Below, one piece after another: positions 1-64,000 of a stretch of DNA of 64,000 nucleotides (positions within the stretch are counted from its first letter, which is position 1; every line of letters starts with the position of its first letter). The notes beneath the pieces were generated by a model, which saw nothing but the letters and a program-made list of their open reading frames with translations, made no database searches and was not told where the DNA came from. The stretch comes from Thuidium tamariscinum (taxonomy: Eukaryota > Streptophyta > Bryopsida > Hypnales > Thuidiaceae): assembly GCA_947034885.2 (NCBI GenBank), contig OX344749.2, positions 51,923,682 through 51,987,681 of the forward strand, read 5' to 3'. Both the position numbers and the translations under genes were made by a program.

Positions 1-489
1 GCTGGGAGTGGGAGGAGTGGAGGACTGCGACACGGTGGGGGCGTGGGGCAGTTGGTAGTACGGCGGAGGGTACAGCCAAAACATTCGCGGCCTTCTTCGT
101 GGATGCTCCCGGCTCGTTAATGAGCAGCGTGGTTGAGCTTTTATGGGAAAGGCCGGGCAATAATTCTCCCGTCTCCTGTGATGAGGTAGTTGCCATTGCC
201 AGACTGCAGGCGGGTAGCAGTAGCAACTTAGTGTAGTACTTCCTGTTCTGTTGCCGAGGGATGCCGATCGGCGAGAATGGCGTTCTTGCTGGTTGTGGTT
301 TGAAGCGGCCCACATATGAAACCTGCAGTTTGGTGTGGAGGTTGGACAGGGGCATGTGGTTTGGGGTTTGAGGCTGCAGCGACGGAGATGATGCCCAGGG
401 GTTGCAACACGGGCAGGCGTGCAGCAGCAGCAAGCACGGCGATGGTGAGGAGCGAGCACCTCGTGCAGTCGAAGCTGTCGTCGACGTCG
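1..489 (+). promoter_or_regulatory. Upstream region and 5' leader of the receptor kinase gene
   Basis: GC-moderate sequence preceding the receptor kinase signal peptide. I see no convincing TATA box. An ATG at 316 is in frame with the kinase and no stop lies between it and the preferred start at 490. Translation could therefore begin 58 codons earlier, but those residues do not look like a signal peptide, so this stretch is more likely 5' UTR. The true transcription start cannot be read from the sequence. Confidence 0.4.
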
Positions 490-3400
490 ATGAGAGCCAT
501 GGAAGTGCTTCTCCTTCTGTTGAGTGCTGCATGCTTGAGCTGTGCACAAGGTGCTGCTGCTGCTTCATCTGAAACGAAAATCTTGCTGAATTTCAAGGCA
601 AGCATTAGTGATGGAGGTGGTGACCTTGCCCAGTGGTCGCCAGCCGACCTATCTCCCTGCAATTGGACTGGGGTGCGCTGTTCAGCAGGTGTGGTGACGG
701 AGCTCAGTCTCCAAGATATGAATGTCTCAGGCCTAGTGCCGATCGGCTTGGGTATGCAACTCCTCTTCCTCGCCACGGATTATTCTTGCTCACTAACATT
801 CTTTCGCTCCGTAACCTACAGCAGATTATTCACAAAATGAGGCCTGAAATTTGAGGTCAGCTCTATTCGAGACACTAATCTGTCATTGAGACTGGACTCG
901 AAACTCTAAAAAAGTCCTACATAATGTTGTTTGATAACACTTGCCGTGTGTGTGTACGTTTTCACTCCGAAGAATTAAATTAATTGTTTGGGGCTTGGTG
1001 AAACACCCTAGCTACAGTTGCTTGAGCAGCTGCGTTGTTAGTCTTGCTTCATAGCCTCTTTTTGGATACAGAATGTGGCTATTGACAGCCCCGGTCTACA
1101 TGCAACATGTGTTTAGATATGGCAAATTGGTCTCGTGAGTTTTGTAGATCTCTACGGGCACAGTGCGTAAAGTTTGAGAGGGAAATTTAGCCGTTCTTGC
1201 TGATTATTGTACGGCGTAATTATGCTCGAATGTGAATTTTACCTAGTAAGGACGCCGACGCCGAGGACTAAAAATGTGCTAATGAAAAGACTTCTACGGA
1301 AACCGTAGAAATAAAGAATTCTCCTATTCATCCAGGAATTTGATCATTTTGGGCCGACTTCTTTGGTCATCGTCTTCCCAGGGTTAAGGGTCGATAGACA
1401 AAGTGACGCTTGTAATGCATCTGCAATTGTTGGTCGAGACACACTCATAATCTTCACGCCAATATTACTTGGGACTCTATTAACTATCATATTAAATTCC
1501 GAGTTTTGATTTCTTGCGATGGTCTTCGTGTCGATGTTACACGTACTGTACACGTGTGTAGGCGTGGAGATTGAGAAACTAATTAATTGAAGTGAAGGGA
1601 CGGTTTTGCCTGATTGAGAAATTACATGTGATGTGTACTCAGGTGAACTGAAGAATTTAACGACACTAAACTTTGGAAATACGTCCCTGGAGGGTTCGAT
1701 GCCACCCGATCTCTTCAACTGCACGCAGCTCGTCTACCTCAATCTGAGCAACTCATACATGGAAGGCCTGATCCCGCAAGAAATAGCAGAGTTGAAGCTG
1801 CTGCAAACACTGGATCTCTCGTTTGCCGGGTTCACGGGACCCCTCCCAGCAGCATTGGGCGATCTCACAGCCCTCGAGGATTTGAACCTGTACGCGTCGA
1901 GTTTCGCGGGAGAACTGCCGCCCAGCCTGAGCAAGCTGCGAAATTTGAAGGAGGTGCATTTAGGCGTCGCCAACTTCACCCCTGCAGCTATTCCATCGTG
2001 GTTTGGGAACTTCACAAAACTCGAGGTGCTTGTTTTGAACACCATGAACTTCACTGCAAGCTCCATGCCGTCATGGTTGCAGTGGATGCCCAATTTGCGA
2101 CTACTGGATCTCTCGTTCTGCAATTTGGTGGGCAGCGTGCCTCCTTTCATGGGGCAGCTAAGCAACCTTGAGATGCTGTTTTTGAACCACAACCTCCTGC
2201 AAGGTGCTATGCCCGAGATCTTCAGCAACATGACCAAGCTCTGGAAACTTGACCTGTCGGAGAATCGATTCGAGGGCCGCATCCCGCGGTCGCTGACGGC
2301 CGCCAGCAATTTGGGTGTCGTTCAGCTGTTTTCGAATGGTTTTTCCGGTGAGCTCCCGTCCGATTTCGGACGCCTCACGGGCCTGCGTGAACTGGACGTT
2401 GCCATGAACAATTTGAGTGGAGTGATTCCCGTCTCCATGTCCAATCTGACCAATCTCAGCATTTTGCATTTGTATGAGAATCAATTTGAGGGGCAGATTC
2501 CGCCCGGGCTAGCGGACATCCCAAGCCTTACCGAGTTTGTTATCTTCTCGAATCGTTTCACTGGTGCGGTTCCTCAATCTCTCGGGTCCAATGGCGGTCT
2601 TGTCCGCTTTGACGTATCCACCAATTCCCTGTCTGGGTCAGTGCCCCCTCACCTTTGCAGCGGACAAGTCTTGAAAGAGCTCATGTTCTTTGATAACAAC
2701 TTCTCGGGTCCTCTTCCTGCAGTATACGGGCAATGCAAGAGCTTGACCAGAGTGCGATTTGAAAGCAACAGGATGTCAGGAGCTTTTCCGGAGAGTTTGT
2801 GGGGCCTGCCGTCGGTGAACAGAATTTCCATCCAGGACAATTTGTTGGAAGGCACGGTCCCCAGTAGCATTAAAGATGCAGTTTCCCTGGGCGACCTCTA
2901 CATTCAAAACAACAAGTTCTCGGGTCGTCTGCCCCGTGAACTCGGCGAACTCACATCACTACATAGGATCGACGCATCAGGCAACAATTTTGAAGGCGTT
3001 ATACCTGCCGAATTGAGTCAACTGTTTCAGCTGAACGTGCTGAATCTTGGTGGAAACCGACTCAACGGCCCTATTCCACCGCAACTGGGAAATTGTAGCC
3101 AGCTGAACGAGCTGAATCTTTCACGAAATGTGCTTGAGGGCGTTATCCCTGTGGAACTAGGTTTACTTGACGATCTCACGGTGCTGGACGTGTCGCACAA
3201 TCGACTGGAAGGGGAGCTGCCCGCTGTACTCGCAGGCCTCCGCCTCACGAACTTAGACGTATCGTACAATAATCTCTCTGGAGTCGTGCCGCCAGCTCTG
3301 CAACAAGTGGCCAACACTGCCGGCAATGAATACTTGTGTAGCTTCAACAAATGCCCCGGTGATGTTGTTCCAGCCCCACGCAGATCCAGTGACCGGAATT

Positions 3401-5285
3401 TTCTCGTCTGGGCAGTTGTGGGCACCTTCGCTGCGGCAGTGATCATATTTGTCTTTGGCTCGTGCTGCATCTGTAGAAGGTACAAGCTGTTTTCGCAACC
3501 ATGGAGTCGAAAGCATCATGGCTCTAGTGACTCGTGGCACATCACGTCCTTCCACAGGATGTTAATTCAGGAGGATGAGTTCTCGGACTTGAACGAGGAC
3601 GATGTGATCGGAATGGGGGCCTCTGGCAAAGTCTACAAGGTTGTTCTTGGGAATGGGCAGGCTGTAGCTGTGAAGAAACTCATAAACTTGAGCAAGGAAG
3701 AGTCTCCTTTCGATAGTGGCTTCAAAGCCGAGGTGAGCAATCGAAGCACCAATCTGGTTTGAAGGCAGACCCACATACTCAGATTTGAGGAGATTATTTG
3801 TATTTCACTAACCAAGCTTGGATTCAAGCCGCATGTTCAATTCAATTCTATTAACTCGTGACGTGAGTTATCATTCTGGCTGATCAATTTTTTGCTTTTC
3901 TTCGAATGCTGTGTAGGTCGAAACTTTGGGCAACATACGCCACAGGAATATTGTCAAGCTTCTGTGCTGCTGCTCTAAAGGTTATTCGAATCTGCTTGTC
4001 TACGAGTTCATGCCCAATGGCAGTCTGGGTGACATTTTGCATAGTTCGAAAGGAGGCTCTCTGGACTGGGCCATGCGTTTAAAGATTGCCCTTGGCACTG
4101 CGCAGGTACTGAGCATTAAATGGATGGTTATTAGGAATGTTAGTTGTCGTAGCTAGAACTTGTCGAGAATGCTGATGGGTGTCTCATCTACTTACTGTCA
4201 GTGTAAACCCCAGATTAGGAGGTATGCCACTTAACAACTGTAATGGCGCTGGTAGGTGAATTTTTGACCACGCAAATCCAAACTTCTCTTTTAAGTTCTG
4301 CATTTTATTGCATTGTCCTTCTATTTCGGAAAGCAAGTAACGGTGTAATGCAATTTGGATTGTGATTTGCAGGGGTTAGAGTATTTGCATCATGACTGTG
4401 ATCCACCAATCACACACAGGGATATTAAATCCAACAACATTCTGCTCGACTTGGACTACCAGGCTCACGTTGCAGACTTCGGCCTTGCTAAAGTGCTTGA
4501 ATATGCAACTGGTGATCTTGAATCCATGTCACATGTTGCTGGATCGCATGGGTACATTGCACCTGGTTAGTAATCTAAATCTTGTTTCACTTCTCATACT
4601 TGCTTTATCACTGACTGCAACAATACGAAATGCTTGGAAATCTCCACACGACTTAGATCCTCCAGTTGCCATACAATCGTATGCGTTATCAATATCACCT
4701 TCAATTTATACGAGTCATTTTGCTGTGAGACCTGGTAATCTTCGAATACTGCTCCAATTTTTCTTTGCTTTTTGGTTCGCCTGCTAGTAGCTGTCGTTTC
4801 AATTCCCATCTGCGATCGATATGTTGGTATACGCCTGCAGAGACAATTGAAACAAAGGCATACCTTCGTTCGGTTCAGTCCAAGGGGAATGCATGTGGGA
4901 GCTGGAGCTAGCGTTGATCGATGTGAGCTGATGGGGGTTTGTGCTTTTTTGACTCCCAGAGTATGCCTACACATTGAAAGTTGGTCAGAAAGGAGATATT
5001 TACAGCTTCGGGGTCGTCCTTCTTGAGCTCATTACTGGCAAGCAACCAACAGACCAGTCCTTCAGTGAGGGAGAGGACCTTGTAGAATGGGTCCACCAGG
5101 GACAGCAGAACGAAGAAGGCATGAACAAGATCCTGGACCCTCGTGTTGGATCGGCCCCTCCATACGCCATCAGCGCCTTCCTGAAAGTGGGACTTCTGTG
5201 TACAAGCAAAACGCCTGCGCAGCGCCCGTCCATGCGCGAGATCGTGAAAATGCTGAAGGAGGTGTCCCCCAACATCATGGACTGA
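490..5285 (+). CDS. HAESA-like LRR receptor kinase (LRR-RLK subfamily XI), 5 exons
   Basis: Spliced coding exons are 490-751, 1643-3732, 3917-4105, 4373-4565 and 4960-5285. They join in frame (3060 nt) to give 1019 aa. All introns are GT-AG. The protein has a signal peptide (residues 1-20), an LRR N-terminal cap with the [16 protein letters not shown] motif, roughly twenty LxxLxLxxN-type repeats, a transmembrane helix (about 674-697) and a Ser/Thr kinase. Kinase landmarks are the glycine loop GMGASGKV (744 on), Lys765, HRD with catalytic Asp864, DFG Asp882 and APE Glu912, so it is an RD kinase and looks catalytically intact. Kinase wording is closest to HAESA/HSL receptors, which bind secreted peptides at the plasma membrane; the ligand here is unknown. 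A second in-frame ATG three codons on (499) is equally possible as start. Four introns, three of them inside the kinase domain, is unusual if Arabidopsis HAESA is the comparison. Assignment to subfamily XI is firm, to HAESA itself less so. Confidence 0.93.
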
Positions 5286-5766
5286 GTTGGCCCGGCGCGG
5301 GGCATCGACAGGACTGCGCTTCCCAAGTTGTACGTCATGCAGGACAATCGTCCGGAGAAGGAGAATTCGAATGTATTAAAGGCCATCCGAGTCCCGAACT
5401 CGCAACAGTTCTGCCAGTGTAATTACTGTACCACTACTATGTACTACTGGTGTTGTGTGAACGATGTCATGGTGAGATTCTCGATGAACTCGTCGAATTG
5501 CCGGCTGTGCCCGAGGCTGGAGAAATCATACCAGAGCTCACCCAAGCGGCCACCTTTGACAGTAATTAGAGTATGGTAAAGTAGATCACCACACACCACC
5601 TTGACATAACTTAAGTAAACTCGACGCAATGGTACTGTGGACTCTCTTTGAGGGGAGGGAGGGGGGCCGGCGATATCAAGCTTGCTCCGTGCATTGAACT
5701 GGAGTGAATTGGCCCCCGAGTGCCGAAATGACCGCAAGTGCCTGCCTCTGTTTTGATTGGAGTGGA

Positions 5767-5772
5767 AATAAA
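5767..5772 (+). terminator. Possible polyadenylation signal of the receptor kinase gene
   Basis: An AATAAA hexamer lies about 480 bp after the stop codon, near where composition drops to repeat-like AT-rich DNA. Position is reasonable for a plant 3' end, but plant signals are loose and this is only a candidate. Confidence 0.3.
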
Positions 5773-5880
5773 TTATTTATGAAGCTTCAAAGAAAGTCGG
5801 CTGGTTCACATCAAGACGAGACTGAGCATTCATCAGGGACGTGAGGACGTCTCAGATAATCTTACAACCGGCCAATTTGA

Positions 5881-6312
5881 GACAATTGTGCAATATAATT
5901 GGTATATTTTGGTAAGCATACAGTACTCCGTATTTATCATTGCATCCTCACGGAATCCCAATCAAGCCTACCAAATTTCAGTTTCAGAAAAGCAAAAAGT
6001 TCATTCTTGGTGAATTTCTAAAGTTAATTTTGTGTATAGAAGGAATTGTTTAACTTCTTAAGAAGCTTGTTGAAGGGGAGAGGTGCATATGGATGTTCTC
6101 TACATATCTAATAAATCAAATTAAAAAAAACTCATCACCAATTGTTCTCATTTAAAATATGATGTAATACTATGTAATTTATCTTTAAAAATTCACTAAA
6201 AATGGGATTTTGCTTTTTTGAAACTAAAATTGGTATGCTTGATTGGATTTTGTAAAGATGCAATGATAATTATGCTTACCAAAATTTACCAACTATATTG
6301 CACATTGCACAA
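5881..6312. repeat. Foldback (MITE-like) element, imperfect arms of about 160 bp
   Basis: The sequence from about 5881 to 6045 reappears in reverse complement from about 6312 back to 6150. Shared blocks include TGCAATATAATTGGTA, TTTTGGTAAGCATA, ATCATTGCATC and CCAATCAAGC. The left arm keeps more C and G than the right, as if the arms decayed unequally. No coding capacity and no clear target duplication. Superfamily not assigned. Confidence 0.7.
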
Positions 6313-8074
6313 GTAAATGTGAAAAGCTAAAATTAGTTAGTTGTAAGATTATTGTATCTAATCTATGTTTGACGTTAAGGTTGTGGTTCATACTATTGAC
6401 TTGAATTGAGTAGTCCTCTTCAAATGAAAGTAGATGATGTTTTTTCAATTGTAAAGATTGAATTTTTTTCTTTTCCACTTCTTTAACATAGGCTTAGTAG
6501 AAACCTAATAGACCATGATGCTTTGAATTTCATAAAGACATATTTTGCTTATTCAATTGGTCTTGTGATCTACATTGTTGGACTTTAAAAATCTTGATTC
6601 ATCCCTATATAGTCTCATTCATTTCATACCTAGACCTTTGGAAAAGATACCATTACACATTTTGTCATAAACCTTACTTTTCATGATTACATTCAACAAA
6701 TTGAGATAGTATTGAATTTTATGACAATTGTAATTGCCCATTGTGCACTATTGTAACTTGTATCCAAGATGATCCAAAAGACCTTCACATGCAACTCATT
6801 TGCTTTATAGAGTGTGAACAATGTATGTATTAGCAATTACCAATGGCTTCAAACTTTCTTGTGGAGTATAGAACAAGTGCACCCTTGATTTATGATAACC
6901 TACACAAGATTACATTTTTTATCAATAAATTAAAAGTGAACCTATAAATATAATCATGTTACAAAGGAATATAGCTTTGACATGTCATCAAAAATGAATA
7001 TAGATTTCCACATTCCATTTTTTCAAGACGAATCTATTTGTAATTTTTATTTGACATAATTTATTGAATAAACTCTAATAATCTTATTAAAGATTGAAAT
7101 CTATACAAAGAACATAAAAAATGCAATTGTGATGAAAAATTGCATCTATATTTAGAAATTTGGATGGAAAAATGAACATATTCAATTTAATGTACTTGTA
7201 ATATTTTTATTTTAGGAATTTTCTATATACAAAATTGAATAGAAATTAGGCCAAAATTGCAATGATAGATTAGATTTTGGGATTCACTTACTATTGAAAA
7301 TGGTGTAGAAATAAAATTCAATATTTTTCATTATCATAATTTAAATCAATTATCAAAAGTAGTATTTTGAAAATTACAATCAAATTTGATGAAAGTGCAT
7401 TTTTTGGTGCATTTCTATTTTAAAGTGTAGGAGCTTTTAGGGACTAATTCTAAACCCCATTGGAAGAAATGAGCTACCACACCTTCTCTTTTCTAACTAA
7501 CCATAAGGACACACACATGTTTGGAAACATATTTTACACTTCCTATAAAGTAAATCTACCATTTATTGTACACTGCATAAAATTGCATAATCTACTTGAG
7601 TACTAGAATTAAGTTGAAATAACATTTTTTCCTACAACAATACAACCACATGCATGTTGTGTAATGTAAGAGCTACCAAAGCTTTTCTATTCAAAAAAAC
7701 AAAAAACTTTCTTGACAAGATTTACAATTACATTGAATTTATATAATCTAATAGTTTGATGTGATTATCTCCATTGACAATTTGCACTTGACATGCATTT
7801 AGTGTGCCAAATTTCAAGGAAATCTACCTCAAAATTTGTTTGGAAGAAGACTATGAAGTCTTTTTGTGTGTTGAATAGCATGCCTACTTTAGTTGTGTGA
7901 GCATCCTACTACATGAGGTTCAAATTCTAATATAAATTATGCATCTCTTAAAATTAATGTTTGGAATTTTGAAGGATGATGAATGAAATGTCCCAAAGGT
8001 TACCAAAAAAAATTTCATACATATTTATATAATATTTTAAGACTTTTATTGAAAAATTACTATAGATACCATTT
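6313..8074. other. AT-rich intergenic DNA without recognisable gene
   Basis: Very AT-rich, with no ORF resembling a protein and no repeat that I could pair. Probably old, decayed repeat DNA. Confidence 0.6.
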
Positions 8075-8077
8075 ATA

Positions 8078-8286
8078 CACTAGAAGAAAAACGCAGAAAT
8101 CCTTGTTTATTTCAACAAAACACATCAGGAAGATTGTGTTGAGATTGCGTTGCTAAAAACGTGGAAAAAACGCAGAAAAACACAAAAAACGCGTTTTTTT
8201 GTGTTTTTTCCGCGTTTTCAGCAACGCAGTCTCAACACAATCTTCCTGACGTGTTCTATTGAAATAAATAGGGATTTCTTCTAGTG
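8078..8286. mobile_element. CACTA-type foldback MITE with ATA target duplication
   Basis: A 209-bp element begins CACTAGAAGAAA and ends TTTCTTCTAGTG. It is flanked by ATA on both sides (8075-8077 and 8287-8289). CACTA/EnSpm transposons are known for CACTA ends and 3-bp target duplications. The interior is nearly all inverted repeat around a T-run at about 8196-8203, so a transcript would fold into a hairpin with arms of about 100 bp. It encodes nothing and would need transposase supplied in trans. Confidence 0.88.
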
Positions 8287-8289
8287 ATA

Positions 8290-9949
8290 GGTTTGAAATT
8301 CTAAAATATTAAAAATTATCAATAATTTAAAAGACTAAACAAGCAAAAATTGATGTGGCAATGAAAATGACAAGTATGAAGAGAAAGATTGAGAAAAGAC
8401 ACAATTACAATAAATATTGAATGTACTATGCCATTTTGCAACTAGATACAAATGAAATGTTTTGTATTTATTTTCAAAGATGAAGTTGTATGTCTCCTAC
8501 ATGTCATTAAATTTTTCAAATTTTGGACGAAAGTTTTGAAATTACTATCAATTATTTTTAGAAAAATGAAGGAAATTCATATCAAATATGGGATATATTC
8601 ATAAAATCTGAAATTTTAAGCACGGACAAAAATCATATTGTTTAATATCATGATATAAAAGAAAGTTATTGTGTCATTTTACAATTAGACCACAATGCCA
8701 ATTTGTTTTTAGTAAAGACTAACATGTTTTCTAAGCTAAGTGTTAAAACTCTGGAATCTTTCTATTTTATGACATTTGAATAATATAAAATTGCACATAA
8801 GGTTAATTCTACACACTTTCCAGTCACCTATTTCACCTCTTGACTATTCAAAAACCATGCACAAAGGACCATATTTTTTTTCTCTCCTCAATCAATTCCA
8901 TTTCCATATTCCTTTGCACTATTTATAGCACTTTTTGTAGGAGCAGTTTAAAAAGCCTAAGCAGTTTTTGAGCCTTAATCTTCCTATTAGGTCAGAGTCC
9001 TGATCAATATTCTATGCCTTGGTGGACAGGTGGAGATGTTCTCATCTTGGAAAATTAAATGAAGGAATTTGCCAATCTCATAGTGATGTGAAAACCGACC
9101 CTCACATTCCCTATGTTCCAATCAGATTTGATAAAAAAAAATAACTATGGCACCTAATGAAAATTAAAAAAATTATATTGTAGATGAAAAATGAAAAATG
9201 AATAATAACACCAATTCCTATCATTGTCAATAAAGCTTTGAGTATTTTCATTGAAGCCTCAATAAAGCATGGAAGACCTTGCTTAAAATTTTTTTTTTCT
9301 TGAAACTCATGGACAATTTCCATTGATAAAGGAAACAATATTTTGGTGGAGAATATTTAGTTTTCCTTTATTCAAGAATAACCAAAATCCAAAAGACCAT
9401 TTCCATAGCAAAGAAGATAACAATACTTAGAACCAAGGAAAAGCATTCCTAGCAAATCTATAAGGGTTAGAACTTCAAATTTTCAACTGCATTACTAAAC
9501 TTCGTCTTTTTTCTTTTCTTTTTCAAATTTTTGAATGGAATTCAAACCAATCAAGAGAATATAGACTCACAAAGCGAAAGGCCCAACACTAGAGATAACC
9601 TAGGGCTCATCAACCTAGTCATCCCATTGAAATATTCCAAACCTCATGAAATGAAATCATGAAAATTCTAAATCCAATTGACAAAAGGAAATTCAATGAA
9701 AAAAATGATTTTGTATAGATTGTAATGAAGCTAACCTCAACATATGGTAATTGAAGGCAAGGCATTGAGGTGAATTGGCCATTCCAGATGCATAAGAGGG
9801 TTTTTTAAGGTATTAAGAGACCGTTCTAGTCCTGTTCTCTAATCTACAAACCAATCATTGTTGGTCAAATTTAATAATAATAATAATAATATAATTCAAT
9901 TTCTAAAAAATTCAAATTTTTTTTTAATAAATATATGGAGAATGAATTC
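8290..9949. other. AT-rich intergenic DNA with decayed repeat fragments
   Basis: No gene found. A short stretch at about 9298-9350 is a decayed copy of sequence at about 49,640-49,690, sharing CATGGACAATTTCCATTG. A short AAT trinucleotide run sits at about 9871-9890. Confidence 0.5.
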
Positions 9950-10140
9950 ACTTCGATTCTAGTATATCCATAGGAAACATCTATCCAATATGAATTTTAC
10001 AATATGAGTGCAGATTAAAGACAAACTTCATGTGATGCGATTGTGTATTGTAGGGTGAAATTTAGGGGTGGTAGATAAAAATTTCTTTAAGAAAGTTGGG
10101 AGCATGTGCTATTTTTTCACTTCCAGAGGAGAAAAAACGA
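9950..10140 (+). repeat. Direct repeat, copy 1 (copy 2 at about 10,410-10,540)
   Basis: Blocks around TCCATAGGAAAC, CAATATGA, GTGAAATTTAG, GATAAAAATTTCT and AAAGTTGGGAGCA recur in the same order and strand about 450 bp downstream with substitutions. This indicates a local duplication upstream of the small gene at 11.9 kb. Confidence 0.6.
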
Positions 10141-10149
10141 CACTCAAAA

Positions 10150-10295
10150 TTCTCCAAGAATTTCAACTCCACCTTTTGATTACATTCCACCATCACATAA
10201 CACTTGGATATTTTCAAAGAAAACAGAGGGCTTCAAAAGTGTCGTGACAACCCATATTAGGGGTTGTCATGGCTCTTTGGGGAAACTGGTTTTAT
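10150..10295 (+). pseudogene. Decayed duplicate of the 5' region of the 11.9-kb gene
   Basis: This stretch aligns with about 11,020-11,140. Matching anchors are GAATTTCA, ATTCCACCA versus GTTCCACCA, ATTTTCAAAGAAA versus ATTCTCAGGGAAA, and GTCGTGACAACCC versus GCCGTGACAACCC. Nearly all differences are C in the GC-rich copy changed to T here, or G changed to A. I infer a silenced duplicate of an upstream or 5' UTR segment. Confidence 0.6.
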
Positions 10296-10554
10296 TAGGA
10301 AATGGGAAGTTGGTGAGATAAATCGCGAGTTGATGGAAACTAGTATAGGGTGGAAGAGCTGTGATATCCCTTTTGGTGCATCTAGCATCGAAAATCGAAC
10401 CCCAAAAATGAATTACTTGAATTTGGTAAATCTATAGGAAATTTGTAGTCAATATGAGTTTCTAAGCGTTGTGGGGTGAAATTTGGGAACGGAGGATAAA
10501 AGTTTCTCAAAAAAAGTTAGGAGCAAGTACAATTTCTTCCCTCATCTCCAACCA

Positions 10555-10990
10555 ACCTCAAGTTCGAGGGAGGGCTCCCTTCATTGGGGCCACTCAGGGC
10601 ATTGACGGACCAGATGGAAGGGCGGGTTGCTTGGGCTTGGCGGGCTTGGTTCATTTATTCAAATAATTCAGTAAATGATGACATGATACGATTTTGGGGA
10701 GCGCGTTAAATAATACCATCAAAACCCTCAAGGAAAACACTAAAATTTTTTATTTTTCGCATTTTTCATTTTTTTCAAATTCAGAATTCAGATATTGAAT
10801 GAGAGACCCAAAATTAGCTAGGGGGAGCCTTTATATACCAAAAAACCCAACACAAATATAAACCCCAAACCCTTGTCAACCCCTAGTAAAATGAGATTTA
10901 CCCTGCTGGACCCAAGCAACTTACCCTTGCATGTGGTCCGTCAATGCCTTGAAGGGCCCCGATGAAGGGAGCCCTTCCTGAAACTCGAGG
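10555..10990. repeat. Inverted repeat element upstream of the small gene
   Basis: The arm at about 10,555-10,650 is repeated in reverse complement at about 10,900-10,990. Shared blocks are AGGGCTCCCTTCAT, GGCATTGACGGACCA and GTTGCTTGGG. The spacer is AT-rich. A related but diverged element lies at 29.6-29.9 kb. The element abuts the presumed promoter of the gene at 11.9 kb. Confidence 0.75.
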
Positions 10991-10999
10991 CTGCCTGGT

Positions 11000-11875
11000 T
11001 GCTTGGGTTTCTTCACCAGGGAATTTCAGCTTCGCCTGGCGCTCACGTTCCACCACCGAACGACACGCCGGACATTCTCAGGGAAATCGGAAGTGCCGTG
11101 ACAACCCCTATTGTCATTGTCACGGACACTTCCTTTTCACTTCAGTTCAGGCGACGCATCGCTCCACTGTTTGGGCTTGGCGATCGGAACTTCACCGCCC
11201 TTCCGTGCCCAGTCTTCAATTCATTTGCTTTAGTTCTCTCACTTTCTCCAGCATCGTCTTCGTTTTCGCAGGTCAGTTGCCACGACTCTACCCCTTCTTC
11301 CCTCTCTTGCCTTGTTTGTTAAATTGTTTTAGGTCTCCGTTTCAGTCCCCATCATTTCCATGCTCTCTCCCTCTTTACTTTTCCTCCCACCCCAGGGTTT
11401 ATTAGTTTCTTCCACTCTCTCTTTTAGGCATTTCCCTTCCTCTCCCTCTCCCGTGCGACTTTACGCTTTTTGACCTAAATCCCAGGACTCCCGTGAATTG
11501 GATTATGATGCACTCAGCACCTGTGAAATCCCCCGATTAGACCAACATCTAGAAAATTCTCTGATGTTGCTCCGTTGCCAACTCCTCCCTCGTTCTCTCT
11601 AGGGCCTGTCAGTTAGGGGTTCCGTAACCCGCCGCAAGGGGCGGGAGGGCTGAGTCGGGTGGACTCAAATAGAAAAAGGGCATGTGTCACAACACTCGCA
11701 TGTGGGGACCTGAGAATCTTGTAAGAAGGCAAGCGGTTGTGCAACCCGTGAGTGTCTAGCCAACTCAATTTTGACGCGATCAGTGAGATGCATCAGTGAG
11801 AGTGAGCCTAGAAGAGCTTATGTTGTCGTTTGTCGTTGATTTCACATGTTGAAGTTGACTCCCTGGGTTATGCAG
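11000..11875 (+). promoter_or_regulatory. Promoter, 5' UTR exon and 5' UTR intron of the small membrane protein gene
   Basis: The pyrimidine-rich, GC-richer stretch up to 11,271 looks like a plant 5' UTR exon. It ends at a strong donor (CAG|GTCAGT, intron from 11,272). The intron would end at TATGCAG (11,875), two bases before the ATG at 11,878. A 5' UTR intron directly before the start codon is common in plants. The transcription start is not determined. Confidence 0.5.
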
Positions 11876-11877
11876 GT

Positions 11878-12102
11878 ATGGCAAAGTTCGCGGATGTCGC
11901 ATACAAGAGTGTAACAGCGGGCTTAGGGCTCGCTACTCTCTGGGTTGGGGGTAACCTAGTTTTCAACATCACTCGTGGCATCTCGTGGCATTATGCTCAA
12001 GAGAAGGTCTTGCTTATTACCTTTGCCTTCATTTACGGTGTCTTGTGTTCACGATATTTAGGAGCCTCGCTGAACGTATCTCACTCTCAACGAGTGGCAT
12101 AA
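11878..12102 (+). CDS. Small membrane protein of unknown function, 74 aa
   Basis: Starts at the first ATG after a clear splice acceptor and runs 74 codons to TAA. Two hydrophobic segments (about residues 13-33 and 45-60) are separated by a short polar loop containing RGISWHYAQEK, so it is likely a two-pass hairpin protein or a single-pass one. There is no signal peptide cleavage motif and no catalytic motif. The compact MAKFADVAYKSVTAGLG start has the look of small mitochondrial or ER membrane subunits, but I do not recognise the family and assign no function. Support for it being real: start right after an acceptor, an exon of higher GC than its surroundings, and an apparent 5' UTR exon upstream. 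A further donor (AAG|GTCTTG, after codon 44) is weak but would shorten this exon. Confidence 0.6.
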   Translation: MAKFADVAYKSVTAGLGLATLWVGGNLVFNITRGISWHYAQEKVLLITFAFIYGVLCSRYLGASLNVSHSQRVA

Positions 12103-13190
12103 ATGCAATTCAGGTCTGAGTTTCATCTTGGAAACATGTATAGCACAGTCGTGTGACTTGTATAGACAACTTTTGTGTAGCAGCAGTCTTTTAAATATGT
12201 TTGTCCCTGATTTTCGTTCTTGTTGGACAGCCAACTGGGGAGGTGGAAGCATCACAAAAAAACTGAACAAGTAATGACATGTTCCGAACTGTCAGCATGT
12301 CAAGGCGAATTGTAGGCGATGTCACTTCTTGTCCGAGTTGAGATTATGCGCGACCTTTTGTAGCACTGTTCAAAGAGGAATTGTTTTATTTTCGGAGAGG
12401 CATTTATATGTGTGTGGAGCACAGGTTCCTTAATATGCGAATACGTCCTGGGTAATATTGCCACTCACTATTCACAGTCATCTATACACTTTTCTTTTGA
12501 CTTCATCTGCGATCGATCACAGAATGACCAGGTTTTTCTGGGGTGACTTCTATACTGAACAAGAGCTTCTTAGTGGACTTCTCTGGTGCAAGTTCTTAAT
12601 TGCAATGCTCCCTTTATTGCCAGTGTAGCTTCTGCAGCGAGCACTTTTGAGCTGTTCAAAGGTCTTGCTGGAATGCATCAGCAGGTCTCATTTTGTGTGC
12701 CCTGTTTTCTGTGCGCCTGTAGATCTAAGTTCACTTCTCTGCCAAGAGTCAAGTTTGCAAGACACAAGTTGTTGCCGTCCAATCATTCGATGGGCACTGA
12801 CCAGGTTGGAGATGCAATTGCACTTGGACTTCTACTGTAACTTATTGATTGTTATGCCAATTGACTTGCTCCAATTTGTTTCTGAGATGTCAACCTGTAC
12901 AGTATTTTTGTTGTGAAAAATGGTCAGTTAATTTACTGATTGCATGTGACTCATGTCATGCACAGTTGGAGACGAATTCGTCACGAGAGATTTTTGAGAG
13001 TTCCAAAATTTCCCTCCGCAGTCTTGGACCCAAAAATGCAGTGTAAACATAGCCCGGTTATTAACTTATTAGTTCATTTGTTTTAGGTGGACAATGAACA
13101 CTGATTGTAAGATCTCAAAGTCAGTGTCACAACTAACAGGAGCAATCTTCAGCCGAAATTCCTTTCACTGCCTATCATAATAAATGAATC
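12103..13190 (+). other. Probable 3' UTR and flank of the small gene
   Basis: GC content stays intermediate to about 13.2 kb, then falls to repeat level. An AATAAA at 13,179-13,184 is a candidate polyadenylation signal. Short ORFs here resemble nothing known. Confidence 0.35.
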
Positions 13191-13697
13191 TGGACGTCGT
13201 TTTCGAAATTTGCTTACATTTGCTTGTATGTTCAAAAAGTTGTGGATTTGCAATTTGGTAATTTGGTAATCCTCATGTGATCCACTAAGTGTTTAGATCA
13301 AATTCATTTGCACCAATTTTTTACAAACTTTATACTCCCATTGCCCCATAATACTAGTCTTTTTTTTAGTAAAACAAAAGTATTTAGGACTTGGCATGTT
13401 ACAAATCAAATGATTTTTCAATGTATGTGCAATGTGTCTATGTAAGTACAAAACAAGTGAATGTGACTTTTTATTGCAATTAATCCTCAGATGAAGGACT
13501 AGTGATTGTAGAAATCATTCATTTTGATACTTTGGGGATATGTGGTGTACAAAAATCCAAATGCATTCATTAGAAGTCAAATTATTATAAAAGATCTCTT
13601 GCTTTTGTACAAAATTCCAAGAGTAAATAATTGTGCATCTATCCTATATGAAAAGATTCCTTGCTATTCATTGGACACTAAACATTTTTATTAGCAT

Positions 13698-14219
13698 TCA
13701 ATCCCTAAAGGTCCAAATACCATTTTTTGGCAATATAGCAATTTTGGACACTATAGATGGATTTTTTTTTTTCTTTGAAATTTTTACATATCATGTACCC
13801 AAGGAAATGCAACAATTTTATAACTTTTGACTACATAATAAAAAAATTATTGCATGATATGTCTACCATTCAACATATAGTTTAGATAGCTCATAAAACT
13901 TCTTTAAAAAATCACTTCTTTAAGAAATAAAATTTTTGAACCAATCTCTCTCTCTCTCTCAATCTATGAATCATTCTATTTTTATTAATGAGATGAAAGT
14001 TATGAAGAGTTTTGGTTTATAGGTAGATATAGTTTTTTATAGTTCAAACCTACTTGCCAATTAAAACTCATCATAACTTTCATCACATTAATCAAAATAG
14101 AATGATTCAAAGTTTCCAATATATTTATAAATTTAGAGGATGAATTTCAAATTTTTTATTTCTTAAAAAAGTGAATTTTAAAGAAGTTGTATGAACTATC
14201 TAGGCTACATGCCAAATGA
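13698..14219. mobile_element. TTAA-family foldback element, left part (split by retrotransposon)
   Basis: Begins TCAATCCCTAAAGG, a mutated form of the TTAACCCCTAAAGG end seen in many copies at 43-59 kb. The interior is an inverted repeat centred near 14,040: ATGAATCATTCTATTTT and AAAGTTATGAAGAG recur in reverse complement. At 14,219 the element is interrupted. Its right end resumes at 23,089 and runs to GGGGTTAA at 23,279. Joined length would be about 713 bp, close to the intact relative at 53,531-54,273 (743 bp). Confidence 0.8.
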
Positions 14220-14569
14220 TGGATGTTAAGGCTAGACTAAAACAAAATAAATTTGAGGCAAGATTCTCAGAGAGATGTAAGACAACAATTAACCCAAGGA
14301 CAAAATGTATTTCAAAGGATGGAAGTATAGAAAATAACTTGCAAACTAAAAATTGAAACTTTGAATTGAGAACAAGATGGCAAGAGGAGTTGTCAAGTCT
14401 AAGGAGCCTCTTAGCTTGATTTTTATTTATACTAGACGATTCTAGACTTTTTCTACAAGCTTCCACGCTTACTTCTACTTTTAATTTTATTAAAAATAAT
14501 CTTCTACTTCCACTTTTACGTTTACTAAAGACAAAGTTTGTTGAAAAGCTTCTTTGTATGTTTGTGACA
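14220..14569 (-). repeat. 3' LTR of the gypsy element
   Basis: About 350 bp, alignable with 22,768-23,088. The right edge (GTGACA at 14,569) is secure because the LTRs stop matching there. The left edge is set by the foldback element it interrupts and could shift by a few bases. Confidence 0.8.
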
Positions 14570-15179
14570 TCACCTCTTCTTCTAGTTCTAAGATCCTTCG
14601 AAGAGTTGATCCATTAATTGTATCTTGTTGTAGCTCTTGGTCTTCATGATTCTCATCAATGAAACTCTTGAATCTTCAAAGGTATGTTGGTTAGGTTGGA
14701 AGTTAGTTATCATGTACATTCACTATTTGGATATTCTCACTAGTGTACAAAATATTCTATTGGACCTCATCGAATCCTCAAATCTAAAATATCTTCAACC
14801 TCATATATTTTTTATGAATATTAACTTCTATACTAGGTGGTAGAGATTGGATTCTCCAAAAGAAGTCAAATTTCCTATAAATTTCTAAAAGCAAAGTATG
14901 AAAGACAAGGTATACCTTCATAGATGTTGGTAACTCTCAAAGGTAACTCCAATCAATATGCAACATTGTTGATTTGCTTCTAAATGTGAAATGGTCCAAC
15001 CTTTGGTAGTCAAGTTTGTTGCATATACGAGAGCTCTTGAAATTGAGTCGTAAAAGTCACATTTTATCACCTATTTTGTATTAAGCTTGAGCTTCTTCAA
15101 CATTTGTCTTTATTGTTGTATGTAATTCTTTCAATTATATTGTAAAATCTTGTACTGTAAGGTCTCTCTTCTTCAAGCT

Positions 15180-15900
15180 AAAAGTATATCGATTTTAGGG
15201 TAATAGCCATAATTGATGTAGAATGGAGACTTTTGAATTGAAGCATATATATTGTTGTTATAGGCAAATTTTGCTAATGGCATTAATGATGTCCAATCAT
15301 CTTCTTGATAGTTGATAGTACAATGTGAGTATTATTTGTCCATTAGTTTGAAGATGAAATACTGAGGAGAGTTTGATCTTTACTTGTAAGATTTTGAAAA
15401 AGTAATTGTTAGAATTTTGAGACAAATTGAGTTCTATGATCAAATATAATGTCATTAAATAATCCATGATAGCCGGAGATGTTATCTACGAAAAATCTTG
15501 CTATTTCATCTCCTGTAATTGTCTTCTAACATAGTTTAAAATGTTCTATTCTTGAATATTGGTCTACTATTACACAAATAGTGTTAAACTTATTTGAAGG
15601 TAGAAAATCTATAATAAAGTCTATAAAAATAGATAACAATGGCTTCCTTGAGACTAGAAGTGGTTGAAGCAACCTATATGGATGATATTGAGAATTTTTT
15701 CATTGAAAATAGATGTTACAAGAAAACACAAAATTCTTAGTAGTCTTCCACATTTGAGACTACCAAAAGTCATGAGAAAAAATTCTAAAGTCTTGTTGAA
15801 TCCAAAATGTTTGATTGTTAGAGGGTCATATTGAGCTTGCAAAATTTGGAAGCGCAGTGAACCATCAAGAATATACAAGTGATCTTTGAAATACAAAAAT
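15180..15900 (-). pseudogene. Broken integrase of the gypsy element
   Basis: Minus-strand translation shows the zinc-binding part near 15,654-15,896 (DGSLRFQILQAQYDPLT then HFGFNKTLE). Lower in coordinate it gives core fragments resembling VDQYSR, FFVDNISGYHG and DHRTQF, which correspond to the first two acidic positions of the DDE core. It ends with a PFYINYGYYP-type motif. Several in-frame stops and frameshifts; the final catalytic Glu could not be placed. Non-functional. Confidence 0.8.
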
Positions 15901-16293
15901 TTGTCTTCAATCTTGAATGGACTTGGATTTTTAGAGCCATTGGTAAGACATTATTAGATGTCAAGCACTAGAAGAATAGAAGATTTGCGACAAAGATTTC
16001 TCAAACATTTTTCAAGAAACTAGAATCAGAAGAAGTCAAAACATGAGTTGCTTGTAAAATGAGGCATTTAGGTTTTGAAAGTGTCATTCATTGTTGATCA
16101 TATGCTACTTCTCCTTCCTTAGGAACAAGGTTGGAACATCTAAAAGAAACATAAAAAACTCGTTGTTGTTTTCCAAGTTGATGTACAATGTTGAAATCAA
16201 ATCTAAAGAAAGATATATTCCAATGAGTTTAACAACAATTTTAAACTCAAATAGACATAAAATATTCAAGGTTTTTATGATTATTTTATATTG

Positions 16294-16545
16294 TCATTTG
16301 GTAAGTAGCACCTTCAAGTAAATGATGTCATATTTGAAAAAAATTACAATTGCAAGCAACTCCTTACTGTAGATTTCATAATTAACCTTGGCAACAGCCA
16401 AATTTTTTGAATGAAAGGCAACTTGATGGAGTTTTTTGCCTTCATTTGATTGTAATAATATTGCTCTTAAAATATAATCTGAAGCATTTGGCTCTATAAA
16501 AAAAGATTTGGAAAAGTCGGGATGAATCAATATACGAGCCATTAA
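16294..16545 (-). pseudogene. RNase H fragment of the gypsy element
   Basis: An 82-codon open stretch reads PDFSKSFFIEPNASDYILRA, then VAFHSKNL, then NYEIYSKELLAIV. This is the typical gypsy RNase H layout. The usual ETDAS is EPNAS here, so the first catalytic Asp is lost. Consistent with decay by G-to-A and C-to-T changes. Confidence 0.88.
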
Positions 16546-16599
16546 GGTCTTTTCTAATGCTTGAAAAGCTTACTTTGCTTTGTGACTCCAATCGAGTTT

Positions 16600-17350
16600 G
16601 TCTTTGCAAGTAATCTATGTTAGAAAAACATCTATTTGCGAAGAATTTTTAATGAACATTCAATAGAAATTTGCAAAACGTAAGAAACATTGAACATCAC
16701 GTACTATCTTTTGAACTTTCTTTTGATCCATCAATACACCGTTGTTGGAAATGATGTAACCAAGAAATTCTACTTCAAATATGTAGAAAACATATTTTTT
16801 CAACTTTGTATACAAAATGGCACCCCAAAGCTTTATAAAAAACGTTCTTCATCTTGTTCTTTGTCCTTCTAAAGAATATATTAGAATGTCGTCTAAATAG
16901 ACAACAACAAAGATGTTTGAAGACTCTTAAAATATATTGTTCATCAAGTATTGAAAGATGGTTGGTGCATTTATCAATCCAAAAAGTATGATATTGTATT
17001 TAAAGTGGCCATATCTAATTTGAAAAGTTGTCTTCTAGTCATCTTCTTTCATTCGTAATAAATTATAAACTCCCTATAAATCAATTTTAGTATAGATCTT
17101 TGTTTGGCTAAGTCAATCAAGAAGATCAAGATTTAGCAAAAATGGATATCGATTCTTAATTGTCACCTTGTTGAGGTCACAATAGTCAATGCACATTTGC
17201 AAAGATGTGTCTTTCTTCTTAATAAACAGGATAGGAGTACTAGTTAGAAATTTCGAATGTTGAATGAAGTTTTTTGCCAAAATTTCATCAATCTACTTCC
17301 TCAATGCAACCAATTTGTGTTGTAATAGATTGTAGATAGGTCCAAAAGGT
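16600..17350 (-). pseudogene. Broken reverse transcriptase of the gypsy element
   Basis: Minus-strand reading across frames gives SPILF-type [36 protein letters not shown] and VVYLDDILIYS. The YLDD box of the catalytic site is still legible at about 16,890. Stops interrupt the domain in several places, so it is inactive. Confidence 0.85.
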
Positions 17351-17566
17351 GGTTGAGCACCTTTTTCCAAATCAATAGCACAATTGTATGGTTGATCTTT
17401 GAGTAAAATATTTGCATTCTTCTTTTCAAAAATGTCTTAATAGTCTTAGTATTATTTTGGAAGCGTAGTTGTATTGACACGCTATATTTCATTGGAATTG
17501 TATAAATTGCAAATATAGCTTTGATCTTTGCAAGACAGATGAATGCTCAAGCTCCAATAAACAAAG

Positions 17567-17699
17567 CACTATAAGAAAACAATGTCGGAATTGATAAAAA
17601 AAAATTGTATGAATTGACAAAAAAAATGTCCAAATTGCCAAAAAAAATGACAAAAAAAACGTCCGAATTGACAGAAAATAACTGCGTTCCCTTGTAGTG
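17567..17699. mobile_element. CACTA-type MITE with AAG target duplication, inside the retrotransposon
   Basis: A 133-bp element begins CACTATAAGAAAAC and ends CCCTTGTAGTG. It is flanked by AAG on both sides (17,564-17,566 and 17,700-17,702). The interior consists of short repeated units of the type GAATTGACAAAAAAAA. The termini match those of the elements at 8,078 and 41,387. It inserted after the gypsy element. Confidence 0.85.
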
Positions 17700-17865
17700 A
17701 AGGTTTTAAAACTTTTGGAATAGAGATATTTTTGTTTTTTTGTAGATTCTAATATAATATTTTTGTTGGGATAGAATTCAATACTATGGGCTAGTTAATT
17801 GATATGAAGGTTATATTTTTTAAGCCATGAGAATCCTAGGATAACATGGCTAGAAGGAAAATGGT
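17700..17865 (-). pseudogene. Downstream half of the gypsy protease
   Basis: Minus-strand reading includes an ILGFSWLKKYN-like end (the usual ILGxxWL motif after the protease core) with frame breaks. The upstream half is at 20,110-20,545, so the gene was split by an insertion of about 2.2 kb. Confidence 0.65.
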
Positions 17866-17869
17866 GTTG

Positions 17870-20085
17870 GGTAGAAAGAAGCATGCTCTGGAAATGCACA
17901 GAGTATCTGATTGCGATTGTGAATAGTTTACTAGAGAATTCAATTGAGTCTTTAAATCTTTGGTCTTCAATTCTTCAAACTTCAATCTTCAATTTTTCAA
18001 ATTTCTTCCTATTGGCCTATTCTATAATGACCTTATAAAAATTAAGGTAAAGGTAGGTAATAAGAAACTACAGCCTCAGATGGATAAAAACAAGACCGCT
18101 AGACCATGAACTGAACCGTCTATAAGATAGGCTTCTAAACTTTAAATCCATGGTGACCAACAATTGTGTCTCACCAATGGAAACAATATAAAAGATTGAC
18201 CATGTGGATGATCAATTTCACTTTGTCACTATAAATACAAAATGGGGCTAATATTGAATAACCACATAACTTAAAATAATTTTTACAATGCTGAATTGAA
18301 AGCAACAAGCTTCCAAAACTAGCTACAAATAACAATAAAAAAAAAAAAGCCTCCAAAATTGGCTAAGAACAACAAGCCACAAGTTACAAGCCACAACACA
18401 CAAGTCTTCAACTTTCATGTCTTTAAGTCTTCAGAAACTTCAAATCTTTAAAAGAAATTCAACTCTACATCGATTCTAACTACATTCATTTTAACTACAT
18501 CCATTCTAGCAACATTCATTCTAACTACATCCTACTCAAATTATGAAAGCAATGGATCTTCTTTTGCTTCTTTACTTATAACTTTTTGCAATTTTTCTTC
18601 AAATTGAAAAGAAAAATTGCAAAAGTTGATAGCTTTTTGAAAAGTTAACAAATTTTCCTATCTTCCTTAAGAAACTCACTCCCAAATAATTCTTTAAGAA
18701 AAATTGATAGCTCTATAAAGTCTTGAGTTTCAAAAGATAAAGGTAGTGGACTCTTTGCTATTCAAGAACGTATAACTTTTGCTACATAACTTCAATTACT
18801 TTAAATAATACATTTTTAAAAAGCTAAAAAAAACTCCTCTAATTCTTGAAAATCTCAAAGATAAAAGCAAAAACTATAAATATTGGTAGCCGCTCAAATC
18901 TCTGCTCTTTTTCATTGGGTGGTAGTAGACCTTTTCCTACTCATATGCTTATAACTTTTTGTTCACCGCTCCAAATCAAGCAAGAGAGGTGTTTTTAAAA
19001 GAAAAAAATCATGGAAAAAAATCCCTCAAATTTTCATTTCAAAATATTTACTGTTGCAACCTCTATAATGGTTGATGAAACATATGGCATTTTACACACA
19101 CGTGCACTTCATCTCCAAACACACAACAATCCCAACTTGCACTAGAAGCAAGGTAGAAGATGCTATCGTAACCATTAGACCCCTAAGATAGATAGCATCA
19201 GCCTATGTGCATGCCGCCTAGGCCTCTAAATACTTATTGGCCCCGAGATTTTTCTTCTAAATTATTCATTAATCATTTCTAAAGCTAATTTTTTTTCTCA
19301 AAGGTCAAAACTAGGTGACAAACTACCGTCATCCTTCTAATTCTCAACTTCAAACACACAAATAAGATACAAAATCTTAGAAGTAATTAAATATCCAAAC
19401 TAAAATCAAAAGGAGGTAAAAACTAAAATTGAAGAAGAATACTACTCCATCTGTAAAAACTTGAAGATGTGTTTGACACTGGTAGTTGCATAATTTGTAC
19501 GTTTGACCTTTGTTAAAAGATTCACTAGCTTTTTTTAATCAATGTTGGTAGCCAATATTGCCTTTAATTGGTCTTACCATACAAAAGTACTACTCATTGT
19601 TCAATCCATCAAAACTTCTTTCAAATGTCATTTCTAAAGTTTCCAATTCCAAACATCAAACCTGGAATAAAATCACCAAGGTGCAAGCATCTTTCTGAAG
19701 TTTAATTGTCATAGCATCACCGCTTCAAACAAGGTTGTTTGAGTGGTTGAGAAGGCCCAACTTCATCTTGTTGATGAACTTGCAATGGTACTAAAACCAC
19801 AAATTGAAGTGGTTGATTTGATAATTGTGATAAAAAAAATTCTAGTTCAGCTTCTAATTGAGACTTTAGATCTTGTGACTCTATAAAATCCTCCAATTTG
19901 ACATCATAGAGTCAAATCTCAAACCTAAACATAAATTCTATGAAACTAAAAAGTTCACTTCTAATTGATGAAGTTGGTCTTCGATTCCTCATTTTTATTA
20001 ATCTATTGTCACCAAGCGTCATGTTGAAGGCACTAGAAACTTCACCAATAAGCTTCCTTCTTTAGCTCACGGAATCCTTTTAAAA
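17870..20085. mobile_element. Unidentified repeat inserted into the gypsy protease
   Basis: Separates the two halves of the protease. Part of it (about 19,430-19,880) is related to about 40,930-41,330: both contain CCATCTRTAAAAA, GATGTGYTT and a CATCTT-type block in the same order and strand. No intact ORF, and no certain terminal repeats, so class is not assigned. Boundaries are approximate, from where protease similarity stops and resumes. Confidence 0.55.
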
Positions 20086-20109
20086 TATAAAAATTCCACA
20101 CTTTTTATG

Positions 20110-20545
20110 AATTGTACATGTTTTTGGCACGACAATAGATAATATTGCAAATTATATGGCTACTATGGTATCCTATAATTATTTATAAGGGGTAGTTTTC
20201 TGAGTAACATTACCAGATGATAACGGTCATCAATCAATAACTTCAATTTTCTAAACTAATGGTATTTTATTTAGTTTAGCAAATGATTCAATTATGAAGC
20301 ATGTTGAGGCTTTTGAATCTAGCAAGGCATGAATTTTTAATCTCTAAGGACCTAAAAATATTCGTATCACAAAGCAAAGATAATATAGGACCTAAATGAG
20401 CGGTAGTAGTGTAGAATCTAGTCACATGGTCCCTATTATAGTTAGAAGTTGTTGTTTTCTTGATGAATATTTGTGCTTTGGATTTGAAATGTATGTTGTC
20501 ATTTCTTGGGGTAACCATCAAGTTTATGTCCTTTGTCTCCACAAT
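20110..20545 (-). pseudogene. Upstream half of the gypsy aspartic protease
   Basis: Around 20,280-20,340 the minus strand reads IHALLDSKASTCFI. This matches the retroviral-type aspartic protease active site, which should read LLDSGAS; the Gly is replaced by Lys. Downstream, ESFAKLNKIPLV and later fragments continue the domain with stops. Confidence 0.75.
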
Positions 20546-20599
20546 AAAGACATAATCCTTCTTTTCTTTGGGGATTTTTCTCTTGCTTGGTTAAAGGCT

Positions 20600-21300
20600 T
20601 GATTTAAAGTGCATCAATCTGCATGTCTTTTACTTCAAATGATTTACTTCAAGTATTAGTTGTAGATGAGGTAGAATAGCCAACATATGGGCATGATGTA
20701 GTCTAAACATGTTTTTCTTGTTGTCATTCAAATAAATGATCGTCACACTTGACAAGTTGAGTAATTGTTCATTGAATGTGGAAGGGTTTGGTAATGAAAG
20801 CAACAAGTCTTTCACTTGATGGCATAAGCCATAATGAAATTGGTTCACTAATGCTTATTTGCCCTAATTGATGTTACACGCTAACTAACGGAAATGAGAA
20901 GCCCATTTATAAATGCTGATTGTTGTCTTTATTGTAAATTTTGAAGCTTTGTTGTTGTAGAATGGATTTTATCTTGTTCACTGAAAGCTTCTCCAAATGG
21001 TGCCAAAAATGTGTCAAAGTTGTTTAGGACTAGCAAATTCTTTTTATAAAGTGGTGCAAACCAAGAAAGTGCTTGTTTGAAAAAGCAAAGTTTCCACCAA
21101 TCCTATACAAGTTGCATCCCTTGGATATTGTTGCAGTTGTAACACTAGAATAAATTGAATCTGATTGATGAAATCCCAATATTTTGAACGTGTATCATTG
21201 AATTTCTCTAGAAGGCTAACTCTTGGTTTTTTGACATTACTAGTAGGTGAATTTGATGCCTACAATATTGAATTTGAAAGAATATTGATTTGTATTGCCT
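20600..21300 (-). pseudogene. Broken gag of the gypsy element
   Basis: The open piece at 20,630-20,848 reads NQFHYGLCHQVKDLLLSLPN, the gag pattern of plant Ty3/gypsy elements. Further upstream on the minus strand, fragments resembling EAFSEQDKIHSTTTKLQNLQ continue it. Frameshifts and stops throughout. Confidence 0.78.
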
Positions 21301-22767
21301 ACAAATGATTTGATACTATTGATTACTGTAGTTTCGCTTTTAAGCCACAAAATCTAGAATTCAATCTCTTTGTTTGTTTGAATATGTGCTCATGATTAAT
21401 ACTCATGGCAATTACTGCATCTATGATTACATCTAGCTTGGAGTTGTCAATCATAGCTGTGAATGACCATATTAGTTTACCTTTAATATAATGGAAAACA
21501 TTAAAAAATATAAATGAGTTTTAAGTTCAAAAGTTTTAGTGTTTTAGAGTAAACTACAAATACTAATTAGAAGGCTTTGTAGTGCTAATGAAAGAAAAAA
21601 TATAAAAGATTAAAAATAAAAAAGTAAGGTGAAAACAAAGATCTAAATATAAATTGAAGACTACCAAAAAATAATAGAGATGAAAAGCACAAAAGAAGTC
21701 ATAAAACTTAAAATTACAAGAAAAACACTAATATAATAATATGAGGACTACATTAGGTAAAAACAATAATTTAAAGGCAATTTTTAGTAGATTAGTGATG
21801 GATGAAGGTAATTAGGAAATTTAGTTAGTTAAGAAGTGAGTATACAACTAAAAAATCTCAAGTATTAAAATTTTTTACATATAATTTAAGGATTAGAGAT
21901 TAGGATCTTGAAAATTGTATTTAGTAGGGTCAATTTTATTTAGAGATGGTTGTACAAAGTAGTTAGAATATACAACGGTGCTAGTATGTGAGCATGAAAA
22001 TGTGAGCATGTGAGCCTTGAGCATATAGATAAGTATATATATGCAACCATTTGAAGGTGTTTATAACATAAACACCTATAATATAGGTGCTTATAGCATA
22101 TATACACTATTAACATAGAAGGCTACTATAGTATAGACACTTATATCATAGATGTATAGTCTTATAGGCTCATAGGCTCACACTTTTATGCTCACATAAT
22201 AGCAACCCTCAAAGTAGGGGTAGTAGAGATGTTGTTGAAGCTATGAGGATGGACTTTGAGCTTTGAGTTAGGGTTATGTGAACTTGCCATTTCAATCTGT
22301 ATATCATTTTTCAAAGCATTACAATTTTTGTAAACCATGATTCTATTGTTTCCCTCTCATGCATTGTCAAACTGTATTTTTTATGCATTGCAGAAGTTCT
22401 TGTACATTCAATTTTTGAATTTTTGTGTATTGCAAGTGGTAAAATTGTCATACTAGTTCACTTGACATATTCTATATATAAAAAAAAAGATGTGACAATG
22501 GAAAAGAATATTGAGCCAAATAAACATCCAAACTTTTCATACAAATTTCCTTTATCTTTTCTCTAAACTTCTTGTTTTTAACTTTCTCTTCAATTTACAT
22601 TACTCCCTTATAAAGAAACTACTCTACAAAAAAATACTTTCATCTACATAATATAAGTAAGTATAGGGTGCCATAATATAAGACATTTTCAAAAATTATG
22701 TAATTATAGGGGTCCATTTATTCAAGCCTTCAAGGTAAATAGCCCCCCCCCAAAAATATCCCCTTGC

Positions 22768-23088
22768 TGCACCAAAGGGTATGAAATATACAAAGAGTGA
22801 TTCACCCGAGAGAGATGTGAGACAACGATTAACCCAAGGACGAAATATATAAAAGTACAAAAAATAGATTGCAAGCTAAGGATTGAGGCTTCAAATTGAG
22901 AACAAGATGACAAGAGGAGTTGTTGAGACTAATAAGCCTCTAAGCCTCCACTCTTATTTGTACAATAAAGTTTTAGACTTTTTCTACAAGCTTCTATTGT
23001 TACTTCTATTTTTAGTTGTATTAAAAATAATTTCCTACTTTTACTAAAGACAAAGTTTTTTCAAAAGCTTCTTCTCATGTTTGTGACA
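22768..23088 (-). repeat. 5' LTR of the gypsy element
   Basis: About 321 bp, pair of 14,220-14,569. It is preceded by a C-run at 22,742-22,751. The right edge at 23,088 is fixed by the resumption of the interrupted TTAA-family element. Confidence 0.8.
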
Positions 23089-23279
23089 ATAGACATATCA
23101 TGCAATAACTTTTTAACCATGTAATCAAAAGTTATAAAAATTGTTGTACCTTAAATCTACTCTTTGGACAAATGATGTTTGAAAATTTCAAAGAAAAAAA
23201 ATAAAAACTCCACCTATAGTGAATTGCCAAAAATTGCTACATTGCCAAAAAAAATGATGTTTGGACCTTTAGGGGTTAA
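23089..23279. mobile_element. TTAA-family foldback element, right part
   Basis: Continues the element broken at 14,219: CATATCATGCAATAACTTTTT, then AAAAGTTATAAAAATTGTTG, ending ACCTTTAGGGGTTAA. This is the reverse complement of the left part, as expected for a foldback. Confidence 0.8.
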
Positions 23280-23643
23280 GGTTTAAAGAAAGATCAAAAA
23301 GTAGGAAGGTGCAATAGATATAAAGTTGCACCTATGGCAATAGATGTAATAGATAAGGATAGGCTATATAGAAAAGACAAATGTCTTATGCAATTTTGTT
23401 GTTTTCTTTGTGAATTTTGATTTGCATAGGAACAACTTTGAATTTAATAATTTCAATGAAAAGCATAATGTGTTTTGGTCTTTGACCTATTCAACTTCAA
23501 AATGTTGTAGGAAAATTCAATTCAATTTTTTTTTAATCTATAAACAATTTAGTAAACTAAATATTTTGTACTTCATTTCACAACTTGACTTCAAAAACAA
23601 AAGAAACCATCTTCAACTCTATAATCAAGGCAATGATATATTG

Positions 23644-24210
23644 TTAACCCCTACACTTCCAAGTCCATTTTTCTTATAAAAAAGTGCTCAAAATTGACAC
23701 TTTTGTTGCATTCATTCAAAGAACTATATAAAACATTTATTTAAAAATCTAATTGTAGGGTCTTGTCCTACACTTGAATGTCTAAGATCATGTGGTAAAA
23801 ATTTTGTGATTTTTGAGTGCACATATTGAAAGATATTTGCATATAAAGTGGATGATAAAGTTATTTTTCATAAAAATGCTCTAATTGCCTACAAAACAAG
23901 AAGCTTCATAAGTTTTACATCACTAATCTAAATGGAATGAATAAGCTTTCCATTTAGACGAAAAAATAATCTAGGAAGAAAAAAATATTAGAATTTTTTT
24001 CAATTTTGTGTAGATTTTCTTGCTACCTAATCCCCTCCATCTTAAGGTTGTTATGGCATAAGGTTTGTTCTTGGTCCCCAATTGAAAGAAAAATTAGATT
24101 TCTTAAATGTTATTAAGTTTTTCTATTTTATGAGAAAGTTTCAAAAAGTCCCATGAAAAATTAAGCTCATAGGAATTTGTCCAAAGTCCATTTGGAACAC
24201 AATATACAAA
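23644..24210 (+). mobile_element. TTAA-family element, 3'-decayed copy
   Basis: Begins TTAACCCCTACACTTCC. The body follows the same order as the copy at 44,978-45,907, with blocks such as GATCATGTGGTAAAA, AATGGAATGAATAAGC and a Ttaaggttgttatggcat-type segment. The right end is no longer recognisable beyond about 24,210. Confidence 0.65.
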
Positions 24211-26147
24211 CATGTATTTATTTAATAAAAAAATATTTTTTCAATTGGATGCCTAAATCAAAAGTTATGTTGTCCTAAATTTTTTGATAGTTTAGGCAAT
24301 TTGAGAATCTTTTGAGAATCTTTTGCAAAAAACTCATAAACTTTTGAAATTTGGCATGTATGCAATTGACAAAATATGAAATACAATTATTCCCCTCAAA
24401 ATTCTAGTCTTCAAATTACATCCTAAGAAGAATCAAATTTTGTAATCTATATTAGAATAGTTTTAAGAAAAATCTTTTCAACTTGCAATCTTCTAACTTC
24501 AAGTCCTATTATCTTACAATGTATGTAGCCAAAATTCTTGAAAGTTTTCCTTCATATTCCTAATGTTTGTCTTTAATTTTTGACCATTTGCAAAATGACT
24601 AGTGTATTACCAATTTACTTGATGTCTTTGCAATGCAAGGTGATTTAGAATAAGATAGAATCTATATTTGCTTCTAAAATTTTTCATGAGTGAACTTGAC
24701 ATTGTATAATTATAAATGATCAAAATTTTATTTTTGTGTAGAACAAAATTTTACTCTAAGGGCCCAAACTTTGCTAATCCTATTTGGCAAGGATGAAAAG
24801 AAGGTTTTTTTTGTTGACTTCAATTGTTACAATCTTTCAAATCCCACAATCAAATCAGTAAAACTAATTTCTAGACTTTATTGGTGTATGGCAATTACCA
24901 CCAATTCTATACGCATAGGCATAGTAACACTTTTGTTGTTATGCACTCAAAATTTTAATTTATTAATTTTAAAATACCCCCCCCTCCCCTTGGATTTAAG
25001 AAATTATTATTAATTAAAATTAATTCCTTACACTCCCCCCTACTTGTAATTTTTTGAACAAGGTCAACTTGACAATCAATATGGGGTATCACAATCCTAT
25101 ATCCCATGTCCACTTTTGTATTTCAATTTGTACCCATATTCCCGCAAGAAGGACTAGTATCTATACCCTGGTACCATATCTATATTCTGTATTTGTACAA
25201 TATTTTGAATACTTAGGTAGCTTAGATTAAATCTCACAAAAATTAATGCCTTGTAATTTTTTGAGAAATTGATAGCATTTTGGAGGGGAAGCATTTTTAT
25301 TTTAAAAAATCAATAGCCTATGATTTTTGAGAGCAAGGGGGGAGCAACTAATGGCAAACTAGGATGCGTGCCACTTCTTTTGGGGCCATACTTAAACTTC
25401 TTTAGTTTGGTTTTGTATGGTTGAAGTTTAAAGAACTATGTATATGTTTCATGAATCATACTCAAGTGGAATTATAATTTTTCAATCAAAACTGTAATTT
25501 TTGTGAATTTTTGAAGTGATCAATGCTAAATTACAAAACCACATTTAGACTAGGTTCATAAAAAACTCATAAACATCCTATCACCACCTAATCAACAACT
25601 AGATATTCTCTATTTAAAGAGTGACAATAGGTGAAATTTGAGGCCTCCAAAGGGTCGTTTCAAAACTATTCCCAAAATAGTTCCTGAAACAGCCGAGAGT
25701 TGTCAGGCCGATATTTTTGGAAAAAAAATTGGGTCCTAAAATGCAAAAAGAAGTCCAAATTTTAAAAATAAAAATAAAAATGATGTGGCATTGCCCTTGC
25801 TACATGAGATTCCTGTGATTCTGTACTTCATTCCATTCTCAGATTGCGGGAACTTGTAGTCTCTTACACCCTTCAAATTTCTTTTTATGTGCATTACACC
25901 AACTTGTCATAAAATCCCTAATTTCTTCATAGAAAACTTTGATTTTGTCAAAAGGTAGAGGTACCCATAGTGATTACTTAAGCAATTTTAAGGTAGATCA
26001 TAATCAATATGAGGCGAGTGAAATTTTTGCCAAGTAGGAAGATAGGAAATATAGGGATTGCAAGTTTTTTAGAATTTAATTCCCAAAATTGAAATTACTA
26101 TGAGTTTTGGAAGCTAAAAAGTTGTCTAGACTAGTAGCCAATGTTTA
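24211..26147. other. AT-rich intergenic DNA, no gene seen
   Basis: No protein-like ORF. Includes a C-rich run at about 24,976-24,990 and less AT-rich patches near 25,640-25,710 and 25,800-25,870, probably remnants of less decayed repeats. Confidence 0.5.
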
Positions 26148-26400
26148 GACTCTTCCAATTTCAATCATAGACTAAGTTGTTTCTTGTTCACTACTTCCTA
26201 CTTTCTTGTTCACTACTTTGGGACATGTGTCATGATCTTATTGGGTCCAACCTTGAAATGGAAGAAAGAACACATTCCAAGCTTTGGTTGAAAATATATT
26301 TTGGTGTTGGTTGAAAATAGATGCACTTTACAAGTTGGAGGTTGGTCCTTGGTTAAGAATGGGTATGTCTACCTTAAAACCTTTGATTTTGTCATAGAAT
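26148..26400 (+). repeat. Dispersed repeat, decayed copy (partner at 49,384-49,640)
   Basis: Aligns in order with the 49.4-kb copy: GACTCTTCCAATT, CAATCATAGACTAAGT, GGGACATGTGTCATGATCTT and CAACCTTGAAATGGAAGAAA. Where the other copy is GC-rich, this one tends to carry T for C and A for G. Confidence 0.8.
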
Positions 26401-26812
26401 GAAGGGAATTGGAAGGGGGATTTTAGATGGAAATGGAATTTGACCTCACGTCGCTGTTGAAATCTTCTGATTCTTTCCTACTTGTAGACAAGTGATAGAA
26501 ATGATGAGAGCAATCAAAACCATATTTTTTCGACAAAGTGTAAATTTGTTATGAATTTTTGAAGTGTTCCACCCATTATAGTTTCTAGACTACCCAAAAC
26601 CAACTAAAATTGTATCCATAATGGTCATCTTAGTCACCTAATGCGGTCATAATATTTTCTAACACAAAAGGCTTGAAAGAATCACTTCCTACAATGAATT
26701 ACACTAAAGCTGAAAGTTCCTATTGTGGTCACTAATCACCCCATTCCAATTAGCTTAGACATTGATTGTAATCAGAATCTCATACTCTGGAAGAAAACTG
26801 TAAAGAATCTCC

Positions 26813-28690
26813 ACTACAGCGCAAGGTATGCACAAACTAGATATTTTCTAGATCGGGAAACAATTAGTATCTCAGCACATGCAAGATAGAATTCAGAAAA
26901 TAGTCGGGTGTGATCAAATTTATTGAGGAGATGGAGACATGTTGAGTTTTAGCTAAGCCCTAAAAGGGTGTTTGATTGTACTTTTGACCCTAATATTGAG
27001 GTACAAACCCTTGTTGACCGTCCAATTTCAATTTTAACAAAAAAAAGTGAGATGCTTACAAGCAATTCCACATACAAAAATGAAACTTTTTTTGTTCCAA
27101 AAAAGATGAAAAATGAAATCCATCTTGGCTTGAATTTTCAATTGAGTAATAAAGCTCACTACATCCTCTTGGAGTGGAGGGAGGTGTTCCAATCCATGTG
27201 AGACAAAAGAGAGTATAAACTTGAAGGAGTTTCCTTCAAGTTCATACTCCCTTTTGTCCTATATGGATTGGAACACCTTCCTCTACCTCTAAGAGGAGCT
27301 CGACTTCTCATGGAAATTCATGCTTTCTTATATACGCATGAAGTGGATGTAAGAAGAAGTGAGCTTGTATTGGAGCAAGGCTCCTTATATCCCCATAGAA
27401 TGGACGGAGGTGCCCCAATCCATGTGGGATATAAAGATTTGAATTGAACTAGTTTGAACTAGGAATTCAAATTTTGAATTTTGAATTTTGAATTCCTAGT
27501 TCAAATTTTTATATCCTACATGGATTGAGGCACCTCCCTCCATCCCATGGGGATATAAGGAGCCTTCTTCCATTGCAAATTCAAATTATTTTGAAATCTC
27601 CTTAAGCAAAGAGAGTGAGACATCAAAGAATTAAAAAAATAATGTTTTTGAGTTCAAATTTAAGGTAAAATAAACTGAAAACCTTGATAAAAAAATTCAT
27701 TTTTAGAAGGTTGCTTACACTATTCAATTAGACTATCTCCACTACATGGCTCAAAATTTGGCTCATAATGAGGCCCTTTCCAAAGCTCTCTAACTTAGGC
27801 TAGAACTCAAGAAGTCTAGTAGTCATCTGCCCCACTATTGAATAGTGCAAGTACCCGTCTAAAAGGGAATTTTTTTTATCAAGATTTCCAATTTAGTTTT
27901 CCTTAAATTTGAACCCAAATACATTGGTTTTTTTATTCTTTGAGGTCTCACTCTTTTTGCTTGAGGAGATCTCAAAATATTTTGAGTTTGCAATGGAATA
28001 AGGCTCTTTATATCCCCATGGGGTGGAGAAAGGTCCCCCAATTCATGTAGGATATAAGGATTGGAACTAGTTGGAACTAGTTGGAATTCAAAATTAGGAA
28101 ACTAGTTCTAATTTGAAAAATCTAAGAAGATAAGTGTCTTCCATCTACTTGATGTAGATGTAAAAAGGCATGAATTTCTAGAAATACTAGAGCTCACTAT
28201 ATTCTCTTGGGTGGAGGGAGGTGTCTCAATACATGTGGGACAAAGGGAAGTGTGAACTTGAAGGAATTCCTTCATGTCCCACATGCATTGAGACACCTCC
28301 CTCCATCCAAGAGGATATAGTGAGTTCTACTCATGGAAAATTCAAACTAAGATGAATTTTATTTTTATCTGTTTAGGAACAAGAAAAGTCTCAATTTTTG
28401 GAATTGCTTGTAAACATTCCATTTCTAAAAATTAAAAAAATAAAAATTGGGATGGTTTTCAATAGTTTTGTACCTTGATATCGGGACAAAAGTACAATCA
28501 ACCTTCCCTTCGAGGCCATGATCAAGTCTTAGTATTTTTCCATCTCCTTAATAAATTTGGTTGTGGACGCTCTTTTCCTAAACCCTATTTTGTATGTGGT
28601 AGTGTACTCATTGTTGTTGAACTCGGCCAAATACCCAATTTTTTTCTTGTCTTGCATTGCAATGGAGATACTCTAATGGGCCTTGTAATG
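26813..28690. mobile_element. Giant imperfect palindrome with nested hairpins, about 1.9 kb
   Basis: The left arm (about 26,813-27,733) reappears in reverse complement from about 28,690 back to 27,835. The loop is about 100 bp. Matching points from outside in: AATCTCCACTACA/TATCTCCATTGCA, TTTGATTGTACTTTTG/GTTGATTGTACTTTTG, TTACAAGCAATTCC, CATCTTGGCTTGAATTTT, then the AAATTTAAGG and GTGAGAC blocks near the centre. Each arm also contains its own hairpins at about 27,150-27,305, 27,368-27,577 and 28,190-28,335. Their arms share GGAGGGAGGTG and a CATGTGGGA motif. The right arm has lost half of one hairpin (27,985-28,085). No coding potential and no clear target duplication. Confidence 0.8.
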
Positions 28691-29616
28691 GGTTCATTCC
28701 TAAGAGTCCATAATGAGTAAAAAGTCCATAATGGGCTATTTTACTTTAGGCTTCACAATATTGATTGAACAAATAGTCAAGTGCTATACATGTTGGACTA
28801 ATCAAGTTTGTTTTGTGCACTCTTTTTAATTTGCATGGCAAACTAATAGTTATGGTGATATTTCTGTTGTCCTTTGTTCTATGCTTACATGAGGGACTAA
28901 GGCAGCCCATTCAAGTTGTTTGCAATTTGTTCGTCTAGTCCGTCACTTGAATGTCCTTCCAACGTTATCTGCATGTCAAGCCAGCAAAACTACCTCCATT
29001 ATTAAGAGCATCCCCATGCGTCTTGCGTATCGGATGACTTCCTAATAAAGGTTGGCAAAATTGCTCTACTCATTTGGCAAAACAAATGGTTGATTTAGCA
29101 ATCAATTGGCAAAACAAGAGATGGTTGGCAAAAAGGGATCGTTGTGTCAGCTTGCTCACAACTTGTATAATATAATGAGACAATTGCACTTAAGTGTTTT
29201 TACGATATGAGTTGAAAGTGTTCGCACTTCATACAACACTTCCCCAATGCTGGCGTGGTTGAAGTTCAGCATGGTTGAAGTTCATTCAGAGTTGAGCCCC
29301 CAATTCTAAACATTTTTAATCAACATTAGCTTGTTAATAGTGAATAGGTGGGGCATAGCTCACCACCTAGCTTGCAAAGTAGATGGCTTTGCATTTTGCA
29401 AGCCAAAAATCCATTTCATTTTGCAAGGCAGGTGGTGATGGTCCAATAAATCTAACTTATCGAGTAGGAGGGCGAAGGAAGGAATATAACTAAAGCGAGA
29501 GATGAAGGCAATAAGGAAAGGGCCAGTCAGATCCCTCATGAGTATGGGCTCAAGGGCTTTCATGGACAGGGCTTTGTAGATAGGATGGAAAAATCCTTTG
29601 GTAAATTAGGCAGGAG
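28691..29616. other. Intergenic DNA, no gene seen
   Basis: No convincing ORF. Short repeated TTGGCAAAA blocks lie at about 29,050-29,135. Composition rises gradually towards the next gene. Confidence 0.45.
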
Positions 29617-29880
29617 TGCAAGACGTTAAATCCTCCAATGAAGTGGGTCCAACAAGGTGGATTGACCTTAGAAGAAAACGCAAGAATTTTTTATTTTTTG
29701 CAAAGAATTTTTTTTTGCAATTCTCAATTCCTATTTGCATTATCAAACTTCTGTTAGTCGGAGAGGTTTAGAACATACCCTAGACATGACAGAAAATAGG
29801 AGCTTTTGTTTCACTTTGACCCGAGAACCCAATCCACCCTGCTAGGCCCACTTCGTTGGTAGGAACACAACGTCTTGCGT
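29617..29880. repeat. Inverted repeat element upstream of the E3 ligase gene
   Basis: Arms at about 29,617-29,665 and 29,827-29,880 share GCAAGACGTT, GAAGTGGG and GGTGGATTG in inverted order around an AT-rich spacer. The layout and some wording (CCCTGCTRGGCCCA, and a spacer with ATTTTTTATTTTT) resemble the element at 10,555-10,990. Confidence 0.6.
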
Positions 29881-30239
29881 AAGTTACAGTGGAAACACCC
29901 AAAACCGTCCAAATAAGGAATTCAGCATAGTTGGAGGCAGTGTTTTCTAAAACTAATATTTTTCCAATATTAGCGAGTGAAAATCACAAATATTAAAAAA
30001 ATAAATAAAATTTGGAATTAGTATGTAATTTTTATAAATTTCCAAAGTGTTGGCTCCCAAGACCACTGGAACCGTCCTATAGGTGTACCTTTAATTGAAC
30101 ACTTGTTGAAATCAGTTGTCAGTGAATGAAAACTATACATTTGTCTTACAACTGCATCAGCAATTTAGAATTAAACATTTGTTGAACGCTTTAATGAATG
30201 CTTACGGACAGATTTAGTGGTACTCTAGGGTCCAGGAAT

Positions 30240-32878
30240 AGGTCCAGGGACGGAAATGGGTGTTTCTCCCTTAGTAGCCGGGCGGGGTGCAAGGAAAACG
30301 GGAGTGGGGCCAGGTCGCCCATGCCTGTCTTGAGCTCACGAACTCACTGAAACTTACGGGCAGGGCAGGGGAGGTGAGGCCTGGCGCCATATTGGAGGAG
30401 CGCTTCCGTTCGCTGACCCACGGCAATCGACTGACAGCACCATTCATTTGGGGTGACCACGCCTTCAAGGCCCCTACGGTAAGCGGAAGCGGAAGCGGAA
30501 GCTTAGCCTCGTCCACCCACCGACCCTGCCTGGCTTTCATTTGCAGCCAGGCTTCTCTTCTCCTGGCGACCCGATTAGAGTGAAGGGAATTAAGTTAATT
30601 AGGGTTTTCGCCATCGCCATCGCCATCGCTCCTCTTCGGGCTCTCTTCGTGGCGGGGGCTCTGTCGACCTTACTCATTCCTGCCCTCCTGCTATTTCCGC
30701 TTCCTTGTCGCTCGTCCATCACCACGCCACCATGTCAGTGCGCGCTTCTCCTCTCCATCGTCTGATGTGGCCACGTCTCCCGCCCTAAGCTTAGCCCAGG
30801 TACGGCATGCCATTCGCTCGTGCTCGCCGTTCTCTCTATCCAAGCTTACCTTACCTCACCTCACCTTACTCGATGCTCTTCTCTTCCTTCGAAAAGGAGC
30901 TTAGCTCCTCCAATTGTGCATCCTTGTCTTCTGTCTGCTCTGGCCTTTCGCTTCTCCAGCTCCGTGCTGCGTGTTGGCTTCGCTCTCATTCGTGCTAGGG
31001 TTTTCTTTTCACAGGTAGTCTCTCTCCATGTACCGGATGGCCTGCCACGCTATTTGTCCTTCTCGCCTTCGCGTCAATCCTTTACCTGGTGAGGATCGAC
31101 GTATGCCTTGCAGCAATCTTGCCCTCCTTTTCCTGGGGCTGGGGTTGTTCTCGTTCGGTTATGCGATCGTTGGATACCAGTGCGAATGACTTGGAATCGA
31201 TGGTCGTTGTGGAGGAAGTTGAGTCAAGTAGGCGGAGGTTTCATAACTACTGCATTCGAGCACTAGCTTCAGAACCTAAAGAGCTGCAGTATTACAGGGA
31301 TGGTTGAGGCCTTGTGCCTTGAGTTGTAGGGACGGTGTCGTAGTCACGTGTTATAATCAACGAGATGGACGTTTGAAACGAAGTTCTTCTCAATTGAGAA
31401 CACTTTCTCCTTACGTGAGGTCAAATTTATGAGTAGTAGTTGAGATCGGGTTTAGGGTGTTTGAGGATCTGTTGGATTCATTTTCGCTACTTGATATCAG
31501 TAGAATTCCTTGATGATTAGGTGCTCTTAAGCATCTAATCGCTAGCTGCCCTGTTTTTTTAATCTGCAATTCTTTGTGAGAGTGGCATCGTGAACCGGGA
31601 ACCACTTACTAATGTCATTTGTAAGTCATTATAAGGTAAACCAGGTTATGACAGGCAAACCACCCATCACCACCCCATAACCTAGGGATTGACCATTACA
31701 GTCTTTCATCTAATTTTGACAGAATTTTTTCATCAAAGACATTTGGGTTACATTAGTTTGGTTGGGTTAGTGGCAACAATTAATGGCTTGGATGATGGTG
31801 ATGGATTGATTAGTGACTGCAATAGCAACTTCCACTTTTCAAGTCTAAATTCGTGAGAGGAAGTGATTTTTTAGGATATGTTACGAAATATTGTGACTGC
31901 TTCAGGTGATTAAGATGATCATTAGAAAACTGATACACTTTTTGTTGGTTTTGGATTGTCTAGAGATTCTTTTGGGTCAATTGGGCAGCTCACTTCAAAA
32001 ATTCATAATAAATTCTTTCTTTGTAAGAAAATAAAATTTCAATTGCTCTCTCCATATCTCATATTTTTCTTTGTATGGATTTTTTTCCAGATTTTAAGTT
32101 TCAGCTATGCCGAAAGGGCAAACCAGTCACTCTGGCTGTCATAGGCTGGTTTACCTCACTTGCGATAAAAAATGATCATGTTATTGCTATTAATGAACGT
32201 TTGGTGTACTGTTTCATCACTCTTTCAACTAGTTTTGGAATTTTTTTTGTATTTAATGCGAGCTACTACACAGGCATTCTTATTTTGAAGAAGTGACCTG
32301 TGTCCGTGTGATACATGATTTACTTCCTTGCTGTTGTCAGTCACAGTGACTCATTTCGTTGTGATGGAATCCTTGCAGTTCATGTCCCAGGGCATGTTTT
32401 GATTTCAAACGGGGCTTCTGGAAGCGGGTGGAAAGCTCACAGTTCAAGTGTGTCGAGAAACCTTCAGCATCACTCTTTTCACGTTGCACTGCTCCAGACG
32501 GGTCTTGCGTGTACCCGTTCTGTTAAATATTGCGCATTCGTCTCCCCAGATGTGTGATAGAGTTCTCCAGTCTTGATTGCCTCATTACTTCTCAATCCAT
32601 CTGAGCCTACTAGATGCCATCCTGCTCGGTAAACTTGTGCCTCAGCAGTGACTGATAACCTATTGAATCATTGTCTTTTCGACGCCGTGCTATAATTTGT
32701 GTTTGGGGATTGGAGGTTGATTATTGTAGGTTTAGGTTATAAGAGTTTGCACACTAAGTTGCATTCACTTCTCCTGAATACTTCCAATCTCTGTTCTTGT
32801 CCAAGGTTATAGTTGTAACACTTGTCATTAGCTTGGAGTCGCTTTTCTACAGTTTCAGTACACCCGAGTTGAATACCG
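30240..32878 (+). promoter_or_regulatory. Promoter, 5' UTR and probable 5' UTR intron of the E3 ligase gene
   Basis: GC-rich from about 30.25 kb, with simple repeats AGCGGA (about 30,483-30,502) and GCCATC (about 30,608-30,629), which are frequent in plant 5' UTRs. A donor CACAG|GTAGTC at 31,014/31,015 and an acceptor TTTCAG at 32,858, 20 bp before the start codon, would give an intron of about 1.8 kb. ORFs in this stretch (for example 31,089-31,307) resemble nothing known. Transcription start not determined. Confidence 0.45.
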
Positions 32879-35800
32879 ATGGGGTTTGGGTACGGGCCAG
32901 TGGTGGCTTTGTACACCGCTTTGAGCTTAGGAGGAATTGCTTGGAAACTCAATTCAGCATGGTGGATCACTAATGACAATGATTATCTGGGATTGGATTC
33001 CGTTGAAGCTGCTCGCACACTTCAGACACTTCTTCAATCATCGGTAGTGTTGGCTTTACTGGGGAACCTTGTGGTCAACTTTTTCCTGTTGATAACGCTT
33101 TCAATGAAGGTCCACTTTCACCCCATTTGCCTTTCAAATTGTTTTTACAGCTGATTCTTTCTCTTTGAAAGTTTATTGACCAAGCTCTCATGTGGATAAC
33201 GATCATTAATCGGGGATTTTGCACTACTTCAAGTGATGAAGATGTCAGATTTACGAGGATACAATCTCATGTACACTTAATTCTTTCCAACCACAGATAT
33301 TAGTTGGAGCTGAGGTGGTGTGCATGTGCAGACTATCTTCTTTGGTCAGCTGTCGCTTGTTGAGACACAGAAGGTGGTAGAGCGACTCATTAACTATGTA
33401 TTGTTTAAGGTGAATACTCTTGAAATTCTCGGAGATTCGTGATGTTGCTGTGTTCTGTGACCAGGAAAGGCATATCTGGCCATAAGTGTACGTCTGAAAG
33501 AGATTACTGTTCCATTGATTTAGAAATAGAGGAAAGTTGTCATAGTAGATGGAAGATTACCTCCTCATATGGTTGGTCCTGGGGTGATGACAGGGCCTGT
33601 TCTTGACATGGGTTGTGAGACCAGAAATGATGCAGATTGCCGTCTGGCTGGCATGGTTTTCCGTCTTGGGTTTTTTGAAGGTGCGTTATTCACGTGCAAT
33701 TTGAAATATTGATTACTAGAGCGGAATATTTTCTTACTTTATGCTCACTGCTGACCTAGGATGCCTTTTCTTTACGTGGCACTGCCTTTTTGCTGATTTT
33801 CCCCTTTCTTTTGTATGAATGATCTAGGATATTACGTTACTTCTCCATAGCTTCGTATAAATTTTATGGTGCAATTTAGATATTGATTGGTAATCTGGGA
33901 ACAGATGTTCCAAGGTCTGGCAAGGGATCGATTGGAGCGCTTGAATGCATCTCCTTCTGCGACAATGTTCTCCCACCTGAGAGTCTATGCGGTTCTTTTG
34001 TTTGTTCTTCTATTCGACTTGTTCTGGTGAGTCAGTTTCTTTGTGCAACTTCAATTATTGTTTGTTTGAATATTATCTGACATGTATTTTGAGATGTTGA
34101 TCGGTCTCACATTAAAAAAATGTACTTTGTGGTGGTGCAAATCCGTTTCTAGTTTCAACGAGGGATTTTTGAAGTGACTGCATGGATTTATGGGTCTATT
34201 TCAGTATCAAGTTATTCTGATCTGTATTTCTTACACTGGACCTGGCTGTTGGTGCAGGATGCAGCTCTGTATGCTATTATTCAAAGACACTGGCACCAGC
34301 ACCTTCTTGTTACTTTTGTTTGAGCCTCTCAGTATAGCATTTGACACTCTTCAGGTGAAATTATCCTCATCATCGGTGCAAGTGCTTAATGGCCTCCTGT
34401 ATATTATTATGAAACTGAGAATTACTGCAGAGTTTTGGTTAGTGTGATTTGTCAATTCCTTACTTTCTTGCTTGTTTCACTGCAGGCAATCATTGTTCAC
34501 GGTATGCAACTATTGGATACTTGGCAACGGCAAAATCTTGACAGTTCAGCCCATGATATAAGTTTACAGCCTTCTGAGCGGTCTGCTGCAGGTGTGTTCA
34601 AATCTCTGTATCTAAGAATTGGGGTTTATATTGTAATTTCTCTGAGATCAAGCTTCCTGGAGTTTTAAACAAGAGCCCTAAATATTGATAATTACAACAG
34701 GATAGTACAGGGTAATTAACCGGAAAGAATGATTTGGATAAGCGTATGTCTTGTGTAGGTGCGGCTTGGGAGTGGCGTGGGACTGTTGTACGAAATTGCA
34801 GTTTTGTTATGGATATTGTGAGCTTGTTGCTGGCTTTGGGCCATTGTGTACATATCTGGTGGCTACGAGGTCTTGCTTTCCAAGTGGTTGATGCTATCCT
34901 TTTTCTCAACTTGCGGGTAGGTTGTCATACCAATTCGCTAAAATCCGGCATGTTCTGAAGATAGTTGTATAGTTCGTGCCTTTGATCTACTGCACAGAAT
35001 ATTGAATGTGGTTTTGTGTGCGTTTTTTTAATCGTATATCACTCAGTGGAGATCATGCGATTTGATGTATGCCTCGAGTAGCATGTGGCTGCTAGGCATT
35101 CTTAGTGAATCCATAATCTGCTGAACAGGATGAAGAAATCATCTTTCGGACCATTTATTACATCGTTGTGGTGGTAGCGATATGGGAACATGTTATTCAT
35201 CATATTATTTATATTGCAGGCGTTACTAAGCGCTATTTCAAAAAGGATAAAAGGTTTCATGCGTCTTCGTACAGCCATGATCACTTTGCAGGGTGCGCTT
35301 CCTGATGCAACGCAAGATGAGCTTCTAGCATATGAAGACGATTGCGCAATTTGCAAGGTTTGTTATTCACCTGTCTAAGACGTATGAATTGCACAGAATG
35401 CAGACATTTTTGAAAGTAAGGTGGTATTTTTTTAATATTTTAATGATTTTTATTTTCTTAATCGGCTCTTCTGAATTGGCAGGAGCCCATGGCTAGGGCA
35501 AAACGTCTTCCTTGTTCTCATCTCTTTCATCTCGCATGCTTGAGATCCTGGTAAATTGCTATTTCCACATCGTTTGCTGCATTCTTGAGAAACTTGTAGT
35601 ACAGCCTTGATGCCTGGCCACTGTTGCAAGATATCACAATTCTGCCCATCACTATTTTAGATATATAGTTACTGTTTTGGATAAGGTTGTGATTTACTAG
35701 CCGTTTTGGTGGAAGTCACGTTTGAGATAAGAAATTTTGTGGATGGTGTTGATGAAATGTTTGTATGCGTAGGGGATTTTCTTGCCTGTGGCTAGCCCCA

Positions 35801-36869
35801 CTGATCGGGTTGTTGAGGTTTTGAACTGTTTCTTGGAGAAGTGATCTCAATTGTGAGAATAAATTAAATTGTGCAGGTTAGATCAAGGACTAGCAGAAAC
35901 ATATTCCTGTCCAACCTGTCGTAGACCGCTCTTTATGAGTGGATCACGGACTGCAACACATAATTTGCAGCGCCCGGTGGATGTACCCACTGCAACTCCT
36001 GGTACAGATGAAACTGAGACACAGGCTCCACAATTACAAGATTTGGGACAATTGCCATCACCACCTCTTACCAACGCAGCTACTTCTCCTGCTCCACATT
36101 GGAATGCCCCTGTCACCAGCACGTGGACGTGAGTCGCCGTTGCCTAAGTAGTGCTCGTTTTTAGTTAAGTATGCCTGTTAACAAACAGCGGCCTGTCCCT
36201 AATTGGAAAGACTTTTCAATATAATGTCATGCATGATTCATCAGATTTGCGCATTTTGGGTAAGCTGATGCAGATGTTTTCTGGGGGCATTCGCATTGTT
36301 GATGTGTGCTTGCATCGTGGTTACAGGGGCACATCTGAAGAGGTAGTTCCGGTTGGAGCAGCTATTGAGGAAGCGAATGTGGCAACAGATGCTCAGAATG
36401 CAGGGGGTGGACTGGGTCGCTTTCACTTAATGATGAGACAGCTGTCGGGGTCAGGGTCAGGGTCCGGACATGGGCATGGTCTCGCAGAGCAGGGCAGTTG
36501 GACTTGGTGGCCATTCGGAGGGGAGAGTAGTATACAGTCAAGTAGGCGCAATAGACGTGAAGCGGTTGGTGGTTTTCGTTTGCGCAATAATGCGACTGGG
36601 TTGGGTACGAGAGCGGATACAAGAATTTCAGCAATGGTTGCCATGGTTCGTGAGGTTCTTCCACACGTCCCGGATGAGCTTATTGCACAGGTATGTTGCA
36701 CATGTGCTTTAGTCAGTTCTTACTTACATCCGACAGTTGGGTCCCTGGTCCGAAATGAGTAGCGAAACCTTCACAGAAAAGTGTCCGAACCTCACTCATT
36801 TTCCGTTTGAGAATGCAGGACTTGCAGCGAACGAATTCTGTGACAGCCACTGTCAATAACCTTCTATAG
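32879..36869 (+). CDS. RIN2/3: RIN2/RIN3-type membrane RING-H2 and CUE ubiquitin ligase (gp78/AMFR-like), 13 coding exons
   Basis: Exons: 32,879-33,109; 33,332-33,409; 33,594-33,680; 33,905-34,026; 34,258-34,354; 34,486-34,591; 34,759-34,916; 35,220-35,357; 35,483-35,550; 35,877-36,128; 36,245-36,259; 36,327-36,690; 36,819-36,869. They join in frame to 588 aa, close to the Arabidopsis RIN2 length. The N-terminal half carries several transmembrane helices. The RING-H2 has Cys335, Cys338, Cys350, His352, His355, Cys358, Cys373 and Cys376 all present. A Gly-Ser-His-rich linker follows, then a C-terminal CUE domain (about 547-588) that ends at the stop. The family transfers ubiquitin at the ER or plasma membrane: gp78 acts in ER-associated degradation, and Arabidopsis RIN2/RIN3 interact with the immune receptor RPM1. 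All introns are GT-AG. The 15-nt exon is inferred. The role in this species is inferred from family only. Confidence 0.93.
36245..36259 (+). other. RIN2/3: Probable 15-nt microexon of the E3 ligase
   Basis: ATTTGCGCATTTTGG is bounded by CATCAG and GTAAGC. Included, it adds five residues and keeps frame (TFAHFGGTS across the junctions). The neighbouring exons also join in frame without it, so it could be optional. The inserted FAHFGG resembles the FHFDGS segment following the RING in animal gp78, which favours inclusion. Confidence 0.6.
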
Positions 36870-37640
36870 TTGAAAGTGGTTCGTCCCTGCGAACCAACTG
36901 ATAACGCTGAGTAATTACCTTCGGCAGTACTGCCATCTTGTGCTGGCCAATCGACTATCAAAACGTCTGATGCTTGAAGCTCTAGTTTTTGGCGAAGATA
37001 TAACCACATTTCAGCAACGAATTAACAGATTCTGATTGCTCTTACTGCCTTAGGTGCTCCTGTAATGTCATGAAAGTTTGTAGAGGACGCTTGCTCTTGC
37101 TCTTTCCTTAGCTTACGGACATTGTGTACACAGGTATCTTTGTCTATAGATCTGTAGTGATGAGGTACAGGTTAAGATATCCCTTGCAGTTAAAGTAGGG
37201 TTCGATGAAATCCCCAGCCATAGTATCTGCCTCACCATGTGTAGAATTGCAAGTCTGTTTTTGTAGCTGCTTAGAATTTGTACTTCTCTTGATCAGAAGA
37301 AGTGGCGTTGATCTGGTGATACGTGAATGTCTTCACACTTACTCGGAGCACAATCTGGATAGTGGTGGTGTTACACCACACGTACGCAAATAGCTGAGGA
37401 TTCTCTTACGCTGGTTGTCACTGTATAGAAATAGAGTTCTAGATAAACCGTTTGATTTGTGGGCTATTCCCTATAAATAGATCATTGTATATATTGTTCA
37501 GCACCCAAGATTGACAACTGGCAAGGCCTTGTGCATCTTGTTGTCTTCCCCCTGTAACTTACTAAGCTGGCAATTTAACCGAATGCGTCGTATTCGCACC
37601 TTTCCCTTCTCAATTTTTCTACAAACGATCTCAGTTTTTA
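36870..37640 (+). other. Probable 3' UTR and flank of the E3 ligase gene
   Basis: Intermediate GC continues to about 37.6 kb before AT-rich repeat DNA begins. No clear polyadenylation hexamer. ORFs here are short and unlike known proteins. Confidence 0.4.
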
Positions 37641-39749
37641 CTTCAGTAGGTCTTTAATATCGTTGTACTAAATCATTTGTTATTGAATTTAGTATAGTTC
37701 AGTTTCCTCGTTTGAACCTTTTCCCCCGATTCCCCTTCCTCTGTAATATGGTGAAGCTTTGACTTTGTTGGTCCCCAAGTACTTAGATTTTTGTATTAGA
37801 AACAAAACTACAACGCAGCTTTGACCTTTAAGTCTTATAGAAACCTCTTCAGGCTTCAAAATAGTTCAAAATTCATTCCCAAGTTGAGTGGCAAATGTTT
37901 AGCTTCCAAAACATTGACCATCAAGTCAAAGTTTAATTGCCAAAATTTAGTATCTACAAAGAAAGCATCTCCAAATTATCTTGCTAACACCCTTAGTTGA
38001 CTATCCAATTATTTTAAGTCTAGCCCATTTGTTTTGTTTTTACTCAAAATCACAAATCCAATTTTAAAAAACAAAAAAACAAAAAATCAAGCTTGCAAAC
38101 TAACCTCCAAGGTCTACTTGTAACACTAGACCCCAAGGCTCAATTGGGTCTAGATTCTAGGATCAATCAAGGACCTAGAAGTTCAAGACAATCAAGCAAA
38201 GAGTTGAGATCTAGAGAATTCAGGTCCAAAATAAAATACAAACAATATTCAAAATGATCTCTCTCAAAATATAAGTAGGCCTAAGAGAATTGAAGTATAA
38301 AGAATCAGGTGTCTAAGTAGTAGACTAGAAAAGGGAAAGGAAATACAAAAATATATACAATATACAATCCGTAAGGTCAAAACTAGTTTATATTAAAAAA
38401 AAAAATTTAAAAGGTTGAAACGAGGTGCATACAACTTACCAATTGAAGTATACCCATATTACACATATATCTCCTTGAAGTACCTTGAAGCAACAGACAC
38501 CCTTAAGTGACTTCCAAAGTCTTGCCATAGTTCAAGAAAAGAGAAATTAGAGATTCCTAAGCAAACGCCTTGGATTAAAAGAATGTAGTAGTGTGTCATA
38601 CATGATTGGAAAGCTCTTAAGTAGATGCTTTGAATCGTTTAATGAACTCATGATTTGGATTGGTTGACTAAAAATTATAGCTTTTCAAAGTTGAGTATAT
38701 CTCAATGGCGCTTGGATATTTAAGGACTAGGAATAGAGGGTGTCAATAAATCCTTAACCTTGAAGTGCTTTGATGTCCATATTTTGGACGATGAACAAAG
38801 GGCTTCAAGGCACTGCTTCATCTAATTAACTTTGCATTTGTCAAATGTAACACTTGAATCTAGAAAAGACAACCTTCCTTAATTACCAAATTCATTAAAT
38901 TCTGGTAAATGATATATCTATACAAAGCCATAAGCGAAAATGTACAAAAATTCTAAAAAAGGATTGAGACGTTTCAGGGTTAAGAAAATATAGAACAGAG
39001 TATATCATTGGAAATCTATGAACACAAAAAGTTAGAGTGACAAGCATTAGAAGGCCTTAAGTCATAAAACATAGTCAAGGTAAAAGGCATGACGCTACTC
39101 CTAGTGAATCCAAATCTTTGGAGGGCTACAATTTTGTGACAAATTATCCAAATGGAACAAGTGAGCGGTCCAATGGCATCTATTTGTTGCATACATATCC
39201 AAAAGGACTTGCATATAAGATTTGAGATACTAGTTGCACATTTAAGCCATTTTGAAGTTCAAGAGTTCAAATGATATTATAATTTGGTGAATTCTGTTAG
39301 GAACTGCTTCCAAAACCAAAGTGGATTTTGAAAGTTTTTTCAAACCACAAGGAAAGGGGGCTACCTAATAATATAGAAAGTATTATAGCAAGAATTGGTC
39401 TACTTTTTCATTTCTTTTTGGAACCTTAACAAGCCCTAATGTTCTTAGGTTGGTGAATTTGTTGGTGAAACTTTACCAATGGGTTCAAGGCACTATAGGA
39501 CACGTGCATGTATTCCATGGCACTAGGATTTGATGACATAATTTGCCTTGGCAAAACGCTAATTCTCTAGCTACAACCACATTCAGCCTAAAATATGAAG
39601 AGATTTAATATTATCAAAAGTAAGATGTATCATGTCAACACAAAACAAATGCACTATATGTTGCTTGAAAAATCACTCTATATTCATAAATATGAGGTTT
39701 TCTACATCATATGTATAAATTCCATGAATCAATACATATAATAAATCAA

Positions 39750-39798
<49 letters not shown>

Positions 39799-40929
39799 TC
39801 ATACATATCCATATTTGTATAAGTCAAGTATAAATACCAAATATAATATTGTATAAATGCTATAAAACCCTTGGAAGCGTAGTCAAACTTTGAATGAATG
39901 CCACAATTGTTCCAAAAATCCATATCAAGTGTATTTTATTTTGTTGAGAAGGTAATAAAATATTGTGAAGCTCATCCAAAATTCAAGGCAAAAAAAATAT
40001 TCCTAATAATTTATAGCCCATTGAAGCTTACACTTTCAATTTCAAAAGTAGTTGTACATAAATTTCTTTTAGAATCCATAACTCTTGTTTCAAAACTTCA
40101 AATCACAAGTGTGATAATTTTTCAAAAATATAACAAAATAATATATAATCCCTCAAAAATTCATTTCTATAAAAGATATTGTACATAAGGTCTAGCTTAC
40201 CAAAATTAACACTCTCCATTTTAAAGATAGCCGTCAATATTAGTTTATCGTCAAACTGATAACTTTTTTTTCTCTAATTCCAAACTAAGAATATAATGCA
40301 ATGAAATACCATTTCATTTGTTTAAAATTTTAAATCTAAAAAAATATAATATCTCTATGAAAAAATAATAACATAATACTTAATCACATTAAATCTCAAA
40401 GCTATACACTTGTTCACCTAACAATTATGAGAGCCCAAAATTCTACCCTCAAACTTTATAAGGAATACTCCTCTCTCTCACTTCATCAAATATAATTTTC
40501 TCATACAAATTCAAAATCAAAGGAGTCATACTTTTTGAAATCACAAGAAAAAAAATATTCTCAAAAAATTTCATTTCAATAACAACATATTCTGGCTCAC
40601 CAAAACATTCAGCCTATACAAAACAATTGTGAAAAAGAAGAAGATTCTTCTCCTTATCTTCCTTCCCTTTGTCCACCTTATCTCTAACCTTCACCACATA
40701 AAGAGGTGGACTTTAGCCCGCACCATGCCGGCATAGCTCTTTATTAATGATTTACCATTCTCCATTCACCCTTATTTAACCATCTACATCCTTTAAAAGA
40801 TAAAACTATTTTTTTTACCCTTTTAACTTCAAATATATAAAACAAATCATAGAAAATATCATAATATACAAAATTAAAGTAATATCAACCCAGCATACAT
40901 CTATCAAAGGTAAAAAAATAGAATTCAAA
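37641..40929. other. AT-rich intergenic DNA, no gene seen
   Basis: Long stretch without protein-like ORFs and probably decayed retroelement DNA. A TA microsatellite sits within it, and a slightly GC-richer spot (about 40,710-40,735) resembles the stretch near 19,200. Confidence 0.5.
39757..39796. repeat. TA dinucleotide microsatellite
   Basis: About twenty uninterrupted TA units, preceded by two copies of AATCAATACATATAATA. The ORF read through it on the minus strand is a repeat artefact. Confidence 0.97.
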
Positions 40930-41330
40930 AAGAGAATCATTCCATCTATAAAAAATTTGAGGATGTGCTTAATGGTAGCAACAATATGAACCTTAACTAA
41001 AAGATTAACCCTCGTTTCTAACTACATTGGTGGTTATGAATCCCTTCGATAAGTCCATCTACACAAGTATTTTGATTATCATTCAAACCCTTGAAACACC
41101 TTTGAAAAGTCACTTCTCAGTTGCTAGACGTACTCAGCACACTAATCAACTTGCAACAAGATTACCAATGTTCAAACATTAGATTGAAGGTTTTAATGCC
41201 ATCTTTGCTTCAACTGAGATTGCTTTGGTGAATGAAAAGGTTCAGCTTCTTCTTGTAGACACTCATTCAAAAGTACTTAATTCAATAGTAGAGGAAATTG
41301 ATCTTGCAATTAAAGATTAAAAAAATTCAA
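40930..41330 (+). repeat. Copy of the repeat inserted in the gypsy protease
   Basis: Related to about 19,430-19,880 in the same orientation, with blocks CCATCTATAAAAA, GATGTGCTT and AAGGTTCAGCTTCTTCTTGT versus AAGGCCCAACTTCATCTTGT. Class unknown. Confidence 0.55.
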
Positions 41331-41386
41331 ATTTGGTCACCAGTTGAGGATTTTCATATTGAAATTCAACAAAAAAAACTTTAATT

Positions 41387-41597
41387 TACTACAAGAAAAA
41401 GGGGGTATTTTAAGTATAGTCCTAGGGATAAGATTTTAAGTGATGACCTTTTCAAGAGATTTTAAGTTAGAAATTTGTGTCTTTCTAGTAAAAATTTACT
41501 AGAAAGACATATATTTCTTACTTAAATTTCCTAAAAAGGTCATTATTTAAAATCTTATCTTTAAGACTATGCTTAAAATATCCCTTTTCTTATAGTG
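41387..41597. mobile_element. CACTA-type foldback MITE with ATT target duplication
   Basis: A 211-bp element whose ends read TACTACAAGAAAAAGGG and, in reverse complement, CACTATAAGAAAAGGGA. The first C of the left end has become T. ATT flanks it on both sides (41,384-41,386 and 41,598-41,600). The interior is one inverted repeat, including TTTCTAGTAAAAATTTACTAGAAA at its centre, so a transcript would form a long hairpin. Confidence 0.87.
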
Positions 41598-41600
41598 ATT

Positions 41601-43915
41601 CAACAAACTGAAATATTGAAATACAAAATTCAAAATTCAAAATCTAAAACAATGAAAAATACATCAATTTGATGAAGCTCTTGGATGGTTGCCTCTTTTT
41701 TTTGTAGTTTGCTTGTAATGTTAATGAGAATGCATCCCCTTAGGAACTACTTCAATTGATGTCATCAACTTTATTATTTTATATTATAACTAAAATCCAA
41801 CTTAATAAAATATTAAGAATTATTTTTACATCATGTGTGCATTTGCGATGCGACATCAATTGAATAGAGTTCCATTCTTTACTAAACCACTCTCAATGTG
41901 TCCTAATTTGTGATTCTTTATGGTAGCAAATATATAATGGATGTAGTATAGAATGGAATGCCACTCAAAGGCGGTTAGCATCATAGTGAATAGTGCTATC
42001 ATTAATCCTAGTTGAATAAAATAGAAGTTCAACCCCATGTCACTAAGTGGCATGCCAAATGTCAAAAAAGAAGTATGTACTAGTAGTTTCAAGAATTGAG
42101 ACTTAGCAATATGAGTTGAAAATAAGGATTAATATTGTGGGTGGGTGGCATGTCCAACGTTAGTCAATTGTAATCCTAGTGATATTAGAAATGAAGCACT
42201 GTGAATCCATTTAGCTATGAAGAACCTCTAGAGGTTGTTTGGAGTTGTAAAGGGTTACTAGGGTTGCAAAAACCTATGATCAAATAAAATAGGATTAGAG
42301 ATAAAATTTGGTTTCAACCAACTATGTAAGAACTTTCGTCAAGATGTGACACAAGATAGAAGCTTGCAATTATTGACTTGGGAAAAGAAGAAGGTAGCAT
42401 TTCTTGAATTTTATTGGGGATTTGAATAATTGTTCTTTTGAAATAAACTTATAGACTACAATAATAGAATTGAATAGAAGTAGAAGGGGGGGAAAATAGA
42501 GGAGGAAAAGAAAGAGGATTAAAAAGAAAGAAGTAGGATATAGATTTGGGAATTTGTTTCTACAACTTGTATTGAAAACCTCTAAAAATTAGTGATATGC
42601 ACAAATCAAGAAGGAGCAAGATGGTGAATGAGGACTTTGAGAGTATTTTTAACCACATTATAGATGAAGTTCAAGTTGAGGTGAGTGTCTAAATCCTCCA
42701 TATTTTCTTCAAGTCTTTTTATTAAGCACTTTAATTCATAGCCAAAGTTCAAGGTAGATTCAAACCATTAAATAATAAATTTCATTTCAAATTTAGCTTT
42801 GAAAATTTATAGAAGAGGTCTATGGTTTTCAAAAATATAAGATACTTACAAAGTAGACTTTAAGCAAACAAAATAGGGTTAGATGTAGTTTAGAAGTTAA
42901 ATTGGATGAAAATTGATAAATTCATCTAAAATAAATAAGAATAGAAAATTAGTATACAATATAAATCTAGAGTTTAGAAGTGAAATTAAAGTTAATTTCA
43001 AGGTGTAGGTCAGGAATAATTATAGGATGAAGTTTTGAATGTTGATAAAAAATCAAACTTCATGCATTTATAACTTTCAATAGGAAAGTGCAATGTTTAA
43101 GTGTCTTCTCATTTTAGAAATTTGAATCTAAGCTTTGTAAGGGACAAGTTTTCAAAACCTAACACAATAAGCTAATAGAAAAATTTAGTGTCTCTATAAG
43201 AATTTAGATATTGAAAAAGAATTTTATGAAAACAACTAAAGAGGAACTTAAGCTTAAAAAATTATATGAAAAAAGCTTAGAAGAGTCCTAGATTAATTTA
43301 TAAGTCTAAAACTAAGCTAAACTTCATAAAAATATTGAAAAATAAAATTTAGAATAGAAGTTGTATGACCCTAGGAAGTTCTTATTCATTAAAAGCAATT
43401 ATATAACTTAGAAAATAGGTTTTATTGTAAGTTCATAGCCAAAATGTAAAGCCGAATCAAATTTATAATCCATTAGAAAAGAATGTATGAAGTTTCAATT
43501 GCCCTTCCAAAGGCAAAACTTTATCCACTTATAACTTTCTTTAAAAACATTAGATGTAAATTAGTTTTGTATTTTTTAAATGGAATGGTTTGATCCCTTA
43601 TTTATTCATATTATTATAATTATATATAAGAACCTCCCACCAATTCTAGTTCTTCATCATCCATTAATTGTATCAACATGTAAAATTGATCAAAATAGGG
43701 CAAGTCTACCTAGATTCACTACCATTTCTATATGATAACATCAATTGAGCCTACTATAAAATAAGATCTCCCTCAAACTCACTATCCAAAATCATCTACT
43801 TATTTTTCAAGTCCTATTTCATTCTGACCTATAATTAATGAACTGAAAATTTCACATATGAACCACATCTTGAACCTACAAAACTAGAACCAAAAATATT
43901 ACAATTTTCTTACAA
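41601..43915. other. AT-rich intergenic DNA, no gene seen
   Basis: No protein-like ORF and no repeat pairing found. A purine-rich stretch at about 42,470-42,535 could be a polypurine remnant of an old retroelement, which I cannot confirm. Confidence 0.45.
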
Positions 43916-44795
43916 TTTACCCCTAAAGGACCAAGGCGCATTTTATTTTGTCAAAATAGAAATTTTAGGTAGGTAAGTGTGACCAGATATTTCCATATTT
44001 TTAGCCCAAACTTTGATAAAAGGTGTAGACAAGGAATATCTTTAAGACCCAAAAATTTTATAACTTTTGACTACATGCTTAAAAAGTTATTGTGCGATAA
44101 GTTGTTTCTTTTTCAACTCGGGCAATTTGTGCAAATTAGAAAAAATTATGTTTTTCAAAAACAAGAATTTGAAATTATTTTTCTAAGATTCATATATACA
44201 CAAAAATCTTTGAATCATTCCATTTTGATAAATGAGTTATGGAATCTCTTTTCTAAAAATAAACTTTGAAGACCTTTATTTAACTCAATTTTAAATATTT
44301 TTGGAAGAAAATAAAAACATTGGGTGTAGATTGTTTATTACAACATTTGAACCATTAGGATTGGCATTTTTCAATTTCATAACTAAATATTGAACAATTT
44401 AGTATTTTGAATCATTCTCTATTTCCTTCTACTTATTATTTTTTTCCTAAATGTTGTACAATCCCAAATGATCTCAAAATTTTTAACTATACAGTTAACT
44501 TGCCTTAAAGAATGAATCCAAAGGAGCACAACCATTTTGGACAATTTTTCATACAATTGTAATCTTGTAAAACGCAAGTTTCCATTTTCATGCAAGGCTA
44601 GAAAAAGGATTTTGGTCAACTCAAACACTAATATCTTGTAATCCACAAGGTGGGAATTTTTGAAATTTCTCCCCGTCTTCTCCAACTAGCATACTACAAG
44701 CCCCTATAGTTACATGTATCTAATTTTTTTTTTAAATTCTGGTACTTGTGTTAGAAATGGCAGTTTTGGAGCATTTGGGGTGAAAATGAAGGTCT
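43916..44795 (-). mobile_element. TTAA-family element, inverted orientation, one end lost
   Basis: Begins TTTACCCCTAAAGGACC, the reverse complement of the right end of the copy at 47,613-48,535. Shared downstream blocks are GGTAGGTA, a GCCCAAA-TTTGAT segment and AGGAATATC. The far end stops near 44,795, after AAATGGCAGTTTTGGAGCATTT, short of the expected terminus. Confidence 0.7.
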
Positions 44796-44977
44796 CCTTC
44801 CTCTCGAATAATCAACACCTTCCACGTACTCTAGCCAGGGGAAAGAGAGGACCGAGATATGATGTTCCAACTTCGGTTCATGCAATTGTTCTCTGGTAAC
44901 GGCACGTTCCCAAACTTACAGCGATGATCACCAGTGATGATATTGCTGGCATTACAAGAAACTGGGCAAGCAGCCTC

Positions 44978-45907
44978 TTAACTCCTAAAGGACCACGGCC
45001 GTTTTTCAACCCAAAACCACTCAAAACTGTCATTTCTGTTTCATTCATCCATGAAAAACAAAAAAACTAAAATTTTAGAATCTAACCATAGGATCTTGTA
45101 CTTTACTTAACTAAGATCATGTGGTGAAATTTTCATGAAGTTTGACCGTATAGATAGGAAGATATGAGCATTCAAAGTTGGAAAACAAAGTTTTCTTAAA
45201 CTCTAGTTTGCAACTTCAAATGACTTTGTCCTCCATTTATGTAATTTTTTTGCACTACAGACCTTGAATTTAAATTTTTTTTCTATTGAGAAATTGAGCT
45301 AAGAGCTTAGGAAAAAAAATTCACAAAATAAAGACTTTTTTTTCATTCTTAAAAAAATTGTCAAGTAGATGTAGGTCCAAGATTGAAAGAAAAACTAAAT
45401 TGCAAATATCTCATAGATGGAATTGAAACACAATAATCCCAATGGTGAGATTGTTCTAGCAAACAAAATCAACCTTGCCCAACAATTTTTTTTGAAAAAT
45501 TGTGAAAATTGCATTCACAAATGAATCCTATAAGTTATTTTTTCAAGAAGATGCTTAGATTGCCCGAAAAATAAGATTGTTCATAACTTTCACATTACTA
45601 ATCCAAATGGAATGAATCAAAGCTTCACTTGTAGACAAAAATAAAATCTATAAGAAAATTAATTAATTAATTAATTTTGAAGTTTTTATAGATTTTTTTT
45701 CTGCCCGGCGACATGAAAATTATGTTTAAGATGGCATAACTTTTGCTCCTGGTCACCAATTGAAAAAATAATAATATTCCCACAGAGCTAATCAGTTTTT
45801 CTATCTTATGTGAAAATTTCAAGAAAATTCATTAAAAATTGAAGTCACAAGTACCTACCCGAATTCTTAAAGTCCCCCGAGGGGACTCTTGATCCTTTAG
45901 GGGTTAA
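44978..45907 (+). mobile_element. TTAA-family element, complete, 930 bp (subfamily A)
   Basis: TTAACTCCTAAAGGACC at the left and GATCCTTTAGGGGTTAA at the right. TTAA borders with CCC-type ends are what piggyBac transposons show, but TTAA is itself a palindrome, so it may be part of the terminal repeat rather than a target duplication. A second inverted motif, CCCCCGAGGGG, lies inside the right end. Non-coding. A TTAA-type tetranucleotide run lies inside at about 45,658-45,677. Confidence 0.8.
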
Positions 45908-46142
45908 GTAAGGCAAGGGTAGGGAAATATGGTCTACCAAAGCAATCCAGTGGAGCCGCCAATGAGGAAGTACTTTGTTGCTATAAATAGTAAGGAAGGA
46001 AGGAAGTAATTTCCTAACCCAACCAATCCTTCCTTCACAGCAAACAAAACCCTTGCAGGAATTGCACCATGAACTGAAGAAGAACATTCATTTCTTTTAA
46101 ATAAAAATAAAAATAAATAAAAATAAATAGATAGGTAGAACA
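45908..46142 (+). other. Promoter-like fragment with TATA box and A-rich tail
   Basis: GC-richer island between two TTAA-family elements. CTATAAATAG at about 45,980 is a good plant TATA box, followed by GAAG-rich leader-like sequence. It ends in an A-rich AAAT run (about 46,097-46,130). No ORF follows. It may be a remnant of a retroelement LTR or a retroposed transcript. Confidence 0.35.
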
Positions 46143-47432
46143 TTAACCCCTCAAGGTTTTCACCAAAACTGCTCTCAAATTGTCATTTCTAGAACAACTA
46201 TCAAATTTTAGAAAAAAATATTTTTGGAATAATATATTGTAGGATCTTTTAGTGCAGTCACTACTCACTAGTTTGAGAGCATGTAGAAAAAATTTCAGAA
46301 AATTCTGCCGTGTAGATTGCAAGATATTAAGGTAGAAGCACTTGTAACCATCAGAATAAGCAATTCAATAGAGTTAAAGGTCTCTTTTTCTAAAAAAAAA
46401 TATTTTTTCAGCATTAGCAACTGAAAATTATGAATTAAAAAAAAACTAGAAATTTTGAACAAGGCATTTAATTTCTACGAATTTTTGAAGTAAAACTGAC
46501 TAGGGCACCCTGTATTGCACTCTAGTAAATCTACCTTGATTCTCACAACAAAATCTAAAAAATTCAAAGTTTACCAATCAAAATTAAAAATGGATGTCAA
46601 TTTCGAGGTACTCTTGAAGACAATTTAAGGGCACTCTACTTCCCAAATTATGGGTGCAGTAACCGTTATGGATGCTACTAATTAAGTGTTTGAAGTTACA
46701 AAAATCCTTTTTTAACCACTGTGAAAATCCAGGCAGCTGCACTTCAAAGGGGCACATTTGTATGAAAAAATGTCCAAAATGATTGCAACTCTTTAGATTC
46801 ATTCTTCAAGTCAAGTTAGCTACTTGCTTGAAAATTTTCAAATCATTTGGAATGTACAACATGTACAAAAAAAATAGTAAGTAGAAAGAGGTAAAGAATG
46901 ATTCAAAATACTAAATTGTTAACAATTAATTTATTAAATTAAAAAATTCCAATCCTAATGGTTTTAATGTTGTAATAAACAATCTACATCTAAAGTTTTT
47001 ATTTTTTCAAAAATATTAAAAATTGAATTAAATAAAGGACTTCAAAGTTTACTTTAGAGTAGACATTCCATAATTTCCTACAAACTACCCACAAACTAAA
47101 ACTCCTCATAATTTTCATCTCATTAATCTAAATGGCATGATTCAAAGCTTCCCTTGTCTTTATAAATCTAGATAATATGTTTCAAATTTTTATTTCTTAA
47201 AAAGGTTTTTTTTGGAGAAGTTCTTTGAGTTTCCTAGACTGCTTGCCGATCAACAAAAATCACATATCATGCAATAACTTTTTAACCATGTAGTCAAAAG
47301 TTATGAAAGTTGTTGGGCCTTAAAGATTACTCCTTGGGCACATGTTTTGTGAAAAATTCAAAAAAATTCAAAAAAAACCCAACTCCATCTGTAGTAAGTT
47401 GCCCAAAATCGCTATGTTGCTAAAGGGGTTAA
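46143..47432 (+). mobile_element. TTAA-family element, complete, 1290 bp (subfamily B)
   Basis: Left end TTAACCCCTCAAGG, right end TAAAGGGGTTAA. Body blocks match 58,253-59,208, for example ACCATGTAGTCAAAAGTTATG and CCTTGGGCACATG. Longer than its relatives. Non-coding. Confidence 0.8.
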
Positions 47433-47612
47433 TATACTTATATGGGGTCACATTTCAATAACTTACTCTCAATGGGTTGATCCAACGCTATAAATTGGAC
47501 ACCACACAATGTACCCAAAAGTGGCATACCACTCGTTGCCCCACCCACCCCCGAAATTTCCTAACTATTGATTAAAAATTAAAACCCCCATTAATGTGGT
47601 TGATTTGATCTC

Positions 47613-48535
47613 TTAAGTTCTTTGACTGTATTCATTCCAACAATGGTCAAAAAATTGCCATTTTTAGTACTCATACCAATTTTTTTAAACATTTTTTAAT
47701 TTGTAACCATAGGATCTCATATTAAATTGGTTTGTAAACATGTCTAAAAAATTTCACAGTTTTTCACCATGTAGATTGCAAGATATTTGCATTTGAATGC
47801 TCAAAAATCTTTTTTCTTATTGTACAGAAAACAATGTAATTGCACTTTAGAAGGCAAAAATCATATGAAAAATGGTCCAAAATGGTTGTGCCTCTTTGGA
47901 TTCATTGTTAAGGCCAAGTAGGGTACTTAGGATTAAAATTTTCAACTTGTTTAGAATTGTATTGTACAATATGATATAGGAAAAAAGTAATAAGTAAAAA
48001 GAAGTAGCAAATGATTCAAAATACAAAATTGTTAAGAATTTATTTATGGAATTGAAAATGTCAATTCGAATGGTTACAAAGTTGTAATAAATCATTTACA
48101 TCTATGATTTTATTTTTTTCAAAAAATATTGAAAATTGAGTAAAACAAAAGACTTCAAAATTATTTGACTGTAAACAATCTATAATTGCAGGCAAATAAA
48201 GAAACCTCATAAGTTTTGACTCATTGATCAAAATGGAATGATTCAAAGTATTTCATAAAGACTTAAATGAACAAAACTAATTTCAAATTTTCATTTTTGA
48301 AAAAAGTAATTTTTTTCAATTTGTCCAAACTGCCCTCTCACAAAAAAGTAACACGTTAGGCCATAAATTTTGACTCGTATTTCTAAATGTCTTGATTTTT
48401 AGTACACATGAAAGATATTCCTCATCCCTACCTTCTATTAAAATTTGGGCAAAAAATATCAAAAACTCCAATCACATGTACCTGCCTGAAATTGCAATGT
48501 GGCCAAATTTAGCAATCTAGTCCTTTAGGGGTTAA
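47613..48535 (+). mobile_element. TTAA-family element, 923 bp, left end decayed
   Basis: Right end TCCTTTAGGGGTTAA is intact. The left end TTAAGTTCTTTGACTG is a mutated version of TTAACCCCTAAAGG...TTTTTGAC. The body contains ACCATAGGATCT and TTTGTAAACATGT, shared with 58,253-59,208. Non-coding. Confidence 0.72.
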
Positions 48536-48783
48536 TACTACATACATATTGATTATTGAATATTGTATATATTTGGAGTACAAATACGGAATATGGAATA
48601 AATGATAAATACAAAAATACTAAATATGTACTAAATACATTGATATAATTTATGTCGTTTGGTGAACAAACTGCTCATCAAAAATACAAGTATGCATAGA
48701 GGTTGTGTTAACAAAATAAAAATTTGGGTATGTGGAATAATACATTAAAAAGTGAGCCTCATTGAGTTAACATTGAGTTTATA

Positions 48784-48824
48784 CCACTTTTCAACACATT
48801 GTACAACAACGTGTTGAAAAGTGG
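48784..48824. repeat. Short perfect hairpin
   Basis: Arms of 14 bp, CCACTTTTCAACAC and its exact complement, around a 13-nt loop. Isolated in AT-rich DNA with no gene near it. Confidence 0.85.
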
Positions 48825-48925
48825 CAGTAACTGCCATTCCATTTTCCCATTGCCTTCAATGATAAATGAAGACATGATTATGAGATATCATCATTGTGTA
48901 TATACATGACAACATCACTAACTCA

Positions 48926-49083
48926 AGGTAAACTACCCCATTCTAAATCAAATGGGAGAAAGATCATTGAAGGCTAAATTATATTAGTGGTGTACATTTT
49001 AAAATTTGTACATACATCACTAACATAATTTGGCCCACAATGGGCTTTCTCAATCCCATTTAGTCTAGAATGGAGAAGTTACT
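48926..49083. repeat. Small foldback element
   Basis: Inverted arms share CCCATTCTA, AAATGGGA and CTAAATTATATTAGTG (imperfect) around ATTTTAAAAT. About 158 bp, with no clear target duplication. Confidence 0.6.
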
Positions 49084-49383
49084 TTATATGGGGTTAAATA
49101 AAATGGCATGTTTTCAAATTGAAATAGAAATTTGGTAGTGGTATAGATAGACTTGTGTTATGATTTTCTTCTTGCTAACTTGAGTCAAATTGCTACATAA
49201 ATTATGGGTTGCATAGTTGATACAAAGTAAAGTTTTTAAACAAAATAGTAAGAGAATTAGCTAGATTTTATACATGAAGTCAAGATGTGTAGCCTCTTTA
49301 GACCTAGGCATTATTGAAGTATTGCCTAAGTAGAAGCAAAGTTCTTATCATAGACTAAGTGCTTTTGTGTTCCAATCATATCT

Positions 49384-49700
49384 AGACTCTTCCAATTCCA
49401 ATCATAGACTAAGTACTTTCCTGTTCACTATTTCTTGCTTTCTTGCTCCTTAGTTTGGGACATGTGTCATGATCTTATTGGGACCAACCTTGAAATGGAA
49501 GAAAAAACACAGTGGAAGCTTTGGTTGGAAATATGATCTTGCCTTGATTGCAACTAGCTGCACTCTCCAAGTCGGATATGGGTCCCTGGCCAGGAATGGG
49601 TCCCTCTACCTTGGCAACCTCCCTTTCCCAACAGCTTGGTTTTTTTTTTGGGAAACACATGGACAATTTCCATTGCCAAGGCAACTGTACACAGCACCCG
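49384..49700 (+). repeat. Dispersed repeat, better preserved copy (partner at 26,148-26,400)
   Basis: Same order of blocks as the 26.1-kb copy but with C and G retained, for example GGGTCCCTGGCCAGGAATGG. Its end (CATGGACAATTTCCATTGCC) is also present in decayed form near 9,305. Three copies at different ages in one window. Confidence 0.8.
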
Positions 49701-50150
49701 AAGGCAAAAGCCTCGGCGAAGCATCATTTTGGTTTTGCATTTTCTTAAGCTGAGCCTACCCTAGCCCTCCAGCAACGGCACCTGGAACGGCGCTCCACTC
49801 GGCAGTTTGGCTTTTGGTGCCGTCCAGCCTCGCCCCGCAGTGCCCGTGTCCGCCCGTCCGTCCGTGGTGAGTCATCCGTCTCCCCGCCAAGCAGCCCTGT
49901 CCGCTGCAGATAGCGTTTGTTCGGGAAAGCAGGATAACGAACTGCCGTACCTTCGTCGCAGGGCACTTGGCGCGCCCAAGCACGGACGAGTGGACGCACG
50001 GGAGGAACGGAACGGATGGAGCTTGCGAGCAGACGGGCTTGGAGGCGGGCGGGGTCGGCTCAGGGCCGGTTCCCATGGGGGGCCTGGACGTCCAGGCAAG
50101 CCGGATTTCCAGGACCTGGAGGAGCCGTAGCGCTCCATTGGCACCTGTGG
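49701..50150. other. GC-rich island, no gene identified
   Basis: Abrupt rise in GC within AT-rich repeat DNA. Several overlapping ORFs on both strands are explained by the base composition and none looks like a protein. It may be a young repeat fragment or a promoter remnant. Confidence 0.45.
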
Positions 50151-50189
50151 TTTACTACTCCAAACTGAAAAGGTATTTACTGAAACCAT

Positions 50190-51000
50190 ATCATATCAAT
50201 TATATTAATTATTATTATTAATCTATATTAATTACTTTTATTAATGTATTATATTAATTTCTATTATTATAGTAAGTGTTATTATATTAATTTCTTATTA
50301 TAGTAAGTGCCAAAAATGGATATATTTTCCATGGAATTTTATTTTCATTTGAATCCGTAATAGGAATTGAAAATTCGCAAAATATTTTGTGCATGAGGAA
50401 CAAAACAATTATTAATTACTTCACTATAAATAAAAATATTATTCATGATTATTCAATGAACTTGATCATTTAATGGAAAATGAAAATATTTTTGAAAATT
50501 AATTGACATAATTAATTAATTCAGTGTTAACAAAAATATTATTGATTACAATTCCATTTAAATTTCTCTTTAATCCTTTATAGTAAACAGAAGTAGTATC
50601 AGTTAAAAAACCATTTATCAAAAACATTATTGACTAAACATCAAATGTATTATATTATTTACAAAAAATATATTTCAACGTTCCTTTACATATTGTAGAT
50701 TTTTAATTAATATTTACAATTATGTTAGAATTAATAAAAATAGTATTAATTATTAATCAATACTCATATTTCATTTTTAAATTAATGTTTATTAAATTTA
50801 ATAATTATTTAGTGTATTTGATTACATTTTGTATTTAGAAACATGTTGAGTTGAGGATAATTATGTTCATTTCAGAAAATTAAATTTTTTTTAGTCTACT
50901 TCATAATTTGCAGTATTTATATTAATATTTAAGCATGATTATTTCAGCAGTTATAAATAATTAATTATTATTATTATTCAAATATTTCAATATTTTCCTA
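50190..51000. other. Extremely AT-rich stretch, no gene
   Basis: Dominated by TTATTA, TTAATT and ATATTA runs. No structure beyond simple-sequence richness was seen. Confidence 0.6.
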
Positions 51001-51154
51001 TCCAATTGGGAGCCAAGCAAGGTAGCTAGCATAAACTCAAGGCACCCCATGTGAACAACAAAATTACTTTCAAGGTAATATGCAAAGGTAAGCACAGTAA
51101 CTTGTGCACCTGAACCAGCCTACAGTAGCACAATCCAGTTTATTGATTACTATA

Positions 51155-51310
51155 GTTGGAGGGTCCAGGGGGGGTCCAGGCCCTCCAGGTCTGTTTTAAA
51201 AATCAAACTGACCTGGTGGCTGGAGGGGGACCTGGACCTCCGACTAGACGTCCAGCTCCCCCATCCCCGCAATAGAACCCCCCTAGACCTCCCAGACTTG
51301 GAGGTCCAGG
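51155..51310. repeat. Cluster of GGTCCAGG / CCTGGACC motifs
   Basis: A GC-rich patch built from GGTCCAGG, CCTCCAGG, GGACCTGGACC and GACGTCCAG in both orientations around TTTTAAAAATC. A smaller cluster with CCTGGACGTCCAGG lies at about 50,082-50,125. Source unknown. Confidence 0.5.
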
Positions 51311-51689
51311 GCACGCGCTCTCACATGGCTCGGCAACCACCCCTGCCAAAGGCCGGTCTGCTCCAAGAAGGGGCACGGGCTCTACAAGGCAGGAGGCTCC
51401 ACCTCCTCAAATATACACATCGTGGACATGGACGTTTTTTATCTTCACAAGAAGGGATCAACAGTCAACACTGGAAGAGGTAGGCGGGTTTTGGGGCCCA
51501 ATGTGGTTTCCACCTCAAATATTCGCAACTAGTTCCACAAAGCTTCAAAAAATATGACATGATTGGCAATAAATGCCAATTTCTCTAGTCTTCTTAGGGA
51601 AATTTACTAAAAAACATTTGAAGAAATTTCACGTCCCCAAAATTCAATCACAACTCTTAGATGGGCGCTTTATAAATGGACTTCCTATC

Positions 51690-52430
51690 TTTACCCCTAA
51701 AAGCCCATTGTCCCCTCGGGGGACAATTTGGAGTTCGAGCAAGTTCTAATGACCTTAATTTTAAGTGAATTTTTTTGAAACTAATTATCTTTGTAGTAAT
51801 ATAATGTTTATTTCAATTGGTGCCCGAGAGCAAAAGTTATACCACAAAAACCCCAAATTTTAACTCAACAGGCAGAAAAATAAATCTTCAAAAACTTAAA
51901 ATAAATTTTTCTTATAGATTTTTATATCTTATAGATTATATTTTTGTCTACGTGTGAAGCTTTGATTCATTCCATTTGAATTAGTTATGTGAAGGTTATG
52001 AACAATCTTGTTTTTTAGGTAGTCTGAGCATCTTTTTGAAAAAATAACTTACAAGATTCATTTGTGAATGCAATTTTTCACAATTTTTCAAAAAGAATTG
52101 CTTCACAAGGTTAAATTTGATCCCATCTTAGAGCTATTAATTATTTAATTTTTCTTTCAATCTCAGACCTACCTATAATTAATAATTTTTTAAAGAATGA
52201 AAATCAAGTATTTTTTTTAAAAAAAATCCTAGACTTTCAACTCAATTCTTAAACACAAAAAAATTTAAATTCAAAGTCAAAAGTGCAAAAAATTTCAATA
52301 AATGGCAATCAAAGTCATCTGAAATTGCAGAACAGTGGTAAAAAAAATTCTTTTTTCCAACTTTGAATGCTCATATCTTCCAATCTATACAGTCAAACTT
52401 GATGAAATTTTATCAAAAAGTCATAATGTG
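51690..52430 (-). mobile_element. TTAA-family element, inverted and truncated (subfamily A)
   Basis: Begins TTTACCCCTAAAAGCC with CCCCTCGGGGGAC just inside, mirroring the right end of 44,978-45,907. The body follows that copy in reverse complement as far as TTTGAATGCTCATATCTTCC, then similarity is lost near 52,430. Confidence 0.7.
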
Positions 52431-52639
52431 TTAGTGTTGAAAAAGATGTTGAAATTTTATCAAAAACACACTTTGGAGGTGAAATTTGAATCCTAAACCT
52501 ACTCAAATGAACAATCTTTAAACTAAAAAGTGATTCAAAACCAACATGCAAGCACATTGGTGAAAAAATTTCATTCAAATGCTTTGAATTGTTTGCAAAA
52601 TGCCTTTGAAATGTAAAAGAAAAATAGGAAAAAAGGGTG

Positions 52640-53180
52640 CAGAAAACACATCTATGACTGCACCTCCTTGTACTAAAATGCTTCTCTATCATTCATAACT
52701 TCTTGGATTGATATGAAATTTTAGCCACACAAACTAGCCTAGAATTTGAAACTTTTTGAACAAAAATGATTAGAAACAAACATTGTATGAGAAAGAAACA
52801 AGCTACCAAAGTTCATTGTAATCCAAAAATGTCTAGCTTTTGAACTTTAAATTGCTTCCAAACATTCAAAATGTCTTGGATTGCCATGAAAATTTGACCA
52901 CAATAACTAGACTTATAGAGGAACATATTTCAATAAATTTTTATTGAAAGCAAACATTAGATGAAGGAGATACAAGCCTCCAAAGTTGCAGGCATCAACT
53001 GCAATTTAGTGAACTCAAAATGAACTTGTGAACTTTGATTGGCTCCGAAAACATTTTCACACCCATGATTGATCTGAAAATTTTATTATACAAACTAGAC
53101 TAGTATGTGCAACTTTTCCAATAAGTTTTTATTGAATTTGGACATTGGATGCAGAAGTTACAACACTTTGAATTGGACTA
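52640..53180. repeat. Degenerate tandem repeat, period about 170-190 bp
   Basis: Three diverged units start near 52,702, 52,875 and 53,064. Each carries a GGATTGxxATGAAAAT-like block, then AAACTAGxCTAG, then AAACATTxxATGxxxxxxxTACAA. Satellite-like but short. Confidence 0.55.
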
Positions 53181-53530
53181 CTAGACTATATCAAGACACT
53201 TTTTGTCCCCTTAAGAGATGAAGAGTTAAGATAAAAACACCTAAAATCACTTCTTTTGTACCCCTCTTATAATATGGGTAATGTAAATGATGATTTTTGG
53301 CATGGGAGAGTGGTAGAGACTTCAACATTAAGAGAGAAAAAATGAAAGATTTCAATGTGCTTGGTAGGTTTTTGACACTCATACAATACTTGATGAATTT
53401 TTAGAGTTGAAAGCACTTACACTAGAACATTGAATTGTCCTATTGGAGCATGTTAGAAAATGAAATTACTAATGGTCATAACTTTTTATGAGGAAGGAAT
53501 GTTTTTACCAATGATGTTTATGATGACTAT

Positions 53531-54273
53531 TTAACCCCTAAAGCCTTGAGTTGTGTTTTTTGGCAACATAAGTTTTTTGGGCAGCTCACTATGAATAGAA
53601 TTTTTATTTTTTTTCTTTGAAATTTTTACACAAGATGTGCCCAAGGAGTAGCTTTAAGGCCCAACAATTTTCATAACTTTTGACTTTGTGGGTAAAAAGT
53701 TATGGCATGATATGTTGTTTTCTTTACTCGGAGGGCAGCCTGGGCAGCTAAAAAAACTTCTTTAAGAAAACTCTTTTTTGAAAAATAAAATTTCAAATTT
53801 ATTCTTTAGGTTTTATAGACATGGGAATCTTTGTTTCATTCCATTTGGATTAAGGAGTCAAAAGTTATGAGGAATTTTAGTTTGCGAGTAGGTATGGAGT
53901 CTTTGAAAACCATACCTACCCGCAAATTAAAATTCCTCATAACTTTTGACTCCTTAATCCAAATGGAATGAAACAAAGATTTCCATGTCTGTGAAAACCT
54001 AAAAAATAAATTTGAAATTCCACTTCTTCTTTTTTTTAAATTTTAAAGAAGTTTTTTTAGCTGCCCGGGTTGCCCTCCAAGTAAAGAAAACAACATATCA
54101 TGCCATAACTTTTTATCCACAAAGTCAAAAGTTATGAAAATTGTTAGGCCTTAAAGCTACTCCTTGGGCACATCTTGTGTAAGAATTTCAAAGAAAAAAA
54201 AAACTCTATTCATAGTGAGTTGCCCAAAAAACTTATGTTGCCAAAAAACGCAGCTCAAGGCTTTAGGGGTTGA
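53531..54273. mobile_element. TTAA-family foldback, near-perfect palindrome of 743 bp
   Basis: Starts TTAACCCCTAAAGCC and ends GGCTTTAGGGGTTGA (one base changed from TTAA). Arms 53,531-53,897 and 53,910-54,273 pair almost throughout, with a loop of only 12 nt. Each arm equals the right-hand end of subfamily B elements such as 58,253-59,208, so this is an inverted duplication of one end. Non-coding. A transcript would fold into a stem of about 365 bp. Confidence 0.9.
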
Positions 54274-56919
54274 TCAAAATGACACAAGTACTTATATAAT
54301 GGATTAAAAAGTTATCATCCTTGTAAAAAGTCATAAAAATATATAAGTTTGTTTTCTAACAAGCACTAATGGGACAAATTACACTGAAAGGCTTCTCATA
54401 ACCCTATAATGTTATATGGAGATTTTAAGCCCATAACAAATTCAAAAAAATTGTTGCCAAAAGTAAGAGTACATTCTTCATTGACATTTTTTTCTTTAAA
54501 GATACCATCATAGGGACTTTCAATTAATTTGTTTGAGCACATTCTCCCTAAATTTTAGATTGAATCCACCATGTCCCTATTGATTGTACAGTCAATGAGC
54601 CTAAACTTCTAAAAGTATTTTTTTCCAACCCTTCCAAAAGGTGAAGTTTTTTCTTTCAACATATTTTAGAAAAAATACATACATTAAAAAAAAATTCAAA
54701 TTCATATTTAAATATATTTCAATTTAAGTAAATTGAAGGTGGTATTTGATGAAAGAAAAACTCAAATATGTAATATATTTGACAAGAAATTGAAAATTGT
54801 CAATCACAATGGTAAAGTTGTTTTAGTAAGAAATGCATATTCTATTAATGTTATTTTTTATTTAAGATTTTAAAAATTGAGTACAATAAACAACTTTGTT
54901 TTCTTTTGTCTTCATTGTCTTGCAAAATAAAATTCCTTCTTACATATTAGTTTGAATTGAATGGTTTAAAGGTTTCAAAATAGAAATTATCTACACAATC
55001 AAATAACCTCAATTAATTTCTATTTAAATTTTTTTTTGAATATTAAATTTGACATTGAATTCAAATAAACTCATGATTTGAAATGTTTATCTAAAATGAT
55101 GTGAAATGAAACTTCACATATAGGGTAAGATGATTATGAGTTCTCCTAAGGGTTCCATATTGAAAACATCAATAGATGAAGTCCACAGAAACTTTGCAAG
55201 TTCTCAAAAAGACCAAAGTAGGTTCTTTAGTCTTCAAAGGTGAAACCCACACCCTAAAAACACAAAATGATTTAACTTATTGGTTGCCTCATTAACCTCC
55301 TATTTGTTGCTCTTGAAAGCTTGCAGTGTTTTTAGGTGAATTAATGTGGTGAATATCGAGGGCCCAAAATAAATGTGGGGCAAAAAGAACATTAGCTATA
55401 TTGAATGGATATACCTTAAAGATTTTGCATTTGAAATTTCTTTTCACCTTCGACAACAAAGGTTATAGCATGAAATAATTCTCTATGAAATGTCATTGGA
55501 GTTACAAAGTGGCTTATAAATGGTTTTCAATTGAATATAGACGACAAAGAATTGCTACTTTCATCTATTCTTTATATAGAGACTTCTTTGAAATTTGTTT
55601 ACAATGGATGAGGGAAAAAATTCTTTAATTGGTTAATTCCTATATTACAAAAGACAATTTTTGGTAGTTCACAAATTATTTGAATAGCGTAAGTTTTAAG
55701 ACCATTAACTAGTTTAAAGTGCCATATAATGACTATTAAACCAATTATGGATAGATTGTTTGTGAAGCAAGATAAGAAAATAGAAAATGAAAAGTACCTT
55801 CAATGGAGTTGATGATTGCCTACAACTAGGTCAATACAATGTCTATATGGAGAGATCATTCTTTGTACCAACACATTATTAATTAATGATACTAAGTGGT
55901 ATGTTAAATTTAGATTTACATTTTGTTAACATTTATGTAACATTTAGTGTAATGTTATGTATAGTGTTATCAATGGAAACCGTGGATTGACATTGACAAT
56001 TAGTGTTGGTAATTTTCACTAGTAGTGTTGTTAACATACGGTATTATAGTTTGTAATTAGTGATGCAAATATTATTATTAGATCCTAAAAGACGTATACC
56101 TTATTTTCACAAAAAAAATCTTTATAATTATCATTTCTTGTGGAAAGGGTGACAAAGAAAAAAATATATTCTTTAGCATATTCAAACGTAAAATCTTGAA
56201 TCAAACTTGAGTGAGAATGTATGGAATTTTTTCCAAATTTTTTGACTATTAATGTAGATTGTAAGATATTCCTAGCTTCATCCTATAATACAAGTCTCTT
56301 TGTTTTACCATTTGTTCTAAACTACTTATCCCCTTTAGCAATATAATTTAGACCTAATTTTAGGATTGACAATCATAGTTTTTATTTTTGACATTAACTA
56401 ATGAAATGAAGTATAAGAAGTCTAGTTTATTATTCTATTTACATATCAAAAAATTCAAAAAATTGAATGTTTTTTTACCAAATTGAAGTTTATTTTGGTT
56501 AAATTGTGAAAGGCATTGAAATTTTCAATGAATTTATTGAATTCCAAATTGTTCTTGTGTAAGTCTAAATAGATAGAGTAGGTAAGGTTGTTGCATATAA
56601 AGTTTGTTTTTTCTATAAAACCTTTCCTTATTTATATGTAACAGTTTGTATGTAGTATAAACCTCCTACTTTTTCATCTTTCATTGATTACAATGAATAG
56701 CCACATTCACTTGTTTTTCATTTGAGATGGCACATTGAACATTCACTATAGAATCTTTTAATCATAACATGCATTAAAAATATTTGCTAAATCTTTCATA
56801 TTTTCTTTGCTACAAAGGAACTCTAGTCTTATGGAACAAAGGAAATATTAGTAATCAAAGTGAAAAGAAAAGATTTTTTGGCATCTTTTTACACAAGGTT
56901 TTCATATTTTGTATCCTTT
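54274..56919. other. AT-rich intergenic DNA, no gene seen
   Basis: No protein-like ORF and no repeat that I could pair within the window. Confidence 0.5.
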
Positions 56920-57815
56920 TTAATTCCTAATGGACTTAGGACTTTTTTTTAGCAAAAAACCACTCAAAATTGCCATTTCTATAGCAAAGAGTAAAATATT
57001 TGAATTAAAAAAAAATCTAACTATAAGATATTAGTCCTAATTAGAATGAAAATGTGTAGAAAAAATTTCAGAAACTTTGATCGCAAAGATTGCAAGATAT
57101 TTGCATTTAAAGTGGAAAAAATAAGTTTTTCACTACATTGTTGTACTAGATTATTTGACTTTGAATCTTCTTAACTTTAATTTTTGCACTGTAGAGTTTT
57201 GAGATTAAAATCTTTTTAGTGGGAGATTCAATTGAGTGTTTAGCAATTTTTTTTAAAAATTTCATTTAAAAAAAATTGTTGAATAGAAGTAAGTGTGAAA
57301 TAGAAGGAAAATCTAAATTATTAATATCACTAAGATGGAATTAAATTGTTCTAATCCCAATGGTGATATTCTTTTAGAAAGCAAACTAAATCATGTAGAA
57401 TTTTTTTTAAATTATAAAAATTGCAATTACAAATGAATTCTATAAGTTCTTTTTTCAAGAAGATGCTTAGATTGCTTCAAAATATAGATTGTCCATAACT
57501 TTTGCACAACTTATTCAAATGAAATAAATCAAAATCTTTCTACGTATACAAAAAATTAGTCTATGAAAAAAAAATTTATTCAAAATTTTCAAAATTTTCT
57601 TTGAAATCCAATCTCCTTTATTTTGAGCTTATTAAGGCATAACTTTTGTTTCCAAGTACCAATTTGGAAAAATAACTATATTTCCATGAATCGATTTAGT
57701 TATTCTATCTTCAATCAAAAAAAGTTTCAAGAAATCATATCATAGATTCAAATCATAGGTACTTGTATGATATCCTATTTGTCACCTAAGTGGACAATGG
57801 TCCTTGAGGGGTTAA
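56920..57815 (+). mobile_element. TTAA-family element, complete, 896 bp (subfamily A)
   Basis: Left end TTAATTCCTAATGGAC, right end GGTCCTTGAGGGGTTAA. The body matches 44,978-45,907 in order (CCACTCAAAA, CATTTCTA, AAGATTGCAAGATAT, TTTTTTCAAGAAGATGCTTAG). Non-coding. Confidence 0.8.
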
Positions 57816-58252
57816 CTTGAAATCATTTGCACTATAAAATTTTGAGTTTAATATTTGTATGGTAGAAAGTTGTAATGAAAATCTAGGAAAAAAATCATTT
57901 AAAAATAAATTTTCATTCTTAAAGCACCTTTTTAGTAAGAGTAGGGACATGATGGATGGAAAAATAAAATCTTTAACATTTCTAAAATGGAGTTGAAACA
58001 TGTTAATCTTGGTTGGGATATTGTTGTGGCAAATAATCTATACCCCATACAAGTTTTGTATTGACAATTTATTAAAAAGAAAATTTAATCCTATGCATTA
58101 TTTTTTCAAAAAGAAGTCTGCACTCACTTACAAAATTGAGTCATAAAAAATTATACATTACTACTACAAATAGAATGTATCAAAGCAATGTAATTATAAA
58201 TGTATTTACCAATTAAAATGAAACTTATAAGGGCAATTAAATTTCAAGTTTT

Positions 58253-59208
58253 TTAACCCCTAAAGGTTTTTGACTATGTTTTCACCAAAAATGCTCCAAA
58301 ACTGCCATTTCTAATACAAGTGCAATTTTTTTTTAAAGCACATTTTTGACTCATGTAACCATAGGATCTTGTAGTAAAGTGGTTTGTAAACATGTGGAAA
58401 AAATTTCAAAAACTTTCATTGTGTAGATTGCAAGATATAAGCATTTGAATTGACAAAAATTGTTTTTTTATCCCTGCAAAAATCTGGGAAGCTGCACTTC
58501 ACAAGGTCACATTTGTGTGAAAAAATTCAAAATGGTGGTTACTCTTTGAATTCTTACTTCAATGCAAGTTGGCTACATTCTCAAAAAATTTCAAACCATT
58601 TGAAATTGTACTACATATAGGAAAAAATAAGTAAGTCAAAAGAAATAAAAATGAGCCAAAATACTAAATTGTGAACATTTTATTCATGGAATTGAAAATT
58701 TTCAATCCCAATGGTTAAAATGTTGTAATAAACAATCTACACCTTCTGTTTTTATTTTTTTTCCAAAAATATAAAAAATTGAATTACATGAAGAATTTCA
58801 AACTTTTTTTGTACTGTAGAGATTCTGTAACTAGCCACAAACTACCCCAAACTCAAAATCTTCATAACTTTTGACTCATTGATCGGAATGGATTGATTCA
58901 AAGCTTTAGTTTTAGATTAAAAAATCTAGTAAACAAATTTCAAATTTCTATTTTTCTTAAAAGTAATTTTTGAAGAAGTTTTTTTATCTGCCTAGGCTCC
59001 CCGCCAAATTAGAAAAAAAAAAACATATCCTACCATAACTTTTTAACCATGTTGTCAAAAGTTATGAAAATTATTGGGCCTCAAAGCTACTCTTGGGGCA
59101 CATGTTGTATCAAAATTTTAAAGAAAAATAAATAAAGACTCCATCTATAGTGAGCTGCCCAAAAACTTTATGTTCTCAAAAAACGCAGTTTAGGGCTTTA
59201 GGGGTTAA
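58253..59208 (+). mobile_element. TTAA-family element, complete, 956 bp (subfamily B)
   Basis: Left end TTAACCCCTAAAGG, right end GGCTTTAGGGGTTAA. Both TTAA borders are intact, so this is the best-preserved representative. The body contains ACCATAGGATCTTGTAG and GTCAAAAGTTATGAAAATTA. Non-coding. Confidence 0.85.
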
Positions 59209-59425
59209 AAATTTTATTTTTGCCAACAGTAGATTATTATTTGTACTTAAAAGGGTACCATTTTTTCTTAATATCAAATAAAATAAAAATTGTACTCTAG
59301 AAAAGCTAGTACATTTTCTTACCTTGCAAAAACATTTTTGAAATGTTACAATAAAATTTGACATCATCAATACCTACCCAAAATCTTGGAAAACCCATTC
59401 CATGAATTTGACCCTTTAAGGGTTA
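59209..59425 (+). mobile_element. Right-end fragment of a TTAA-family element
   Basis: ATACCTACCCAAAATCTTGG and then TTTGACCCTTTAAGGGTTAG resemble the right end of subfamily A (GTACCTACCCGAATTCTTAA ... GGGGTTAA). It is the last AT-rich repeat before the GC-rich gene region. Confidence 0.55.
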
Positions 59426-61400
59426 GTGTAGTGCGAGATACATTCAAGAGCTTCGCACCGGTGCAAGAGCTAAGTAAGTTGCAGCAACCTCTCATTGCCA
59501 CCCTTGTCAAGTCCGCCCTCATGTACCCGTTTCAGCGGGGAAATGGGCACCGACCCCACAGGAACATGATGGGATTGTGAAAAGTGGTGCTGATGGATTG
59601 GTTCACCTTGATTGGCGTCCTTCGAGGTCAGGAATTTGAAAAGGTCCGCCAGACCCCTCGAGAACTTAGTATTTCCTCCGTGCTGCTGGCTGTGAAGAGG
59701 AATTATATCGACCGTTCGAGAACGTTGCAGTAGAACGCAGCACAGTTTCCTGTCGCTTTCCTTTTCACGAAACCAATGAAACGGATCGGAATTTCATTGC
59801 CGTTGATAAGAAGGAACCAAACAGAACAAAACCCACCTCAAAAACCCTCCGTCCCTCCCCATTAGGTTTCGAATTGAAGCGAGAGCTTCGGAAGGTCTTC
59901 GGAGATGTCACGTCTGGAAGCAGAGCCGTCGGAGGCTTTCGGAAGGAGGGGCAACTGCTGTCTATCGCTGAGAAAGTGAGAAAGGTGGCCTGATTGGGCT
60001 CATGAGGACCTTCATTCTTTCCCTTGTTGTGCCTGTACCATTCAATGAACCTGCCACCGTGTTTGATATAATTGTGATAAGTGAAAGCGGGTATCTGCCA
60101 AGGGCAGCAGGGGACAGGTGCCGAGGGCATGCGTGGACCCCTTCTGCAGACGCTCCTGATCGATTCAATCTAACTTAACTTATTCGATCAGTGCACTGAG
60201 GAAAGTGAAAACAGAATCACTCAGCAGCTCGCATCAGCTCGCATCATGTGCAGTACAGCACAGGGCTACAGGAGCTCGGGTAGCCACCGCGGAGCTGTAT
60301 TTAACTTATTAGGTCCAGATGGAAGTCCAGACCGTTTCGTTTCCCGTCTGACAGCAAACATATAAATATAGAAAGGGGGGATTATAAAACGATTTTGCGT
60401 GGGGACAGTTGGGCTATCCCAACGAACTTATCAGCAGAAAGGAGAAAAGAGCTGTGTTGACACGACACAAATAGCGATCTGGCAGTAGTGCAGGAAACAG
60501 TATTAGCTGCTGACGAAGACAGAGGGATGGACAGGAGGTGTCGGACGGGCAACTTAGAACGCTTCTGTTGGTCGAGCACTGGCTTAGCCTAAGTTAGCTT
60601 ACTGTAACTTAAAGCCTCACTGTACTTCGCATCGATCATATGATGGTGATGCTCAATCAGGACGGCGCAGTTGGTGCCAAACCCTGTTCAACCGTCTTGC
60701 CGCATATGCCAGGATACAAACAACACGGAACAACGTACCCTAAATATATATGCCTACACTTATGAATGCCGCTTCTGTCAGTCCGGGCTTCTCGAATGCC
60801 AGACGGCCCAGACGCATCAAACAAGAGGCCAGTCATGCCCTAGGGTAACTGACAACAGCGAGAGGAGAGGGAATGACGAGCACACAAGGACAGCAGGGCA
60901 GGGCTCACAAGTTCGAGGCGGATTCTGTCTACTAACACACTGTGTGCAAGCACTCATTCCATAGGCCCAAGGTCGACAAGCGGAGAAAGAAGTTGAAATC
61001 ATGAGAAAGTCCTGATCAAGAGAGAGAGCCAACCTTTCACTTATTGCAGGTAATCCCATGCGTTGGTGGATTTACCAAGGACACTAGGGCATACGGTACT
61101 ACACTAGACAGTAGTAGTAGCAGTACTCACTCAAGCCGCATGCTGCTGCGCCAGATCGCTTACACACATCAGCCAGCAGAGAGGAAGATTATGCTTACAA
61201 AACGAGAGATTCCAGGCGCCCGCATGCGTCATTGGCGCTGAGCTAGCTAGCTTGCTAATTGCGGACGGAGGGGAGATGATCGGCAGCGGGCGCGGCGCGA
61301 GGCAATCACACATCTTCATTAAAATGCGAGGCGGGCACAGTCCACAATTTCAGAAGTCGCGTAGTGTCCGCCAGGGCTCGTCGTCGTCCTCGTGGCCAGC
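59426..61400. other. GC-rich DNA downstream of the kinase gene, no gene identified
   Basis: Composition is gene-like, but no ORF resembles a known protein and I could not assemble a spliced model. It may hold the 3' UTR of the minus-strand gene at its right end and a non-coding transcript. Checked on both strands. Confidence 0.4.
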
Positions 61401-62944
61401 TCATGAGGCAGTCGCCGGCGGAGAAGGGAAATGGGTTACCAAGGCAGGGATGGAGTCCAGATTGGCCAGCCAGTGCAAGACGGCGTCGACGGCGGCTGGC
61501 GTGGTCACGGCCGTCGTGTCCACCATCATCTTCTTGGTGTCGCCCGTGTTGTACTGGAAGCACCCGGCGTACGCAACCAGGATCTTCTCGATGTCCGACC
61601 ATTGCGCCGGCTTGTGCCATCGCTTCGACGGCGGCGCCGTTGGCCCTCCCAACCCCACGTCAAGCACCACCGGCTGCACCACCCCCGACACCACATCCTG
61701 TCCACAGTCAGTCTCCGTCGCTCGTCTTCCATTCCTCCCCCCCGTCAGTCACCCTTCTTCCTTCCTACGACTCCAGCAGCAATTCGAATCCCGCATATGC
61801 ATCGGAGTCGGAGCTTTACAAGAATTATCTATAAGTATGTACCTTCCGGTTGAATTGGCCCACCAGAGGTGAACCCCACCTGGCCACGAGAATTAGCCCC
61901 AACCACCTGACCTAACACACCGTCCCATTGCCCCATATGGATGCTTTGGCTGAGGGATTGGTTCGCACTCACCTTCTGAGATTCCTTGTTGGTCTCGACG
62001 CCCAGTTTTTGAGCCGCTACTTGAGGAAGATCGGTGTTATCCAATTTCATGCCCCTCCGACGCACCGGCGGATCCCTCTCCACGTAGTAGAAATCGTGCT
62101 CATCCCTGTTGAACAATAACACAATCAGGCTCTCTGCAGACTTGTTCCTCGGCCAATTCCCACTGGGAGTTCGCCAAGCAACGCACTTGCCCAATTTCGT
62201 CCCCGAGAGATGATTAGAACACGGAGACCCTGTTCGGAGCCTCTCGCTACGGTGCAGCCCTCGTATTGTGAATAGTTCTATGCACAAGAACAGCTAACTC
62301 ACGCAACGACTACGCTCGTCCCGTAACCAGATAAGCAGATGCACAAGACGATCATGCAAGAGCAGCTACCTAGGCAGCAGATGATTGGAGTGGTGAGAGG
62401 GAGGGAATTATGAGAAGGATGGTGAATCGATTGATTACCCCAGGCTAGGTCGGGTAGTGAAGGTTTGGGACTCCTCCATGCCGAGCTCCGCGCGGCTCTC
62501 GAGGCGCTCCTTCCAGATCTGGTTATCGCCAGAATAGCATTCCACAATGACGAGCAAGGCGCCATACTGCTGGGCGAGCTGCACGGCGCGGTCGAAAAGC
62601 CCCGGCCGCTCCAGTGGGCTGTCCACCACGACGTCCAGGCCCAGCTCAAGCTGCGTCTGGGTGACACGCCACATGACCACGTACGAGAGCGTGTTGAGCT
62701 TGTGCGACGTGAAGTTGAAGGTCTTGCTCTCACACGTGCACGCCATGACACATGGGCACTCCAGGTCCATGCTGCAGTCGCGGATGTCGTCTTTGTCGAC
62801 CACGGGGCAATGCAGCGCCGACGCGATGCCGCGCGACACCGTTGTCTTCCCGCACCCAGGATGCCCCTTCATCGCGATCAGCAGCGGTCGCCGCCTTTGC
62901 GCCTCCACTCCGCTGCTGCTGCTCCGTACGCTGAGGTCCGCCAT
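61401..62944 (-). CDS. P-loop NTPase, kinase-like (AAA_33 / zeta-kinase fold), 3 exons
   Basis: Minus-strand exons 62,944-62,439, 62,105-61,973 and 61,697-61,401 join in frame to 311 aa with GT-AG introns. Walker A is GHPGCGKTT at residues 27-35, followed by DKDD at 50-53 in the position of a substrate-binding acidic motif. A central VVDSPLERPGLFDRA segment and a C-terminal WHKPAQWSDIEKIL...VVDTTA-like segment match plant P-loop proteins of the AAA_33 type. These are soluble and predicted to bind ATP and phosphorylate a small molecule or nucleotide; the substrate is not known. The ATG at 62,944 is the first on the strand before the Walker A. The middle exon (DEHDFYYVERDPPV...) is placed on splice sites and frame rather than on family match, so it is the least certain part. 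Confidence 0.8.
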
Positions 62945-64000
62945 CGCTACGACGCCCAGCCGCACTACGCCTGTGACTGCCTAGACTCCCCCTGGCGCTC
63001 GGAATGGCAAGCGCGGGGTGGCTCAAGCTGTGGCACCCTCAAATCGCGGCGCTCACTCGTGAAGTACCCTTTGGTCGAAGGACCCTAGACTTGTTCCGGC
63101 GGGGGCGGGGGGGAGGTGGGCGAAGCCGGAGTCCACGAATGCGAGCCTGCCTGCCCGGGGGACTGGTTGCTTGGTCCCCAACGCAAAGTGGAATAACTAG
63201 GAGCGCGCTCAGTGGCCAGAAGCGGCGGAGATGAATCCAGAGAGACGGTTACCAGCTGTTGACGAATTCCGAAAGCCCGGCGCACCCGGGGGCGGAATTA
63301 TTCCCTAATCAATCTGGATAATTCCAAATCCTGCGAGCAGCGCAGCGCAGAGCCGAGCACAGGAGCGCCGGCCCCAAGTGCAGGTTCACTCTTCCACATA
63401 ACTTACCGACATGACGACAGAGTGCCTGCCTGCCTGCCTGCCGCCTGCCTTTTCTGCCAGGCGTGGCCCTCGCGGGGCAGGCGGGCGACAGGACGTGAAG
63501 GCAAGGGCGCGACTGGAGGGACGGAGGGCCTGGAATCCTTGGATGGAGGGCCCGTCCCGTCCGCCGGGCTGCCTGCCGTGTACAGTAATTCTCCTCATCA
63601 TAGATTCCGCCCCGCCCGCCCTTCCGCCCGCCCAAAGCCTCATCTCATCCTCTCGGTCATGGCGCCCTCGCCGCATGCAAGCTCCACCAGAGTACCAGCC
63701 CAGAGTGACCAGTCCAGACGACTCAAGACACCCCCGCCCCTCCGCGACAGCACACGCCGTCCTCGCGCCAGTTGCAAGCCCTGCCCCCCTGCCCTGCCCC
63801 TGCCCTGCCTTGATGATCCTGTCCGCCCACCCCATTCTGGCGAGGAAATGAGGAAACTGAGGAAATCAGGAGGCCGTGGAAGAGTTACCAGCATCAGCTT
63901 AAAAGTTTATGGTTGGAAGGAGAATTGGAAGGCGATTTGGAGTTTAATTTGTTCAAGGCAAAGTGAATAAACATGTCCTTCAACCCAAGAATCCAGTTAC
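62945..64000 (-). promoter_or_regulatory. Upstream region of the P-loop kinase gene
   Basis: GC-rich, with a CTGC-type simple repeat at about 63,425-63,450. Long ORFs occur in all frames because of low stop density and have skewed Pro/Arg/Ala composition, so I do not call them genes. No TATA box was recognised. A divergent gene beginning beyond the window edge is possible. Confidence 0.4.

Follow-up and report, generated by a model that had tools for sequence, protein, structure and literature searches.

The TTAA-bounded repeats of the window, i.e., the whole 64,000-bp stretch of DNA that was analysed, belong very probably (about 96%) to the piggyBac superfamily as non-autonomous, MITE-like elements, which would be mobilised by longer coding elements that share their ends. 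piggyBac elements are known mainly from animals and are widely used in genome engineering. The host appears to be a moss, one protein of the window being 88% identical to Physcomitrium patens.

Ends and Copies of the Family

The sequence TTAACCCCTAAAGG, with up to three mismatches, is matched 21 times in the window against 7.3 matches expected, a count reached in none of 100 shuffles. Seventeen of the 21 matches are ends of the family, while those at 7434, 26953, 38970, and 59408 (plus strand) do not belong to it. A 13-base core, allowing up to two mismatches, gives 16 ends and five outward-facing pairs 500–1500 bp apart, compared to means of 2.74 and 0.03, respectively, in 200 first-order Markov simulations, whose maxima were 8 ends and 1 pair. 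The TTAA is a sharp boundary of the end profile at 18 window ends, and the four positions that follow it are C in 15, 15, 18, and 16 of these 18, respectively (motif conventions for CCC-type terminal inverted repeats are given in part of PMC10813416). In the 363-Mb genome, exact TTAACCCCTAAAGG occurs 8,526 times, versus two occurrences of the reversed pattern. The counts and the common edge bear out the multicopy, TTAA-bounded family with shared ends described in the first-pass annotation of this DNA.

The window copies resemble one another well beyond their ends and form two subfamilies, A and B, in agreement with the earlier statement that at least two exist. The copies are collected in Table 1. 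In a comparison with a library of 18 full-length copies taken from this genome, 8,670 of the 64,000 bp of the window are covered.

Table 1. Family Copies and Associated Features in the Window
Feature	Position	Strand	Evidence or remark
Left half of palindromic subfamily-A copy	13698..14225	.	End TCAATCCCTAAAGG; similar to 53531 and 23279 copies
LTR retroelement splitting the 13698/23279 copy	about 14,220-23,090		
Right half of the 13698/23279 copy	23091..23279	.	Exact TTAACCCCTAAAGG end, minus strand; 86%/187 bp to fetched copy L022
Subfamily-B copy lacking its second end	23644..24194	+	Likeness to other window copies and library
Inverted subfamily-A copy, far end gone	43916..44786	-	74%/914 bp to fetched copy L016
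Complete subfamily-B copy, TTAA on both sides	44978..45907	+	96.5%/932 bp to L015; both ends match coding element
Complete subfamily-A copy, extra stretch ~46,330-46,684	46143..47432	+	Likeness to window copies and library
Complete subfamily-A copy, decayed left end	47604..48535	+	73%/941 bp to L020; right end 80%/138 bp to coding element
Inverted subfamily-B copy, far end gone	51690..52414	-	75%/790 bp to L014
Palindromic copy, two subfamily-A right arms	53531..54273	.	Arms 89.5% identical, 373 columns
Short interior fragment	54788..54896	.	Match to library
Complete subfamily-B copy	56920..57815	+	TTAA at 57,107-57,110 is unoccupied relative of site filled in L022
Subfamily-B interior fragment adjoining the copy above	57816..58186	+	Likeness to window copies and library
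Complete subfamily-A copy, TTAA on both sides	58253..59208	+	77%/963 bp to L011; left end 72%/250 bp to coding element
Weak fragment, decayed end CTAACCCTTAAAGG on minus strand	59209..59426	.	69%/95 bp to L013, E 6e-5

Most of the copies listed in the first-pass annotation stand, with some corrections. The start given as 47,613 lies at about 47,604, in a decayed end, and 59,209 is not the start of a copy: the complete copy ends at 59,208 and is followed by a weak fragment, which is bounded by the decayed end at 59,426. The entries at 43,916, 51,690, and 23,644 are indeed family members, but each has lost one end. The copy proposed to be split between 13,698 and 23,279 is a palindromic copy interrupted by an LTR retroelement; with the two halves joined, its arms are 75% identical. 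The fragments at 57,816-58,186 and 54,788-54,896 were absent from the earlier list.

The copies had also been described as non-coding, and no coding sequence was seen in them: in the eight copies for which it was determined, the longest stop-free run spans 50–98 codons. A coding partner within the window was sought through the list of open stretches of at least 55 codons, and a Pfam scan of eight window open frames gave no transposase match. Rfam gave no match on the window, and neither did a pattern scan of viral contigs. Two long spans of contig C1 that each run from one family end to another (L009 and L010) contain no coding family member, as judged from their listed open frames. In L010, a family copy adjoins frames that, read by eye, resemble Copia gag.

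Target Site and Empty Sites

Empty sites were sought within the retrieved stretches of the genome, and junction-crossing matches were obtained at six joined sites, namely those of L012, L013, L018, L022, L024, and the window copy 56920. The most informative is L022, a nested copy, for which 12 unoccupied relatives carry one four-base site in place of the two TTAA. This site reads TTAA in five relatives, TTGA in two, and TTCA in five, the TTCA readings coming from five distant relatives. The unoccupied relatives of L018 and of copy 56920 each read a single TTAA, the latter in a weak match. The match at L024 is its own flank only, and L012 and L013 gave no clear reading; among the three readable sites, no spanning empty site at odds with a single TTAA was seen. 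A TTAA target duplicated on insertion is thus found at three sites, the relatives of which hold the single TTAA anticipated in the first-pass annotation or a one-base variant of it.

We have also considered shorter targets, i.e., the 2-bp TA of Tc1/mariner and the 3-bp TTA/TAA of PIF/Harbinger. Both were rejected, since the outermost T is conserved in 17 of 18 ends, whichever side the end lies on; a shorter target combined with symmetric ends would not produce such a pattern.

Coding Elements with the Same Ends

A genome-wide search with PF13843, the piggyBac transposase domain, gave 116 scored matches (from 659 candidates), all above the cut-off and belonging to several lineages, compared to none in 14 control genomes. 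The ends of ten coding loci were checked. Exact TTAACCCCTAAAGG bounds four of them on both sides and a fifth on one side, while the other five have different or no recognisable ends within the stretches fetched. The search for a DDE transposase between the same termini, which had been suggested as a check, yielded PF13843; no other transposase was seen between family ends in the genome, which was searched with this profile only.

The locus with one exact end is an element of 7,251 bp with an open frame of 891 codons. Its ends match window positions 48535-48398 (E 1.9e-30) and 58499-58253 (E 8e-29), and those of a 6,453-bp coding element match 45907-45813 (E 6.7e-23) and 45180-44978 (E 6e-17). 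The 891-residue frame matches PF13843 with E 1.8e-75, piggyBat (9c0f) with E 3.4e-22, and piggyBac (6x67) with E 6.7e-19. Its TIDEMM, TDNFFS, and RGVDVADQ segments align with the corresponding motifs in 6x67 and 9c0f, and we take their aspartates to be the three catalytic residues of a piggyBac-type DDD transposase. A cysteine-rich tail can be seen by eye, but its alignment to 9c0f and 6x67 has no significance.

At three coding loci on different contigs, the 3′ stretches are identical over 750–767 bp and the 5′ stretches are 96–99% identical, and both shared stretches stop at the family ends, which argues that these loci moved as units. This behavior speaks against the view that the coding loci are chance composites, that is, piggyBac genes with their own ends that landed in unrelated TTAA repeats or happen to have such repeats on either side. 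Nested insertions are frequent here; for example, a subfamily-B copy harbors one of subfamily A. However, a nested insertion would leave the repeat interior as two halves, while most of this interior is absent from the coding elements, and we consider such composites very unlikely.

The probability that the repeats instead belong to Kolobok and depend on its transposase for movement is minimal. Kolobok and the Xenopus T2-MITEs target TTAA as well, as the copies here do, but Kolobok ends start with a pair of purines (AG for the ten elements in the table of PMC6004289), whereas the terminal bases here are CC, and Kolobok was rejected on these grounds. Moreover, elements with the present ends encode PF13843. 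Membership in Sola3, for which nothing but its TTAA target preference speaks, has next to no likelihood, since the coding elements with family ends encode the piggyBac domain.

The assignment to piggyBac made in the first-pass annotation thus fits both the empty sites and the domain encoded between the same ends. In the mechanism that we propose for the piggyBac reading, the longer same-ended coding elements would make the transposase, which would recognise TTAACCCCTAAAGG plus adjoining sequence, cut the element out, and join it to a new TTAA, the latter ending up on both sides of the element. On this reading, the transposases of the coding elements would move the non-coding copies in this way, and excision would be precise and footprint-free.

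Pairing of Non-coding and Coding Subgroups

The right ends show that each non-coding subfamily pairs with its own coding subgroup. In the left-end tree, the subfamilies are not cleanly separated, and C3, one of the coding elements, has a left end marginally closer to that of the other subfamily. Subfamilies A and B share an interior. In the four coding elements compared, only the edges and weak short matches of the non-coding middle are found, and the non-coding copies are therefore not simple deletions of these four elements.

One possible, though tentative, picture is that of a moss piggyBac system that is currently active, as near-identical open-framed coding copies would suggest, together with one old non-coding lineage of ~930 bp, whose own interior has persisted while its ends have been repeatedly matched to different transposase subgroups. 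If so, the non-coding elements would represent a parasite lineage of long standing with changing partners, rather than fresh deletions in series. The paired coding and non-coding subfamilies offer a direct test of how non-autonomous elements track their transposase, and the near-identical open-framed copies could supply plant-adapted TTAA transposases.

Comparison with Known Elements

The kind of element is known; its host and the scale of its occurrence have been little reported. The family shares with piggyBac of Trichoplusia ni (PDB 6x67/6x68) and with piggyBat (PDB 9c0f) the TTAA target, ends starting with CCC, the DDE transposase family, and the three aligned catalytic motifs. It differs in that the coding elements are 5.1–7.9 kb with long N-terminal parts and distant protein similarity, and in that the host is apparently a moss. 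The mPok1 and mPok2 elements of the Pokey family in Daphnia, as described in part of PMC4912750, are likewise non-coding with short terminal inverted repeats, but occur in another host; the copies here measure ~930 bp, their interior is all but missing from the coding elements compared, and exact ends number in the thousands. The plant MITEs described in parts of a 2025 survey of 207 genomes (PMC12550479) are also non-coding, of high copy number, and bounded by terminal inverted repeats, but belong to other superfamilies.

The words piggyBac and TTAA do not appear in the main text of that survey, and piggyBac-type elements may therefore have been left unclassified, or have been misassigned, in other plants. 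No title on piggyBac elements in moss is among the literature matches listed, and in the available portion of one moss genome paper both matches to "piggyBac" are the word "piggybacking" (PMC10619864). PiggyBac is counted among the angiosperm MITE superfamilies in a passage of a review (PMC10004981), and a table excerpted from another survey places it among the superfamilies present in all groups studied (PMC4438587). In an excerpt of a fern genome paper, 1,230 is tabulated for PiggyBac (PMC6890710).

Ends and Target Site

The present analysis shows that the CCCCTAAAGG ends of the TTAA-bounded repeats described in the first-pass annotation are commoner in the window than expected by chance. 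With up to 3 mismatches allowed, CCCCTAAAGG gives 21 matches against 7.3 expected, a number that 0 of 100 shuffles reach, and there are 5 outward-facing end pairs lying 500-1500 bp apart, where 200 simulations gave 0.03 on average and never more than 1. An alignment was made of 18 ends, namely the 17 family members among the 21 matches and the decayed end at 47604, which was picked by alignment to other copies. The T, T, A, and A are conserved in 17, 16, 15, and 17 of these ends, respectively, and at each of the ten flanking positions beyond TTAA the most frequent base is found in at most 10 of 18. Such a pattern would not arise from symmetric ends if the target were only 2 or 3 bp long.

We have also joined the 150-bp flanks of 26 elements (18 full-length noncoding copies fetched from the same genome, the longer span L010, and 7 window copies) around one TTAA and compared the joined sites with the window and the sequences fetched from the genome. 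The L018 site has an unoccupied relative with a single TTAA within the longer span L009. L022 is a subfamily-A copy nested within one of subfamily B, and its joined site aligns through the junction with 12 distinct unoccupied relatives; the seven closer ones (74-77% identical) carry a single TTAA in five cases, one of them at window 57107-57110, and TTGA in two, while all five more distant ones (67-70%) carry TTCA. The empty sites with a single TTAA that the first-pass annotation had proposed as a check are thus present, and TTAA is therefore duplicated on insertion. A weak match (69% over 118 bp, E 3.5e-5) links the flanks of 56920-57815 to a stretch near 57,170 inside that copy itself, with a single TTAA at the junction, as if this copy had inserted into another subfamily-B copy. 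The junction relatives of L012 and L013 are too diverged for the site to be read.

Anatomy of the Window Copies

Lengths of 743-1290 bp are found among the six window copies that keep both ends. Within a copy, the ends match each other over only about 14-20 bp, and in five of these six no similarity is found between the halves. The arms of the palindromic copies are 89.5% and 75% identical. Of the right ends of subfamily B, three in number, two have the palindrome GTCCCCTCGGGGGAC about 20 bp inward and the third (57815) has a degraded version. The copies are noncoding, as had been claimed from the sequence, the longest stop-free runs being only 50-98 codons in the eight copies measured. Copy 13698/23279 is old, because the LTRs of the retroelement interrupting it are only 77% identical over 302 columns; 44978-45907, on the other hand, has a counterpart elsewhere in the genome with 96.5% identity.

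Features of the window and piggyBac elements of the genome (contig:position)
Feature	Position	Size	Ends or remarks
Subfamily A	58253; 46143; 47604; 43916 (inverted); 13698/23279 and 53531 (palindromic)		
Subfamily B	44978; 56920; 51690 (inverted); 23644		
LTR retroelement in 13698/23279	about 14220-23090		
Another dispersed repeat	52434-53229		beside truncated copy 51690-52414; 70% similar (822 columns) to sequence outside lineage-III element end
Sequence match	38970-38983 (minus)	14 bases	TTAACCCTGAAACG, same as one end of lineage-I coding piggyBac element L040
Inverted repeats, apparently a different fold-back repeat	27360-28070	200-nt arms	87% complementary
Two-copy repeat	26141-26375; 49378-49612	235 nt	82% identical
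Leucine-rich repeats and beginning of kinase domain	1633-3762	709-codon open frame	
P-loop kinase frame	62435-62965		nearest named match Physcomitrium patens protein, 88% identical; on this basis the host is taken as a moss
Lineage I		5.1 kb	TTAACCCCTAAACGCCGG / TTAACCCTGAAACGCCGG
Lineage II		7.9 kb	TTAACCCTAGAAGGACG at both ends
Lineage III		5.4 kb	TTAACCCCTTAGGGCCG / TTAACCCTTTAGGGCCG
Lineage IV		5.6 kb	identical 20 bases at both ends, TTAACCCTTAAATGACCCTG
Lineage V		5.1 kb	TTAACCCCTAAATG / TTAACCCCTAAGTT
Chosen loci	C7:12289142-12296905; C3:41119643-41127215; C9:16263599-16271393; C7:17555611-17562063		exact TTAACCCCTAAAGG at both ends
Chosen locus	C7:15191397-15198647		exact TTAACCCCTAAAGG / TTAACCCCTAAAGT
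Chosen locus	C2:44474707		lineage-V ends on both sides
Chosen loci	C8:6591599; C5:28979264		near match, 3' side only
Chosen locus	C9:9405911		TTAACCCCAAAATG / TTAACCCCAGAATG
Chosen locus	C1:42573199		none of these ends in stretches fetched around locus

Transposase Genes and Coding Elements

A search of the same genome with PF13843, the piggyBac transposase domain, gave 659 first-look candidates, and all 116 that were scored lie above the curated cut-off; no match was found in 14 control genomes. Ten scored rows share one common score and a 1,023-codon frame. Several diverged transposase lineages occur together in this one genome (loci L029-L040), some with near-identical copies.

Ten loci were chosen whose profile match ends at the same point as that of lineage V, and their outer sequence was read in 20 + 5 stretches. 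The exact window-type end is present on both sides in 4 of the 10 and on one side in another, so that a DDE transposase does lie between the same termini. The element at C7:15191397 (7,251 bp) has an 891-codon open frame matching PF13843 with E 1.8e-75, and both its ends match window copies: 48535-48398 (80.4% over 138 bp, E 1.9e-30) and 58499-58253 (72% over 250 bp, E 8e-29). This bears out the piggyBac assignment of the first-pass annotation. The frame also matches piggyBat (9c0f, E 3.4e-22) and piggyBac (6x67, E 6.7e-19), its TIDEMM, TDNFFS, and RGVDVADQ aligning with the corresponding motifs of both. Stops interrupt the transposase frame of the C7:17555611 element, which matches window 45907-45813 (85.6% over 97 bp) and 45180-44978 (69.7% over 211 bp).

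Pairing of Subfamilies and Shared Interior

Ends were compared with 21 oriented noncoding copies, of which 4 come from the window and 17 are fetched copies, all 18 of these but L012. The right ends of the coding A elements are 77.7% and 67.6% identical to subfamily A vs 55.2% and 50.7% to B, and those of the coding B elements 65.3% and 68.5% to B vs 58.2% and 52.0% to A. The left ends pair likewise in three of the four coding elements, that of C3:41119643 giving 49.0% to A vs 51.3% to B; the left-end tree does not separate A and B cleanly.

The interiors of A and B are similar in register (59 matches in 8 x 13 sequences, best E 2.6e-16; 0 in the reversed-sequence control), and in the four coding elements this interior is represented only by its edges and by a few short stretches of weak similarity (21-39 bp, E 3e-4 to 1e-3). 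Because the interiors are alike and nearly absent from these four, the noncoding copies have the appearance of a single old lineage, about 930 bp long, rather than of fresh deletions of the elements compared. A coding source of the shared interior may have been overlooked.

Relatives

From 5,461 candidates, a search with the transposase domain yielded 41 proteins. Environmental or assembly sequences rank highest (identities of 73-54% in the top rows); four of the proteins are named, all from animals, at 28-37%. A midpoint-rooted tree was built from 47 of 50 sequences, the other three having been removed for coverage. In it, the moss lineages and close environmental or assembly relatives fall into a single group of 29, with local support of 0.999, separate from the named animal proteins; these close relatives may themselves be of moss origin.

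piggyBac-type MITEs are known in animals (PMC4912750). The main text of a MITE survey of 207 plant genomes mentions neither piggyBac nor TTAA (PMC12550479), PiggyBac figures among the MITE superfamilies of angiosperms in one review (PMC10004981), and it is given among the superfamilies found in all groups studied (PMC4438587) and listed for a fern (PMC6890710). No description of piggyBac elements of a moss appears among the open-access literature matches listed. The kind of element is known; the host, the scale, and the paired subfamilies are what this case adds.

Abundance and Probable Recent Movement

In the 363.2 Mb assembly (19 contigs; window at G000:C1:51923682-51987681), the exact 14-base end occurs 4,286 + 4,240 times, compared to 0 + 2 for the reversed control pattern. 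The sampled copies are all 18 end pairs below 1 kb among the first 100 listed places, on contig C1; they span 704-939 bp, 16 of them within 915-939 bp, and the closest pair among the compared copies is 97.5% identical.

Three coding copies, each on a different contig, have the same sequence along 750-767 bp of their 3' side and show 96-99% identity in the compared 5' stretches; the scored stretch has no stops in C3 and C9 and one TAG in C7. In lineage IV, copies from three places share 99.7-99.9% identity along 4.1 kb, but two of them may be one duplication, since they lie 7 kb apart and inverted. Such near-identical coding copies point to recent, though not necessarily present, movement.
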